From NCBI GenBank assembly GCA_947579605.1, contig OX388319.1, positions 19,915,447-19,979,446 of the forward strand: DNA of 64,000 nucleotides. The letters are read 5' to 3'. Made by a program: the position numbers and the translations under genes. The DNA is from Athripsodes cinereus. Lineage: Eukaryota > Arthropoda > Insecta > Trichoptera > Leptoceridae. The notes beneath the pieces were generated by a model. That model did not search any database. It was given only the letters and a program-made list of their open reading frames with translations, and was not told where the DNA came from. The first letter of the stretch is position 1. The number at the start of each line of letters is the position of its first letter. Below, piece by piece: positions 1-64,000 of this stretch.

Positions 1-1200
1 TTACACATATGTACGCGAGTAGGTAGGTACTGTTCACAATATAATATTTTACATGCAGTAGACTTTGCAGATCGCCGCGTACAACCAGTTGGTCATAGCT
101 ATATTATTATAATCACACATAGTTGTGAGTTGTGAACGGAAAATAAACGCATTTGTATTATTAGATACCAGTATAGTTTTACTCGATATTGCAAATAAAA
201 TTGACAAATTAAAAATTGCAGATTGCATAAATAATTCAATAATAGGGAAAATATTTAAAAACTGGCCACACCATAAGGCAAATATTTTTGACAGTTCCAT
301 TCTATTTGATCTGATATAACAAAGTAGGTACTGGTGATTTATTTTCTGCAAAGTAGTGTAGTTTTTATTATCAATAATTGTAAAAGAGGGGCATTTATTG
401 TTTCAGTAAATAACAAAAGTTTATTACAAATATTTTTTTGACATTAAACGTCAAAATCATATATTTTTTTAATTCTTGATATAACATGCAGAAAATTATA
501 TTCAACTCCCATACAAATCTGTTGGCAAGGTATCACACAAGCTGTGATATCTCTGTCAATATTTATACATAATATGTATACCATGACGTTTCGATGAAAT
601 ATCATTCATCATCTTCAGGTGGCCAACATATTTTCAACATGTCAGGAGAAAAAACAGTGCGTGGATCCATCTTAGGATATTATTTATCCTTTTTAACGTT
701 TTATACACAAGTTATTGTTGCGCTTTATTGTACTATATATTGCACTCTAGCCATCTGTACTTGGGAGATAATTTTACAAACACTTTTTTCAGTTACGCAT
801 ACATACGAACGAATTAAATATTTATATGTCGATTATGAATACTATTACAATACATTATTATGAAGTATGACTATTGTAATAATAAATATTATGTCTAATT
901 GAAGCAGGATATTGAATCTTATTATGCATGTAGTTTGTGTTGAATGTTGTATGTAGCTGTTACTTAAGAATGCGAGATTAAAAAAGCCTTTGAAAATATT
1001 CCAAGCACTTATTTACCTTAAGGTATTTTTTAACGAGTGTGGGAATTATGCAGCCATCTTTTCAATATTTTTGGAATAAATAAATATAAAATAAGGATTA
1101 GATTGAAAAAATTTATTTGCAACTTTCACGAGAAAAGACAATCGTTTATTAATACCTAGAATCCTGGAATAGAGACATGTGAAGGTTCATGTAACTTGAC
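1..1200. other. AT-rich stretch, no gene recognised
   Basis: Six-frame reading shows only short frames of up to about 100 codons with low-complexity composition and no recognisable motif. No splice-supported exon, RNA gene or transposon terminus stands out. A frame at 594-863 is hydrophobic, but the translation of AT-rich DNA commonly looks like this. Confidence 0.5.
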
Positions 1201-1214
1201 GGAAAGACCTAAGT

Positions 1215-1500
1215 GATATTTATTTATTCTACAGAGAAACACACAGAGAGTTGACAAAACATTCATAAAATAAGAAAAAAAGACACATTGATCCGGTCAG
1301 GCCAACCCCCCAATTAAGCGTGTCTACGTTCAAATAAAATTATACAAAAAAAAAAACAAGCATAAGGGTAAAAACTAACCAATGCAAGTCCAGTAAACCA
1401 GACTCACATTACCGTAAACAACAAATTATAAAAAAGTGTGATGAAAAAATACAGTTATATAATTAATTAAACCTTATAAACATAACCTTCAAGAACATTA
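1215..1500 (-). repeat. putative LINE 3' tail, reverse orientation
   Basis: Read on the minus strand, a non-coding stretch containing a GC-richer core ends in an AATAAATAAATA tail at the low-coordinate side. That is the tail type used by several LINEs elsewhere in this window. No coding remnant or target duplication was found, so the class is inferred from the tail alone. Confidence 0.35.
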
Positions 1501-1589
1501 AAGTTAGCAGCAACACACTTCCTGAACCCCGTTAAGGAGTCACTAAAGACATCCACTCCTTCCACGCGATGCGTGCACAAAACATTGTA

Positions 1590-1637
1590 AAGCTGATGAT
1601 GTAAAGCTGATGATGAAGCTGATGATGAAATTGATAA
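1590..1637. repeat. GCTGATGAT short tandem repeat
   Basis: Four imperfect repeats of a 12-15 bp unit built on AAGCTGATGATG lie directly upstream of a truncated family S copy. Seen directly; no function inferred. Confidence 0.7.
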
Positions 1638-1650
1638 CAAATATATTTTT

Positions 1651-1745
1651 TTGAGAGGACAGCTTGCATGTTTATTATATGCAGCTGGTCTACTGGTTAC
1701 CCCACTTGTGAGATATGCCGTTATGGTATAGTACCTACTAGTAGT
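1651..1745 (+). mobile_element. family S SINE-like repeat, 5'-truncated copy 1
   Basis: Contains the 3' half of family S: GAGAGGACAGCTTGCATG, then the CTGGTT-ACC-CCACTTGTG block, then ATATGCCGTTATGGTATAG and a short tail. The 5' part (the GGAGCACC box) is missing, as expected for a 5'-truncated retrocopy. It is recognised by comparison with about 13 other copies in the window. Confidence 0.75.
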
Positions 1746-1862
1746 TTTTTTTCAACTACATTGATTTTCATTGGGAGACATATTTCTTCTTTCAAGGATA
1801 TTGTTAATGATTGGTAGTGGCCTTGATAGATGAAATATGTCTCCCTCAATAAACAATCAATA

Positions 1863-2100
1863 TTTTTTATTATTACAATATACGGCGTGAGCCTTTTACA
1901 TGTATAAAATATAATTATAGAAAATGCATGACAGACAGTACGTTCAAACAAGACAAGGAGCAACCATGAAAAAAGGACAATACACAATAAAAAAAAAACA
2001 GTATGATAAATATAATACATATAAACCATTCAATAAAACTTTTTTTTAAATTAATTGATAAAAGACAAAACTAACAATAAATCATCAAAATTGGGAAATC
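1863..2100 (-). mobile_element. family J LINE 3' UTR fragment
   Basis: On the minus strand this ends in TTTTACATGT-A-AAAGGCTCACGCCGT followed by a short AT-rich tail. The same box (GTAAAAGGCTTCGGCCGTG) closes the jockey-like LINE at 23440-25045, and it recurs at 13.9, 36.9, 52.8 and 58.5 kb. It is a severely 5'-truncated copy with no coding sequence left; its upstream boundary is uncertain. Confidence 0.55.
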
Positions 2101-2704
2101 CAACATAAAATTTAGGATTATTAAAATAAATAATTATAAAATATTTAATATCACAAACAAGTAATCAATACAGATAGAGATCAATAAACAATGAAACTTT
2201 TGTTTTAATTTTCATCATGGAATTCTAATACGTATTCACTGGCACAGTAAATAAGCTGATGACATAATCTAAAAATAATGGGAAAATGTTAAGTCTTTGC
2301 ATCTTGGTAGCAAAAAATACCAAATTCTAGCAGTCAAATACTAATCATAAAAATAGGTCATTTCAATCAAATGCAATTTAATATATAAGATCAGAGTTCC
2401 TTGGAACGATTAATGGCCGGTCTCAATAATCTAACCGAGATAGCCTTGACGACGCGATCCGAGATAGAACACCAATTTGTATCTATCTTTGACCCGCGTC
2501 TCAATAAAGAAAAAGTACGTGGCCAGAGATAGATAGGGTTCCTATCGCTGTTCCCTCCGATTGCCGATGCGATTGATATCCGCATCATATTATAATTACG
2601 AATGTTTGGAGTCAAAAAACTTTACAAAGTTTAATTTATCGACCGACGGTTCTTGGTAGAAGTTCATTTTAATAATTTTTAAAATAAAACACGATATTAT
2701 AGTT

Positions 2705-2772
2705 ATTCCACTATTGACTTTATTTATTTTTGCAAGCCGGCTTGCAAAAATAAATAAAGTCAATAGTGGAAT
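2705..2772. repeat. 68-bp perfect zero-spacer palindrome
   Basis: Two 34-bp arms meet at GCAAGCC|GGCTTGC (between 2738 and 2739) with no mismatch and no spacer. Imperfect complementarity continues outward to about 2660 and 2817, so the whole inverted repeat is near 155 bp. It lies inside the Harbinger-like element. It is probably a foldback MITE or the product of an inverted duplication. Confidence 0.85.
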
Positions 2773-2849
2773 ACTTATATATCTTGTTTCATTTTAAAAA
2801 TTATTAAAAAACTTTACTTATACCACTAAAAATGATTATATGCGCGACC

Positions 2850-3442
2850 AAGGTTTTAAGAAACACTATGTTTTGCCATATACATTATACTACTATACTA
2901 TACTATACCCTCACGCCGTGTCCCAAGTGGGGTAGGCAGAGAGAACAGAACGCCAAACAGATCTATCTTTACACACTTCCTTCGCTTCCTCCACATTCAT
3001 AGTTTCTCATACACGCACGTCGGTTCCTCTTACTCAACACGCGGCCGTCCTTGAGAATTTGATCCACGTGATCTAGCCACGTGATTCTCGGACGCCCGCG
3101 CTTCCTCACACCCTTTCTTTCAGACAAGTATATCCTTTTCGTCATTGCCATATACTAATATCGCTATTAAAAATAGGTGTTAATGGTAGAAGGGTGAAAA
3201 TTTAGGTCTGTATGTATTTTTTAATGACTCGCCGTATAAAAAATAAAAATAAAAAAATTGTCCAAAAAATAAAATAATAAAATTCGAGGTGGACCACCCT
3301 TAGCTTTTAATGATATGAAAAATAGATGTTGGCCGATTCTCAGATCTAACCGATAAGCACACAAAATTTCATCAAAATATGTCCAGTCGTTTCGGAGGAA
3401 TATGGTAACAAACGCTGTGATACGAGAATTTAATATATAATC
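2850..3442 (-). mobile_element. short non-autonomous Helitron, interrupted by a LINE tail
   Basis: Between about 3156 and 3442 this is closely similar to the complete short Helitron at 23089-23435: same order of the GGTAGAAGGG block, the AAAATTTAGG block, the TTTCGGAGGA block and the terminal ACGAGAATTT box. The left part continues before 2884, because a family A LINE tail was inserted into it with a target duplication. The exact CTAG end is degenerate, so the left border is approximate. Confidence 0.65.
2874..3155 (-). mobile_element. family A RTE-like LINE tail, copy 1 (with TSD)
   Basis: A minus-strand copy of the last 80 codons of the family A LINE plus its TATAG tail (insert 2884-3145), flanked by a perfect 10-bp target duplication TGCCATATAC at 2874-2883 and 3146-3155. 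Key residues readable on the minus strand are RGRPRITWLDHVDQI and LSKRNRRACMRN. The frame breaks shortly afterwards. The copy starts at the same LINE position (within two bases) as the one at 9326. It sits inside a Helitron and is therefore younger than it. Confidence 0.9.
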
Positions 3443-3543
3443 AAAATATACTCCAGCTTCGAATAATTCTTAATCGCTTTCGTCGCTTGAAATCATTTTT
3501 TTATTTTACCACAACCTCTTAAAGTCAAAAAATCGCTAGTGAC

Positions 3544-3624
3544 TGGTTGCAGAAAGCCCAGGACAGAGATAGAGAGACATATGGGGAGGCTTATGTTCAG
3601 CAGTGGACAGGAATAGCTGCATAA
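3544..3624 (+). pseudogene. RTE LINE C-terminal fragment (EAYVQQWT type)
   Basis: Twenty-six in-frame codons end in a TAA stop and contain KAQDRDRE and GEAYVQQWT. This is the typical C-terminus of a widespread RTE-clade LINE lineage of arthropods, where the last residues follow an AQDR helix. Only the extreme 3' end survives. A related fragment lies on the minus strand at 26745-26822. The class is assigned from these motifs only. Confidence 0.7.
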
Positions 3625-3949
3625 ACTCTACTGTCAAACGAAACTTATCTGTCAAAGTCCTGCGATAACAAAACCATACAAAAATTTGTTACCACGGATA
3701 CGACTAACAACTTGAGATAGGATATTGAAACGCATTTTCGTTGATTTCCATACATTCTATAACTCGCAGCACTCCGAGAGATTGATAGAGAATTCGGATA
3801 GCGATTCTATCTCAGCTTTGTTTATTGAAACGGAAAAACGTAAAGAAAGATCGATTTTCAACAAAAGTTCAGAGATAGATCGCTTATTGAGACCGGCCGT
3901 AAGTGTACAAAGAAGATTAGTAACATTGGAAAATGTAATTTGATAGTTT

Positions 3950-4312
3950 TGGACTGTTCAATTGTTTTCATTAATTAAAATGGACATTAGACTGGGGCTC
4001 GTAGAGAGCTCTCTCTGCGAGTGTGGCCAGGACGATGAGACGATTGACCATGCACTCTTTAACTGCCCAATTCGCGCTGACTTAAGTTTATACGACCATA
4101 TAAGAGACGTGAATCGCCCCTTCGATGTTTGCCACCTACTCTCCCTAGGGTCCTACGATGTCAATAGGCAGATTGCAAAATATATTAAAACTTGTAATAT
4201 CATCTTGTGACCATATTGAAATTATAATAATGATTGATTGATATGAGATCTAACATGGGCAAAATCACCCTCTGTTGGGTGGAACGCCCACAAAAAATAA
4301 ATAAAAAAAATG
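3950..4312 (+). pseudogene. LINE 3' end encoding a C-terminal CCHC motif
   Basis: The frame 3962-4210 (82 codons) carries CECGQDDETIDHALFNC at residues 19-35. The C-x-C...H...C knuckle fits the cysteine/histidine motif found downstream of the RT or RNase H domain in R1/I/LOA-type LINEs. After the stop, about 100 bp of 3' UTR leads into an AAATAAATAAA tail near 4300. The start codon is not real: the copy is 5'-truncated and nothing upstream resembles RT. A second knuckle of similar design, from a different family, lies at 61502-61801. Confidence 0.7.
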
Positions 4313-7300
4313 GACATTTTCTTCTCAAAGCACAGTTTTATATCTCTCTGACAATAGGGATGGAAGCAAATAAAGCATTATTTATCGAATAATATATTAT
4401 CATTTATTATCACTAAGCTTCCGCTAATTATTGCCAATCGATAAGTTAAACTTGAAAGTTTTCTATTGGTAACAGGATGCAATATTTGATAAAAGAAATA
4501 AAACTTATTTTATGAAGTGTATAAACAATAAAATTTCAATCCAATAATCTATGATGTGTAGTGAGTTCAACGCTCTCGTAAAATTTTACACGGAAATCCT
4601 ACGATGGTACATAAATGTATGTTTTTCATAATTAAAGTAAAACAACCAAGTTCTATAAATAATTCCGTATTTGTTATTCAAATATATTCTAAAAGTTTTC
4701 TAAAATAAAACGCTTTTATAATTATTTACTAATTAGCTGCAAACATGTTACATAATTGATTAGATTTTTGACTAATTGCTTTAATTTTTAAACACGTGTA
4801 ATGGATACCTTTATATCGTTTATATGGAAAATCGAAAATGGATACCTAGATATCGTTAATATGGGAAAAACGTAGTATGTATGTAGTAGTCACTCTTGTC
4901 AAAGTTCATTCGGGAAAAATCAGCTATTAAGGATAAGTCTTCTTTCTTTTTAAGATCCATTTTTTATATATGTAGGCCATTTCTATAATTTTCCATATTT
5001 TTTTGTTTCAAGATTCAAAATTATTTGATCACATTGATTTAAATAAAAGACAAGAATGCTTACTGTATTAAATATAATAAATTATATCCTATTTACCTAA
5101 TTAAGTTTACAATTGTATCTTTGATCACGATTTAATGATTGTTAAATAATAAATTTTATCACAAGTTTGTAATTGAATCGACGTAACGGCGAAACAAAAT
5201 TAGCGAACCTATACAATAATGTGTATTGATATCTACAGTAAACTTTTGTTCAATATTAAGCAAATGGATTCTTGAGTAAATGAAGCAGTAATATCGTGAG
5301 GTATAAATCAAATCGGAAATATATAATGTCATTATAATGCTTTGTATTATTTCTTATAAAGGAGTAACCAAATTGGGTTGTTGAATGTGTTTAAATTTTT
5401 ACTTCACATTGACTACCAAGAAAGTGTTACATATGAAATAATTTTCAAGATATGTTTGATTTATTTGAATTCGAATATATCATAATATTTTTTGGATAAA
5501 TAACGCATTTTGTAAAAGAAATCTTGAAGATAGAAGTAAATATAAAAATAAACATTTGGAATTTTTTAATTCGTTTTAATGTTTACCTGAATAAATCGTG
5601 ACAGTAAGAAATATGGAATTGGGGAATATAGTCCATGGAAACCGAAAGAGACCACTTAGGCCAGCCTAGAGTCAATTCGTATGCGTTTGGACACCTTCTT
5701 TACTTCTTCTGATTAGATTTTGCATGTTATATTGTGTAAACATGGTTCTCCAATTGAGATGTCTGATCGGTTTTGTCATAAAAATAAATATTCTTTATAT
5801 AATTGTTTTATTTTTACTCTCATCATATTCAAAACGAGCGCAAAAATGCACACAAGCTCCTTACTTTTTTATAAAGCCTTTCTATATTTTTTTTATGCTA
5901 ATATTGGTCTTATCGTATTCCTATGAAACTTTCCTGATATCAATAATTAAACAATTTATCCGCATTTTTTTATTTATCGCGATCATTTGATGTCATACTC
6001 GTAATCATTTAAATCACGCAGAACCAAAATGTTATAACAATGAAAAGACATGAACAATACAGTATAGAAAATTATGAATGGAGAGGAATGCTGGGTCTTT
6101 TTATTCTACAATTGTTACAAGTATTACGTGATGTTTGCAAAGCGAGCTTTCGGTTTGTGTTGTGAAAATAAACGTGAAAGCTCAAGGGGATTATTAATAT
6201 TTGTGTGCTTCTATTAAAAAATATTTTGTAATAAAAGGGAGTGAATGAAATGTAGAAAAACTGTGTGGATAGTAAATATGTAATGTGATGCACAAAACTA
6301 TTGCTTTGTTAAACGAAGTTTTAGCATTTCACCGAATTTTCACACCTGCGTGAATAAAGATATCAAGAATATTACTCAACAAATACCAACAGACTGGGAT
6401 TAAGAGGGTGAGGTGTAAAAATACATTTGAATGTGAAAACTTCATTTATCATTTATAAACCAGTGGTTAAAACAATGCTGTAAATAGGAAAACAGTATCG
6501 TTCTCCGGCGCCATAGTGTTTCAACAATAGACTGTCAACAGCCTAGAACATTCATTAGGATGGTTGCTGTAAGTTGACATGTATGCTCAACAGATGACGA
6601 ATATAGTAGTTTTAAATCGAAATTGGTGAGATTGGTGAATGTACCATGAGTAAAGTGTATTTAAATCAGTTTAAGCCGATTCGTTAGCATCGGAATACTT
6701 TTCCTGTTTCATACTAAATGAGTTTGCGCAATCTGTGTTTGTTGAGTAATATCATGATTTTACCATAATTTAAAGAATATAAGAAATAATAGAAAGAATA
6801 TCATGATTTAAAAAGTACCTGGATAATAAAATATCATAAATTATTACATACATAGTAAGTTTTTACCGTTGTATCATTTGACTAGTAGGTAATCACGAAT
6901 TTCTTACGAAAAATATACTAAAACCGGAAAATCTATGATCGTTAATTACTTTCAGTGAAGGTAACATATTGACAGCGTTGATTAATTTGTCACGTCTTTT
7001 ATTACATTATAACACGTATTCTGTGTACTATTAACTAAAATGATTATTGTTTGTCAAGGCCTCTTCAAGGTCGCCTTGCAGGTGACACCCTCGCACGTGC
7101 ACGTAGACACGTGATTCTATACGTATGTGATTTATATGTAGCTTACAATGGAACCTACTGATGATTGCATCAATATTTTATTCTTTATACAAGTAAAATA
7201 ACTGATTATGTATTGATTAATTTATTATTAAGTCTTATGTGCAAGTCTGTGTCTGATAATAGCATGGAATATCTTTATATAAATTAATGCAACTATTCAT

Positions 7301-8340
7301 AAAATAATATTTTAGCATTTTTATTTTGAAATTTCGCGTTTTTTTTCATACTTTTCTAATAAATTCAAAAGATATATATAAAATCCGTATTTGTTTCAAT
7401 GACAACTTTCTATTTTTCGTTTAACGATTTGACTAAAATATTCTGGGAATTGCTGTTTTATTATAAAAATAAAAACTTAAATCGACAGCCTTAGTCAAAA
7501 CACATTTTAGCGTTATGTAGTCGTTCGACTATAGACGACTTTGCGGGAAAGTGTCAATTTCTTAGCTAAAATACACAAGACATTGTGTATTTTAACTTGT
7601 AACAAAAAAATCAAAAATCCTTACAAAATTTAAAATCTTTTATATTATTTGATAAAGTAAGTATTTGTATTCCAAGAATCAATGTAATACATTTTCTAAA
7701 ATATTACAACACACATAGGTAAGTATCACAACAAAATAAACACAATACCTATGTATTATTTAAACACTGGCCCAGTACCTACTTACATATTGACAAGTAT
7801 TTTATACATTATTGTAAACAAACTACGCCTACATACTGTACTAAGAAATGGTTCCAGTCCACTTTCTCTCATTTCAATGGAACAAAACATTATACAGTTA
7901 AACTATGAATAACATGAGCGTAGATAAAATTGACTGTGGCAAGTTTTTTTCCATCAATCGTTGGAATTGGTAGATATATACAATAATACGACCTTTTTGA
8001 TATGCACTCAGTTTTCATTTGGTAAGTAAAATGACAAATTTGCAATATTATTCCGCCTCTTCATTTTTTTGGAACCAAGACTTCCTTAATTTATTTATTT
8101 GTAGGAGAATACGCATCTATGTATTTAAAAAAAATGACGAGTCTTATCACAATTATCTTCCCGGAATTCTTCGAAAAGTCCGAAAATGTTCTGAATGTAG
8201 TCATAAGGAAGCAAAAATTGAGGACATCGTAAACTCCAATGTCGTGTTTTTATTTCAAAAACTGCTACAGATTTTTCTGCTCTGGCTTATAATACAATAG
8301 GGATGCTTTTTTTTCGCAGAAGTTCTCAATTCCTTCAGAA
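4313..8340. other. 4-kb AT-rich stretch without recognised genes
   Basis: I find no LINE motif, transposon end or tRNA here. The frame 8019-8300 (93 codons) contains two CxxC-like pairs (KCSECSHKE) but resembles nothing I know, and composition does not separate it from its surroundings. A GC-richer patch near 7060-7115 with CACGTGCACGTAGACACGTG could be a fragment of an exon or regulatory DNA. That is a guess. Confidence 0.4.
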
Positions 8341-8349
8341 ATAATTTTA

Positions 8350-8445
8350 ATACATCTAATGTTTTTGTGTTAATCAGGAGTCTTCCTGATTATGCCAAGC
8401 AGAAGACTTGGCGAAAACGTTTGAGGTGAATAAATTTAATTTGCA
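8350..8445 (+). mobile_element. hammerhead-like hairpin element, copy 1
   Basis: Shares with the 13.57-kb element the order: GTTTTTGTGTTAA, a short CAGGAG/CTCCTG-like inverted repeat, CTGATTATGCCAAG, loop, CTTGGCGAAAACG, then TTTGAGGTGAATAAATTT. The left arm is partly lost. The core reads CTGATTA instead of CTGATGA, a single change at a position essential in true hammerhead ribozymes, so this copy is probably inactive even if the family once self-cleaved. Confidence 0.6.
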
Positions 8446-8600
8446 AAATATAAATAAATAAATAAATAAAACTTTACTGACCATAATTTTACACAAATAC
8501 ATAAACAATAAAATACAACATTACAAAACGTGACAATTAACCAAATTAGGCCAAAAGGCGGACTTGTTGCTAGGCAACGTCTTCCAGTCAGTGTTTAAAT
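8446..8600 (-). mobile_element. LINE/SINE tail with conserved stem-loop, copy 1
   Basis: On the minus strand: CTGGAAGAC, stem GTTGC-tag-GCAAC, then GTCCGCCTTTTGG, about 90 bp of AT-rich sequence and an AAATAAATAAATAAAT tail. The same architecture, with a different but still paired stem, occurs at 25565-25663, 35146-35460 and 56704-56835. It is non-coding here. Confidence 0.65.
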
Positions 8601-9170
8601 AAAAAATATTTAATTATACGTTAGAAATAATTTTGTTTTGTAATACATATCTTTTATTTCTCATTCAGATTTGGAAACAATAATTATTGTTTGTAGGTAT
8701 AGAGTAATCATTCGACCATTTTCTCGGTGGTTATTTTTTAATATGAAAATACGAGTGACGAAAAATACGTACGACGAATAAACACTCGACGAGAGAAGAT
8801 TGTGAGATAGGTATGTTTTTACAGTGTGTAAACGCAAGATAAACTTGAAACACTTATCTCAATATAATTTTATATCTAGGACTTTCCATTTCATTTAAAT
8901 TATTATTTGTTTCACTTTAATGCATTTCTTGGTAATGTATGTAATGGACGCCTGCATCGGGTGGCGTCAGTAGCAATTACGTCGTTTATTATGGCGTCAT
9001 GTTGTTACATCAAAACTTATAATAAGATTTTTAATACTTACTTTAAAGGCTTATTATTTATAAATATAATAAAAGTATTAACTGAGTTAGTCACTGCGCA
9101 TACAAATTTTATTATTTTTATTTATCTTCCTATTCTAGTAGTATAATATAACAGAATTTTATGAGGATGT

Positions 9171-9245
9171 AAACAATTTTTTTTAACCCAGATGTACCTA
9201 TCTGGGTTGTTGTTATAAACCCAAAAACCTTTAAAGACCATTTAC
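9171..9245 (-). mobile_element. fragment of the tRNA-derived SINE tail
   Basis: The segment from the T-run through CCCAGATG...ATCTGGGTTGTTGTTATAAACCCA matches the tail region of the SINE at 14919-15126 (T-run, ATATCTGGGTTTTGTTATAAACCC). The tRNA-like head is absent. Confidence 0.5.
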
Positions 9246-9315
9246 GGTAGTACGAAACCAGTTGTGCGTAAGTCATTCTTGATAGTAACACAGATATACA
9301 TAATTAATAAATTTA

Positions 9316-9593
9316 ATCTATTCCAGAATGACAAAGAGGATATACTTGTCTAAAAGAAAGGGTGTGAGGAAACGCGGGCGTCCGAGAACCACGTGGCTTG
9401 ATCACGTGGATCAAATTCTCAAGGACGGTCGCGTGTTGAGTAAAAGGAACCGACGTGTGTGAAAAACTGTATGAATGTGGAGGAAGCGAAGGAAGTGTGT
9501 AAAGGTAGATCTGTTTGGCGTTCTGTTCTCTCTGCCTACCCCACTTGGGACACGGCGTGAGGGTATAGTATAATATAGTATAGATCTATTCCA
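9316..9593 (+). mobile_element. family A RTE-like LINE tail, copy 2 (with TSD)
   Basis: Insert 9326-9583 is flanked by a perfect 10-bp duplication ATCTATTCCA (9316-9325, 9584-9593). It begins at GAATGACAAAGAGG and encodes the RKRGRPRTTWLDHVDQIL block, then loses frame through a small deletion near GACGTGTGTGAAAAAC. It ends GGCGTGAGGGTATAGTATAA. The stop codon TGA sits within the terminal box, so the 3' UTR is practically absent. Confidence 0.9.
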
Positions 9594-9692
9594 TAATATT
9601 TTAATTCATACATAAAGAAATTAAGAACATCAAGAAAATCATCAATTATCCCACATTATAGAATTCGTTCGTGTATGAGAACTTGAACATAT

Positions 9693-11020
9693 ATCGAGGG
9701 GTGAAAGGCTATTTGTTTTAAGCGACACTTTTGCCGAAAATTAGTTATATATATGGTCGGAATCGGCAAATTTTTCTGCGTCGATTGGTCTAGGTTTCGA
9801 GTCAATCGGAGTACTTTTTTGGCGCTTGAACAAAAAAAAAATAGGTCTAATTTCTCAAACGTGATGTATGATCTGACATCAAATTTGTCACTTGATTTAA
9901 ACACTTCACTTAAACCATTCATTAATACTGATTAATACAGACTATTGGAGCATAAGCTATTTTTCTTTCTTCCAATTTGCAGATAGATGGTAGTTAAAGC
10001 TTTTTTCCGTGTGTGCAAATTGTCATAAAAAGTACCTTAAACCGTTTTGCCCTCTTCTGCTATTTCTCTGCATTGTCGCTTCATACATTTAGCCGATATT
10101 TAAAAAAGTAGTGCATGTCGCATGAACCGTTTTCGCTGCAACCGTTTGCACCAACTTTTGACTGTTCAACCAATTTTCTATTTCGTAATATTGATAATGA
10201 TGGTCGTTTCAACTTTTTCGTCTCATTTTTATTTTTGAAAACATGTTATTTGAGACAAATATTAATTTTAATAATTTCATCTCTATTTATCTATTTTTTG
10301 GTTTTTGTTTTTTCGATAAGATTATGTTTGTTTTAATAATTATACCAGTGCATTGTTTTATTAGCTATTATAATATTTTTCCAGATTTCTCATTGTTACA
10401 ATAAATATTATTGACAACAATTCTTTTACTTGTTTAATAAAAAATATCATAATTAATGTTTTTATGTTTTCTTTTAAACCCAAGATTCACTTCGCATTAC
10501 GACAAAAATTATTTTGTATCAACTACCTAGTTTTATAAAATCCTTTCAGGAGGAGGATGTAAAACAATTAATTAAGAATGTTATTGTTGCTTAAGTCACT
10601 GTTCCTGTTTCCGTTTATCTTTCAGCTTGTAGTTAAAACAAATAGCCTATTTCAATTATCTTTGGTCAATGTCAGATAAATCGTTATTCCTTCCACTAAT
10701 TAATTACAGCGATGTCGCTTAAAACGTTTTCCCCTTCATTAATGTTTTATGCCGTTGGTGGTTGAATCATTTTTCCTGACTCCGGATAAAAGCCAAATTG
10801 TATTAAGCGACACATAATTTGGATGTTTTGAAGGTATTATTACTGAAAATTATGCCAAATATGTGTTGATTTTTTTTAAACATGCTGTTCTTAGAACGTT
10901 TTTAAATAGGACTAATCGTTTTTTTATAATATTTTTTTTTCTAAAAAAAATAACTTTAAATTGCTCTCCTGTAAAGTTCACAAAATGTCGCTTAAAACAA
11001 ATAGCCTTTCACCCCTCGAT
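9693..11020. mobile_element. 1.33-kb non-autonomous TIR element
   Basis: Perfect terminal inverted repeats of 35 bp lie at 9693-9727 and 10986-11020. They begin ATCGAGGGGTGAAAGG and end TTTTAAGCGACA. The AAGCGACA/TGTCGCTT motif recurs internally near 10075, 10714 and 10802, like sub-terminal transposase sites. No transposase frame longer than about 90 codons is present and none is recognisable. The flanks (ACATAT / GTATTT) show no clear target duplication beyond two bases, so the superfamily is not assigned. Identical TIRs argue for a fairly recent insertion. Confidence 0.8.
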
Positions 11021-11619
11021 GTATTTTAAACATTAGGTAATATGTTTTTGATGCAAATATCTTTTTAAACAGACTCATGTCGGCTGTACCGGTAATTGTA
11101 TTTGTGAATAAAATTTAATTGTTTATTGCAATAATATCTGCAAGCATGTAGAAAGATTAAATGTTATGTGTTCCTTCCTAAAATGATTAATGACACATTC
11201 AACTATTCGCTAACGACCGTAACAAAACAAATATTAATGTGATAATGTTCAAATTAAGCACCGATAGAAATTAATGGGACAGTTTAATGGTTCTAGGAAA
11301 TAATATCTACTATAAACATATTAATAAATTCTTTTAGTATCTATACAGTCCAAGCATCTGTCACAAGTGAGCAAGCAAGTGGACCAACTGCGTGTAAAAT
11401 ACATACAATCGTCGTTCTCTACGAGCAAATCAAAATAAGACATTCAGAAAGAATAGCATTTCTCATCTTAAATTTTAAAATGTCATGTTTTACTATACTT
11501 AACTGCTTTTTAAAGGATTCTAGAAAACTTACTAAAAAGATTATCAATGTCCTTGTAAGACGAAATACATCTATCCCGGTAAAAGAACAATATAGTAAAA
11601 AAACATTTGGTTATTTATT

Positions 11620-11830
11620 TAAAAAGTTTTTTCACTTATTTTAGAGGCATTAACTATGTAACAATTTCTAGACATTTTTAAAAAGTTTAACTTGAATTTC
11701 TATGTTTATTTGTTGCATGAATTTAAAATACGCTATCGCGATTTTAGTGTTCTTTCACCTTTGGAGAGCTTTTCAACAAATAAACATAGAAATTCGAGTT
11801 AAAAATTTTCAATTTTTTTTTATTTATATT
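11620..11830. mobile_element. foldback element, copy 1
   Basis: Inverted arms (TTTCTATGTTTATTTGTTG and CAACAAATAAACATAGAAA) enclose a loop containing AAAATACGCTATCGCGATTT. The same loop and arms recur at 37270-37440, where the flank ATTGTTACATAGTTAA appears on the opposite side. This shows that the family carries longer inverted ends than either copy keeps alone. Confidence 0.65.
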
Positions 11831-12240
11831 ACAAAAAAGGTTTGCGAAGAATTCTTTGCTAGAACCAGAGAATTTACAGAGCATTCTAATAAAATAGAAA
11901 AAAAAATATTACCAAATAATTATATGAAAGACGTTTAATTATACTCCGAAAGTTATAAAAATTACTGACTGCCTACTTATTTAAAAAAAAAATGATATTA
12001 AAAATCCTAAGTAATTTATGAAGATATTAAACAACTTAATGGCTCAAATTTTTGTAATGTTTCAATACAAAATTTTATTTTATATTTGTTAAACAAATAT
12101 TTAAAAAATATTTCATGTGGGTAGAAAATTAATATACACTATAAAAAACATAAATCTGATTTATATTAGAGGAAATTGTGTGTGATACATAATACCAAAT
12201 CCGGAAAAGGTCATCATACTAGAAGTTACACTATGTAGAT
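11831..12240. other. AT-rich stretch, nothing recognised
   Basis: Runs of A and T with no frame, terminus or tail that I can assign. Confidence 0.4.
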
Positions 12241-12260
12241 TTCCTCATAGTTATATACTA

Positions 12261-12729
12261 CTAGATGTTCCTACCCGGCATCGCCAGGATGAATTTCATG
12301 TCTATCTACAATGGTTTAGACCAGAGGTTCCCAAACTTTTTTTCTACAATTTCAGTATTTTTAACAATATAGAATTCTATTACATTAATATTAATCTTTG
12401 TACTGTGATATTAACATGAAAAAAATTCCAGTATGTTTCTTTCATATAAACCATTTACGAACACAACAAAAAAGTCGTTGATGATGAATAAAACATTTTT
12501 TTAAAAAAAATCGATATGGCAACACGTGACAGTGGAACTGTCATATAAACGTCATTTTCATACAAAAATACAATCCGAATTTCCGTTTAAATTTACAAAA
12601 ATTTTCTTTCATGCAATCCGTCTCTTGATAATTACGAACACAACAAAAAAAGAATCAGCCAATTCGGTTCAGCTGTTCTCAAGTTATGGGGGAACATACA
12701 TGGTCAATCCATTTTTATTTATAAGAAGA
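12261..12729 (-). mobile_element. complete short non-autonomous Helitron (469 bp)
   Basis: On the minus strand the element starts TCTTCTTATAAATAAAAATG and ends ...GGAACATCTAG, with A before the TC end and T after CTAG. TC...CTAG inserted between A and T with no target duplication is the Helitron signature. The A/T-rich 5' start and the AACAGCTGAACCGAATTGGC box are typical of insect Helitrons. No Rep/helicase is encoded, so it depends on an autonomous partner. Confidence 0.75.
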
Positions 12730-12779
12730 TATAACGTAGACTTTTGTGCTAAACCTTGACTTCTCAACATCCTACATAT

Positions 12780-13555
12780 GTCAAAATAGTACCTGTGTTT
12801 ATTTCAAAGGGCCTTTAGTCTATAATTATTTTTATAATCTTAATCTCTTTACTTTGACGCGACGAATTGATTGGTTATTGAAATTATAATATTCGGTAGT
12901 ACTGAAATAATAATACATATATCGGTTAAGTTCTATTGAATTGTTGGAGGTCTTTTGGTTCGTTGCACTCGGAATATTATTAGTATGCGTTGTGTGTATT
13001 TAAATAATATTAATATTATTACGATTATAGACTCATGATCTTGGAACAAATTAGACATGATATCATATAAATATTACTAATAATTATTGTGTCTTTGATT
13101 TATTGATAAGTGTCAAAAAAAACATTGCAAGTACCTATTGAATTTGGTTTATAAAATTAATCATGAAAGTTTCGAAGAATAAAAATTAAAGCTTTTTCAT
13201 TAACTCCCAATTTTTTTTAATTATATACTATCCCACCCAGCTGATAAAATATTTACCTGAAATGGAGGATATGGAAGCCTAGATGACGCTCTGTCACAAT
13301 ACACTATTCGTACAATAATGAAATTAAAACATTTGGGAGGTTGAGTGAACAGGTAACACAGCTATTAGAAAAGCATTATTACTTTCAAGTTAAGCCTTGG
13401 TGGTCCCGAGAGAAGCATTGAATGGGGAATCAAAGTTTATAGTTAATCCCAAACATTTTATTTAATAATAATACAAAACATCTTTTAATACTATGAAAGT
13501 AAACATAATATGTATATATTATGGGACCAATCAAATTTTGTCCAATCTCTGTATA
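12780..13555. other. AT-rich stretch, nothing recognised
   Basis: No coding frame, transposon terminus or RNA gene could be supported here. Confidence 0.4.
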
Positions 13556-13556
13556 A

Positions 13557-13750
13557 ATTGATCTAATTGTTAAAATGAATTTAAAAACACTGTATAATTT
13601 CCAAATTAAATTTATTCACCTCAAACGTTTTCGCCAAGGCTTTTACTTGGCATCATCAGGAGTCCTCCTGATGATGCCAAGTAAAAGTCTTGGCGATTAA
13701 AATGAATTTCCAAAGTGTTAACACAAAAACATTTGATTGATCTAATTGTT
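13557..13750 (-). mobile_element. hammerhead-like hairpin element, copy 2 (15-bp TSD)
   Basis: A 164-bp insert (13572-13735) lies between perfect 15-bp copies of ATTGATCTAATTGTT (13557-13571, 13736-13750). Its centre is a hairpin with 30-bp arms (13633-13662 and 13665-13694, one mismatch, 2-nt loop). On the minus strand one arm reads CTGATGA, stem GCCAAG...CTTGGC, GAAA, which resembles the catalytic core of a hammerhead ribozyme with one extra T after CTGATGA. A 15-bp duplication points to LINE-type integration rather than a DNA transposase. Activity is unproven. Confidence 0.7.
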
Positions 13751-13921
13751 TTATTCTTTTATTTTTGTTGCATCTTAATGTTTGTTTTTGTAAATTTGTA
13801 CCAATTCATTTTTTATCATTTTTATTATTATTGTCTGTCAAATTGTTTTTTTTTTTACTTTGTTATATGTTTAACGTGTAAAGGGCTCACGCCGTGTACA
13901 AGTGATAAGTAAATAAATAAG
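13751..13921 (+). mobile_element. family J LINE 3' UTR fragment
   Basis: T-rich non-coding sequence closes with ACGTGTAAAGGGCTCACGCC, then GTAAATAAATAA. This matches the 3' end of the jockey-like LINE at 23440-25045. The hairpin element just upstream was inserted into it, because the duplicated 15 bp belong to this copy. Confidence 0.6.
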
Positions 13922-14918
13922 ACCAAGAATAGTGTTTTTGATTCCTAGATATATTTATTGTTTATGAATAATTCAAGAGTTTTTGTGTTTACACTGTGGA
14001 AATCCATTTTTAATTTTATTAAATAAAATGTAAAAATATATTATTGAGCACTGTTTAATTCCCACTTTGTTAGGTTAGATACCGAAAGTTTTCGCCTATA
14101 CTTGTAGGCATCTCATATTGTTTATGAATTTGGGTTTTTGTCTTCTCTCAACTCTGTGTGAAAAAATATAATTTTTATGTATTAACATAATATGTAAGAG
14201 GGCCTTGGCCTATGGAATATATAAATAAAAAAAAAATAAAAGAGATCATTTTGGGGTATGTACCTTTAAAATAAGAAATGCGCACAGGTTTTTTTGAGCA
14301 CAAAATTAATTTTTCGCACACAGGTAGAAACCTACAATGTAAGTAGGTACGTGCAATGTCTACTGTTTGTTTTATCTTCAAGTACTGGCAGTATGTTACC
14401 TACTCATGAAATAGCATGTAGGTAAGTTTGTATGAATATATATCGTATGTACAATGTCACTAAATATTATGATTAAGATGTCCTAGACTTTTAAACTAAT
14501 GAATATTCACAAGGGCGGAACACTTCATGAATATCTAATACGAGTAATATATAATGTATTTTCTAACTGTTGAAAGATCAACAACACACAAACAATTGTC
14601 ATATTTAATAATTATTGTATCAAACATAGATAATATTATGTACTATAGTTGTCAATACAATAACATTGTGGTAAGTAAATACATACTTTATGTTACGTTT
14701 ATGTTTGGTTTTTCTTTATGTTAACTCTTATCTATTTCATAACGGTATTTAACGTAAGTAAATGCATAATTATCTTTATTACAAGAAAATGTACATTTCG
14801 TCGATCAAATTTGTACCATTAAAATAATACAGAATTAAGGTTATATCTTTTTCTAACTGTTTGCTTTTATAAGTAAAATATTTTGGAAAAGTTATATTAT
14901 TTTATATGGATATTTACA
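13922..14918. other. AT-rich stretch, nothing recognised
   Basis: Contains only short frames and simple AT-rich sequence. No termini or RNA genes were identified. Confidence 0.4.
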
Positions 14919-15126
14919 TTTTTTTTTTTTTTTTTTTTTTTTCTTTTTTTTTTTTTTTAAAAAGATATATCTGGGTTTTGTTATAAACCCAAATACAACC
15001 TTATACACCTTTCACAGTAAGCTAAAAGCTTGTGTCGTGAAAGGGGAGTTTGCCGGCACCTGGGATCGAACCCCGAACCTCATGTTCATAAGGCCGAGAC
15101 TCTACCTCCAGGCTACCGACGAACTC
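14919..15126 (-). mobile_element. tRNA-derived SINE, copy 1
   Basis: On the minus strand the head reads like a tRNA gene: CGGTAGCCTGGAGGTAGAG (A-box region) and GGTTCGATCCC (a perfect RNA polymerase III B box). A tRNA-unrelated body and a long A-tail follow (seen as a roughly 38-bp T-run with one C at 14919-14958). It would be transcribed from its internal pol III promoter and mobilised by a LINE. A second copy lies at 59010-59157. The parent tRNA was not identified. Confidence 0.85.
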
Positions 15127-15510
15127 AAGATGCAATGTACACTCAGATTCAGAGCAAGTGACCGTTAGGCAGACCAAATCAAAAATTATTAAATAACATC
15201 AACCAAGATCTAGAGGAGCTAAATGCATTACTCAAGCCCAAGGCTTAGAGATATATTATTTTGAGGGTTAACGCTCTACAAGGGCTGTTCAGCCATCAGA
15301 AGTAATCAAGTATTTAAAGGAGAGATAGACTCTCTCCGATAATTTTATTCATTATCATTATTCAATACACAAAGCTCCTATGGAAATCATGGTGTTGAAA
15401 AAATTACCAAACTCAATAATGATTTGCGCTCAATTTTGAGAAATTTCTTTAATTGTGAATGAACACACCACTGCAGGAACCAATTTTTATTTTTGAATGG
15501 GGTTATGTTT

Positions 15511-15740
15511 TGTTCCGTGGAGCACCTAGTAAAGAATTGGTTCCCCACTCTTTTCCGTTAAGTTTTAGAATATTCTGTGAATAATAAATGTTCGAAAAAA
15601 TAAAGAAATTTTTACATCTTCAATTCAGCGATGAGGTTAGATGAGGTAATCATTGACGATTAATACATGTAGCTGGTTTGTTAGCTACCCCATTTGTGAT
15701 ATACGCCTTGATTGTATAGTACTGTAGTAATATTAGTTGT
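15511..15740 (+). mobile_element. family S SINE-like repeat, full-length copy 2
   Basis: Starts TGTTCCGTGGAGCACC and includes the CCCACTCTTTTCCGTTAAG block, the ATTCAGCGATGAGGTT box, and the TAGCTACCCCATTTGTG 3' block before a short TAG-type tail. The middle is diverged and partly deleted relative to the other copies. Confidence 0.75.
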
Positions 15741-16154
15741 AGTGTATAAGCAAGAGGTTGGGAGTTAAACTTATGTTTCTCGAATTTAATATCGGCATTT
15801 AATATAGAATAGTAAAATAGAATACCTATAGGAAATAATTAATAGTTGTATGCTATGATTATTAATATTTTTCTATCAATGCCAATAAAACATGTAGTCA
15901 AAATTCTTTACCATTTACATATTAGATAATTAGTTGGTCTATTGAAAGAATGAACAATCATTAACAACAAACAAGAACTCTCCATGCTTTTCAATATCTC
16001 TTTGAAATGTACGTACACATTCATAATAACAAATAATTCACGATTTGTAAAACTAAATTAATGATTTCGTTTTATTAAAATAAACTAGCTCAGTATCCAG
16101 TGACTTTGTTGTGTAGTGTGTGCGATACCTCCTCAATTGTTATCACAAGTAAAA

Positions 16155-16500
16155 CAGTCCTGGTGACAATGCATGAAGTATTGTTACCAGGGACTGACCT
16201 CCGCCCTGGAGGCCCCTGTGGAACCACTCTCTTTCGGGATCTCCACAGGTGCGGAACTTTACTAGCGCGAATCACTTCCTTCTTTCTTCGAGTCTCGTTA
16301 TATTAAACCAACTGTAATTTACCACTTAGTTAATTGAATAAATGTATAAAGTTATTACTCGAGTGATCATTTTACCTGGTAAGCCAATTATCTCTCTTTT
16401 TCCTTCTAGTATAATAATGTATCTTCGTCAGTGACGAAGGAGGTAGGACATTGTCCTGGACAAGCGCTAAGGATAGTATCCTTACCCGCTTCAGTTCACT
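16155..16500. other. cluster of consecutive short hairpins
   Basis: Within about 340 bp there are at least five inverted repeats. They are GTCCTGGTGACAAT against ATTGTTACCAGGGAC (16158-16196), CCTGTGGA/TCCACAGG (about 16214-16248), CTTCGTCAGTGACGAAG (about 16424-16440), AGGACATTGTCCT and AAGGATAGTATCCTT. The region is also GC-richer than its surroundings. It lies in what would be the 3' UTR of the minus-strand LINE fragment at 16550-16663, so structured LINE RNA is one reading. Confidence 0.5.
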
Positions 16501-16549
16501 ACGCTTAGGTAGGTATATCTGTTTTGTATATTACCATCACTTCTCCCTT

Positions 16550-16663
16550 CTACGCTCCTCTTGAATACGCAGAGCAAAAACCAGCTTCCTCAACCCAAGG
16601 CGTTTTTTGTGCCAACTGAGTCACCTCTTCCAATGACATTCCCAGTGTTCTGATGTCATTGTC
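16550..16663 (-). pseudogene. LINE C-terminal fragment (LEEVTQLAQ type)
   Basis: A minus-strand frame ending in TAG reads LGMSLEEVTQLAQKTPW near its end. The spacing of a small residue, EE, and the LAQ helix before a Trp-containing segment resembles the C-terminal tail of RTE/CR1-type LINEs (the SWEEV..LAQDR..WR motif). Upstream (to about 16960) the minus strand stays fairly open but is unrecognised. No RT motif remains. Confidence 0.45.
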
Positions 16664-16964
16664 ATAGGAACGGTGTATCGTGAAAAGGGGATGTTGAAAC
16701 CTTTGTAGGCGAAAAATCCGTTCTTTTTTTGGTCATTTCGATCTCGGAGGATAGACTTTGGAGATAAAACATTCAGTGCTACGGGTCCCAGATGCTGGAT
16801 CAAGGTGCCTCGGAGTCTGCGAGAGGAGGCGAATGGAGAGGGCTTTAGATCTGAAAACGCACCTTTTTGTTGGGAGTTTCGGGTGATGGACATGGACATG
16901 AAATGGACCCTTGAGGTCATGTTATGAGTAAACGATGCTTTACAAATAGTCAATATGTATACAT

Positions 16965-17478
16965 ATCATTGGAAATTTTCAAAACGTGACTCTGTCAGGA
17001 CCATTTCCTACATAACAGAGACTACAGATATTTACTTAGTGCGCTAAAGCACAGAGTCAAATATTACACAAACACATAATTTCATATTTTCTATGGTCAT
17101 ATAAACAAATCAATTTCAACTAAAGATGTATTTATGCATTAAGATAATAAAGAAACATATTGATACATGATTAACCTTTATAGATCGTATTATTATTATT
17201 ATATTCAATCACAATATTATTAATAATCATAGTAATTGTTAAGTTTGTATTTGAACTTTTTTATTATCACTTTTACGTTTCTACATTCATTGCAACAAAA
17301 GCTTTTAAATATATTATTTTTTGTACAATTCATCGTGTTCAAGTTCAATATGCATTGTATTCACGTATAGATTTGAATGTTATCAATGCATGAATAATAA
17401 TATGATTGACTGTCATGATTCGCTTTCAACAGGTTGGGTCATAATGAATACATTTATAATAAATACTTTCAACAATAT
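16965..17478. other. AT-rich stretch, nothing recognised
   Basis: No supported gene or element. Confidence 0.4.
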
Positions 17479-17480
17479 TT

Positions 17481-17706
17481 AACATATAAAATTCTCGTGT
17501 CACGGTGTTTGTTATCATACTCCTCCGAAACGGCTGAACCGATTTTGATGAAATTTTGTGTGCTTATCGGGTAGGTCTGAGAATCAGCCAACATCTGTTT
17601 TTCATACCCGTTAAAGTTAAGGGTAGTCCATCCTGATTTTTTTTTTTGGATAATGTTGAGGCATTAAAAAATACGTATAGCTCTAAATTTTCACCCTTCT
17701 ACCATC
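17481..17706 (+). mobile_element. Helitron fragment, 3' part replaced by a LINE
   Basis: Begins ACATATAAAATTCTCGTGTC and continues with the TCCTCCGAAACGGCTGAACC box, as in the complete Helitron at 23089-23435 but on the opposite strand. At 17707 it stops abruptly in the CTACCATCAACC block and a 5'-truncated LINE begins. A CAGCTAG just after the LINE tail (18831-18837) resembles the Helitron 3' end, so the LINE may have inserted with loss of the last 100 bp. Confidence 0.65.
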
Positions 17707-18834
17707 AACCTAGGTACTTCCCTTAGTAGTGGTGTTCCACAAGGCTCTATACTGGGGCCAATACTGTTTCTTGTATATGTGAATGACCTACCAGAATGTG
17801 TCTCCAAGGACCAAACTATGATAATGTTTGCCGATGATATATCTATAAAAATTAAGGAAAATAACAACAAGAATACAGCACTTGCCAATACGCTCAAGGC
17901 ATTAGATGGCGTGGGTGAGTGGTTTGGAGATAACGGACTCGCACTTAATGTGACGAAAACGGGTGCAATTCATTTTTCCTTGAAAAGAAACGTAGATAAT
18001 AATCCAGTCATGTCTGGTCTCTCCCAGCGCAAGCTGGAAGTAGTAAATGATGTAAAATTCCTCGGCGTAATGATTGACTCAAGGCTACAGTGGACACCGT
18101 ACATTGAGACAATATCTGGGAAGCTTTGTTCAGCAGTTTACGCTATAAAAAAATTAAGGATACTTGTGGCGAGGTGGCAGCCAAATCAGTATATTTTGCC
18201 TACTTCCAGAGCATTATGTCGTACGGAGTATTATTCTGGGGCAGGGGGGCTGATTGGAGCAGAATTTTCAAACTTCAAAAGCATGCAATTAGGGGATTAA
18301 AAGCGATGGGGCCAAGAGAGTCGTGCAAGGAACAATTTAAGGAACTTGGCATACTCACGCTCTCTGGCATTTACATCTACGAATGCTTGCTATACGCACG
18401 TAAAAATATGCCCAACACCCCTCTCAACTTGGAATATCATGGTTACGACACTCGCTCAAAAAGAAGTATCCGACTTATAGAGCACAGGTTGGCAAAATTG
18501 TCCAAAAACTTTGTCTGTCTCAGTGTGCGCCTGTTCAACAAGCTGCCTGAAGAAATAAAGTCCGTGAAGGATGAGGAAAAATTTCGAGGAGAAGTGAAGT
18601 TGTACCACGTTGAAAAAGCTTTTTACTGTGTCGACGAAATGCTGAATTGAACCATATACATTCATTTCAGCATGGAAATAATTTCCTGATGTTTTTTGTT
18701 TTTATTTGATCTATGATTATTGATGATAGAATTTGTATTGAATGCTATAATTTATTGTATGATCCTGTCTTCTGTAAATTGACAAGACCAAAAACTTTGG
18801 TCTAAGGACGATAAACAACAATAAACAACAGCTA
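17707..18834 (+). pseudogene. 5'-truncated LINE, RT and C-terminal part, one frameshift
   Basis: Reverse transcriptase of a non-LTR retrotransposon: it primes cDNA synthesis from its own RNA at a nicked target. Visible motifs in order are GVPQGSILGPILF (RT block 4), MFADD (catalytic block 5), DGVGEWFGDNGLALN and NDVKFLGVMIDSRLQW (blocks 6-7). The frame then shifts by one base at an A7 run (18147-18153), and the second frame (to 18650) gives YFQSIMSYGVLFWG and a C-terminal region with GYDTRSKRSI and LFNKLPEEIK. The type is jockey/CR1-like. The N-terminal third (endonuclease, RT blocks 0-3) is absent. The 3' UTR ends near 18834 with AAACAACAATAAACAAC. It is dead because of truncation and the frameshift. 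Confidence 0.85.
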
Positions 18835-18839
18835 GATTA

Positions 18840-20120
18840 TTTTATTTTGAATTTTTGAATGATTTCACTTTTTTCCACTTCGTTTAAAAATAAATTTTGT
18901 TTAAACTAATGGGAACGGCATGTAAAAAAGATAGAAGAATGAAATAACATTGATTGTCGTTTCTCTGTTTTTGTCAGATGAAACAAAGTTATGTTTATTT
19001 TGTGTTTTTAAAAGAAACGATTTAATTATTTATTTATTTATTTATTAAACTATAAATGGCTTTTGCCTTTATAAATACAAAATAAAATCCTTACTATTAC
19101 AATTTACATCAAAACATATCATTACTCTCCCCTCCATATAATTTAAAATATATACAAGAAGAAAACAGTTCAAAAATCACAGCAAATTTAAGTGTTTTTA
19201 TTTAAGTGTTTGTTAAGTAATTGTGTTTGTGTATTTATTATAAACCAATAAGTATGTACACACTAAAATAAAATTAAAATTAATAGACACAATTAATATG
19301 TTATCGTCATTACCATTTATTGATAAGGACATGAAATACATAAATTATTTGAATTTGCATTAATTAAGAAATTTATCATATTCTCAAGATGAATCAATAA
19401 TACCTTAGGATGTGTCTTATCAAATTAAACAAACAACATTTCCGTAGGATAACCTTTGCAAAATGCGAAATCTTTTATGTTTTATGCATTAAATAATAAT
19501 ATATTATTATTATTCAATACTGAGTGTTGAGATAAAAAAAATCGTAAAATTGTTTATTCCGAATAGCTTCCTGCATGAAAATACGCCGATGGAAAGGTCA
19601 GTGGAATTGTTGAATGAATTTTATTAATGGAAATATGATAATTTTAAGACTTTTAAATTACATTTTTTATATTATTATAAAAAGAAGTTCTTATTGAAGA
19701 CAGATCGTGATTCGATAGACATTCAACGGATGCTAAAGAGGATAATAATAATATTATTTTTAGTCTTAATCAGTTTTTACGGAATGGTTATTATTTCTAA
19801 TTATTATTTTTACACGTCATAAATTGTTACATAATAAAATTAATTAAACATTTTAATTATTATGAAACTGCATTCCGCTGAAATGTGTGAGATCTAAAAT
19901 GTATAAAAGTTGGACAGGGAAAACAACGGCGGAGATTCTGATATGAATTAATTTTAATTTTTATTTTAATTTATTTTATGTACAAATATATTTCGTTGCA
20001 ATGAATCATAATATATTATTTTTTACATATATTTTTGTATTACCTTCCTTGTATACATATGGACAATTTACACAGACCGAGTTGGTCCCAAAATAAAATA
20101 TGAATCTTCTGTTATGGGTA
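18840..20120. other. AT-rich stretch with one probable LINE tail
   Basis: At 19025-19160 a TTTATTTATTTATTTATT run precedes non-coding sequence, as in reverse-oriented LINE tails elsewhere in the window. Otherwise nothing is recognised. Confidence 0.4.
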
Positions 20121-20130
20121 CTAGAAAGTA

Positions 20131-20165
20131 TTCACCGTGTCGGTGTTAGGTAGTAGAATTCCATA
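20131..20165 (+). repeat. isolated end box of the 27/28-kb hairpin family
   Basis: TTCACCGTGTCGGTGTTAGG followed by TAGTAGAATTCCAT matches the outer flank of the hairpin insertions at 27048-27266 and (inverted) at about 28710-28745. The hairpin itself is not present here. Confidence 0.5.
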
Positions 20166-20260
20166 GTTAGAAAAACTAATTATTTTTTCATTTTACTTAA
20201 AAGTAACATTATATATAGAAATGGAGGGGAAAAAGAATAAATATTACTGGGATCTCAAAT

Positions 20261-20687
20261 ATTATAGTATATGGATTATCTTATTGGTGACACTTGCCAA
20301 GAAGTCCAACAATACAATGAAAGAACTGCTGAACTTTAAACAGATCTCGGAGCCTAATAAAAAAATATTATAGTATATGCATTATCTTATTGGTGACACT
20401 TGCCAAGAAGACCAACAAAACAATGAAAGAACTGCTGAACTTTTAACAGATCTCGGAGCCTAATAAAAAATATTATAGTATATGGATTATCTTATTGGTG
20501 ACACTTGCCAAGAAGACCAACAAAACAATGAAAGAACTGCTGAACTTTAAACAGATCTCGGAGCCTAATAAAAAAATATTATAGTGTATTATGGATTATC
20601 TTATTGGTGACACTTGCCAAGAAGACCAACAAAACAATGAAAGAACTGCTGAACTTTAAACAGATCTCGGAGCCTAATAAAAAAATA
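20261..20687 (+). repeat. four-unit tandem repeat of about 106 bp
   Basis: Units start at 20261, 20367, 20472 and 20578 (spacing 106, 105, 106). Each contains ATTATCTTATTGGTGACAC, GCCAAGAAG, GAACTGCTGAAC, CAGATCTCGGAGCC and an A-run. In one frame each unit could encode YLIGDTCQED and ERTAEL, but three of the four units have a TAA a few codons later. Only unit 2 reads through to LLTDLGA and a stop. Coding is therefore unlikely, though descent from a coding exon is possible. Unit identity is high, so the expansion is recent. Confidence 0.85.
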
Positions 20688-21445
20688 GATCCCTCCTCAT
20701 AGCATCTCCCACAAATGAAGTGGCCAGTATCCAAATTCATCTGCAATCCTATTGGATATTGTACAAGGTTTTGATGCTAGAGAATATATATATTTTAATT
20801 TAGGCTTATATACTTAGACTACATACCATAATTATCTTAAGGTCATAAAAATATAACACAACATGTTGAAGATACAATAATATTATGAAATTTAACATAT
20901 TATAATGTTCTAAATAATTTATGATGCGAAATTACAGAGGAAATAGATACATTACATTATATTCAAAATAATGCTATAAAATTCCACACTTGGCCATTAG
21001 AGCAATTGTAACTATTTATATTATGAAGTATTATCCTTTTAAGGACGTCCGAGTATGTGGTATGATACAGAAATCATTGCCCTCTACAGTGGTCCTGCCA
21101 AGGCTAAGGCGAGAAGCCTAGGGGCTAGCACGTACCTACTGCCTACCTTCTAGTTCAAGATCATACAACTCACGTATATATAACAAAACATGTGGGATTT
21201 TAATTCATGATTTTAATCGAAACTTTAATTTAAATGTAAGTATCCAAGAGTATTATTTTTCTTATCATTTAATGCACTGGAGGCGTGGTTAAGTATTGAA
21301 ATAATAATTCAAATATTTGTTATTACTTTTTTTCACCTTCTAAATATACGTATAGGCGTATCTATGTAATTTTTTGTTAGGTGTGTTTCAATTATCTTGA
21401 GAAAAATAAAAAAAAATTCAATTAAAAAAAAGTTTTTTCTTATTG
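20688..21445. other. AT-rich stretch, nothing recognised
   Basis: No gene, terminus or tail supported. Confidence 0.4.
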
Positions 21446-21447
21446 AG

Positions 21448-21725
21448 GGATATAATATTGGTAGTTTCAAAGTCGTTCTCATCGATGAAAAAATAACCGG
21501 AAACAGATTAAGATGGTACGGACACATTTTGAGACAATCACAGGATAAAATGATCAAAAAGACAATGGACGTAGAAGTAGAACTCAGAAGACCAGGCGGA
21601 CTAGTGATCTAAAGGAGGAAAAAGTGCGTTTGGAGGATACAAGGGACCGGAAAACTTGGAAGATGAGGACTAGGAGAGCCGACCCCAAGTAAATAGGAAA
21701 AGGGTGAGGGCGAAGAAGAAGATGA
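21448..21725 (+). pseudogene. family B RTE-like LINE tail, copy 1
   Basis: Encodes KITGNRLRWYGHILRQSQ, then MIKKTMDVEVELRRPGG; the frame is then lost. N-LRWYGH is the signature near the C-terminus of RTE-type LINEs. The non-coding tail runs through AAACTTGGAAGATGAGG and GCCGACCCCAAGTAAA to GCGAAGAAGAAGATG. The copy at 51252-51550 is parallel throughout. Family A begins immediately after. Confidence 0.75.
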
Positions 21726-21912
21726 GGGGTATAAGAAATCGCGGACGGCGGATACGTGAGTCAAACTCTCAAAGACGGCCCCGTGATGAGTAAGAGAATT
21801 TGCATGCATGTGGAGGAAGCGAAAAAAGTATCTAATAATTGATCAATATGGCGTTACGTTCTTTCCGCTTACCCCACTTGAAATAATAATAAAGTACAGT
21901 ATAGTATAGTAT
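21726..21912 (+). pseudogene. family A RTE-like LINE tail, diverged copy 3
   Basis: Follows family B without a gap. From GGGGTATAAGAAATCGCGGA it parallels the family A region encoding RKRGRPR, then has a deletion, then ATGTGGAGGAAGCG, TGGCGTTACGTTCTTTCCGC and the tail CAGTATAGTATAG. Many substitutions and indels make it an old copy. Confidence 0.7.
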
Positions 21913-22435
21913 TCAAAATAATTTAGTTTAATGAGATCGAACTTTTGCAGTTCCAAAATAAAAATATCTAAAACATATTGAATGTCAAATACAAAATTTC
22001 ATTTTAGTAATTTGATCGCCATTTTTTACAATATGAAATAATATTTATTTTTTATCTGATATAATGAGTCAGAGAGACATGGTTGTATAGATTTGATTAA
22101 TAAACGAGTCAACTCACCTTCAAATAGACGTTTATCTGGGGATTATATAGAATTAATAGGAAAACCACTTAACAAGTTATTAATAAGGATTAACATAAAT
22201 TATTACGTTTAATACACAAGTCAGTTGTCTCATTATTTTGTAACTCGTACATTCTCTTCTATGTCCGTTAGATCTCTCTGTATTAGTATACTGCTCTTGA
22301 TTTGCGAATCGTAATTCGATAATATTTTTAACGTAGGTACTGTAATTCAAATTTGTTTATTGGGATAAATACATAAACATTTTTTATAACTCCTTCTTCT
22401 TCTTCTTCCTCTTGATGAAGATCATCGATCTGTTA

Positions 22436-22632
22436 GTTCAGAAGTTGACGCCTCTTGTGATGCTGAAGACCAGCTCTCTTTCCATCTTTTTGGTGGTCTT
22501 CCTCGGGGACGTGAACTGACTGGTTCTTTCCTTAGAAGCTATATGTACAATTCTGTTTTCAGCCATCCGATCTACATGGTCTCTCCAGAATCGTCTCCTT
22601 TTCCTACTCCATCTTACGATGTCCTCTAACAT
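22436..22632 (-). pseudogene. LINE C-terminal fragment (RWSRKRRRF type), copy 1
   Basis: The minus-strand frame carries RWSRKRRRFWRDHVDRM, then ENRIVHIASKE and a basic SPRKTTKKM. The W..HVDRM pattern is the equivalent of LRW.GHV.RM in RTE-type LINEs. The same block is found on the minus strand at 57105-57190 (RWSRKRRRFCRGRVDRM). An ATAATAATAATT run at 22645-22660 lies beyond the 5' side. Confidence 0.55.
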
Positions 22633-23088
22633 TGTTTTACAATAATAATAATTTCTTTATACATAAATGCACAGTAAACATACTATCAAATTTACAACGT
22701 TTTAGTTACAGCACATGCTTTTATTATAATTTTTTTCATAGTAATGCCTTACTAATTCTGTAGAATAAAGTGAAAATCACGATAGTTTTGGAAGATATTT
22801 CATAATGGTAACACTTTAAGCTTATTAGATCCTACGTAAACCTTTTTTCAATCAATTTCTAACACGTACTTATTTTGTGTTATTTATATTATCATATAGT
22901 ATATTAATTTATTCATAATTGAACAAATAGAAACAAAAGTTTCGTTTAATTATAGATGAAACGATACGAGAGAGACGTTTTCGACTTCTAAAGTCATTAT
23001 TAATCGATCTAAAAAGTCTTTTTCGCATTGCTTAATCTATAGCAGAACAAACACCTGTATTTATTTATAAAATGAATTTTATGGATAA

Positions 23089-23435
23089 CTAGCTGACTCG
23101 GCAAATGTTGTCTTACCATATATATTATGCTATATACATTTGCCATACATTAATATCGCTATTTAAAAGTAGGGGTTGATGGTAGAAGGGTAAAAATTTA
23201 GGACTGTATGTATTTTTTAATGCCTCACCATAAATAAATTTAGAAAAAAATTGACCTAAAAATACAGTAAAAAAATTCGGGCTGGACCACTCTTAATTTT
23301 AAGGGGTATGAAAATTAGATGTTGACCGATTTTCAGACCTACCCGATAAGCATACAATATTTCATTAAAATCGGTCCATCCGTTTCGGAGGAGTATGATA
23401 ACAAACACCGTGACACGAGAATTTTATATATATGA
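23089..23435 (-). mobile_element. complete short non-autonomous Helitron (347 bp)
   Basis: On the minus strand: TCATATATATAAAATTCTCG at the start and CCGAGTCAGCTAG at the end, with flanking A and T and no target duplication. These are the Helitron hallmarks. The internal GTTTCGGAGGAGTATGATAA box and its partners recur at 2850-3442 and 17481-17706. It encodes no protein. Confidence 0.8.
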
Positions 23436-23439
23436 TATG

Positions 23440-25045
23440 TAAATATAATTTAGTGTCAATATTAATACTTGTATGTAATTTATGATATTGCGAGTAATGG
23501 TCTATAAGTGTCTGAAAATAATCATGACTCTATGGCACTGGACTTGTTCAAATGTCTCATAAACTATCGCTGGATTGAAAGTTACCTCAAAGAGAGAACA
23601 CTTAGAGTCAGGGTTGGTGATTGTGTCTCTAAAATGGTATTTGCTTACAGTGGTGTGCCTCAGGGTTCGCACTTGGGACCAATACTATTTAATGTGTTTA
23701 TCAATGACATAGTTCAGATCTTCAGGGACATAGAGGTGTTGTTATTTGCTGATGATCTAAAGTTATATAAGTTTATCGGTAATATGGAAGACTGTACAAT
23801 ACTACAAACTAATTTAGATTCTCTAAATGACTGGTGCAAGAAAAATAAGCTTTGCCTAAATATCACAAAATGTCAGGTCATTAGATTCCATAAAACCAAA
23901 TCTAAAATTGTTTTCAATTACTCAATTGATAACGTTGTACTTGACTCTGTCACAAATTTGAAGGATCTAGGCATCACCTTCTCTGAGGATCTGACTTACA
24001 ACTTACAAATAGAGGAAATTGTTGGTAGGTCTATGAGGACTCTGGGTTTTGTGTTTAGACTGGTTAAAGACTTTCAACTTATTCAGTCTTGTAGACTACT
24101 TTTCGTCTCTCTTGTGAGACCCTTACTAGAGTACAATACCACAGTATGGTCCCCGAACTATGCTATCCACTGTAAAAGTTTGGAAAGGGTACAGAGAAAG
24201 TTCTTGAGATTGATAAATTACAGACTGGGAATACCTATTGAGAATATTGAATATCCAGTCTTAATGAGTGAGCTTGGTCTCCTCAGTCTCGAGAACCGTA
24301 GGAAGATGTTTGACCTTTGTTTCCTACACAAGATTCTAAATGGTGCAATCGATTCTCTTGAACTGATTGAACTGATCCAATTTAATGTCCCTTTTAGAAA
24401 TACGAGACAATCTGTGACTTTTCACGAGTCTTATACTAGAAACAACTATACCTACCATACTCCAATAAACAGACTTCATAGACTTGGTAATCTGGTTGGT
24501 GAAAACACAGATATTTTTGCCGACAGTTTCCTCAAATACAGATCTGACATCATCAAATTTTTATGTGCATAAACTGACAATGGGTAGTCGAGGTTCAGAG
24601 TTTACTTGTTTTTTTCTGTAATATTTATCATTTTTGGTGGGATGAGTCCATGTGTATAATTTGAAATCTTATTTATAAAATATTATTTATAACTTGCTGT
24701 ATATATATAAAATTATTTGACCTTAATTTGTGATTTTTTTAACTAACTGACCATTTGTTTTTCTGTTTGACATTTAATATTTATATCATTTCAATTTCAA
24801 AATAATTTTTTTGAATTTTATTTCTTGACCAAATTTTATTTTTAATTTTTTTTTTTTTAAATTGAGTCAACATTGTTCTATTATTTGATTGTACTCTTGT
24901 TTTGTGTCTAATTAATTGTTTTGTGTCTTTTTTTAAAAGAAAAATATTTTTTGTATGCATGTATTGTATGTATACTAGTTTTTTACATGTAAAAGGCTTC
25001 GGCCGTGAATATCTGAATAAATAAAAATAAATAAATAAATAAACG
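23440..25045 (+). mobile_element. family J jockey/CR1-like LINE, 5'-truncated
   Basis: A partial LINE directly after a Helitron. It comprises the C-terminal two thirds of the RT protein (23508-24572), a 3' UTR of roughly 440 bp and the terminal box TTTTACATGTAAAAGGCTTC followed by an AATAAATAAAAATAAATAAA tail. The tail box defines further truncated copies at 1.9, 13.8, 36.9, 52.7 and 58.5 kb. I could not fix a target duplication. Confidence 0.8.
23508..24572 (+). CDS. reverse transcriptase C-terminal region of family J LINE
   Basis: An uninterrupted frame of 354 codons. It opens at a GTG that is not a real start, because the element is 5'-truncated. Motifs include SWIESYL-like WIESYLKERTLRV (residues 22-34), SGVPQGSHLGPILFNVFIND (48-67, RT block 4), LLFADDLKLY (78-87, catalytic DD of block 5), LNDWCKKNKLCLNITKC (105-121) and NLKDLGITF. 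The LEYNTTVWSP segment and a long helical C-terminus complete the thumb. RT blocks 0-3 and the endonuclease are missing. The intact reading frame suggests a young insertion, but it cannot transpose by itself. Confidence 0.85.
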   Translation: MSENNHDSMALDLFKCLINYRWIESYLKERTLRVRVGDCVSKMVFAYSGVPQGSHLGPILFNVFINDIVQIFRDIEVLLFADDLKLYKFIGNMEDCTILQTNLDSLNDWCKKNKLCLNITKCQVIRFHKTKSKIVFNYSIDNVVLDSVTNLKDLGITFSEDLTYNLQIEEIVGRSMRTLGFVFRLVKDFQLIQSCRLLFVSLVRPLLEYNTTVWSPNYAIHCKSLERVQRKFLRLINYRLGIPIENIEYPVLMSELGLLSLENRRKMFDLCFLHKILNGAIDSLELIELIQFNVPFRNTRQSVTFHESYTRNNYTYHTPINRLHRLGNLVGENTDIFADSFLKYRSDIIKFLCA

Positions 25046-25248
25046 AGACACGGAAAACACAGTCAGCCCACTCATTTCAACAAGTCTACGTGTTATTGCA
25101 ATATATGCATTTTGATTATAATATTGTATCTGTGTGAATAGATTATATTTCAATATGTTAAATTATATTTAACAACTTATATATTATGTAGTGAAAACTT
25201 GTCTTATTGTTTCTCTCTTATTTAGGAAAATGTATCTTCACAGTAAGT

Positions 25249-25750
25249 ATTATTTTTTTAGAAGGTAATTAGAAGATATATTAGAAGAATGAGCGGATGC
25301 AAGAAGAGTGTTGTGGACAGAATGTGCGTGAATAAACTACGGTGGTTTGGACACGTTGAACGAATGAACGAAGTAAGAATGACAAAGGGGATATACTTGT
25401 CTGAAAGAAAGGGTGTGAGGAAGCGCGGACGTCCGAGAACCACGTGGCTTGATCACGTGGATCAAATTCTCAAGGACGCCGCGTGTTGAGTAAGAGGAAT
25501 CGACGTGCGTGTATGAGAAACTGTATGAATGTGGAGGAAGCGAAGGAAGTGTGTAAAGATAGATAATAATAATAATAATAATAAACACTTTATTGTCAAA
25601 TATACAAATATTTTACAAAAGGCGTACATATTGCCTTGAGGCAATGTCTTCCAGTAAACCTACATAGATCTGTGTGGCGTTCCGTTCTTTCTGCCTACCC
25701 CACTTGGGATACGGCGTGAGGGTATAGATAGATAGATAGATTATTTTTTT
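25249..25750 (+). mobile_element. family A RTE-like LINE tail, copy 4 (with TSD and nested insert)
   Basis: Insert 25260-25739 lies between perfect 11-bp copies of ATTATTTTTTT (25249-25259, 25740-25750). It encodes MSGCKKSVVDRM, LRWFGHVERM and RKRGRPRTTWLDHVDQILKD, then loses one base (GGACGCCGCG instead of GGACGGCCGCG). A second element (25565-25663) interrupts the C-terminal codons. The tail is GGTATAGATAGATAGATAGA, the GATA variant of the family tail. Confidence 0.9.
25559..25669 (-). mobile_element. LINE/SINE tail with conserved stem-loop, copy 2 (nested)
   Basis: Insert 25565-25663 in a family A LINE, with ATAGAT duplicated at 25559-25564 and 25664-25669. On the minus strand: CTGGAAGAC, stem ATTGCC-tcaa-GGCAAT, ATGTACGCC, AT-rich body, and a tail of ATT repeats. 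It is younger than the LINE it interrupts. Confidence 0.8.
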
Positions 25751-26039
25751 GTTTTCCGAAGCTCAAAAGCAATATTAGAGTTTCGAATTTGTATTTTGAC
25801 ATTTCGGATTTCTGCCATAAGACAACTAAAGATTTCTCTAAATAAAAAAATTAAAATATAATTAAGCTTGTATAAATCAGATATGCAATTTTTAATTTTC
25901 TATCACCTATCAACCAACTCAAAATCTTATGTAAATAAAATATTTTTTAACAGAAGCTTATAAGAACTTTCAATAAATTAAATTATTCATAATAAATTCT
26001 TTTTATAAACAATAAAAACTTTGTTCTATAAATTAAAGA

Positions 26040-26235
26040 CCACGAGCAGCAACCAGGAGTAGGTATTGGAAGATTCCCAATTATCCAATGAGGTGGAGGG
26101 ATGACATCACTCGACACGCTGGGGTCAACTGGATGCAGACGGCGCAAGATCGAATGGCGTGGAAGAAAAGGAGGAAACCTTCGTTCAGGAGAGGACGGAT
26201 GTAGGTTTTGAAGAAGATGGGAAGCCTTTTTCATG
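26040..26235 (+). pseudogene. RTE LINE C-terminal fragment (RWRDDITRHAG type)
   Basis: The frame 26083-26206 reads RWRDDITRHAGVNWMQTAQ followed by DRMAWKK and ends in TAG. RWxDDI...AG..W...AQDR..W is the textbook C-terminal pattern of RTE-clade LINEs. A short TTTTGAAGAAGATGGGAAG tail follows. A minus-strand open frame over the same bases is a shadow. Confidence 0.75.
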
Positions 26236-26744
26236 CACTTATAAATATAAAATCATTTTTTCCTAACCTATAATAATTTCAAGATATTATAACATTTTTG
26301 CTGATCAATTTTATAAAGCAATCCAGTACAAATAGAAAAAAAATTAAAGAAACATTTTCTTTTCGACAATTAGGCATATATACTATTATATGTGCCCTTG
26401 TCATTATATATGTAGAGATATATTGTATACGCCCAACTATATAAATATTTAATATCGAATCTATATAAGGAAAAGTAGTAATAGCTGTTGGTTTGATATG
26501 AATAATATATAAAATTAATATGTGGGTTTATCGATCAGTTGAGACATTCGTCATAGTATGTAAAGTTGAGTGACAGAGTTCAATGCTCTTTAGAGATCAT
26601 TCTTATAATATTATACGTTGTGTTAATATGCAAGGTGACAATCGTAAAGGTAAAAAAATAATAATAACTACTTAGTTCTCGTATTGAATTATTATTGAAT
26701 TAGTAAACAGTTTGAAATGTGTGAGAGATCTAGATATTATTCTT

Positions 26745-26822
26745 TTTCTTCTTGTTCAGCCATCTCTCCACTGCTGGATATAGGCTTCCTCCATATTCTT
26801 CCACGCTTCTTTTTCTATAGAT
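26745..26822 (-). pseudogene. RTE LINE C-terminal fragment (EAYIQQW type)
   Basis: On the minus strand WKNMEEAYIQQWRDG is followed by a stop and an AAGAAGAAAAAGAATA tail. It is a remnant of the same lineage as 3544-3624. Confidence 0.65.
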
Positions 26823-26890
26823 TATAATTATTTGATATTATTATCCTAATAAATAGTTTGACTTGGATGAAATAAGATAAAAAAAAACAG

Positions 26891-27372
26891 AACCTACTAT
26901 AATTCTATCACGGCATATCTCTCAGGTAGCCATCAGACCAACTGCACATAACTAACATGCAAGCTGTCCTCTCCGTGCTAACAAAAAATTAAGACATTCA
27001 TCTTGGATGGTAAACCCCATCTCTGAATTAATAATGTAATATGTCTTTATTTTATTCACTGTGTCGTTGTTTAGGTAGTAGAATTCCATATCGAAATAAA
27101 TAAAACAAGCGTTTTATTCTACTATTGTTTTATTCTGTGAGAGAGACGTCTTTCGTCTTATAAGGACATTGTCAATCAGGATTACAGGATTGACAATGTC
27201 CTTATAAGATGAAAGACGTCTCTCTCACAGAATAAAACAATAGTAGAATAAAACGCTTGTTTTATTTATGTCTTAATTTTTTCGAACACTTGCCTTTAAC
27301 CTACACTCAACAGGACACTCAAAAACTTACGGAAAAGAGTGTCAGACCAATTTTTTGTCGAGTGCTCCACGG
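26891..27372 (-). mobile_element. family S SINE-like repeat, copy 3, split by a hairpin element
   Basis: On the minus strand the copy starts at 27372 (CCGTGGAGCACTCGACAAAA) and ends near 26891 at the CGTGATAGAAT tail region. It is interrupted by a 219-bp insertion (27048-27266) with an 8-bp duplication TATGTCTT. The two halves join exactly in the ATTAAGACAT block of the family. Confidence 0.8.
27040..27274. mobile_element. hairpin insertion with 82-bp arms
   Basis: The insert 27048-27266 is flanked by TATGTCTT (27040-27047, 27267-27274). Arms 27096-27177 and 27188-27269 are complementary over 82 bp with one mismatch, around a 10-nt loop AGGATTACAG. The arms contain GTTTTATTCTACTATTG and GAGAGAGACGTCTTTCGTC. 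The left flank carries ATTCACTGTGTCGTTG and GTAGTAGAATTCCAT. It is related to the hairpin at 28471-28704. It looks like a foldback DNA element; no protein is encoded. Confidence 0.8.
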
Positions 27373-27374
27373 AA

Positions 27375-28465
27375 AAGATAATAAAAATATATTTATTTAT
27401 TCATTCATTATTGTACTGGTTGAATGTTTACAGGTAAATTTCGTATTTGATGTTAATTCCTGCTTCATAAATAAATAAACAATATCCAGTAAATCTTATA
27501 TAAATAAGAATAAACGATTGATTTTTCATGCAAAAGTTTATTTTCTTATCAAATGCTTTCATCAAGAAAATTAGAGTCTGTGAAAATAGGAATCTACCTT
27601 ATAAAGTATCATATACAAAATTTGAACTTACATCAAACCATCAAAAATCCAATAATTAATGTGCAATAACTTTTTCAGGTTGAATTAATTAATCAAAGGC
27701 ATTAAGTAACAATTTTTTTAAGTTCCATTATCAAAATTCGTATGTCAACTGATACAGAAATAAATAATTAATCATTCACATCAGTTCAAGAGGTTGTCTC
27801 ACGTAGAAGTGTGAACTTCCTTGATGGGATTGGTAGACATTTCATAGTAGTTCAAATATTTCACACGATTATATTATTGCCAATTTTATATTACTACGAT
27901 TATTTATTACACCTCATTTCCATCAGGATGTTACTGATATTAATAAACCGAGAAGAGCCGTTTTATTATATTAAAATAATAAAAAAAACAGAAGATAGTT
28001 ATATAACTGTCAGTGAAATAAAGTTCGCAAATAATTTATCTTCCGAATTAGATACTATAAATCGCGTCTGTTCTATCTAATAAAAACTGAATTATAAATC
28101 ACCGTTTCAGTGGAGAGATAGCGGATAAATAGATAAATCTAAAATGATTGTAATACTATTGATTGGTAGTACACGCAGTCTGTTTGAGTTATTGAGTGTA
28201 TAATGTTATTTGAGAGTGACATTGATCCAGTACTGGAAAGCTATAACTCACAGGTGGAGGTATCAATTAATGGGCTTCCTTACTGCTTGTGGTGAGAACG
28301 AGTTTTCGGTTCGTTTGCCGGTGGTAATTTGCAGTAACAAATGTACCGAACTCTATACAATCATGATTAATAAAACAAAAAATTGAATATTGTTAATCAA
28401 CATTGAGTACTTAAACATACTTCTACGAAAAAGTTTCTTAGATTGCTTTATCTGCAAAATAAAAT
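27375..28465. other. AT-rich stretch, nothing recognised
   Basis: The frame 27811-28080 (89 codons) has no known motif. No termini found. Confidence 0.4.
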
Positions 28466-28470
28466 GAAAA

Positions 28471-28745
28471 ACGAAATAAATAATACAAATGTTTTATTCT
28501 ACTATTCGATGTATTCACTAGAGAGTCGTCTTTCGTCTTCTTAGGACATTGTCAAACAATATCCAATGTCAATGTCCAAAGATTGACAACAATTATTTTA
28601 CAATGTCAATGTCCAAAGATTGGCAATGTCCTTTCAAGACGAAGGACGTCTTTCTCGTGAATGAATCGAATAGCAGGATAAAACATTTGTTTTAATTGTT
28701 TCGTTATCGAATTCTACTACCTCAACACCGACACATTGAATAAAC
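28471..28745. mobile_element. imperfect hairpin element related to the 27-kb one
   Basis: Left arm about 28471-28556 and right arm about 28618-28704 pair imperfectly and contain the same TTTTATTCTACTATTCGAT and GTCTTTCGTC / GGACATTGTCA blocks. The spacer holds two direct copies of AATGTCAATGTCCAAAGATT. The outer box GAATTCTACTACCTCAACACC (28709 onward) is the inverse of the flank at 27.07 kb. Arm divergence makes it older than the 27-kb copy. Confidence 0.7.
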
Positions 28746-28794
28746 TGAAAAAGTGGATAAATGAAGTGTCTTTATTTTTTAACACAGACATTTT

Positions 28795-28990
28795 TTATTT
28801 ATTTATTTTTTCAGACAATTTAAACAGATGCTATCATTTTATGGGTCCTTATTTTCTATACTTCGTAATTATTTTTGTTAAACATTTGTGAACAAATTTA
28901 AATTAGTTACAACTTCATAGAGTTTTTAGCGCCTCCTTAAATTCCCGAAGTCTTTGCTCCGACACGTGGGCCTCCTTCAAAAACCGTAGA
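28795..28990 (-). pseudogene. LINE C-terminal fragment (KEAHVSEQRLREF type)
   Basis: The minus-strand frame 28990-28917 reads LRFLKEAHVSEQRLREF, then KEALKTL and a TGA stop. About 120 bp of 3' UTR and an AAATAAATAAAAA tail (28798-28812 on the plus strand) follow. A short charged C-terminal helix before an AATAAA-type tail fits a LINE end, but the clade is not clear to me. Confidence 0.5.
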
Positions 28991-29142
28991 ATGTAAAATA
29001 AAAAATATACATATTCATTGTACAAATAAATTATAATTCCAGTACTCTCCAATTTAATTTGATAATGAGATGGAATCATAAAATAGGTAGGCACTTAAAT
29101 GGATATTCGATTAAATTTTGTAATTCTACATATTATATTTAT

Positions 29143-29385
29143 CCCGTGGAGCACCCGGTAAAGAATATGTCTCCCACTCTTCTGCGTAAGTTTTCGAGTG
29201 TCCTGTAAAAGGCAGGTGTTCGAAAAAATTAAGACTTTTTACATCTTAAATTCAGCGATGAGGTTTGCCACCCTCCTGAATGTCTTGATTTTATATTGGC
29301 ACGAGGAGGACAGTTTGCGTGTTTCTTACGTGCAGCTGATCTGCTGGCTACTCCACTTGTGGGATATGCCGTGATAGTATAGTAC
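29143..29385 (+). mobile_element. family S SINE-like repeat, copy 4, near full length
   Basis: One of the best-preserved copies: CCCGTGGAGCACCCGGTAAAG, CTCCCACTCTTCTGCGTAAG, TTTTCGAGTGTCCTGTAAAA, AGGCAGGTGTTCGAAAAAAT, TTCAGCGATGAGGTTTGCC, CTGAATGTCTTGATTTTAT, GGACAGTTTGCGTGTTTC, CTGGCTACTCCACTTGTGGG, ATATGCCGTGATAGTATAG. It has no coding capacity. Confidence 0.85.
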
Positions 29386-29389
29386 ATAT

Positions 29390-30900
29390 TATATTTTTTT
29401 TAATATTTATTCATTTAGAACTCTCGGATTTTTAAAAAAGCAGGAAAAATGTGAAAAAGGCTATTCAACAATAAAGTTAACAAAATGATCTGTATGAAAT
29501 GTGCTACAGTAAATTAAGACAGGTAGGTGGATAATCGAGAGCAGCAGGTGAACAGGTGAGTATGTATATTTATATACTTACCTATGTGTGTAAAGAGTAC
29601 CATATCTCTTAATCATTCAACCTTGCAAAGACCCGGGTGGCCGATGAACCCAATATAAACTTGTCATTACTAAATACCTACTACTTACACTTGAAATAAT
29701 AGTCTCATACGAGAACATTACTACATATATTACACTGCTTAGTAAGATAATCACCATGGAAATATTTCAGCCTGTTCGTAAATACATTTGTATTACTATT
29801 TGATACATACACATTTTTTAAGACAAGTTACGAAATCTCATCTGTTAAACAGGTTTGGGTATAGAAACATTTAAGGAAATATTTTTTATATAGTTCAAGT
29901 TTTCCCCGTGACAAATAACAGCCTACCAATAACATATTTATGGAATCTTCTTTGGGAGAGGGTAGAATGTATATTGTCCATCCTAGATGAATTTGACAAG
30001 AGCAGGTGTCGACAGTGTAATAAAAAATTGGTTTGAAGCAGTTTAAGGTACTAAATGTAGCAATGGATAGGATGAATCTAAAGCAATGGACCCCTGATGC
30101 AACTAAGAGATGGGAAAAAAGATATGTAATTTTTGTTGAAAATAGTGTAACAGTTTTTAAGATTCAACATTGTACTTATTAATATTGTTAACAAGATGTT
30201 ATTTTTAATTCTCAAACTGATATAAAATGTTATAGAACCTTGATATATTTTATGGTGCCTTGTAAAAAGCGTTTACTTACTCATTTATTTTGCAAATAAT
30301 AATGAAAAAATACAGTAAGAATAGCATTCATAACTCATATCAGATATTATGATTTAAAAAAAAGAAGCTATGCTTTCAGGTAGCTAAATGAAATTAATAT
30401 GATTCTCTCAATTCTTCTCTATAGAATGTCGGGTTTACAGCTAGTTGATACTTCTAAATAAATATTGTATTGTTTCTAATTTGCATAATGAATAATATAT
30501 TGGTCGTGGTACAACTACCTATATTTATTTAATTTCATGGCAAAGTACCCGAAACTGAGTGAATAATGAGGTACAACTTTAAATTTTGACCGGGTAGATT
30601 TCCGAGCAAGGATTTTATTGAATAAAGTTTAAATATTAGCCAATTCATGTAAGAGCTAATCAAATACTTAAATGGCGGTAATTTCACTCTTCGCTAATTG
30701 TGATTTATTTGTTGTTAATTTTTTAAGTTGTTTTAAAATAGCCCCCTGTAGCAAGGTTTATAATAGAGAATCCAACATTTTCCCTTGAACTTAGTAATAA
30801 AATTAGTCAAGGTTTTTTCAATAAACTGCCACATTATTTTGTCACAAACAGAAATTTATTATGCCTAAATTTGTAATCCTAATACAAGGAAATATTATTA
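29390..30900. other. AT-rich stretch, nothing recognised
   Basis: No coding frame over 60 codons with a motif, and no terminus that I can assign. A weak LINE-like stretch near 30040-30120 (GTTTGAAGCAG..., AATGGACCCCTGATGC) is too short to call. Confidence 0.4.
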
Positions 30901-30904
30901 TATT

Positions 30905-31145
30905 ATTTATCATCATCATAGCCATCACGCCGTAACGCTATCGGGGTAGACGGAAAAGATATGAGCGCCACTTATTCTTATCCTTACATACAATTTTCAC
31001 TGCCGTCACTGCCATAAAATGCCTAATGCATTATGTTAATCCTTTTCAATATGTTCAACATATTATATCTATCCTGTAAAATCTGGTTCTAACGATCTTG
31101 CTATTAAACCCTCTGACGGCCACGTCTCCGAGCACCATTCCTATC
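30905..31145 (-). mobile_element. RTE-like LINE tail with ATG-repeat end
   Basis: On the minus strand the 3' end reads CCGTCTACCCCGATAGCG, then TTACGGCGTGATGGC and an ATGATGATGATAA tail. The TACCCC...ACGGCGTGATGG arrangement parallels the ends of family A and family S. Upstream, GGAGACGTGGCCGTCAGAGG and TCGTTAGAACCAGATTTTAC are coding-like but frameless. It is a degraded copy. Confidence 0.55.
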
Positions 31146-31149
31146 ATAT

Positions 31150-32400
31150 TATTTATGGTTGTTTACTATTTTGTGTTTTTAAGTTTTAAAAAATAAACTC
31201 TTGATTCTCTGGTCTTCCATTCTTTTCTTTAAGTTACCAAATGTCTCGTAACCCATTCATAAGCTTACGATAACATTAATGCGACTTTACAACTTAACAT
31301 ACGTAATACAAAGTTACAAATACTTCTAAACGGTAAAGGAAATGAATTTTCACTTACAAACATTAAATTAGTTGTAGAACTTAGCAGACTATACTCATGA
31401 TTAGTTTACCATAAAAGACGCACAACACGAAAAAGACAATTAATATATTGACTTTAGCAATGAGATATGACACCACTCTTGAATGCTTTACTTTGTGGCT
31501 CAAAGATGACAAACTGTTCATTACATAAGGAAGTAGGAAATGCCATGATAATAAGAACAGATAGAAAATATAACGTTTTTTGTAACGTTTTCTTTCACAG
31601 AAAAAGTTTTTATTTTTTTTAAACATTATCGTTTTTTTAGTATTTACAAGTACGCATGTATTAGTCATTATTATCTATATGTAATTCATCACACTTCATT
31701 ACCAATCTGTTTAGTTCATAAATCTCAGATACTTTTCCATTCCGATCAGCTCACATTTGTTTTTAAGAGATGATGCTAAGTGTTTTATTAAAAGTAATTA
31801 TTTCATATTTCCTATCGGGTAGTTTAACTGTTATTAATTAAAACATCAATCATTTCAGATAACCAATCACCACTTAACCTCTATCAAAAATGTTTATTCA
31901 ACATATCCATTAGTATTTAATTTAACATTCAGCTGATAGTTAACCTCTTAAGCCGAGAAGCAAAAAAATATTACAATAATGATTTTAGCGGCTTTTATTT
32001 TCAAGTAATCATTCAAAATTATTTTCAATTAGCTACTGCTAATTTTATGCACTTATGCCATGTAAGTAAATACTTATTAATTTTAATTACCGACCTTGTT
32101 CAGAGGCATATTATTACTAATAATACTCCTTGATTTTACATTCATTAGGTATCGGTTGAAAGCTCTCTCTGAAGTACATTTAATTACACTGTAATCAAAA
32201 AGTTATTTCACTGCTTGTCAGTCATAAATATACAAGTTATATTCTGAGCGTAATAAATGTTTAATAATATTATGTTTCGGGAGAGTGATATTGTTTGTCG
32301 CTGAATGTTTAAGCTTAAAATAAATATCTTTTTATTCTGAATATTAAAACTTAAGTAAATATCGTTCTATTCAATAAATTCATTAGCATGTTTATTTCTA
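31150..32400. other. AT-rich stretch, nothing recognised
   Basis: A minus-strand frame at 31381-31668 (95 codons) has no recognisable motif and is rich in K, F and Y, as expected of AT-rich non-coding DNA. Confidence 0.4.
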
Positions 32401-32406
32401 CATACC

Positions 32407-32838
32407 TACAGTAGTGGCCATTAGTATGGAAACGCTTAGAATTTCGTTTAATTTCCTAGAAAAGTTAAGTTTTTAATGCACTTATTCATAAGAATATTTT
32501 ATTTTTAATGCACTTATTCATAAGAATATTTTATTTTTATGGTTGAAATGTGTCACCAGCATTATTGTTTTTAAAATTCTATAATTTTTTTGGATGAGTC
32601 ATCGGTTTTTTACCATTTAATGGTGGTTTTATTTCAACCACCAACATTGATGAGTCTTGATAGCCCATTATGAGATGCCCCTTAACGATTGAAATTCTCT
32701 TTCTTTGTTTTGTTTTGTAAATATTGAAGTAATTATTTTAACATTTTATATTTATTTATTCTTTTGTTGTCCTCATAAAGATTTTGATCATTTTCATACA
32801 TTTTATTAAGCGTTTCCATACTTATGGCCACTACTGTA
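32407..32838. mobile_element. Tc1-like MITE (428 bp) with TA duplication
   Basis: TIRs of 30 bp with one mismatch begin CAGTAGTGGCCATTAGTATG (32409) and end with the inverse (32836). TA flanks both sides (32407-32408, 32837-32838). CAGT-GGCCAT-A-TATGGAAAC ends and a TA target are typical of Tc1/mariner elements. The interior has a 34-bp direct duplication (TTTTTAATGCACTTATTCAT...) and no transposase. Confidence 0.9.
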
Positions 32839-32839
32839 C

Positions 32840-33815
32840 TAACTGTGCGGTAGAATAATTCTTCTTTAAGTTGCTATGGGGTCATCTCTGAACGCAAGGC
32901 TCCCTTAAGATTTTCCTTCTCTTCTGTCGTGGGCCTACTGCATCCATTTCTATCTAGCGATTTTCCTTAGAACATCCGACCTTAGCCTGAAATTTTCCAA
33001 CGTTTTCTCTACCTGTCTTCAGAAGCCAGTACCAGATCTTACATTCAGTATTTAAAAATATTTTTTTGCACGGGTCGCTATTCGAGTCCGTACCAATATA
33101 AAGATTAAGGGAACAACTTATTAGATCCAAGTTCAATTTATAATTAGATCACAACTTGTTTTCGTTTATAGCTTCAAGAATAAAGAACACTATAAGCACT
33201 GACATCTTTGTGTCTTCTCATAATACATGTTTTATAATACGTGATGAGGGAAATAAAAAATTATATGATGATATTATCGTAAAATAATTGCATTTTTTAA
33301 CCTAATCCAATTATAAAACTATAAAATCTAAGTAAATATTTTAATAGATAGGTACGTATAAAAATTGCCATCAACTACGTATTACTAGTTAATTAAAACT
33401 CTTTAAGCTGCCCCTCTAGATATTTAATTAACATGTTATAATAACAAAATAATATTTTAATACCACCTTCACAGATCAAACTATCTTTCTATCATAGATA
33501 ATAATATAAAAATACATAATTATCCTACTTATGTTGCCATATATGTTAAAACTCATGTGCTGCCATAGTTAACCTTATATTTCAAATATAGTAGTAACTT
33601 AATACCAGATAATTTGAATGTGTATTTTGACTAGACATTAATGTGTACCTGCTAATTATTTCAACGCACTGCATAACATATACCAGTAGCGTAGTTTTCA
33701 TATATGCTAAAAGCACCGTGAGCCTATAATGGCATCCTTTTTATACATTAAAATACCAACACATATCTTCAGAATTACATGTATGACTGCAGTAATTCTT
33801 CAAAAGTGTTGAATT
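32840..33815. other. AT-rich stretch, nothing recognised
   Basis: No supported gene or element. Confidence 0.4.
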
Positions 33816-33819
33816 TATT

Positions 33820-34012
33820 CATTCATTCATTCCGTCACGGCATTTTAGCATGTGAGTTAGCCAAAGAACTTATTGCATTGAAAAAAAATAGTAATAATTC
33901 AGTAAACAACATAACAATCAATACATATACAACAAAATATACAGACTTTAATAATTAAAATTATTAACGAAATATATCTCCCTTTTAGAGACAAGTCTCG
34001 AGTAAAGGAGGG
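33820..34012 (-). mobile_element. LINE tail with TGAA-repeat end
   Basis: On the minus strand, CTCACATGCTAAAATGCCGT, GACGGAATGAATGAATGAAT forms the end. GCCGTGACGG is reminiscent of the GGCGTGA box at other LINE ends here. Non-coding and of uncertain family. Confidence 0.4.
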
Positions 34013-34029
34013 TATTAATTAAAACCCAA

Positions 34030-34272
34030 ATCGTCCTCTCCTTGCCAATAAAGGCTTAAAACATTCAGAATGGATGACATCAGGCAAAACTCGTCGCTGA
34101 ATTGAATGTTATTATGCTTTGAAAATTTTACATCTTCGATTCAGCGATGAGGTTTGCCCCCTATTCTGGACGTCTTAGTTTTTTGTTGTAATAAACATGC
34201 AAGCTGTCTTATCGCTGGCTGGATCTGCTGTCAACACCACTTGTAGGATATGTCATGATGGTATAGTAGTAG
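34030..34272. mobile_element. two family S copies head to head
   Basis: A partial minus-strand copy (about 34030-34112, CGTCCTCTCCTTGCCAATAA ... CGTCGCTGAATT) is followed within 10 bp by a plus-strand copy (about 34122-34272, TTCAGCGATGAGGTTTGCCC ... GTCATGATGGTATAGTAGTA). The two can pair as an inverted repeat. Confidence 0.75.
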
Positions 34273-34279
34273 AAAAAAA

Positions 34280-35140
34280 TATGAAATTGGGAAATATTTC
34301 AAAATTTATACACCACTTTGAAAATTTGGTGAAGGGTGGATGGTTAGTTGGGTATTTTATAAAATTCCTAAAATATGAGAATTTGTTTGTTGAAATAACT
34401 TTATTTCTCGGATATTGCAGGAGTCCAAGGACTCCTATTTATCCGTTTAGGTGACGATTTATTAATATTTTAATTCTCTCTAGTTTAATACCACTATACC
34501 AGTGTTGGCATCTCCGATCCTACCACGTCAGTGGGCGAGGGACCCGGCTGACGTAGCAGATCCAAAAATATGAGAGCATGAAAAGTTTGTCAGCAATCTT
34601 ATACAGTTGAAATAATAAATAAATATTACCAAAGCACGACCAATAAAACAATATAACTCCGCCACTGAAGAAATATTATAGATATTTATAATATATCTAT
34701 TTTAAATATAGAGACTTCAATATCAAAATATTATCAGATCTTTAATACCTACTTAATAACTGACATGGTTATTCTTATTAAAATATTTATATATTTATAA
34801 TCATTGACCTCTATGTTGCTATGGTCAACAAACTGGTTTTAATGGACTAAGTCTTGGGTTCATTTCCAAGCTGTGACATTGATTTTTTTTCATAAACTTT
34901 TTCATACCCAGAATTTAATTGTAGATATGATCTATAACAAATAAGAGATACGAGTATGTATATACTGTAACATGTTATTTATGTTAATAGGAAAAAGTTC
35001 TATGTTTAAGTTTATTTAGATATACTTATTTGTTAGAAGTATTAAATGAACCCATAAAAATATAAACATATACTTATTGAAAAGGTGATTGTCATTCACA
35101 CAAAATATTTCGAAGCTTATATTTCAGTTCTAGTTGATTT
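34280..35140. other. AT-rich stretch, nothing recognised
   Basis: No gene or terminus supported. The segment near 34500-34560 (CTACCACGTCAGTGGGCGAG) is GC-richer but unassigned. Confidence 0.4.
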
Positions 35141-35145
35141 TTCTT

Positions 35146-35460
35146 TTATTGGATCATAATAATAATAATAAACACTTTTATAAAATAAATTTGTACAAAA
35201 GGCGTACATATTGCCTTCTTCTTCATTTCGTATCGGTCATCATCAAAACAATAATAAAAAAAACAAAACATTAAAAACATCAAATCTCCTAAATCATCAT
35301 CCCAATCAATCATCCCATCTCCTCCAATAAAACTACGACCTCTTTTGCAGCTCCCCCCAGATAAGTTCGCTACACGAATTCCTCTCAGTGACACTGTCTG
35401 GGAGCTATTGGACATGTCAGGAGGTGCTATTATATTGCCTTGAGGCAATGTCTTCCAGTG
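35146..35460 (-). mobile_element. LINE/SINE tail with conserved stem-loop, copy 3, interrupted
   Basis: On the minus strand: CTGGAAGAC, ATTGCC-tcaa-GGCAAT stem, AT-GTACGCCTTTTGTAC, an AT-rich body, and an ATTATTATTATT-type tail. The ATATTGCCTT before and after 35218-35431 shows that another element landed in it. Confidence 0.8.
35208..35441 (-). mobile_element. 214-bp nested retrocopy with 10-bp TSD, coding-like
   Basis: Insert 35218-35431 is flanked by perfect ATATTGCCTT (35208-35217, 35432-35441). On the minus strand one frame reads SNSSQTVSLRGIRVANLSGG, then CKRGRSFIGGDGMID, then an acidic WDDDLGD, and the insert ends in GACCGATACGAAATGAAGAAG. This looks like the 3' part of a retrotransposed gene or LINE whose family I do not recognise. 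The coding interpretation is tentative. Confidence 0.65.
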
Positions 35461-35582
35461 AAACTAAAGAGACGATAAATGCACATGGAGAACATTTCTA
35501 CGGATGTTGAAATTTTCGAACCACCGTACATATTTCTTGGTTTTTCTCACTACTTGGAAAGAGGTAACATACATGCATACAT

Positions 35583-35740
35583 ACATCTTCTTTCCTTTGT
35601 CCTTTTGAGTCGGGGATCCAATGCGCCTAAAGGGTTGCTATAGATATCCTTATTTATTGCTGCTTCCAGGTCCTCCGATCGCTTGAAACCAAATCTTTCA
35701 AAGCATATATTTGGTGAAGATTGGTATTGAAGATTTCATT
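35583..35740 (-). pseudogene. RTE-like LINE tail with ATGT-repeat end
   Basis: On the minus strand, GGATCCCCGACTCAAAAGGA, CAAAGGAAAGAAGATGTATG and then ATGTATGCATGTATG. The DP.QK..KKE-like coding end before a TATG-type microsatellite is found in RTE-type LINEs. Frame interrupted, 5'-truncated. Confidence 0.5.
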
Positions 35741-36417
35741 CCAAAAAAATATACCCATAAAATCACAGGTTTTAATATAGTCGTAAAGATAATTTCTTTA
35801 ACTCTCAAACACCAGGGTTGTATTGTTGAGGTGTTTGAACTAAATACACGAGGACTACCGAGGTTGTGCAGTAGATAATACCATACAATTTTCTAGGTAT
35901 AATTATGACTAAATCGATACCTAATAACATACACACAACATATTGTCTACTAGATAACCTTGTTACGGACTATCATCAGAAAACGGTTTCAATATAAAAT
36001 ACAGGAATTGGAATATAATAAATTATGTTTTTTTATGTGGTTAAATTTACGACTTGTTTTTATTTTTTATTACCACTGAAATAACAAACTCTTCCGTCCG
36101 GCGAGTCCTTATTATAAAAAAACAACGTGTTAAAAGTAGTTTATTTGGATTTTTGTAAAAACGTGCTTCAATTTTTAATCGCTTTAATTTTTTTTAAATT
36201 AAGTGTCCTCTTGGACTCACAACTTTTTAAGGTGGTGTTATTCATAGCGAAATTGTACAGCCGACGGATTTTGCAAATATCCATCGGCTCTATGAGGTAT
36301 GAGGGAAAAGATGTTCTTGATGGGATAATGTTTTGAAAAAAAAAATGCAGCAAGAATTTATCAAAGAGATTATCCAGATAACTAATAAAAATAAAGAGAA
36401 ATATTAATTAGAAATAA

Positions 36418-36600
36418 AGCTATTTCAACGCTGCGGTTTCAATTCAGCGATGAGGTTTGCCACCCATCCTGAATGTCTTGATTTTATATTGGCACGAAGA
36501 GGACAGTTTGCATGTTTCTTACATGCAGCTGATCTGCTGGCTACCCCACTTGTGGGATATGCCGTGATGGATTAGTAGTAGTAGTAGTAGCTATTTCAAC
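36418..36600 (+). mobile_element. family S SINE-like repeat, copy 6, with TSD
   Basis: A 5'-truncated copy (36430-36590) flanked by AGCTATTTCAAC (36418-36429, 36589-36600; the leading AG may belong to the tail). It ends GCCGTGATGG, then a TAGTAGTAGTAGTAG run. The duplication shows directly that family S moves by retrotransposition and that the TAG run is its genuine 3' end. Confidence 0.9.
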
Positions 36601-36869
36601 AATATCAGATTACTGATGCACTTGAATAAACTTTTTCACAGTGTTATTTTACTTAATCATTTTTATATGGACAATTTTTTTTTATATATTTTCCAATCCT
36701 GTGTATTGTGTTTTCAAATTGATTTTCAATGTTTCAATAATTTCAAAAAAAAAAAATTAATATTTTCAACAAAATATTTTGTTATAAACAATGCTACTTA
36801 ACAACACGGAGCGTGGAGCACCCAGCAAAGAAATAGTCTCCTCATCTTCTCCGTAAGTCTTCGAAAAGA

Positions 36870-37265
36870 CATTGTATTTATTTATTTATTTTACAACACA
36901 CGGCGTGAGCCTTTTACATGTTAATCAAGCAGTATAACAAACAACAAACACAAACAGATACAATAGTCAAGAATACATTATTACATAGATTTGAAGTGAA
37001 AAATTAATGAAGCAACAGTCAATAATAAAAAAAAGGACAAAGCAAAACAAAAGAAGTCTATAGGAAACAAAATGTCAACGATAAAAAAAAATTGCATTAA
37101 TTATATCAATTCAAACAAGCATGAATATGTCAAAATAATAAAAAAAAAATCCGATCAGAAAGATAATAATTTGATAATATGCAATTAGGATGATTAGAAT
37201 GTCAATAAATATAGTACAAAACAAATTATATTAATTAGATTATTAAAAAATAGAATGGTATTAAA
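36870..37265 (-). mobile_element. family J LINE 3' UTR fragment
   Basis: The plus strand begins TTTATTTATTTATTTTAC, then ACACGGCGTGAGCCTTTTAC, the inverse of the family J end box. About 350 bp of A-rich non-coding sequence follow. Confidence 0.6.
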
Positions 37266-37269
37266 AAAA

Positions 37270-37445
37270 ATAACTTAAACTTCTATGTTTATTTGTTACA
37301 TCAATTTAAAATACGCTATCGCGATTTCAGTGTTTTTACTAGATTTCAGTGTAACAAATAAACATATGTAGGAATTCAAGTCAACTTTTTTTGAATGTCT
37401 AGTAATTGTTACATAGTTAATCCCCCTATAATAAGTGAGAGATAT
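37270..37445. mobile_element. foldback element, copy 2
   Basis: TTCTATGTTTATTTGTTAC and its inverse GTAACAAATAAACATA enclose AAAATACGCTATCGCGATTT. The right flank TAATTGTTACATAGTTAA is the inverse of the left flank of the copy at 11.6 kb, supporting longer terminal inverted repeats. Confidence 0.65.
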
Positions 37446-37569
37446 TTTATATCATAATTTCAGTTTTCTTACCCATCCTGAATTTACTGTTGGCACGCAA
37501 ACATGCAACTGGTCAGCTGGCTACCTTGTTTGTGGGATATGCCGTGATGATATAGTATAGTAGATATGG

Positions 37570-38035
37570 TAAAGTAAATAATATACCTACAAAAATATAT
37601 AAATAAATAAATAATATGTACATAAGTACTAAACAATAGCTACATATTTTTAAACTTATCTATGATGTTGTTTGTTTTGACAATTAATGGTTTGTGCCAA
37701 AAAAAGGTAACATTTATTATTAATCTTAATATTATACTGGGTGAATTTCACATTAACACAAAAAAAATCTGGTACCTTTGTATAAATATGGAAATTCTCT
37801 CATACAAAACGCAGTTAAGCAAGATCTGGAGGTAGTGTCGCCTGAGTTCCTCAATCATTTTAAACTAAACATATTTATGAATCCCAAAATTTTGTGCACG
37901 TTAATTTTTATATGTTTCGATAATTTCTTAATTCAGTTTCGACAGACAAATAAATTTATAAATTTGTGATGTATTTCATGAATGAATTTATTTTCAATTA
38001 TACAATTATAAAAATACACACAAGTCGAAAATAAT
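37570..38035. other. AT-rich stretch, nothing recognised
   Basis: No supported gene or element. Confidence 0.4.
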
Positions 38036-38038
38036 TGT

Positions 38039-38250
38039 AGCTACTACTACTGCTTTACCATCACGGGTAGCCAGCAGACCAGCTGCATATAACAAACATA
38101 CCAGCTGTCCGCTCTGTGTCAACATAAAGGCAAGGGTGGCAACCCTCATTACTGAATTTAAGATGTAAAATTTCTTAATTTTTTTGAATACCTGCCTTTT
38201 ACAGGACACTTCAAAACTTACGGAAAAGAGTGGGAGACTAATAATCATAG
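38039..38250 (-). mobile_element. family S SINE-like repeat, copy 8
   Basis: Minus-strand copy: it runs from CTCCCACTCTTTTCCGTAAG (38247 side) to GCCAGCAGACCAGCTGC inverse and a TAGTAGTAG end (38043-38053). Flanks AATAATTGTAGCT and AATAATCATAGCT agree at 11 of 13 positions and may be a decayed target duplication. Confidence 0.8.
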
Positions 38251-39339
38251 CTCATAATAATAATTTGAAAAATTCTCGTTGTTTCAGTAACGGACGCCTG
38301 AATATTTGCAACCGATCAAACAAAAATGAAATATGTGTCAGAACAAAATGTTTCATTGCAACACAACAAGGGCGCGTCCAGAATGTTTTCTAGGTAAGGG
38401 TTGGAGGAAACAGCTTTTAATTTTAGAAAAGAGACAGTATCCCACTTTAATGGCAATTTTCCTTACTAATCCCTTACCAAATTTCAAAATTATGTCTATT
38501 GTTCTATTTTTGAAATTATATAAATTAAATAATGTTTTTTCGTTTAATGAACAACAATAAACATGGAATCATTATGCAGTCTTATCACCTTTGTAGTAGC
38601 AATAAAATTTATGAAAACCAGAAAAAATATATAAAAAATTAAAATATAGATAGCGATCACATAAAACATAAAGATGAAATTCAAAATATTCGTGATCTCA
38701 ATAGAACACGCGTACAAAAGATAAAAAACCCGAACTATCTTTGGTTTCGAGCACTTTCGTTATTGAGGCGCAAGTTATAGATGGATAGAATTTGATTGTT
38801 AATCGCAGTTCGTTTTCAAAGATAGGATACTAGAAACAGCCATTAATGATTTATAAATTATCAACAGATAAGTATAGAATTTGAGAACCGCTGCAACAAT
38901 GTATAAATCAATATGAGTGTTGTTATTCGATCAGTGGTTCTTGAACAATATGCACATATAAGTATTGAGATATTTGGCGTATCTCCAAATAAGATCAGGT
39001 TGGGAAAGATCAGTAAATCTTTTGTTTTTCGTGATAAAATATCAACACTAACAATAAACATAATATTGTGTACTAGTATATACATACCTACATATAATAC
39101 TGTCTAATAGATATCTCACTATGAAATCTTTACGCTCACATGTATGGCCTTTTGCTTTAAATAGTGTAAAGTTTACATAATAGCGATAAATTCATAACCA
39201 TTACGACTTTAAAACAAACTTCATAGGTATTTCAATATTTTTGTTTTGTATAAACGTTAATTCTAAAGAAAATGACAAAATTGATAGGTATTCTTATAAA
39301 TTTGATTTTAAATGACAAAATTGAGCAAGAATGTATACT

Positions 39340-39381
39340 CGCGACAAGATGGATTGCGGGTTCAAGTCCCGTCCGGGGCAC
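39340..39381 (+). other. tRNA-like 3' half (fragment)
   Basis: GCGGGTTCAAGTCCCGT folds as a T-arm (5-bp stem, 7-nt TTCAAGT loop) and contains a B-box-like GGTTCAAGTCC. CCGGGGCA would be the 3' acceptor strand. No matching 5' GCCCCGG or D-arm exists upstream. It is therefore a tRNA pseudogene or the head of another SINE, not a functional tRNA. Confidence 0.45.
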
Positions 39382-39420
39382 TACCAAATGAGGTGACGTT
39401 GTTTTTTCTTAGTCTTATTA

Positions 39421-39590
39421 TGGTAGTTTCAGTTCAGCCGCATATAATAAACATACAAGCTGTCCTCGTGCCCATATAAAATGAAGACATTCAGGGTGTA
39501 AGGCAAACCTCATCACTGAATTTAAGATGTAAATGTCTCTCTTTTTTCGAACACGTGCCTTTTACACGGCACTCGAAAACATGAAAACGA
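39421..39590 (-). mobile_element. family S SINE-like repeat, copy 9
   Basis: Minus-strand copy lacking the 5' GGAGCACC box. It includes AGGTGT-like ACGTGTTCGAAAAAAG, CAGTGATGAGGTTTGCC, and GCACGAGGACAGCTTGTATG. The 3' CCACTTGTGGG block is lost. Confidence 0.7.
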
Positions 39591-39599
39591 AAAAGAAAA

Positions 39600-39736
39600 A
39601 TGAAAATTTATTAAAATTGTTAGCTGAGTGAATAAAAAAATATTTAAGAAAAATTAAAAACAAATAAATGAGTCAACAATCACCTGATGATGAGAGCGGA
39701 AGCTTGAAAGCTGGTTTGCATATCATCGTGGAAGTA
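39600..39736. other. short AT-rich spacer
   Basis: AT-rich sequence between a family S copy and the hAT MITE; ATGATGAGAGCGGAAGCTTG (39695 onward) is not assigned. Confidence 0.3.
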
Positions 39737-40099
39737 ATACCTACTAGTGATGTAACGAATGTGTGAATTTGGATATTCGCGAATGCGAATATTGACTTGC
39801 TCAGATTTCGACAATATTGCTCAATCATTAAAATTTCTACCCCCCCCCCGTCGCCGAATTTTCAAAATGGTATAGGAATTTAAAATATTTCAAAACTCCT
39901 CGGTTTTCTTAAAGAACATTTTCTTGCAGTACCTTTTTCTGCAATTTACCGGGTAAGTATCCGGTACTTTTACCGAATATCCGATACTTTATTACCAAAA
40001 ATTACCAAAAAAAAACCATTACGCAAAACATTCGCATAGTTTTTTGCGAATACTTCGAAATATGCGAATACGAATATTCGTTACATCACTAATACCTAC
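39737..40099 (+). mobile_element. hAT MITE, empty-site relative of the composite elements
   Basis: A 347-bp element (39745-40091) with 16-bp TIR TAGTGATGTAACGAAT and its inverse, flanked by the perfect 8-bp duplication ATACCTAC (39737-39744, 40092-40099). An 8-bp duplication plus this TIR type indicates the hAT superfamily. It encodes nothing. Its left 230 bp and right 110 bp align with the two arms of the composites at 46.4 and 59.7 kb. The LINE present there is missing here, between about 39978 and 39982 (CCGAAT / ATCCGATAC). Confidence 0.9.
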
Positions 40100-40868
40100 A
40101 TATTATACAAAAGTGTTTTATTTCCATAAATTTAACATGGACTTTCACCAAATAACGGGGTTTAAAATGTATTCGAAATTTGTGTTTCAGGAAATTAAAA
40201 AAAACTGAAAGACTTTTTTTCAATTTTTGTTATTGCTTTCTGTAGGTATAATCGAATAATGAAAAAAAATACATTTATTTCATCTTCGGATTGCATAAAA
40301 ATGCATCTACAATTATTATTGTTTGAATAAACGTATAAAAAATGAATGAAATATAATATTCCGAGAAGATGTAATTTGTAAAAATTTCTCAACATGTACT
40401 CGATGTGATAATTAAACTACTGTGCATAACATTACGACATTTTAATAAAAATGTTTTATTCATTATGTTACGTGAGAAATTGAGGTAAAGTAATGAGTTA
40501 ACACCGGCCACAGAAAACCACTGAACTAAATACTTTCTTGTCTTAGGTCAAGGTTTCGCCGCTCACCTTGAAGAGTGAATTTGTGCGCTACTTTTGTTTA
40601 CCATCGATAGATGGCTAAAGGTAAAAAACAAATTGTGCAACGGTGAAGGCAGTGCCATCTAGCGAAACACGTTGAAAAGTTTTGTGCATTTTCCGTTCAC
40701 AACGATCTATGCAATGAAAATAGCCGTGAGTTTTATGTTTATGTTCCGTTTAAGACAAACATTTTGCAATATTTATGTTTTGGACAAAGGTTGATTGAAA
40801 ACAATAAGATAAATAATTTAGTAGCTATTAGACATTATGTATGTAAACATATTTAGTGTATTTTTATT
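40100..40868. other. no gene; GC-richer patch with inverted CCATC-type motifs
   Basis: At 40505-40760 a GC-richer patch contains ACCATCGATAGATGGC and GTGCCATCTAGCG, a motif pair I associate with dispersed insect repeats. I cannot name the element. Confidence 0.3.
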
Positions 40869-40869
40869 G

Positions 40870-41131
40870 TTCCGTGGAGCAAAGAATTGGTATCTATCCC
40901 ATTCTTTTCTCTAAATTTACGAGTGTCGTGTAAAAGGTATGTGTTGGAAAAAATAAAATCATTTAACATCTTAAATTCAGCGATGAGGTTTTCCACCCTT
41001 CCTGAATGTCTTATTTTTTTGTTAGCACGGAGAGAACAGTTTGAATATTTATTAAACGCAGCTATGGTCTGCTAGCTACCCCACTTGTAGGATGTGTCGT
41101 AATGGCTTAGTAGTACCTAGTAGTAGTAGTT
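40870..41131 (+). mobile_element. family S SINE-like repeat, copy 10, near full length
   Basis: From TTCCGTGGAGCAAAGAATTG through ATTCAGCGATGAGGTTTTCC, CTGAATGTCTTATTTTTTTG, GCTAGCTACCCCACTTGTAG and GTCGTAATGGCTTAGTAG to a short TAGTAGTAG tail. Confidence 0.8.
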
Positions 41132-41221
41132 AATTTTTTGAACTGGCTTCATTCGAGATCTTTTGAAAGGTTTTGTGATTGTAAAGGAATTTTATTGAAA
41201 TAAAAAAAATTGCGTGAATCT

Positions 41222-41259
41222 CAAACAAATCGTTGGTAAATTTACCAACGATTTGTTTG
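41222..41259. repeat. 38-bp perfect zero-spacer palindrome
   Basis: Arms of 19 bp, CAAACAAATCGTTGGTAAA and its exact inverse, meet at 41240/41241. Confidence 0.9.
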
Positions 41260-41264
41260 CGAAA

Positions 41265-42475
41265 AGTTAATATTATAATATTCGTACTAATGAATCGTTT
41301 GTACTATCTCTGGTCCTAATCTTATAGTAGGTACGTTCCAATGATTCGTTGTGAAATTCCGTTAGTATTTTTCTCACTGAATATGCTGAGGGCGAGTTTA
41401 TCCAACGCACCGAGATTTATTCCAACAAACCCAGATTTATGAGAGACGCCGTGACGATATTTTTTTGCAAATGAATAAGATTTATTTTTCAAAAATGAAT
41501 GTATTACCTACTAACCTACTAACTTATTTGCATATTATTCAAATCAAACATTTTGTAACATTGAGATATTGGTATATTCTTTATTGGATTAAATAATAAT
41601 TTTACTTATTTAAAAATATTTTCTCTTACTGATGTTTTTATACATAAAATAATATTTTAGGTAAAATGTTGCAATATTATAAACATGGGTGTTGATGTTT
41701 TGCTTCATTGCGTTACTTAACGGACCACACTGAGTGTCCAACGGACACGCTATAATTTACTATAAATGTCACATTTATATCGTCAACATATTATTATTTA
41801 TGTTTAATTCGCAAGTACCTATGTTTAAAATGGAATGCAAATTAATTAAAAAGTATTTGCTTGTAGATTTTTTAGAAGAATTTATAAATGTCTTTATTAA
41901 AAAAAAACATGTTAGTACTTAAATTTTTTTTGTAAATTATGTAAGTTTTTATGTAATTTGAGCTTTTGTGTTGGACGCAAATATACCTAGGTCGTTATTG
42001 AGAAGTGAATGACTGATCTTGTAATTAATTTTAATATTTTTGTGACAGTAACCAGATTAGTGTGTTATTTGGAAAATATTATTAGTGATAAACTCGCCAT
42101 CTGAACGTTGAATTTTAATTATGCAATACCATTTATTAAATTGTAATCTCTGTAGGTACAATGAAGAATAAAATATGCCTACATATTAATATGTTTTTGC
42201 TCGCCCTAGCCGATCCTACTTCAGAATAAGACTTACTTACTGCTACATTTTACTATAACTTTCACAATATGTTGTATTCAGCGATAAGGTTTGCACTCTA
42301 TCCAAATTAGGTAAATACCTATATCACTATTAGTTATTACGTAAATATAATTTCTAGAATCAAAACAGTATCTAATAAAGTTTTCTACCTCACTTGAAGA
42401 AAAAGTCAAGATAAGAAAGATCTTTGAGTAAATAAGAGCGTTAAGAATCTATATTAATCCAATCTGATTGTGCAT
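41265..42475. other. AT-rich stretch, nothing recognised
   Basis: No supported gene or element. TGTCCAACGGACACG near 41735 is a small inverted repeat. Confidence 0.4.
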
Positions 42476-42476
42476 G

Positions 42477-42965
42477 CTGTAGACCAAGCATGTCAAACTT
42501 GCGGCCCGCGGGCCGCATGCGGCCCACAACGTATAACTTTGCGGCCCACTCATAACAGTACAAAACATAAAAGTACAAAAAAATACTATTGCATAGGTAC
42601 AATAAATTAGGAAAATTTAAAGGGAATAAAAAGAAAAATTTAAAAAAAAAATTCATAGGCTCCACATATTATATTTTTCTTCTTTCATTACTTTTTTTCA
42701 TAGTCGTTTTCTCCTTTCATTTGTGTGTATAAATGTATTTGAAAAACGATATGGCTATATTCACACAAAAATATTCCGCGAAAATATTGTTATTGAAGAG
42801 AAAAAATGCCAAATATCTGGGAAAAAATATTAATTTTATCTTTTTTTATACTTTTTGAAATAAACGAAGTTTACAGTATAAACATTTTTTTTTGTGGCCC
42901 ACAAAGACTTTTAATTTTTTATTTGGCCCGTGTTAGGATTTGAGTTTGACATGCTTGCTGTAGAC
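42477..42965. mobile_element. hAT MITE of a second family (473 bp, 8-bp TSD)
   Basis: TIR CAAGCATGTCAAACT starts at 42485 and its inverse ends at 42957. CTGTAGAC is duplicated perfectly at 42477-42484 and 42958-42965. The sub-terminal GCGGCCCGCGGGCCGC / GTGGCCCAC sequence is typical of GGCCC-rich hAT MITEs. There is no transposase. Confidence 0.92.
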
Positions 42966-43017
42966 ACTCAATTAAGGAACTGGCCAGATCTTATTGTACA
43001 TATGTTTTTAATTTATG

Positions 43018-43568
43018 TACAGTGGTGCCTCACACAACGAACTTAATTCGTTCCAGGAGCAAGTTTGTTATGCGAAAAGTTCGTTATGTGAAACGCGTTT
43101 TCCCATAACAATACATGTTAAAAAAAATAATTCGTTCTGTAGCATAAAATATGCTAAGATGACATAAAAAATATAAATTTTTTGTTATTATTTTTATTTA
43201 GATACATCTAACAAAAACATTTTTTTTTTTAATTTTAAAACAGACTAAGTAGAGTCTACCGAATCTTGCACATCTTCATCCATTTTCTGCTTTTTGGCCG
43301 ATGGTTTCATGAAAAACCTGTCCAAAGTCGTTTGTTTTTCTCTTTTCTCCAACATCTGCCGGAAATAACGGACAAGAGTATCGGAGTAAAAATCGATGAT
43401 CCTGTTTGCTTCAGCTGAATCCGGATAGTGGGCAGCGATCGTGGAAGCTCGGGCGACTTCGTTGTGTGAAGCGAAGTTCGTTGTATGAATCGTGAAATGA
43501 ACGAACAGGAAGTTCGTTGTGTGCAGCGTTCGCTGTGCGAGGCGTTCTTTATGCGAGGCACCACTGTA
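43018..43568 (-). mobile_element. pogo/Tigger-like element, internally deleted (547 bp)
   Basis: TIR CAGTGGTGCCTC at 43020 and its inverse ending at 43566, flanked by TA (43018-43019, 43567-43568). The CAGTGGTGCCTC-[AG]-CA-AACGAA type end is usual for pogo/Tigger members of the Tc1/mariner group. A C-terminal transposase remnant on the minus strand supports this. The DNA-binding and DDE catalytic regions are deleted, so it depends on a relative for mobility. Confidence 0.88.
43245..43460 (-). pseudogene. pogo/Tigger transposase C-terminal remnant with PIP-box motif
   Basis: The minus-strand frame reads AANRIIDFYSDTLVRYF-like sequence (HYPDSAEANRIIDFY, then SDTLVRYFRQMLEKR), then QTTLDRFF, then a basic KPSAKKQK and acidic DEDVQD tail and a TAG stop (43245-43247). 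QTTLDRFF fits the Q-x-x-[LI]-x-x-F-F PCNA-interacting (PIP) box. A PCNA-binding motif has been described for pogo transposase. Frame openness over 64 codons suggests the deletion is not very old. No start codon belongs to it. Confidence 0.7.
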
Positions 43569-43569
43569 T

Positions 43570-44205
43570 TGTGTTTTCAGTTTTCTACGAGAATCTCTAT
43601 AAAATAAAAATAAAATAAAATAAAAGAAAGCCTTAAAAAAGTATACTTACTCTTATACTGACCAAATGGAAATAAAGGCCTATTTCCTGCGTTTCAGAGA
43701 GGACTATTGAAGGGCGAATGAATGAATTAGTTTTTGAAAATAATTCCGAAAAGCAAATTCAGAATGACATACTATTGTAAGTATGACACGACTTTGAACT
43801 TATTATCAATAACAATATGTATTGAAAGTTGCTGAAAGGAATCAACAAAGCGGACTTTATCAAAAACGTTGAAAATAATACAATGGGTACCTACATATCA
43901 AACAAGATAAAAATCATTGTGATTTCCCTGCCAGAAACAATAATGGTAACTATAGGTTTTAATTCATAAATATTATGTTTTATATGCAATTATTAAAAGA
44001 TTAACAATCGTTAGAGAACAATGGAAATATAATCAAATGTACAATTAAAGGCGCAAACTATCTGATGTAAAAACCTAATCGTAATCTTGAATTGTGGATA
44101 ATTACGAGTTATTAATAATAGCAATAGTAAATAATATGTCATTAAATATAAATTAATGTCGTAGGTATTTACAAAAACAAAAGAAAGGACATTAACACTA
44201 TACCT
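43570..44205. other. AT-rich stretch, nothing recognised
   Basis: No supported gene or element. Confidence 0.4.
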
Positions 44206-44210
44206 ACCAT

Positions 44211-44360
44211 ACTCTACCCTTACGCCGTGTCCCAAGTGGGGGTAGGCAGAGAGAAAGGAACGCCATATAGATTTATCATTAAATATTTCTTTCGCTTCTT
44301 CTACATTCATACAATTTCTTATAATCGTCGTTTTTCTTACTTAACACACGGCCGTTCTTG
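44211..44360 (-). pseudogene. family A RTE-like LINE tail, copy 5
   Basis: On the minus strand: AAGAACGGCCGTGTGTTAAG, ATGAATGTAGAAGAAGCG, TATGGCGTTCCTTTCTCTC, CACTTGGGACACGGCGTAAG and GGTAGAGTATGG. It is more 5'-truncated than copies 1 and 2 and carries several indels. Confidence 0.8.
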
Positions 44361-44364
44361 AATA

Positions 44365-45300
44365 TATATAGAGCTACAGATATGCAGAAATCTCTAAAAA
44401 CATTAAAAAAAAAGAAAAATTAAATGATTTGAAAAAGGCATGGAAAGCAAAGTTTCTACCTGACGACTGAAGAGAAGCATTGTCTTGTATAATAATAATA
44501 TTGTACCTGTATTCCATTAAATACTGAGTCTTTCCAGCATCTGATTTCAATGTAGATTGCTTAAGTATAAATAAAGTATTAAGTGTTGTATATGAACGAA
44601 TAAGCTATTTTAGTTAATCACTTACTGACAGATTGCATTTCCAAAAATATTGACAGGAGTTCTTAATGACCTAACAAATATTTCAACGGGAGGGCATTAT
44701 TCTCGTGGATAAGCCATTGGCATCAGACGGAGTCTATGTAATTGGTGTCGATCATTGTGGCTTTAAATTTGAATGTATTATTAAATGATAATCTTTCAAT
44801 TGTAATTGTTCTGCTGAAAGTGATGTTATTTTTACCTTCTTATAACGAAAAAGTAAAACGAACCCAGATTTGTTAAAGGATGTTTTAAAGTTATAAAATC
44901 ATTATATTATTTCATTCTCATATATACCTAATATAAATCTAGATTTAGGTATATTAATCCAAATACACCATTTTACCCATTATTTTAACGTCAAGTATCC
45001 GTATTAAATTCAATGCTTGATTTCCGAATTTATTTCATTATGCAATTTTCAAATCCTATACCAAATAAACCTTCATAAATATCAAATTGTAATAAAACCT
45101 ATTTTGTTGCAATTTTTTTTTAACTCCTTGTTCATTCTTTTTGATGATGTATTGAAACATTCAAATAAATATAGAAAATACTTTAAGCATTAGATTTCAT
45201 TTATCACACCTGCATATTAAGCGAAGATCCCAAGAATATTAAGTAATTTCCAGACAAAGCCTAAGCCAATTCGTAATTTTCTGGAAACTTTTCCAGTTTC
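44365..45300. other. AT-rich stretch, nothing recognised
   Basis: No supported gene or element. Confidence 0.4.
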
Positions 45301-45305
45301 CTATG

Positions 45306-45537
45306 AAAGAGAAAATTTATGAAACAATCAAAACACTGTTATAATTTTCACCACATTTATTCAAACTCTAACGTTTTCGCCCACTTCAATGGGCATTCTC
45401 AAGAGTACTGAAACAATAAAAATGTTAGAGTTTGAATAAATGTGGTGAAAATTATAACAGTGTTTTGATTGTTTCATAAATATTGAATATGAATTTTCAC
45501 AGTGTGAACACAAACACCCTTCAACAAAGAGAAAATT
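45306..45537 (-). mobile_element. hammerhead-like hairpin element, copy 3 (perfect 57-bp arms)
   Basis: Arms 45316-45372 and 45424-45480 are perfectly complementary over 57 bp around a 51-nt loop. The element (45318-45525) is flanked by AAAGAGAAAATT (45306-45317, 45526-45537). The minus-strand loop reads CTTGAGAATGCCCATTGAAG, then TGGGCGAAAACG: the same stem-GAAA layout as the 13.6-kb element, with a changed CTGATGA box. The 3' part after the hairpin (TTTTCACAGTGTGAACACAA) also corresponds to the end of that element. Confidence 0.8.
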
Positions 45538-45821
45538 GTTAAATATTGTGGATGAGGTATTTGTTAACTAATATTCATGTATTACTACTGTTTATATAAA
45601 ATAATATTTTTGTAACATTAACATATAATTGCAATTAATAATGTGAAGGTAGATTAGATGATATCAGATACCGCATCTTGTTATTTAAAAATCAATTGCT
45701 AATGTATTGGAGTCAAGGCGCGCATTTTTTATATGTTTTCCTCGCATATTCACTTTGTTTGCATTTTAGTATCATTGGCACGCGTTTTTTTTTAAATATG
45801 GAGAAAATTATTTCTATCAAT

Positions 45822-46087
45822 ATTGGAGCACCCGGTTAAGAACACTCCCACTTTTCTCCGTAAGTTTTCGGCTGTCCTGTAAAAGGCAGGTGTTCGAAAA
45901 AATTACCTAAGACATTTACATCTTAAATTCAGCGATGAGGTTTGCCACCCATCCTAGGCTGAATGTCTTGATTTTATACTTATTGGCACAGAGAGGACAG
46001 CTTGCATGTTTATTATATGCGTCTGGTCTGCTGGCTGGCTACCCCACTTGTAGGATATGTCGTCATGGTATAGTAGTAGTAGTAGTT
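45822..46087 (+). mobile_element. family S SINE-like repeat, copy 11, near full length
   Basis: Starts TTGGAGCACCCGGTTAAG and ends GTCATGGTATAGTAGTAGTA. Small duplications in the middle (CCTAGGCTGAATG, CTGGCTGGCTACC) distinguish it. Flanks TTTCTATC(A/T) on both sides could be a target duplication. Confidence 0.82.
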
Positions 46088-46089
46088 CT

Positions 46090-46145
46090 TTCTATCTATA
46101 TCATCACCACACTATACGCAAGTGGGGTAGTCAGTGGAGAACACC
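46090..46145 (-). repeat. family A-like LINE end, short
   Basis: On the minus strand, CTGACTACCCCACTTGCGTA is followed by TAGTGTGGTGATGATATAGA. It abuts the TAG tail of family S copy 11. Confidence 0.45.
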
Positions 46146-46379
46146 ACCCCTCTATTAACCAGTTCGATCTGAACATGACTGCACTCACTATGAAAAAATC
46201 TGAGTGCATTCGCCCTTGCGGTTACTTATTTAATTTTGCAATGCTACGTACGGGTTTTCATCCATAATGTTTCCGAATTCTTAGAAGACTTTATATTCTC
46301 CATATCGAGACATTTAGAATTAAAGGAATATTATTCTTTAACGTTCTGCAAAGAGAACGAAGAAGAATAATAGAATAAT

Positions 46380-49300
46380 ATACCTACTAGTGATGTAACG
46401 AATGTGTGATTTTGGATATTCGCGAATGCGAATGCGAATGCGAATATTTGTTGCCGACATTCGCGAATGCGAATGCGAATAGCGAATATTGACTTCAAAA
46501 TGGTATAGGAATTTGAAATATTTCAAAACTCCTCGGTTTTCTTAAAGAATATTTTTTTGCAGTACATTTTTCCACAATGTACCGGGTAAGTATCCGGTAC
46601 TTTCAGCGAATTACTGATTTTTTTCTTCATTTACATGGTACACAACAGATGAAACACATATAAATATAAACATGTAAGCGACAAAAACATTCCAATAGTC
46701 TTACATCGAAACAGTGCACACTTCAGCAATAACACACAAAACAATTATAGAAAATCTTACACACAATACATTAATTCACAATACATCCACTCACCCAATT
46801 TCGCACACATAATACATTCATTCGCACAAACACATTCACACTTCACTGATGTATGCAATAACAATACAAAAAAAAAACTCTAAAAAAAGAAAAATCAAAA
46901 ATGTAAAAAACAGACTAAAAATAAATACTATCCCAAACACTTCACATTTTATCAAACATATACATTTTTTTTATATTTATTTCATCTTTTTCTACTCTCA
47001 ACTCTCCTTTCTCACAAACCTGACGTAATTGGCACTTTAAAATTCTATAAACAGGGTTTCTTGAGTCTTCGTTTTTGTTTTTTTTTTTAAATGTAGAACG
47101 GAAAACAAGATCTTGTTAAAGGAAGCATTCTAAAGTTAATCCTATCTAAAATATTAGGCACATCGTATTCGGACAAGCATATTTTTCTCAGGTTGCATGC
47201 ATCTAGCAAAACTCTTCTTTATTCCAATTTAGGCAACCCTTTAATAAATACAGGATAATGCAATCTCTTCCTAACCAAACGAATGAATTTAGACTGAGTT
47301 CTCTCAACTTGATCGACATATTTTTTTAAAATGTGGATTCCATACAGAGGAACAGTACTCCAGCTTGGAGCGAATCAACGATAAGTACAAGGACAAATAC
47401 GATTCATATAACCTAAATAACTTTGTAGATCTCAGAATAAATCTCAGTATTTTATTGCTCTCTTCGATAATTTTGTTCACGTGATCATCAAAGTGAAGTT
47501 CAGAGTCAAATACCACACCTAAATCTCTAATCTTATGTACTTCTTTTAAATCATGATTATGGATATTGTAAATTTATCGAATTTTGTTTCTATTTTTGGT
47601 AAAAGAGATCAGATTACACTTCTCTAGATTCAAGTGCAAGTTATTTCTGTTACAGTACTCGTGTAGTCTTCCCAAGTCCTCGTTAACCATTTCACAGTCA
47701 AATAATAATTGAATTTGACAGTATATTTTTAAATCGTCCGCAAATAATAGAAGATCTGAGTGTTTAAAGCACTTTTTTATGTCGTTTATGAATATCGTGA
47801 AAAGTAAAGGACCCAAAACAGACCCCTGAGGGACACCAGATGTAACACTGACACTGTCAGATGAGTGACCGTTAAGTTTAACTGTCATCAATCTATCAGA
47901 AATGTATGAGTCAATCCACCTTAGAAGATTCCCATGAATTCCATGAAATTCTAACTTCTTAATCAAAAGTCGATGTTCTACTTTATCAAATGCCTTTTGA
48001 AAGCCGATATAAATGGCATCCAACTGTATACGATTGTCCATAGCTGAGAAAAAAAAACAGATTTGTTACTGTCGATCTTCCACTCATGAATCCATGCTGC
48101 TCTACAAGAAGATACGGCTTCAGGAAAAAAGTCATTTCTTCACGAACAATACCCTCAAATATTTTTGAAATAGGTGAATTGAAATTGGTCTGTAGTTACG
48201 AACGTCCGATTTGCTGCCAGATTTATGCAAAGGAGTAATATTAGCCATCTTCCATTTGCATGGAAAGCACCCTTCTTGTAAACTCCTAATAAATATCAGA
48301 TACAATGGTTTGGTTAAATGACTTACACACATCTTTTATATTATTGGTGCTATACCATCAGGGCCAACTCCTTTTGTCTCATCTATACCTAATAAACGTT
48401 TATGAATATAAGATTTCAAGATATTAACCGTGGATAAACATGAGTTTGTTAAAATATTTTCCGATTCTTCAGTATTAGAATCATGTAAATTATTCAGTGA
48501 AAATACAGAACCAAAAAACGACGAAAACAAGTTCGCAATTCCCTCTGGATCGCTCGAAGTCTGGTCACCGTCAGCCGTTACCCTTGGATAGCTTCTAGAT
48601 TCTTTAAGGGAATTCACGAACGAAAAGAAAGACTTGACATTGCCCTTAAGTGACTTCTCAATGTTATTAATAAAAGACCTATAATCATGATTCTGCGACA
48701 ACTTCAACTGAGCTCTTAGTTGAAAAAATAAATTGTAGTCAGAATCATTACGGTTCATCTTCCAATTACGCCAAGCCTTGGACTTTATCTTAAACAACAC
48801 AGTTCTATTAGAGAACCATTTGGAAAAATTATTAGGTGCCACCCTCTTCATAGGTGTATGCTTCTCAATTATTGGCAAAACATAACCATAAAAAGATTCA
48901 ACCATCTCATTCACCGGTCCGTTTCCCAAAACGCTGACCCAATCAACACTTTGTAGTTCAAAATTTATTTCCGAAAAGTATATCAATTTCTGGATCATAT
49001 TTTGAGACAAATCCTCAGCAATTTCAAACTCATAATTTATCAACAGTGAAGGATAGTGTGAATCCTTACCAACCAGTGGAGAGTCACATCTGGTAACAGA
49101 ACACGGAATAGTTGAAAGAACTAAATCCAAGATAACTTGATTGCTGTTATAAACTCCGTTAGACTGAAACATATTGAGAAAAGATATAGATTCTATCAAA
49201 TACTGCGCAACAGGACCCGAATAAGAATACGGAACAAAGATTGACTCAACATCAGGGTCTTTTTTCCACTGGATTGTTGGAATATTGAAATTTCCAATAA

Positions 49301-50103
49301 GACAAATATCCGTTTTGTCGTAATAGCTGATTAAACGTTCAGATATACTTTTAAAAAAGATGTTTTAAGTATCTAAGGATGTGGAAGGCGGTATATATAC
49401 TACACCTAGTAGCGATGAGCATTTTTCCATGGAACTATGTGTTACCGATGAAAAACGAATACTGGTAAAAAAACTTTCACCAATATCATCCCAAACAAGA
49501 GTGGGTGAACATCCTAGTGTCCGATTTACAGCAATTAAGACCCCACCTTCATCCCTTTTACCACTCAACATGAAATCCCTATCCTTCCGGTAAACTGTAT
49601 ATTCGTTTTGAAAAAGTTCGCTATCAAATATCCCACAATTTAGCCAAGTTTCCGTCAGAACAATCATATCATAATTATTTGCAAATAAGTTTGCTCTAAA
49701 CTCCTCGATCTTAGACTTCAAGCCCTGAAAGTTCTGAGAGAATACTTAAGTGTGGTTCACCTTGTAGTATGATATAAATATTCCCTAAATAGAATATAAA
49801 ATTATTGTAGGGCCCTATACTCATAGCAGTTGTACAATACTTAAAACAAACATATAAATTAAATCTCCACAAATGCATACTTCTCCCAATAATAATAACA
49901 TCATCAAGCAAACGAACACATGAAACAATACAACAAATGCGGCCAACACGGAACAGACCAGATACATTATTACTAAAATAATATTCGCAAAATATTCGCA
50001 TATTTTTTTGCGAATGCGAATGCGAATGCGAATACTTTGAAATATGCGAATATTCGCGAATGCGAATGCGAATGCGAATATTCGTTACATCACTAATACC
50101 TAC
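46380..50103 (-). mobile_element. composite hAT transposon carrying a LINE, copy 1
   Basis: Element 46388-50095 (3708 bp) starts TAGTGATGTAACGAAT and ends with the exact inverse, flanked by the perfect 8-bp duplication ATACCTAC (46380-46387, 50096-50103). The outer arms (46388-46611 and 49961-50095) align with the 347-bp MITE at 39745-40091. Between them lies a jockey/CR1-like LINE (46612-49960). Sub-terminal GCGAAT hexamer arrays are prominent in both arms. No hAT transposase is encoded, so movement would need transposase supplied in trans. Strand is given for the LINE. Copy 2 (59674-63718) is the same chimera with a different target duplication. Confidence 0.92.
46612..49960 (-). pseudogene. 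jockey/CR1-like LINE cargo of composite copy 1
   Basis: A single LINE protein, broken into pieces. Endonuclease (49721-49365): LTETWLNCGIFDSEL, YRKDRD and GGVLIAV, ending at an in-frame TAA (49365-49367). The frame resumes with ISERLISYYDKTDICLIGNF (the usual GDFN has become GNFN), then linker and RT N-terminus (49199-48336, 48332-48132: ITPLHKSGSKSDVRNYRPIS). The RT core (48041-47574) has FQKAFDKVEHRLL, TSGVPQGSVLGPLLFTIF and LLFADDLKIY; an in-frame TAA follows at 47574-47576. The thumb (47516-47304) has DLGVVFDSELHFDDH and SKLEYCSSVWNPHFKK. No separate ORF1 is seen. The AFDK and FADD catalytic motifs survive, but stops and frameshifts make it non-functional. Confidence 0.88.
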
Positions 50104-50179
50104 CATACATTTATCCGGATTTTATTTCTGCTTGGGTTATGCCTTAGTTTTGAAAAATGAATTTTACGCCAAGGATGTG

Positions 50180-50411
50180 TTCCGTGGAGCATCCAACAAG
50201 GAAAAGGTCTCCCACTCCTTTCTGTAATATTTCAAGTATCCTGTAAAAGGTAGGTGTTCGAAAAATAAAAATTAATTACATCTGAGTTCAGTGATTCAGC
50301 AGGTTTACCACCTATACTGAAAGTCTTATTTTTTGTTAGCACAGAGAGGACAGCTGGCACGTTTATTGGATTGTGGAATATGCTCTGATGGTAGGTATAG
50401 TAGTAGTATAA
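50180..50411 (+). mobile_element. family S SINE-like repeat, copy 12
   Basis: From TTCCGTGGAGCATCCAACAA through CTGTAAAAGGTAGGTGTTCG and AGAGAGGACAGCTGGCACG to ATGGTAGGTATAGTAGTAG. The CTGGCTACCCCACTTG block is partly deleted. Confidence 0.78.
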
Positions 50412-51245
50412 GTTTTAGCAAAAGACGAATATGTTAGTTTTAATTATTTTAACTTTTAATTATTATAAAGTCTATCAAGTGTAATTTTTAACTACTTAAT
50501 TTCATGATTATTGTCTTGTTTTTTGCCTTTGATTTGAGTAGGGTAAAGTATTTCTTGTTATTATTTACTAGCAACGTGTTCGTCATACGCTTCGGTAATT
50601 TGCGGGACCTTGATTGGTTTGTTTGATGGAGAAATTTGAATGTTGATATTTGTTAGGTTGAACTGTTTGTGTCCCTTAAGAATATAAAAAGAAAAGTTAT
50701 GTCATAGTGAGGCGACTTCACCTTTCTATTGAAATTATGTCGTATAGTAGAACACATAAAAATAATGTTAAGTATTTTTTTTATTTAATTTCAATGTATT
50801 TCGTCAACAACTGCTACTTAAATACTATGGCGGATATTCAAGGAATTAATTTAATTTATTTAAATGTTGTTACGGTAGGTACCTAATTATAAAATTGTGA
50901 ATAATTTCGCCAGTGGTAAATAACTATTATCATAATATAATATGATATGCGAATGCAAACCGAAAACACTAGACAGTGGCGTAACCATAAAATATAACAC
51001 CAAATGCAACATGTATGGTGAGACTTAATTGCCCAATGCCAATGAAAAGAACTAACTCATGTCAATTAAAAGAATAAGATGGATTTAAAAGTAATAAAGA
51101 TCTCGAAAGATATAAATTCCCTTGCACATACCGACTTGTCTCCAGGATAGTATTTTACCCGAAAATAGGGTATACTGCATTCTATTTAGTTGTTCTGTTT
51201 TTATACGATGATTTCAAAGTAAATAAATTGTTCACATTATAGTAT
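50412..51245. other. AT-rich stretch, nothing recognised
   Basis: No supported gene or element. Confidence 0.4.
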
Positions 51246-51251
51246 GTTCCA

Positions 51252-51550
51252 AATTCTTGATAGTTTCAAAGTCGCTTCCATCGGCGAAAAAGTAACTGAA
51301 AACAGATTAAGATGGAACGGACACATTTTGAGTTGACCACAGGATAATATGATAAAAAGGACAATGGACATAGAAGTAGGACCCAGAAGACCAGGCAGAC
51401 CAGTGACCACCTGGATATCCACATTTGCCAAGGACCTAGGGGAGGCAGAGCTGCGTTCGGAGGATGCAGGGGACCGGAGAACTTAGAGGGTGATGACTAG
51501 GAAAGCCGAACCCAAATAAATGGGGTAAAGGCGATGGCGAAGAAGAAGAT
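51252..51550 (+). pseudogene. family B RTE-like LINE tail, copy 2
   Basis: Parallel to 21448-21725 from TAGTTTCAAAGTCGCTTCC onward. It encodes NRLRWNGHIL, a stop, then KRTMDIEVGPRRPGRPVTTW and FAKDLGEAELRSEDAGDRR. The RRPGRP..TW block is typical of the RTE C-terminus. It ends GGCGATGGCGAAGAAGAAG. One in-frame stop and small indels make it a pseudogene. Confidence 0.78.
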
Positions 51551-51554
51551 GCAA

Positions 51555-52005
51555 TAGGTCTAATTGAATTTTTCGCAGAAAATAAAATGTCAAAATCACA
51601 TTGAAAAATATGCGAAATACTGAGACAATCTGAGGATTGACAGTCTTTTATGTTATTGTTTGTAATCAATGTACAGTAAAGAATGAATAAAATAAAAATT
51701 AATAAAATTATAAAGAAGTGGGTAAATGTTTGTATATACAGATTTTTTGTTTGAGATTAATGATTCGCCACTGTGATTTCATCTCCATAGAGATAAGAAA
51801 GTTGTGAGTAATGTAGTGGCGTCTCTGTCTCACTAGTTGGAGATGTGATTTATATGTCTTTATCACGCGGTCAGAGTTTGCCTGCAGGCGAGGCCGCTTT
51901 CACTATCGCACGACGAATTCACAATACAATGTGACAGGGTTGCCAATACACACTTTTTTAATGTTCTCTATATCTCTATCTATACCATCTATCTATCTAC
52001 AACTA
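51555..52005. other. no gene recognised; GC-richer segment at 51870-51960
   Basis: ATCACGCGGTCAGAGTTTGC and GTGACAGGGTTGCCAA stand out from AT-rich surroundings and could be part of a promoter or an unassigned repeat. A GATA-rich run follows at 51960-52000. Confidence 0.3.
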
Positions 52006-52008
52006 GTA

Positions 52009-52125
52009 CTTTACCATCACGTCAAATCTAACAAGTGGGCTAGCCAGCAGACCAACTGCATAAAATGAACATGCAAGCTGTCCTCTCCATTCCAACATTA
52101 AATCAAGACATTCAGAATGGGTAGC
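52009..52125 (-). mobile_element. family S SINE-like repeat, copy 13, partial
   Basis: On the minus strand: CCATTCTGAATGTCTTG, GGAGAGGACAGCTTGCATG, CTGGCTAGCCCACTTGTTAG, GACGTGATGGTAAAGTACTA. The 5' half is missing. Confidence 0.75.
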
Positions 52126-52129
52126 AATC

Positions 52130-52595
52130 CTCTCTCTTAATCTATCTCTCCATCTATATTATAATGACATATTCCATAAGTGAGCCAGCAGACTCACTGC
52201 ACTTACTACTTTTACGATATTGAATTATGATACATTTTAATTCACTTTGAATGATTTCTCTATGCAAATTAAGTTTAATCTGGAATTAGATAATATTTCA
52301 TTGAGACATTCCAACAAAAAATATTAAAATAAAAACAAAATTTAAAAAAAATCTGGTTAGTGGCATTGTGTTCATTGAGTGAAATTTGTCGAACATTTTG
52401 GAATATAGAGTTACAATCACTGCATCCTTCAACGAAATGTTCAATTCTTCTTAAAAAGCGAGAGTTAAATTCGTTTTTTAAATTCCACTTTTTTGTATCT
52501 CATTATTATGTTTATTCAATTGAAGCATTCACCACAAAAAAAATATTTAAATATAGGTAAGTATATTTTTTAAATTTAAATTTTCTTTCTTTGAC
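52130..52595. other. AT-rich stretch, nothing recognised
   Basis: No supported gene or element. Confidence 0.35.
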
Positions 52596-52599
52596 CTGC

Positions 52600-52828
52600 T
52601 GTTATCAGTGGTTTATATACTTAATTACTATTTCATTCTGACACTCCATAACTGACTTATTATACAGACATTTTTTTATTGATTATTATTATTTTGATCT
52701 TGACGTATGAATTTGTAATGTACCTGTGTGATTGTGTACGAATGTTTTTTGTTGTTGTTGTTATCTGTCATAATTTATAAACATGTGAAAGGCTCACGCC
52801 GTATATGATTGAAATAAATAAATAAAAT
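52600..52828 (+). mobile_element. family J LINE 3' UTR fragment
   Basis: T-rich non-coding DNA ends ACATGTGAAAGGCTCACGCC, then GTATATGATTG and an AAATAAATAAATAAAAT tail. Confidence 0.6.
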
Positions 52829-52829
52829 A

Positions 52830-53520
52830 AGTAAATTTTTCACATTTTATTCCCTTCGGTAGATACATAACTAGCATTATTATATTATTAGGGTTTCACA
52901 AAAATGCATTCTCGTAAAAAAACACTTTGATCGGCCCTGTATGTACCAGGAATCCAGTGCAGTGTAGTATATTCTGTACCTAATATCACGGTGCTCACAC
53001 TATACTCAATAATATTCATATATGATATCATATGTTATTATATTGTTATGTATGGATAGCTGTTGTAAGTGAGCCTTCATTATACTGTTGTTGATTTTTG
53101 TATCGGTCTATTATAATAGAACTCATCATACGTGATACAAGTAATTACGTATTCTCTATGTCGCATCCAATGCAGAATAGAATCTATGTAAATTTTGCAT
53201 GGATCAATAATGTGCTATCAGAATTATCGTTTCTATTAGCAAATGGGTACGTGCGAGAAATTTAAAAAAGGAATGTTCTTCTCTATCTGTATCATTTTGG
53301 TATTCCTCACGTTCAGGAGCAAGTTGAAGACATCGCTCTTCTATGTAACATAGTTTCCTGCGCCCTTGAGATGGATGCTCCATTAAACGGCGCCGAATAA
53401 ATCTTTCAACATACATACATACGCCGAAAATGAGATCTTTGTGAAGGATGTACAGAAAGAGGTCCACAGCAAAAAAATAAACTAATTATAATCATAAGGA
53501 CGTATCTAGGATATATTCTA
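52830..53520. other. AT-rich stretch, nothing recognised
   Basis: No supported gene or element. The frame at 53204-53467 on the minus strand has no known motif. Confidence 0.4.
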
Positions 53521-53525
53521 GGGGG

Positions 53526-54472
53526 AATTAATTTCAATTGTATGCGACCTGTGAAAGAGATGGATGTTGGTGTCGAGCTGAATGGGTTTCGGGTGAATGC
53601 ATTGATGTACGCAGATGATTTGGTGTTAATGGCTGAGAGTGAAAGGGACTTACAAGAGATTGTTACGTGTGTGTATGATAGTTGCAATTTGAATGGTTTG
53701 AAAATGAACGTTATGAAGACGAAAGTTCTTGTTTTTGAAAGAGAGAATGAAAAAACGATTTGCGAGATTAAAGTTGGTGACGAATGTTTGGAGCAAGTAA
53801 GTGAGTATGTATATTTGGGAAGTATGTTTACGAGGGATGGAAGATGCGATAGGGACATTGAAAGAAGGAAAGTGGCCGGTGCTAGAGTAAACGGTGCACT
53901 TCGACCCATTGTCAGCAATGACAATGTGTCGAACATGGCTAAAATGCTGGTGCACAACACCATTCTGGTATCGTCACTTACGTATGCAAGCGAGACATGG
54001 ACGTGGTTGAAGAAGGACGAAAGTGGAATAAATGCAGTAGAGATGCGATCGTTGAGAAGAATGGTTGGTAAAACGCTGCGTGATAGAGTGAAGAATGAGG
54101 ATATTAGAAGAATGAGCGGATGCAAGAAGACTGTTGTGGACAGAATGCGTGTAAATAAATTGAGATGGTTTGGTCATGTGGAACGAATGAAAGAGGAAAG
54201 AATGACAAAGAGGATATACTTATCTGAAAGAAAGGGTGTGAGGAAACGCGGGCGTCCGAGAACCACGTGGCTTGATCACGTGGATCAAATTCTCAAGGAT
54301 GGCCGCGTGTTGAGTAAGAGGAACCGACGTGCGTGTATGAGGAACTGTATGAATGTGGAGGAAGCGAAGGAAGTGTGTAAAGATAGATCTGTTTGGCGTT
54401 CCGTTCTCTCTGCCTACCCCACTTGGGACACGGCGTGAGGGTATAGTATAGTATAGTATAATTAATTTCAAT
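53526..54472 (+). mobile_element. family A RTE-like LINE, copy 6, longest, 13-bp TSD
   Basis: Insert 53539-54459 (921 bp) is flanked by perfect 13-bp copies of AATTAATTTCAAT (53526-53538, 54460-54472). It is 5'-truncated inside the RT domain and otherwise uninterrupted. It ends GGCGTGAGGGTATAGTATAG with a TATAG microsatellite. The exact duplication and open frame indicate a recent insertion. Confidence 0.95.
53542..54438 (+). CDS. RT C-terminal region of family A RTE-like LINE
   Basis: An open frame of 298 codons to the natural TGA. MYADDLVLMAES at residues 22-33 is RT block 5 with the catalytic DD. NGLKMNVMKTKVLVF (51-65) and VYLGSMFTRDG (90-100) are blocks 6-7. YASETWTW follows at 148-155, then LRWFGHVERM at 187-196 and RGRPRTTWLDHV at 216-227, which are hallmarks of RTE-type LINE C-termini. 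The final residues PTWDTA overlap the conserved 3' box. Everything before block 5, including the endonuclease, is missing, so the ATG at 53542 is fortuitous. The RT would copy LINE (and possibly family S) RNA at nicked targets. The minus-strand open frames over the same bases are shadows. Confidence 0.9.
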   Translation: MRPVKEMDVGVELNGFRVNALMYADDLVLMAESERDLQEIVTCVYDSCNLNGLKMNVMKTKVLVFERENEKTICEIKVGDECLEQVSEYVYLGSMFTRDGRCDRDIERRKVAGARVNGALRPIVSNDNVSNMAKMLVHNTILVSSLTYASETWTWLKKDESGINAVEMRSLRRMVGKTLRDRVKNEDIRRMSGCKKTVVDRMRVNKLRWFGHVERMKEERMTKRIYLSERKGVRKRGRPRTTWLDHVDQILKDGRVLSKRNRRACMRNCMNVEEAKEVCKDRSVWRSVLSAYPTWDTA

Positions 54473-54531
54473 CTGACTAGTCGACTTAAAAGGGGGGTTC
54501 TTCAGCAATAAGCAAGATACCCTTCTGTCCA

Positions 54532-54660
54532 ATTTATTTATTTATTTTCTTCGACCTCCATAGGCTCCGCAATGGGCACTTGGGGGTGTCAATCCAGACT
54601 ACATTTTAAAAACATATTACACAAGGAACAAGAAATGAAATATTAATAGACAAATAAATT
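54532..54660 (-). mobile_element. LINE tail, AATAAATAAAT end
   Basis: On the minus strand: GACACCCCCAAGTGCCCATT, GCGGAGCCTATGGAGGTCG, then AAGAAAATAAATAAATAAAT. A GC-richer end before a poly(AATA) tail is seen in several LINE families here. No coding remnant. Confidence 0.45.
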
Positions 54661-54887
54661 AATAAGGCAATATATGTAAATGTTAGGTCTATCTTTTAAT
54701 AGCAAGGGTTATCTGCACGCTTTGATGCTATTTCAACATATTTTCCGCACTTGAGTATTACCTACTTTTCCCTACTTTGGGACATGCCTCCTTCTAGGCA
54801 CATCCTTGCTATGTACTATATCCATCAAACACCACTTCCTAATCTTAATTTATTACTGATATTTGTAACTTTTACTGTTATTTGTAA

Positions 54888-55028
54888 CTACACATATCAT
54901 CCGAAGATCCACAAGTAATACAAAGATTACATATTACAGCTAGAGAATATAGACACAGTACAAGTGCAAGACATGTTTTTAAATTATGTAAATATTGTAA
55001 TATGAATCGTATGAGTGATGCACTGTAG
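54888..55028 (+). other. possible terminal exon running into the satellite
   Basis: A frame of 46 codons ends in TAG at 55026. It contains DPQVIQRLHITAREY, then STSARHVF and KLCKYCNMNRMSDAL. The last 15 codons lie in the first 74-bp satellite unit. A possible 3' splice site is the AG at 54905-54906 after a T-rich stretch. A 46-codon open frame is not rare by chance in DNA of this composition. The amino-acid mix looks protein-like, but I do not recognise it. Treat as a hypothesis. Confidence 0.22.
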
Positions 55029-56388
55029 ATGGTAGACAATGTATGTAGATAATAAAATTATGTAAATATTGTAATATGAATCGTATGAGTGATGCACTGT
55101 AGATGGTAGACAATGTATGTAGATAATAAAATTATGTAAATATTGTAATATGAATCGTATGAGTGATGCACTGTAGATGGTAGACAATGTATGTAGATAA
55201 TAAAATTATGTAAATATTGTAATATGAATCGTATGAGTGATGCACTGTAGATGGTAGACAATGTATGTAGATAATAAAATTATGTAAATATTGTAATATG
55301 AATCGTATGAGTGATGCACTGTAGATGGTAGACAATGTATGTAGATAATAAAATTATGTAAATATTGTAATATGAATCGTATGAGTGATGCACTGTAGAT
55401 GGTAGACAATGTATGTAGATAATAAAATTATGTAAATATTGTAATATGAATCGTATGAGTGATGCACTGTAGATGGTAGACAATGTATGTAGATAATAAA
55501 ATTATGTAAATATTGTAATATGAATCGTATGAGTGATGCACTGTAGATGGTAGACAATGTATGTAGATAATAAAATTATGTAAATATTGTAATATGAATC
55601 GTATGAGTGATGCACTGTAGATAGTAGACAATGTATGTAGATAATAAAATTATGTAAATATTGTAATATGAATCGTATGAGTGATGCACTGTAGATAGTA
55701 GACAATGTATGTAGATAATAAAATTATGTAAATATTGTAATATGAATCGTATGAGTGATGCACTGTAGATAGTAGACAATGTATGTAGATAATAAAATTA
55801 TGTAAATATTGTAATATGAATCGTATGAGTGATGCACTGTAGATGGTAGACAATGTATGTAGATAATAAAATTATGTAAATATTGTAATATGAATCGTAT
55901 GAGTGATGCACTGTAGATAGTAGACAATGTATGTAGATAATAAAATTATGTAAATATTGTAATATGAATCGTATGAGTGATGCACTGTAGATAGTAGACA
56001 ATGTATGTAGATAATAAAATTATGTAAATATTGTAATATGAATCGTATGAGTGATGCACTGTAGATAGTAGACAATGTATGTAGATAATAAAATTATGTA
56101 AATATTGTAATATGAATCGTATGAGTGATGCACTGTAGATAGTAGACAATGTATGTAGATAATAAAATTATGTAAATATTGTAATATGAATCGTATGAGT
56201 GATGCACTGTAGATAGTAGACAATGTATGTAGATAATAAAATTATGTAAATATTGTAATATGAATCGTATGAGTGATGCACTGTAGATAGTAGACAATGT
56301 ATGTAGATAATAAAATTATGTAAATATTGTAATATGAATCGTATGAGTGATGCACTGTAGATAGTAGACAATGTATGTAGATAATAAA
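54983..56388 (+). repeat. 74-bp satellite, exactly 19 units
   Basis: Units start every 74 bp from 54983 to 56315, in phase throughout; a five-base partial unit follows. Each unit contains ATTATGTAAATATTG, GAATCGTATGAGTGATGCAC and GTAGACAATGTATGTAG. The units are identical except at one position: units 1-8 and 12 read GATGGTAG, units 9-11 and 13-19 read GATAGTAG. Since 74 is not a multiple of three, the repeated 67-codon minus-strand frames are artefacts. Near-identity implies very recent expansion or homogenisation. Confidence 0.97.
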
Positions 56389-56389
56389 A

Positions 56390-56700
56390 TTATATACATA
56401 TGTTGTTGAATGCAGTAAGTATGATACTATTATTGATAAGTGTAATGAAATATTATGTTTACAAATAGTAAAACATGAGCCAGACACTTAACAACAGAGA
56501 AAGTCCATCTTTTATGCAATAACTTTGGTATACGAACATTGAAAATGCACAATTTACAAAAACCTTAAAAATAAATATTTGCACGTAATAACAAGTATTA
56601 ATTATTTTCTCAGAAAACATGTTTCTTAATTAGAATAGAAAAATAAATGTTTGCCATTTCACTCTATGACACTAAGATGGTTATGGTCTCTGCTCCAATA
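56390..56700. other. AT-rich stretch, nothing recognised
   Basis: Unique-looking AT-rich sequence between the satellite and a LINE tail. Confidence 0.35.
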
Positions 56701-56703
56701 CGG

Positions 56704-56840
56704 AATAATAATAAAAATCTTTATTGCACAAAAAAAAACAAACATTATTAAAATATAAATATTGTAGAACCAGACAAATAAATTTGTGCAGTGGGCGAGT
56801 TTATCGCAGAAGCGCGATATCTTCCAACTAACCCATCAAA
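56704..56840 (-). mobile_element. LINE/SINE tail with conserved stem-loop, copy 4
   Basis: On the minus strand: TTGGAAGA, stem TATCGC-gcttct-GCGATA, AACTCGCCCAC, an AT-rich body and a TTATTATTATT end. The stem differs in sequence from copies 1-3 but keeps pairing. Confidence 0.65.
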
Positions 56841-57104
56841 CAAAAAAAATAAAATAAAAATGATTGTACAACCTATATACCTGTCGCAAAATACACATTT
56901 TTGAACCAATAGGTACTACTTGTTTATGACTAATTGATATGAAATTGATTTGCTCACACGATGTTATTGGTCTCATTACCATTTTTTTCTTTGAATTTAT
57001 AGTCTATACTATAAAAGTCTTTGGCAATTTAATAATTTCTAGAGTTTATATTTATTATCAAACAATTTTTTATCCGATCTCAGATACAAATCATCTTCGT
57101 CCTA

Positions 57105-57190
57105 GTGGCGATGTAGTCTTCTCTGTCACTACTCATGCGATCCACACGGCCCCTGCAGAACCGTCTTCTTTTTCTGCTCCAGCGAACTAT
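57105..57190 (-). pseudogene. LINE C-terminal fragment (RWSRKRRRF type), copy 2
   Basis: On the minus strand RWSRKRRRFCRGRVDRM is followed by SSDREDYIAT. It is the same block as 22436-22632, and only about 28 codons remain. Confidence 0.55.
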
Positions 57191-57194
57191 TCAA

Positions 57195-57855
57195 ATACGT
57201 ATTTGAAAGTCTCATGTAAACAAAGAAAAATATACTTAGGGCCAACATTATAAAAGTCCGTTAACTCAAGTTTTTTTAATATGGTCCAAAATTTGATATA
57301 ACTACTCGTTTTTCAGCATTATAAACATCCGTTGATATTATTTCAGTAAAATGTTACCATCGGCTTTAACTGGCCGACCGACCAGGGATTAGTTTTGACG
57401 ACTAGCATTGCTGTCTCACTATTTGCCTGAAGAGTGAAAGGAATAACAATGGATGAATCTACGCACGTGTTTTGTTAGGATATATTCTCATAGCATAGTC
57501 AAAATGTGTTGGACGCCTGACTGACATATAGGTGCATATCTGTTTTGAGTTTTGTATGTGTGACGCAATATAATAATAATAATAATGTAAGAAGCCAACT
57601 GTTAGAGAAAACATAAATTAAAAATTTTCTTAACAACTTCTCCGTATCATAGATACGGAGAACTCGTATTATGCAGTATGTGGGTAGGTGGTATGCATTA
57701 TTATAATACAATTTCAATATATCATCCATTATATTATCTCTGTTACAAATATAGGTTTATCACCGTAGAATTATATCTCACACATGCCTAAAAGGGGAGT
57801 AGACATCAGTATGCAATAAATATGCGAATCGTCATCTCCGTGGAATTAAAAAAGG
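57195..57855. other. no gene recognised; small perfect hairpin at 57638-57662
   Basis: TTCTCCGTATC-ata-GATACGGAGAA forms an 11-bp stem with a 3-nt loop. Otherwise AT-rich sequence with an AATAATAATAAT run near 57580. Confidence 0.4.
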
Positions 57856-57859
57856 AGAA

Positions 57860-58217
57860 GAATGAGCGGATGCAAGAAGAGTGTTGTGGACAGAATGCGC
57901 GTGAATAAACTACGGTGGTTTGGGCATGTTGAACGAATGAACGAGGTAAGAATGACAAAGAGGATATACTTATCTGACAGAAAGGGTGTGAGGAAACGCG
58001 GGCGTCCGAGAACCACGTGGCTTGATCACGTGGATCAAATTCTCAAGGACGGCCGCGTGTTGAGTAAGAGGAACCGACGTGCGTGTACGAGGAACTGTAT
58101 GAATGTGGAGGAAGAGAAGGAAGTGTGTAAAGATAGATCTGTTTGGCGTTCCGTTCTCTCTGCCTACCCCACTTGGGACACGGCGTGAGGGTATAGATAG
58201 ATAGATAGATAGATAGA
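57860..58217 (+). pseudogene. family A RTE-like LINE tail, copy 7, open frame
   Basis: The frame 57862-58188 (108 codons) is fully open to the natural TGA: MSGCKKSVVDRM, LRWFGHVERMNEVRM, RKRGRPRTTWLDHVDQILKD, NRRACTRNCMNVEEEKEV and YPTWDTA. The end is GGCGTGAGGGTATAGATAG with a GATA microsatellite. It is 5'-truncated close to the start of copy 4. I could not define a target duplication. Highly similar to the 53.5-kb copy, so recent. Confidence 0.9.
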
Positions 58218-58224
58218 CATTGAG

Positions 58225-58290
58225 AATGAGTGGAATACCTGATATTTGTAGGACAGTTCAAAACTTACAGAACAGAGTAGGAGAGATAAA
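58225..58290 (-). mobile_element. family S fragment, copy 14
   Basis: The inverse of CTCCTACTCTGTTCTGTAAG, TTTTGAACTGTCCTACAAA, TATCAGGTATTCC resembles the 5' block of family S (CTCCCACTCTTCTCCGTAAG, TCCTGTAAAAGGCAGGTGTT). Only about 65 bp remain. Confidence 0.5.
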
Positions 58291-58474
58291 CAATTTGTCA
58301 TTTTTAGATGAATAAAAATCTCAAAATAATTTCTTCTGTCGTTAGGTGTAAGTATATGTAAACAACGCTTACCTACTCTTTGAATAAGGTGCATAGAGTA
58401 TAACAATATAATATTAATAAGTTGTGACTTAATCAGGTCTAGTATGACAAACAATTAGTTTTTTCTCGTTATAT

Positions 58475-58720
58475 AATATTGATTTATTTTATTATTTTTA
58501 TTTTACATAAACTCACGGCATAAGCCTATTACATGTTAAAAATACACATATACAAATACTTACAAATTAAACAGTGACAAATATCACAAAATACTAGAAC
58601 ATTAAAATTAAGAAACCAAATAATCAACAGTAAACAGAGAACCAATTTTGGATTTTATATTGGTTCGCGAAAATTCTATGAAAAATTGTTTGCGTAATAA
58701 AGTATGCCAGCTCCCATAGC
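58475..58720 (-). mobile_element. family J LINE 3' UTR fragment
   Basis: The plus strand begins TTTATTTTATTATTTTTATT, then ACTCACGGCATAAGCCTATT and ACATGTTAAA, the inverse of the family J end box, with substitutions. Confidence 0.55.
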
Positions 58721-58724
58721 CATA

Positions 58725-59005
58725 ATTTCATTTAGGTAGTTGAATTTATTGATGGAACTCTTAATATAAAACAAAATAAATAGTTTTGTGATGATTTACA
58801 GCTGATCTGTTGTATCATCTGGTGCCTTTGGCATAAGTATCGGATTATAAAATACAAAATATACCCACTGTAACTTACACACATATTGATGATATCAAAA
58901 AGCGCTCATGGCGAATAATAATAATTACTTTGCAGTGCCATAAAAAACATTCAACCATTATTTACATTCGGTACTAGTTTTGTACCTTATGCTTTGGAGG
59001 GTAAA
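58725..59005. other. AT-rich stretch, nothing recognised
   Basis: No supported gene or element. Confidence 0.35.
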
Positions 59006-59009
59006 TAAT

Positions 59010-59157
59010 AGATTTTTTTAAGATGTACCTCTAAAACAACCTTATACACCTTTTACATTAAGTTCAAAGCAAATGGAGGTGTGCCAGCACCTGGAATCGA
59101 ACCGCAGATCTTATGTGCATGAGGCCGAGACTCCAGCTCCAGGTTACCGACGAACTC
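59010..59157 (-). mobile_element. tRNA-derived SINE, copy 2
   Basis: On the minus strand the head GAGTTCGTCGGTAACCTGGA, GCTGGAGTCTCGGCC and the B box GGTTCGATTCC match the SINE at 14919-15126. The body (ACCTTT-TACA, CAACCTTATACACC on the plus strand) also matches. The A-tail is reduced to a short T-run near 59010. Confidence 0.8.
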
Positions 59158-59159
59158 AT

Positions 59160-59670
59160 CAACAATTCAACAATTAACACAGATTTTCGGTGTTTCATTT
59201 GAAACGAGGTTTAAAAAATGGGGAAAATTTTACAAAAACTTACAGCGCTTAATGTTTTCTTAAGGTTTTGTCATAATTATTTTGGATAAAATCTGAGACT
59301 TTACATTATAATGTATTATTATTATTATTAAAAAATATCAAAAATGTTTACACAAATGCAAACAATTCATAGAAAAATGATTTTATTTATTATTTCTTGT
59401 TGTTCGTTTAAATAAAATTAAAATGGAATAGTTTGATAATGTTACAAGGTTGATCCGTTTACTCTACATCCAATATTTCAAACACGGTCCAGAAATAGCT
59501 ATAGCTTTGAAAACAAATACATACATTGAAAATAAAGGCTTAATATTTTTTCCCGCAGTACGTCGAGAGTTCGTATAGTGTGTTATTTGTATTTTACCAC
59601 AAATTACTGTCTAAGATATTATAAAGGACAATAATTAAGTATATTACGAGTATAAACACATTTGGATAGA
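59160..59670. other. AT-rich stretch, nothing recognised
   Basis: No supported gene or element. Confidence 0.35.
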
Positions 59671-59810
59671 TACATACAAACTAGTGATGTAACGAATATT
59701 CGCATTCGCATTCGCATTCGCGAATATTCGCATATTTCAAAGTATTCGCATTCGCATTCGCAAAAAAATATGCAAATGTTTTGCGAATATTATTTTAGTA
59801 ATAAAGTATC

Positions 59811-62800
59811 TGGTCTGTTCCGTGTTGGCCACATTTGTTGTATTGTTTCCTGTGTTCGTTTGCTTGATGATGTTATTATTATTAGGAGAAATATGCATTT
59901 GTGGAGATTTAATTTATATGTTTGTTTTAAGTATTACAACTGCTATGAGTATAGAGCCCTACAATAATTTTATATTCTATTTAAGGAATATTTATATCAT
60001 ACTACAAGGTGAACCACACTAAAGTATTCTCTCAGAATTTTCGGGGCTTGAAGACTAAGATCGAGGAGTTTAGAGCAAACTTATTTGCAAATAGTTATGA
60101 TATAATTGTTCTGACGGAAGCTTGGCTAAATTGTGGCATATTTGACAGCGAACTTTTTCAAAACGAATATACAGTTTACCGCAAGGATAGGGATTTCATG
60201 TTGAGTGGTAAAAGGGATGGAGGTGGGGTCTTAATTGCTGTGGATCGGACACTAGGATATTCATCCACTCTTGTTTGGGATGATACTGGTGAAAGTTTTT
60301 TTTACCAGTATTCGTTTTTCATCGGTAACGCATGAAAAAATGCTCACCGCTACTGGGTGTAGTATATGTATATACCGCCTTCCACATCTTTAGATACTTA
60401 AAACATCTTTTTTTAAAGTATATCTGAACGTTTAATCAGCTATTACGGCAAAACGGATATTTGTCTTATTGGAGATTCCAATATCCCAACAATCCAATGG
60501 AAAAAAGACCCCGATGTTGATTCAATCTTTGTTCCGTATTCTTATTCGTGTCCTGTTGCGCAGTATTTGATAGAATCTATATCTTTTCTCAATATGTTTC
60601 AGTCTAACGGAGTTTATAACAGCAATCAAGTTATCTTGGATTTAGTTCATTCAACTATTCCGTGTTCTGTTACCAGATGTGACTCTCCACTGGTTGGTAA
60701 GGATTCACACTATCCTTCACTGTTGATAGACTATGAGTTTGAAATTGCTGAGGATTTGTCTCAAAATATGATCCAGAAATTAATATACATACTTTAAGTC
60801 AAACTTTTCGGCAATAAATTTTGAACTACAAAGTGTTGATTGGGTCAGTGTTTTGGGAAACGGACCGGTGAATAAGATGATTGAATCTTTTTATGGTTAT
60901 GTTTTGCCAATAATTGAGAAGCATACACCTACATATGAAGAGGGTGTCACCTAATAATTTTCCCAAATGGTTCTCTAATAGAATTCTGTTATTGTTTAAG
61001 AGAAGTCTAAGGCTTGGCGTAAGTTGAAGATGAACCGTAATGATTCTGACTACAATTTATTTTTTCAACTAAGAGCTCAGTTGAAGTTGTCGCAGAATCA
61101 CGATTATAGGTCTTTTATTAATAACACTGAGAAGTCACTTAAGGGCAATGTCAAGTCTTTCTTTTCATTCGTGAATTCCATTAAAGAATCTAGAGGCTAT
61201 CCAAGGGTAATGGGTGACGGTGACCAGACTTCGAGCGATCCAGAGGGAATTGCAAACTTGTTTTCGACGTTTTTTGGTTCTGTATTTTCACTGAATAATT
61301 TGCATGATTCTAATACTAAAGAATTGGAAAATATTTTAACTAACTCATGTTTATCCATGGTTAATATCTTGAAATCTGATATTCATAAACGTTTATTAGG
61401 TATAGATGAGACAAAAGGAGTTGGCCCTGATAGTCTAGCACCAATATATTAAAGAGATGTGTAAGTCATTTAACCAAACCATTGTATCTGACATTTATTA
61501 GAACACCTTGCTGCAGGAGGCAATCTAGACTATGGGACATGGAAAACCCTAAATCGACTGAGATCTGGTGTAGGAAACTGCCGCGACAATATAGAGAACG
61601 ATTGGGCTTCCTACAGGACGAATCCGGAGCGTGTGACTGTGGTGCAGCACAGACTATGCCACACTTGTTGGAGTGTCCATTGTGCCCTGTCACTTGCACT
61701 ATGGAGGATATTTTTGACGCATCTCCACCTGCTGCGCGTTTTGCGCAGTACTGGAAATCAGTTTGATGGGTTTTTTCTCTGGGTTTCGACACGATAAATA
61801 AATTAGGAGTTTACAAGAAGGATGCTTTCCATGCAAATGGAAGATGGCTAGTATTATTCCTTTGCATAAATCTGGCAGCAAATCGGACGTTCGTAACTAC
61901 AGACCAAATTTTAATTCTATCACCTATTTCAAAAATATTTGAGGGTATGGTTCGTGAACAAATTACTTTTTTCCTGAAGCCGTATCTTCTTGTAGAGCAG
62001 CATGGATTCATGAGTGGAAGATCGACAGTAACAAATCTGATTTTTTTTTCTCAGCTATGGACAATCGTATACAGTTGGATGCCATTTATATCGGCTTTCA
62101 AAAGGCATTTGATAAAGTAGAACATCGACTTTTTTCAACTAAGGTGGATTGACTCATATATTTCTGATAGATTGATGACAGTTAAACTTAACGGTTATTC
62201 ATCTGGCAGTGTCAGTGTTACATCTGGTGTCCCTCAGGGGTCTTCTTTGGGTCCTTTACTTTTCACGATATTCATAAACAACATAAAAAAGTGCTTTGAC
62301 CACTCAGAGCTTCTATTATTTGCGGACGATTTAAAAATATACTGTCAAATTCAATTATTGTTTGACTATGAAATGCTTAACGAGGACTTGGAAAGACTAC
62401 ACGAGTACTGTAAAAGAAATAACTTGCACTTGAATCTGGAGAAGTGTAATCTGATCTCATTTACCAAAAATAGAAACAAAATTCGATAAATTTACAATAT
62501 CCATAATCATGATTTAAAAGAAGTAAATAAGATTAGAGATTTAGGTGTGGTGTTTGACTCTGAGCTTCACTTTGATGATCACGTGAACAAAATTATCGAA
62601 GAGAGCAATAAAATACTGGGATTTATTCTGAGATCTACAAAGTCATTTAGGTTATATGAATCGTATTTGTACTTGTACTTATCGTTGTTTCGCTCCAAGC
62701 TGGAGGACTGTTCCTCTGTATGGAATCCACATTTTAAAAAATATGTCGATCAAGTTGAGAGAACTCAGTCTAAATTCATTCGTTTGGTTAGGAAGAGATT

Positions 62801-63492
62801 GCATTATCCTGTATTTATTAAAGATTTGCCTAAATTGGAATTGTGAAGAGTTTTGCTGGATGCATGCAACCTGAGAAAAATATGCTATTCCGAATACGAT
62901 GTGCCTAATATTTTAGAAAGGATTAACTTTAGAATGCTTCCTTTAACAAGATCTTGTTTTCCGTTCTACATTAAAAAAAAAAACAAAAACGATTGCAGAC
63001 TCAAGAAACCCTGTTTATAGAATTTTAAAGTGCCAATTACGTCAGGTTTGTGAGAAAGGAGAGTTGAGGGTAGAATAAGATGAAATAAATATAAAAAAAA
63101 TGTATATGTTTGATAAAATGTGAAGTGTTTGGGATAGTATTAATTTTTAGACTGTTTTTTAAATTTTTAAATTTTTGATTTTTCTTTTTTAAGAGTTTTT
63201 TTGTATTGTTATTGCATACATTAGTGAAGTGTGAATGTGTTTGTGCGAATGAATGTATTAGGCATGTGTGCGAAATTGGGTGAGCAGCGATTTGTAATAG
63301 GAATGGGTGATTGGATGTATTGTGAATTAATACCTATATTATGTGTAAGATTTTCTATAATTGTTTTGTGTGTTATTGCTGAAGTATGCACTGTTTCGAT
63401 GTAAGACTATTGGAATGTTTTTGTCGCTTACATGTTTATATTTATATGTCTTTCATCTGTTGTGTACCATGTAAATGAAGAAAAAAATCAGT
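59811..63492 (+). pseudogene. jockey/CR1-like LINE cargo of composite copy 2
   Basis: Same gene order as in copy 1, with different private damage. Endonuclease (60009-60335): VFSQNFRGLKTKIEEF, LTEAWLNCGIFDSEL, GGGVLIAVDRT. A stop TAA at 60399-60401 lies at the same codon as in copy 1. GDFN has become GDSN. The linker (60567-60797, 61024-61452) is open in pieces. The RT part keeps IGFQKAFDKVEHR, then a deletion of some 40 bp, then TSGVPQGSSLGPLLFTIFIN and LLFADDLKIY (62172-62489). The TAA at 62487-62489 is again shared. The thumb (62547-62846) has DLGVVFDSELHFDDHV. It is not functional. The 3' end GTAAATGAAGAAAAAAATCA abuts the hAT arm. Confidence 0.88.
61497..61806 (+). mobile_element. LINE tail nested in composite copy 2, with CCHC motif
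   Basis: A 300-bp insert (61502-61801) interrupts the cargo LINE between ...TGACATTTATTAG and GAGTTTACAAGAAGG; copy 1 is continuous there. ATTAG is repeated at 61497-61501 and 61802-61806. The frame to 61766 reads WCRKLPRQYRERLGFLQ, then CDCGAAQTMPHLLECPLC and a stop. The C-x-C...H...C knuckle marks a LINE C-terminus. The tail is GATAAATAA. It inserted after the two composites separated. Confidence 0.85.
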
Positions 63493-63718
63493 AATTCGGT
63501 GAAAGTACCGGATACTTACCCGGTACATTGTGGAAAAAGGTACTGCAAGAAAATATTCTTTAAGAAAACCGAGGAGTTTTGGAATATTTCAAATTCCTAT
63601 ACCATTTTCAAGTCAATATTCGCATTCGCATTCGCATTCGCGAATGTCGGCATGAAATATTCGCATTCGCATTCGCGAATATCCAAAATCAGACATTCGT
63701 TACATCACTAATACAAAC

Positions 63719-64000
63719 GTCTCCAAATATTTGTACATTGATAAAACATGTAATAATATGTGATTATAATTATTGTGATCAACGTTCTGCAGATTCGTTC
63801 ACATTATTATTGTAAGTAGCAACAGTTTGTATGATTTATGTATTTGTTGCTCGGTGTCACACTGTCTTGATAGCAACAAAATAGAAAGTGTGTAATGAAA
63901 GATTATTATAATGTATTAATTTTATGTACAGACTCACCACAGCCGGGTATTTCATGACACAATTTATTAAAAATCAAAAAATTTCTTGACCAACTGAGCT
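63719..64000. other. AT-rich end of window, nothing recognised
   Basis: No supported gene or element. Confidence 0.4.

Follow-up and report, generated by a model that had tools for sequence, protein, structure and literature searches.

Evidence that a LINE captured by a hAT MITE was multiplied as its cargo in Athripsodes cinereus

The 64-kb stretch of Athripsodes cinereus contig OX388319.1 analysed here (the window) contains two chimeras in which a LINE lies between the two arms of a hAT MITE, and the question raised by this locus is how a retroelement came to occupy the same place in two copies of a DNA transposon. The original prediction, made from the letters of the window, was that the hAT machinery had transposed the composite as a whole. 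As had been claimed, the two chimeras carry identical 16-bp TIRs and different perfect 8-bp target duplications, ATACCTAC in copy A and ATACAAAC in copy B. The genome-wide analysis makes it very likely that a LINE was captured once and then spread to more than 600 copies as apparently passive cargo, driven by hAT transposition.

The 16-bp TIR is perfect at both ends of copy A (TAGTGATGTAACGAAT at 46388-46403 and its reverse complement at 50080-50095), of copy B (59682-59697 and 63695-63710) and of the empty MITE in the window (Table 1). Copies A (46388-50095) and B (59682-63710) are 91.7-93.4% identical in two alignment blocks that jointly span the element and are separated by 300 bp found in B alone (61502-61801); judged by translation, these 300 bp resemble a piece of another LINE. 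Of the two arm/LINE junctions first proposed for copy A, 49960/49961 is right, whereas 46611/46612 is off and comparison with TACCG-type empty MITEs places it at about 46618/46619.

Table 1. Features of copies A and B and of the empty MITE, in positions of the 64-kb window (Athripsodes cinereus OX388319.1).
Feature	Position	Strand	Remarks
Copy A, left target duplication, 8 bp, ATACCTAC	46380..46387	.	
Copy A, left hAT MITE arm, TIR TAGTGATGTAACGAAT, private allele GTACTTTC	46388..46618	+	
Copy A, LINE cargo, 3′ tail at 46619	46619..49960	-	RT and endonuclease-like remnants, broken frame
Copy A, right hAT MITE arm with TIR	49961..50095	+	
Copy A, right target duplication, 8 bp, ATACCTAC	50096..50103	.	
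Copy B, left target duplication, 8 bp, ATACAAAC	59674..59681	.	
Copy B, hAT arm, LINE 5′ side	59682..59810	-	B inverted relative to A
Copy B, LINE cargo	59811..63486	+	broken by nested second LINE fragment
Copy B, nested second fragment, LINE-like by eye	61502..61801	+	TAAA-type tail, CxCG..H..C peptide (one frame)
Copy B, hAT arm with TIR, LINE 3′ side	63487..63710	-	
Copy B, right target duplication, 8 bp, ATACAAAC	63711..63718	.	
Empty MITE, same family, without LINE	39745..40091	+	TSD ATACCTAC at 39737-39744 and 40092-40099

The genome searched comprises 716 Mb in 160 contigs, and places were counted with 34-base patterns at up to 3 mismatches, the reversed pattern serving as control. Both junctions recur genome-wide: there are 630 places with the arm/LINE 3′ junction (315 + 315) and 666 with the 5′ junction (333 + 333), with 0 for each reversed control, and recurrence at hundreds of places against a control of 0 rules out chance. 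In an initial DNA search, all 40 matches scored among 1,174 candidates cross the junction. The LINE 3′ end alone occurs at 465 + 481 places (control 0), and at the same stringency the standard hAT junction is present on 630 of these 946 ends. LINE 5′ sequence immediately internal to the junction occurs at 697 places (352 + 345; control 0), and 666 of 697 have the hAT arm attached when the totals, rather than individually matched places, are compared; by these counts the LINE 5′ part occurs nearly exclusively within the hAT element. The full LINE 5′ end was not found outside an arm, the matches being two shifted composites, recognised by their letters, and the damaged loci L103 and L104. The uninterrupted insertion site is present at 2,476 places (1,231 + 1,245; control 0); all 14 that were fetched read straight through the insertion point, and a perfect 8-bp duplication is visible within the stretch examined in 4 of the 14 (L110-L113).

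Target duplications and flanks support movement of the whole composite by the hAT machinery, many times over, in agreement with the original prediction. A perfect 8-bp duplication is present in 19 of the 25 composites examined, comprising 16 in a first set (A, B and L031-L050; n = 22) and 3/3 in a further set (L105-L107); elsewhere in the first set the duplication of L049 is one base off, those of L040 and L041 mismatch, and the right TIR of L032, L033 and L037 is absent from the fetched stretch. Read in element orientation, all 19 perfect duplications differ from one another; position 7 is A in every one, and 16 have T at position 2 as well (nTnnnnAn), the form of Ac-type hAT duplications. 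The duplications of B and L039 are reverse complements of each other.

The similarity of the copies in sequence could also reflect a segmental duplication that copied one chimera, but this is vanishingly improbable, given that the 8-bp duplications differ and that the flanks are unrelated, as first claimed. Copies A and B lie between single-copy flanks, each pair when joined matching only its own two halves genome-wide, which rules out segmental duplication for these two; the 600-bp flanks of 22 copies (the left flank alone for copies without a right end) have nothing in common beyond repeats of at most 174 bp. Copy A and L031, which lie on different contigs, differ by 0.19%, and nothing is shared between their flanks apart from a repeat of about 105 bp, oppositely oriented in the two. 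Retrotransposition reading through into the arms was considered as well and is ruled out by the hAT ends and 8-bp duplications on both sides. A search for empty paralogous sites among the fetched loci gave a single partial case, the pair L036 and L042, in which a microsatellite obscures the comparison; a match of L044 in the same search consists of two neighbouring composites.

A LINE that targets one MITE site might have inserted independently many times, hAT having moved MITEs only, and three observations favour this: the same base was used in all sampled composites, the target is abundant (the 2,476 uninterrupted places), and a search for LINE bodies free of the MITE found none. In a search for exceptions, 20 LINE 3′ ends outside the listed standard junctions all proved to join this arm at the identical position, varying by substitutions or in the length of the T run; these 20 came from places with 0-1 mismatch, so that free elements could not be among them. 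Repeated insertion is contradicted by arm alleles flanking the LINE on either side that are private to composites and absent from empties. The base preceding ACCGAAT is C in 76/76 composite rows (57 distinct places) and T in 15/15 empties; on the far side, where 53 composite rows and 2 empties are unreadable, 22 of the 23 remaining composite rows have T and one has A, and 13/13 readable empties have C. The 5′ junction is identical in 16 of 18 aligned copies, the exceptions being L040, which has extra bases, and L043, which is rearranged. Taken with the tail changes and the tree described below, these data leave independent site-specific insertion very unlikely. The arm allele shared by all 57 distinct composites sampled and absent from 15/15 empties points to one founding insertion rather than to repeated site-specific insertion. 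That insertion left a duplication of at most 3 bp (GAT) in the MITE, and capture was therefore not a cleanly target-primed insertion.

Elements that share the LINE 3′ end and lie outside hAT arms bear on both the origin and the present state of the LINE. A pattern with a non-arm flank matches 258 places at no more than 1 mismatch (control 8). Among the 100 listed of these 258, 87 are TAAA-tailed, 4 prove to be composites whose T run is shifted, and the remaining 9 fall into other categories; none of the 100 is a 0-mismatch match, and the 4 with an exact core are composites, as their flank letters show. All 12 elements fetched from the 87 match the LINE 3′ end outside hAT arms and sit in unrelated DNA. 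Seven of the 12 break off within the LINE 3′ end, at different points, and L091 alone among these seven has a clear target duplication. The five longest (L093, L098, L100, L101 and L102) match copy A over about 430 bp and then continue into one common, different sequence that is absent from the composites compared; this body has no Rfam match (5 loci) and no match longer than 27 bp within the fetched loci. The five may be non-autonomous partners, or a relative whose body differs. The idea that the free elements are copies of the same LINE was considered and given up, the five longest matching its last ~430 bp only.

Pairs of free elements are 84-100% alike, the low values involving L101, and free elements are 86.2-94.5% identical to copy A. 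In a tree of the shared 3′ part (427 columns, 55 composite rows from 37 places and 6 free elements, leaving out L095, L091 and L004 because of their shortness), composites and free elements separate on one branch with support 100/97, values from a bootstrap that had yet to converge. In composites the tail is GAAGAAAC or GAAGAAAA, which resembles an altered form of the free-element tail, GAATAAAT, and its changes are common to composites and missing from free elements. LINE copies outside hAT arms, which would have spoken against the original prediction, were looked for: the LINE 3′ end does occur there (12/12 fetched), but with a different tail, in a separate clade and over about 430 bp in the five longest, and the body of the LINE was not found free. 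A LINE enzyme would be expected to recognise elements bearing its 3′ end, and the presence of all 12 in unrelated DNA, even if they represent a different LINE, is a further point against a site-specific enzyme, as are the tail changes and the single composite clade.

An RT domain is recognisable in the LINE, with RVT_1 matched at 4.8e-21 in copy A and 2.3e-19 in L034. A candidate endonuclease-like domain gives a weak Exo_endo_phos match in L047 (21.2 bits, under the 24.5 cut-off). A protein search gave 4,086 relatives, of which the top are 55-56% identical (best 120 of 4,086); among those best 120, none has a name informative of the LINE clade. In the 21 composites, of more than 600, whose open frames were checked, the longest is 429 codons in 18 copies and 177 codons in 3 copies of another lineage. 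The RT motif is FADD in most composites read, FADF in L034, L036, L038 and L045, FAAF in L046 and FTDD in L037. Differences at codon positions 1/2/3, with 449 of 2,886 columns left out for conflicting frame, number 66/64/85 among singletons (p = 0.15), and among shared variants 19/29/37 (p = 0.055); the slight third-position excess of the shared variants makes a brief constraint possible, and the LINE frame may have been so constrained. The 300-bp second fragment found in B is also present in L105-L107, and its junction with the surrounding LINE occurs at 514 places (264 + 250; control 0), which shows that the three-layer version multiplied with its LINE interrupted.

The original prediction had further envisaged a hybrid lineage with two modes of mobility; both would be working if hAT moves the composite and its LINE still retrotransposes from inside. 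The free elements with the LINE 3′ end are young, many pairs being 97-100% alike, FADD is kept in many composites, and the open frames come from 21 of more than 600 composites, all of which would suit such a lineage. Two working modes are nonetheless extremely unlikely: free elements and composites are split on one branch, the five longest free elements have another body, the exact-core matches among the 100 listed places are composites, the LINE 5′ count is barely above that of the 5′ junction (697 vs 666), no frame exceeds 429 codons, five copies have FADF or FAAF, and the LINE is interrupted by an insertion at 514 places. No evidence for continuing retrotransposition of the composite's LINE was seen in the frames of the 21 copies or at the 514 nested places, and the LINE looks like decaying cargo.

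The history that best accounts for these data begins with a LINE that would have inserted once, probably by retrotransposition, into a non-autonomous hAT element of about 350 bp; insertion into the hAT element is indicated because the LINE tail abuts the arm and empties read through the site. The hAT ends stayed intact, so that a hAT transposase, presumably supplied in trans, could have continued to cut and paste the resulting composite of about 3.7 kb. Junction counts, 8-bp duplications and unique flanks show that the composite reached more than 600 copies, and the 514 nested places show that one composite, having acquired another LINE-like fragment within its LINE, multiplied in its turn. 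This spread probably owes nothing to activity of the LINE itself, in view of its broken frames, the loss of catalytic residues in some copies and the near-equal change across codon positions. An autonomous hAT with exactly these TIRs, as looked for from the outset, was not among the 40 transposase 3′ ends read (150 scored, 648 candidates). The hAT ends at L089, L132 and L134, whose TIR differs at 3/16 bases, offer a possible lead to it, and no more. It is also conceivable, and in our judgement very improbable, that a few intact hAT-borne copies supply RT to the young free elements, the LINE surviving chiefly as hAT cargo; if so, a cut-and-paste transposon would both sustain and disperse a retrotransposition system.

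The joint spread of LINE and MITE is a large-scale case of a class I element carried as class II cargo. One genome offers the series of empty MITE, MITE with LINE, and MITE with LINE and second fragment, which lets cargo size, copy number and decay be measured. Annotators should be aware that how many such LINE copies there are, and how old they look, reflects hAT activity and not retrotransposition. No description of LINE multiplication within a hAT MITE was met in the titles and abstract openings covered, with subscription papers mostly outside that coverage, which does not establish the absence of a prior report; in passages of two papers (PMC4585706, PMC6895275), Tx1L is merely named.

Several known systems resemble parts of this one. 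Pack-MULEs and similar elements are likewise DNA transposons that multiply foreign sequence between their ends; here the cargo is a retroelement, most likely self-inserted, and includes no gene pieces. Like Ac-type hAT MITEs, the elements described here have TIRs, 8-bp duplications, no transposase seen inside and copies in the thousands, but part of this family bears a 3.3-kb LINE, which is about 10 times as long as an empty element. The LINE shares an RT domain and a TAAA-derived tail with APE-type LINEs, and may share an endonuclease-like domain, whereas its copies end in hAT arms and hAT duplications, without target duplications of their own. A further likeness is to the composite Tx1 and Tx2 elements of Xenopus, reportedly the subject of work by Garrett, Knutzon and Carroll in 1989, in which a non-LTR retrotransposon lies in a TIR-bearing DNA transposon that exists in empty and filled versions. 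Xenopus Tx1L is a LINE target-specific for the DNA element Tx1D, and this resolved the Tx1 paradox. Independent Tx1-like insertions into the same site are not what was found in A. cinereus, where the composites have private arm alleles and form one clade; in contrast to the target-specific LINE of Xenopus, one insertion here probably multiplied as a unit, and the data fit a resolution other than that of Tx1, a single insertion followed by joint transposition.

In copy B, the inverted composite of the window, a second LINE-like fragment interrupts the first LINE; this nested junction recurs at 514 places genome-wide, so the fragment has likewise been dispersed as hAT cargo (its position and those of other repeats in the window are tabulated below). 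The 3′ junction of copy B is T-type and its body belongs to the nested-fragment lineage and is 99.8% alike over 2,510 bp to that of L105, a further composite carrying the fragment; copy B is perhaps a recombinant or a reversion.

Nested fragment and other repeats in the window
Feature	Window position	Remarks
Second LINE-like fragment	61502-61801	Inside first LINE of copy B
Tandem array	54981-56401	74-bp period; shifted self-matches 96.6-99.6% alike
Other retroelement remnant	17779-18300	RVT_1 match, just under curated cut-off
Other retroelement remnant	23508-24572	RVT_1 match

Two composites adjoin at one locus (L044; at about 4158-4186, A-like orientation), with 12 bp between their TIRs and overlapping target sites (ACACATAT and ATATACAC). 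At two other loci (L103 and L104), composite LINEs stand without the 5′ hAT arm, the 3′ arm and TIR being retained in L103; deletion, replacement or another process may account for the absence.

The last 430 bp of the composite LINE are common to five free retroelements (L093, L098, L100, L101, and L102), in which, past about position 425-474, a C-rich run and a different body follow; these elements are perhaps SINE-like partners of the LINE. On the transposase side, four hAT frames of 634 codons, with equal scores and spaced 35-37 kb apart (G000:C21:14518960-14627625), likely reflect tandem duplication. Three further loci (L089, L132, and L134) hold a hAT family that may be related to the missing autonomous partner; the TIR of this family, TAGAGATGAAACGGAT, differs from that of the composite at 3 of 16 bases.
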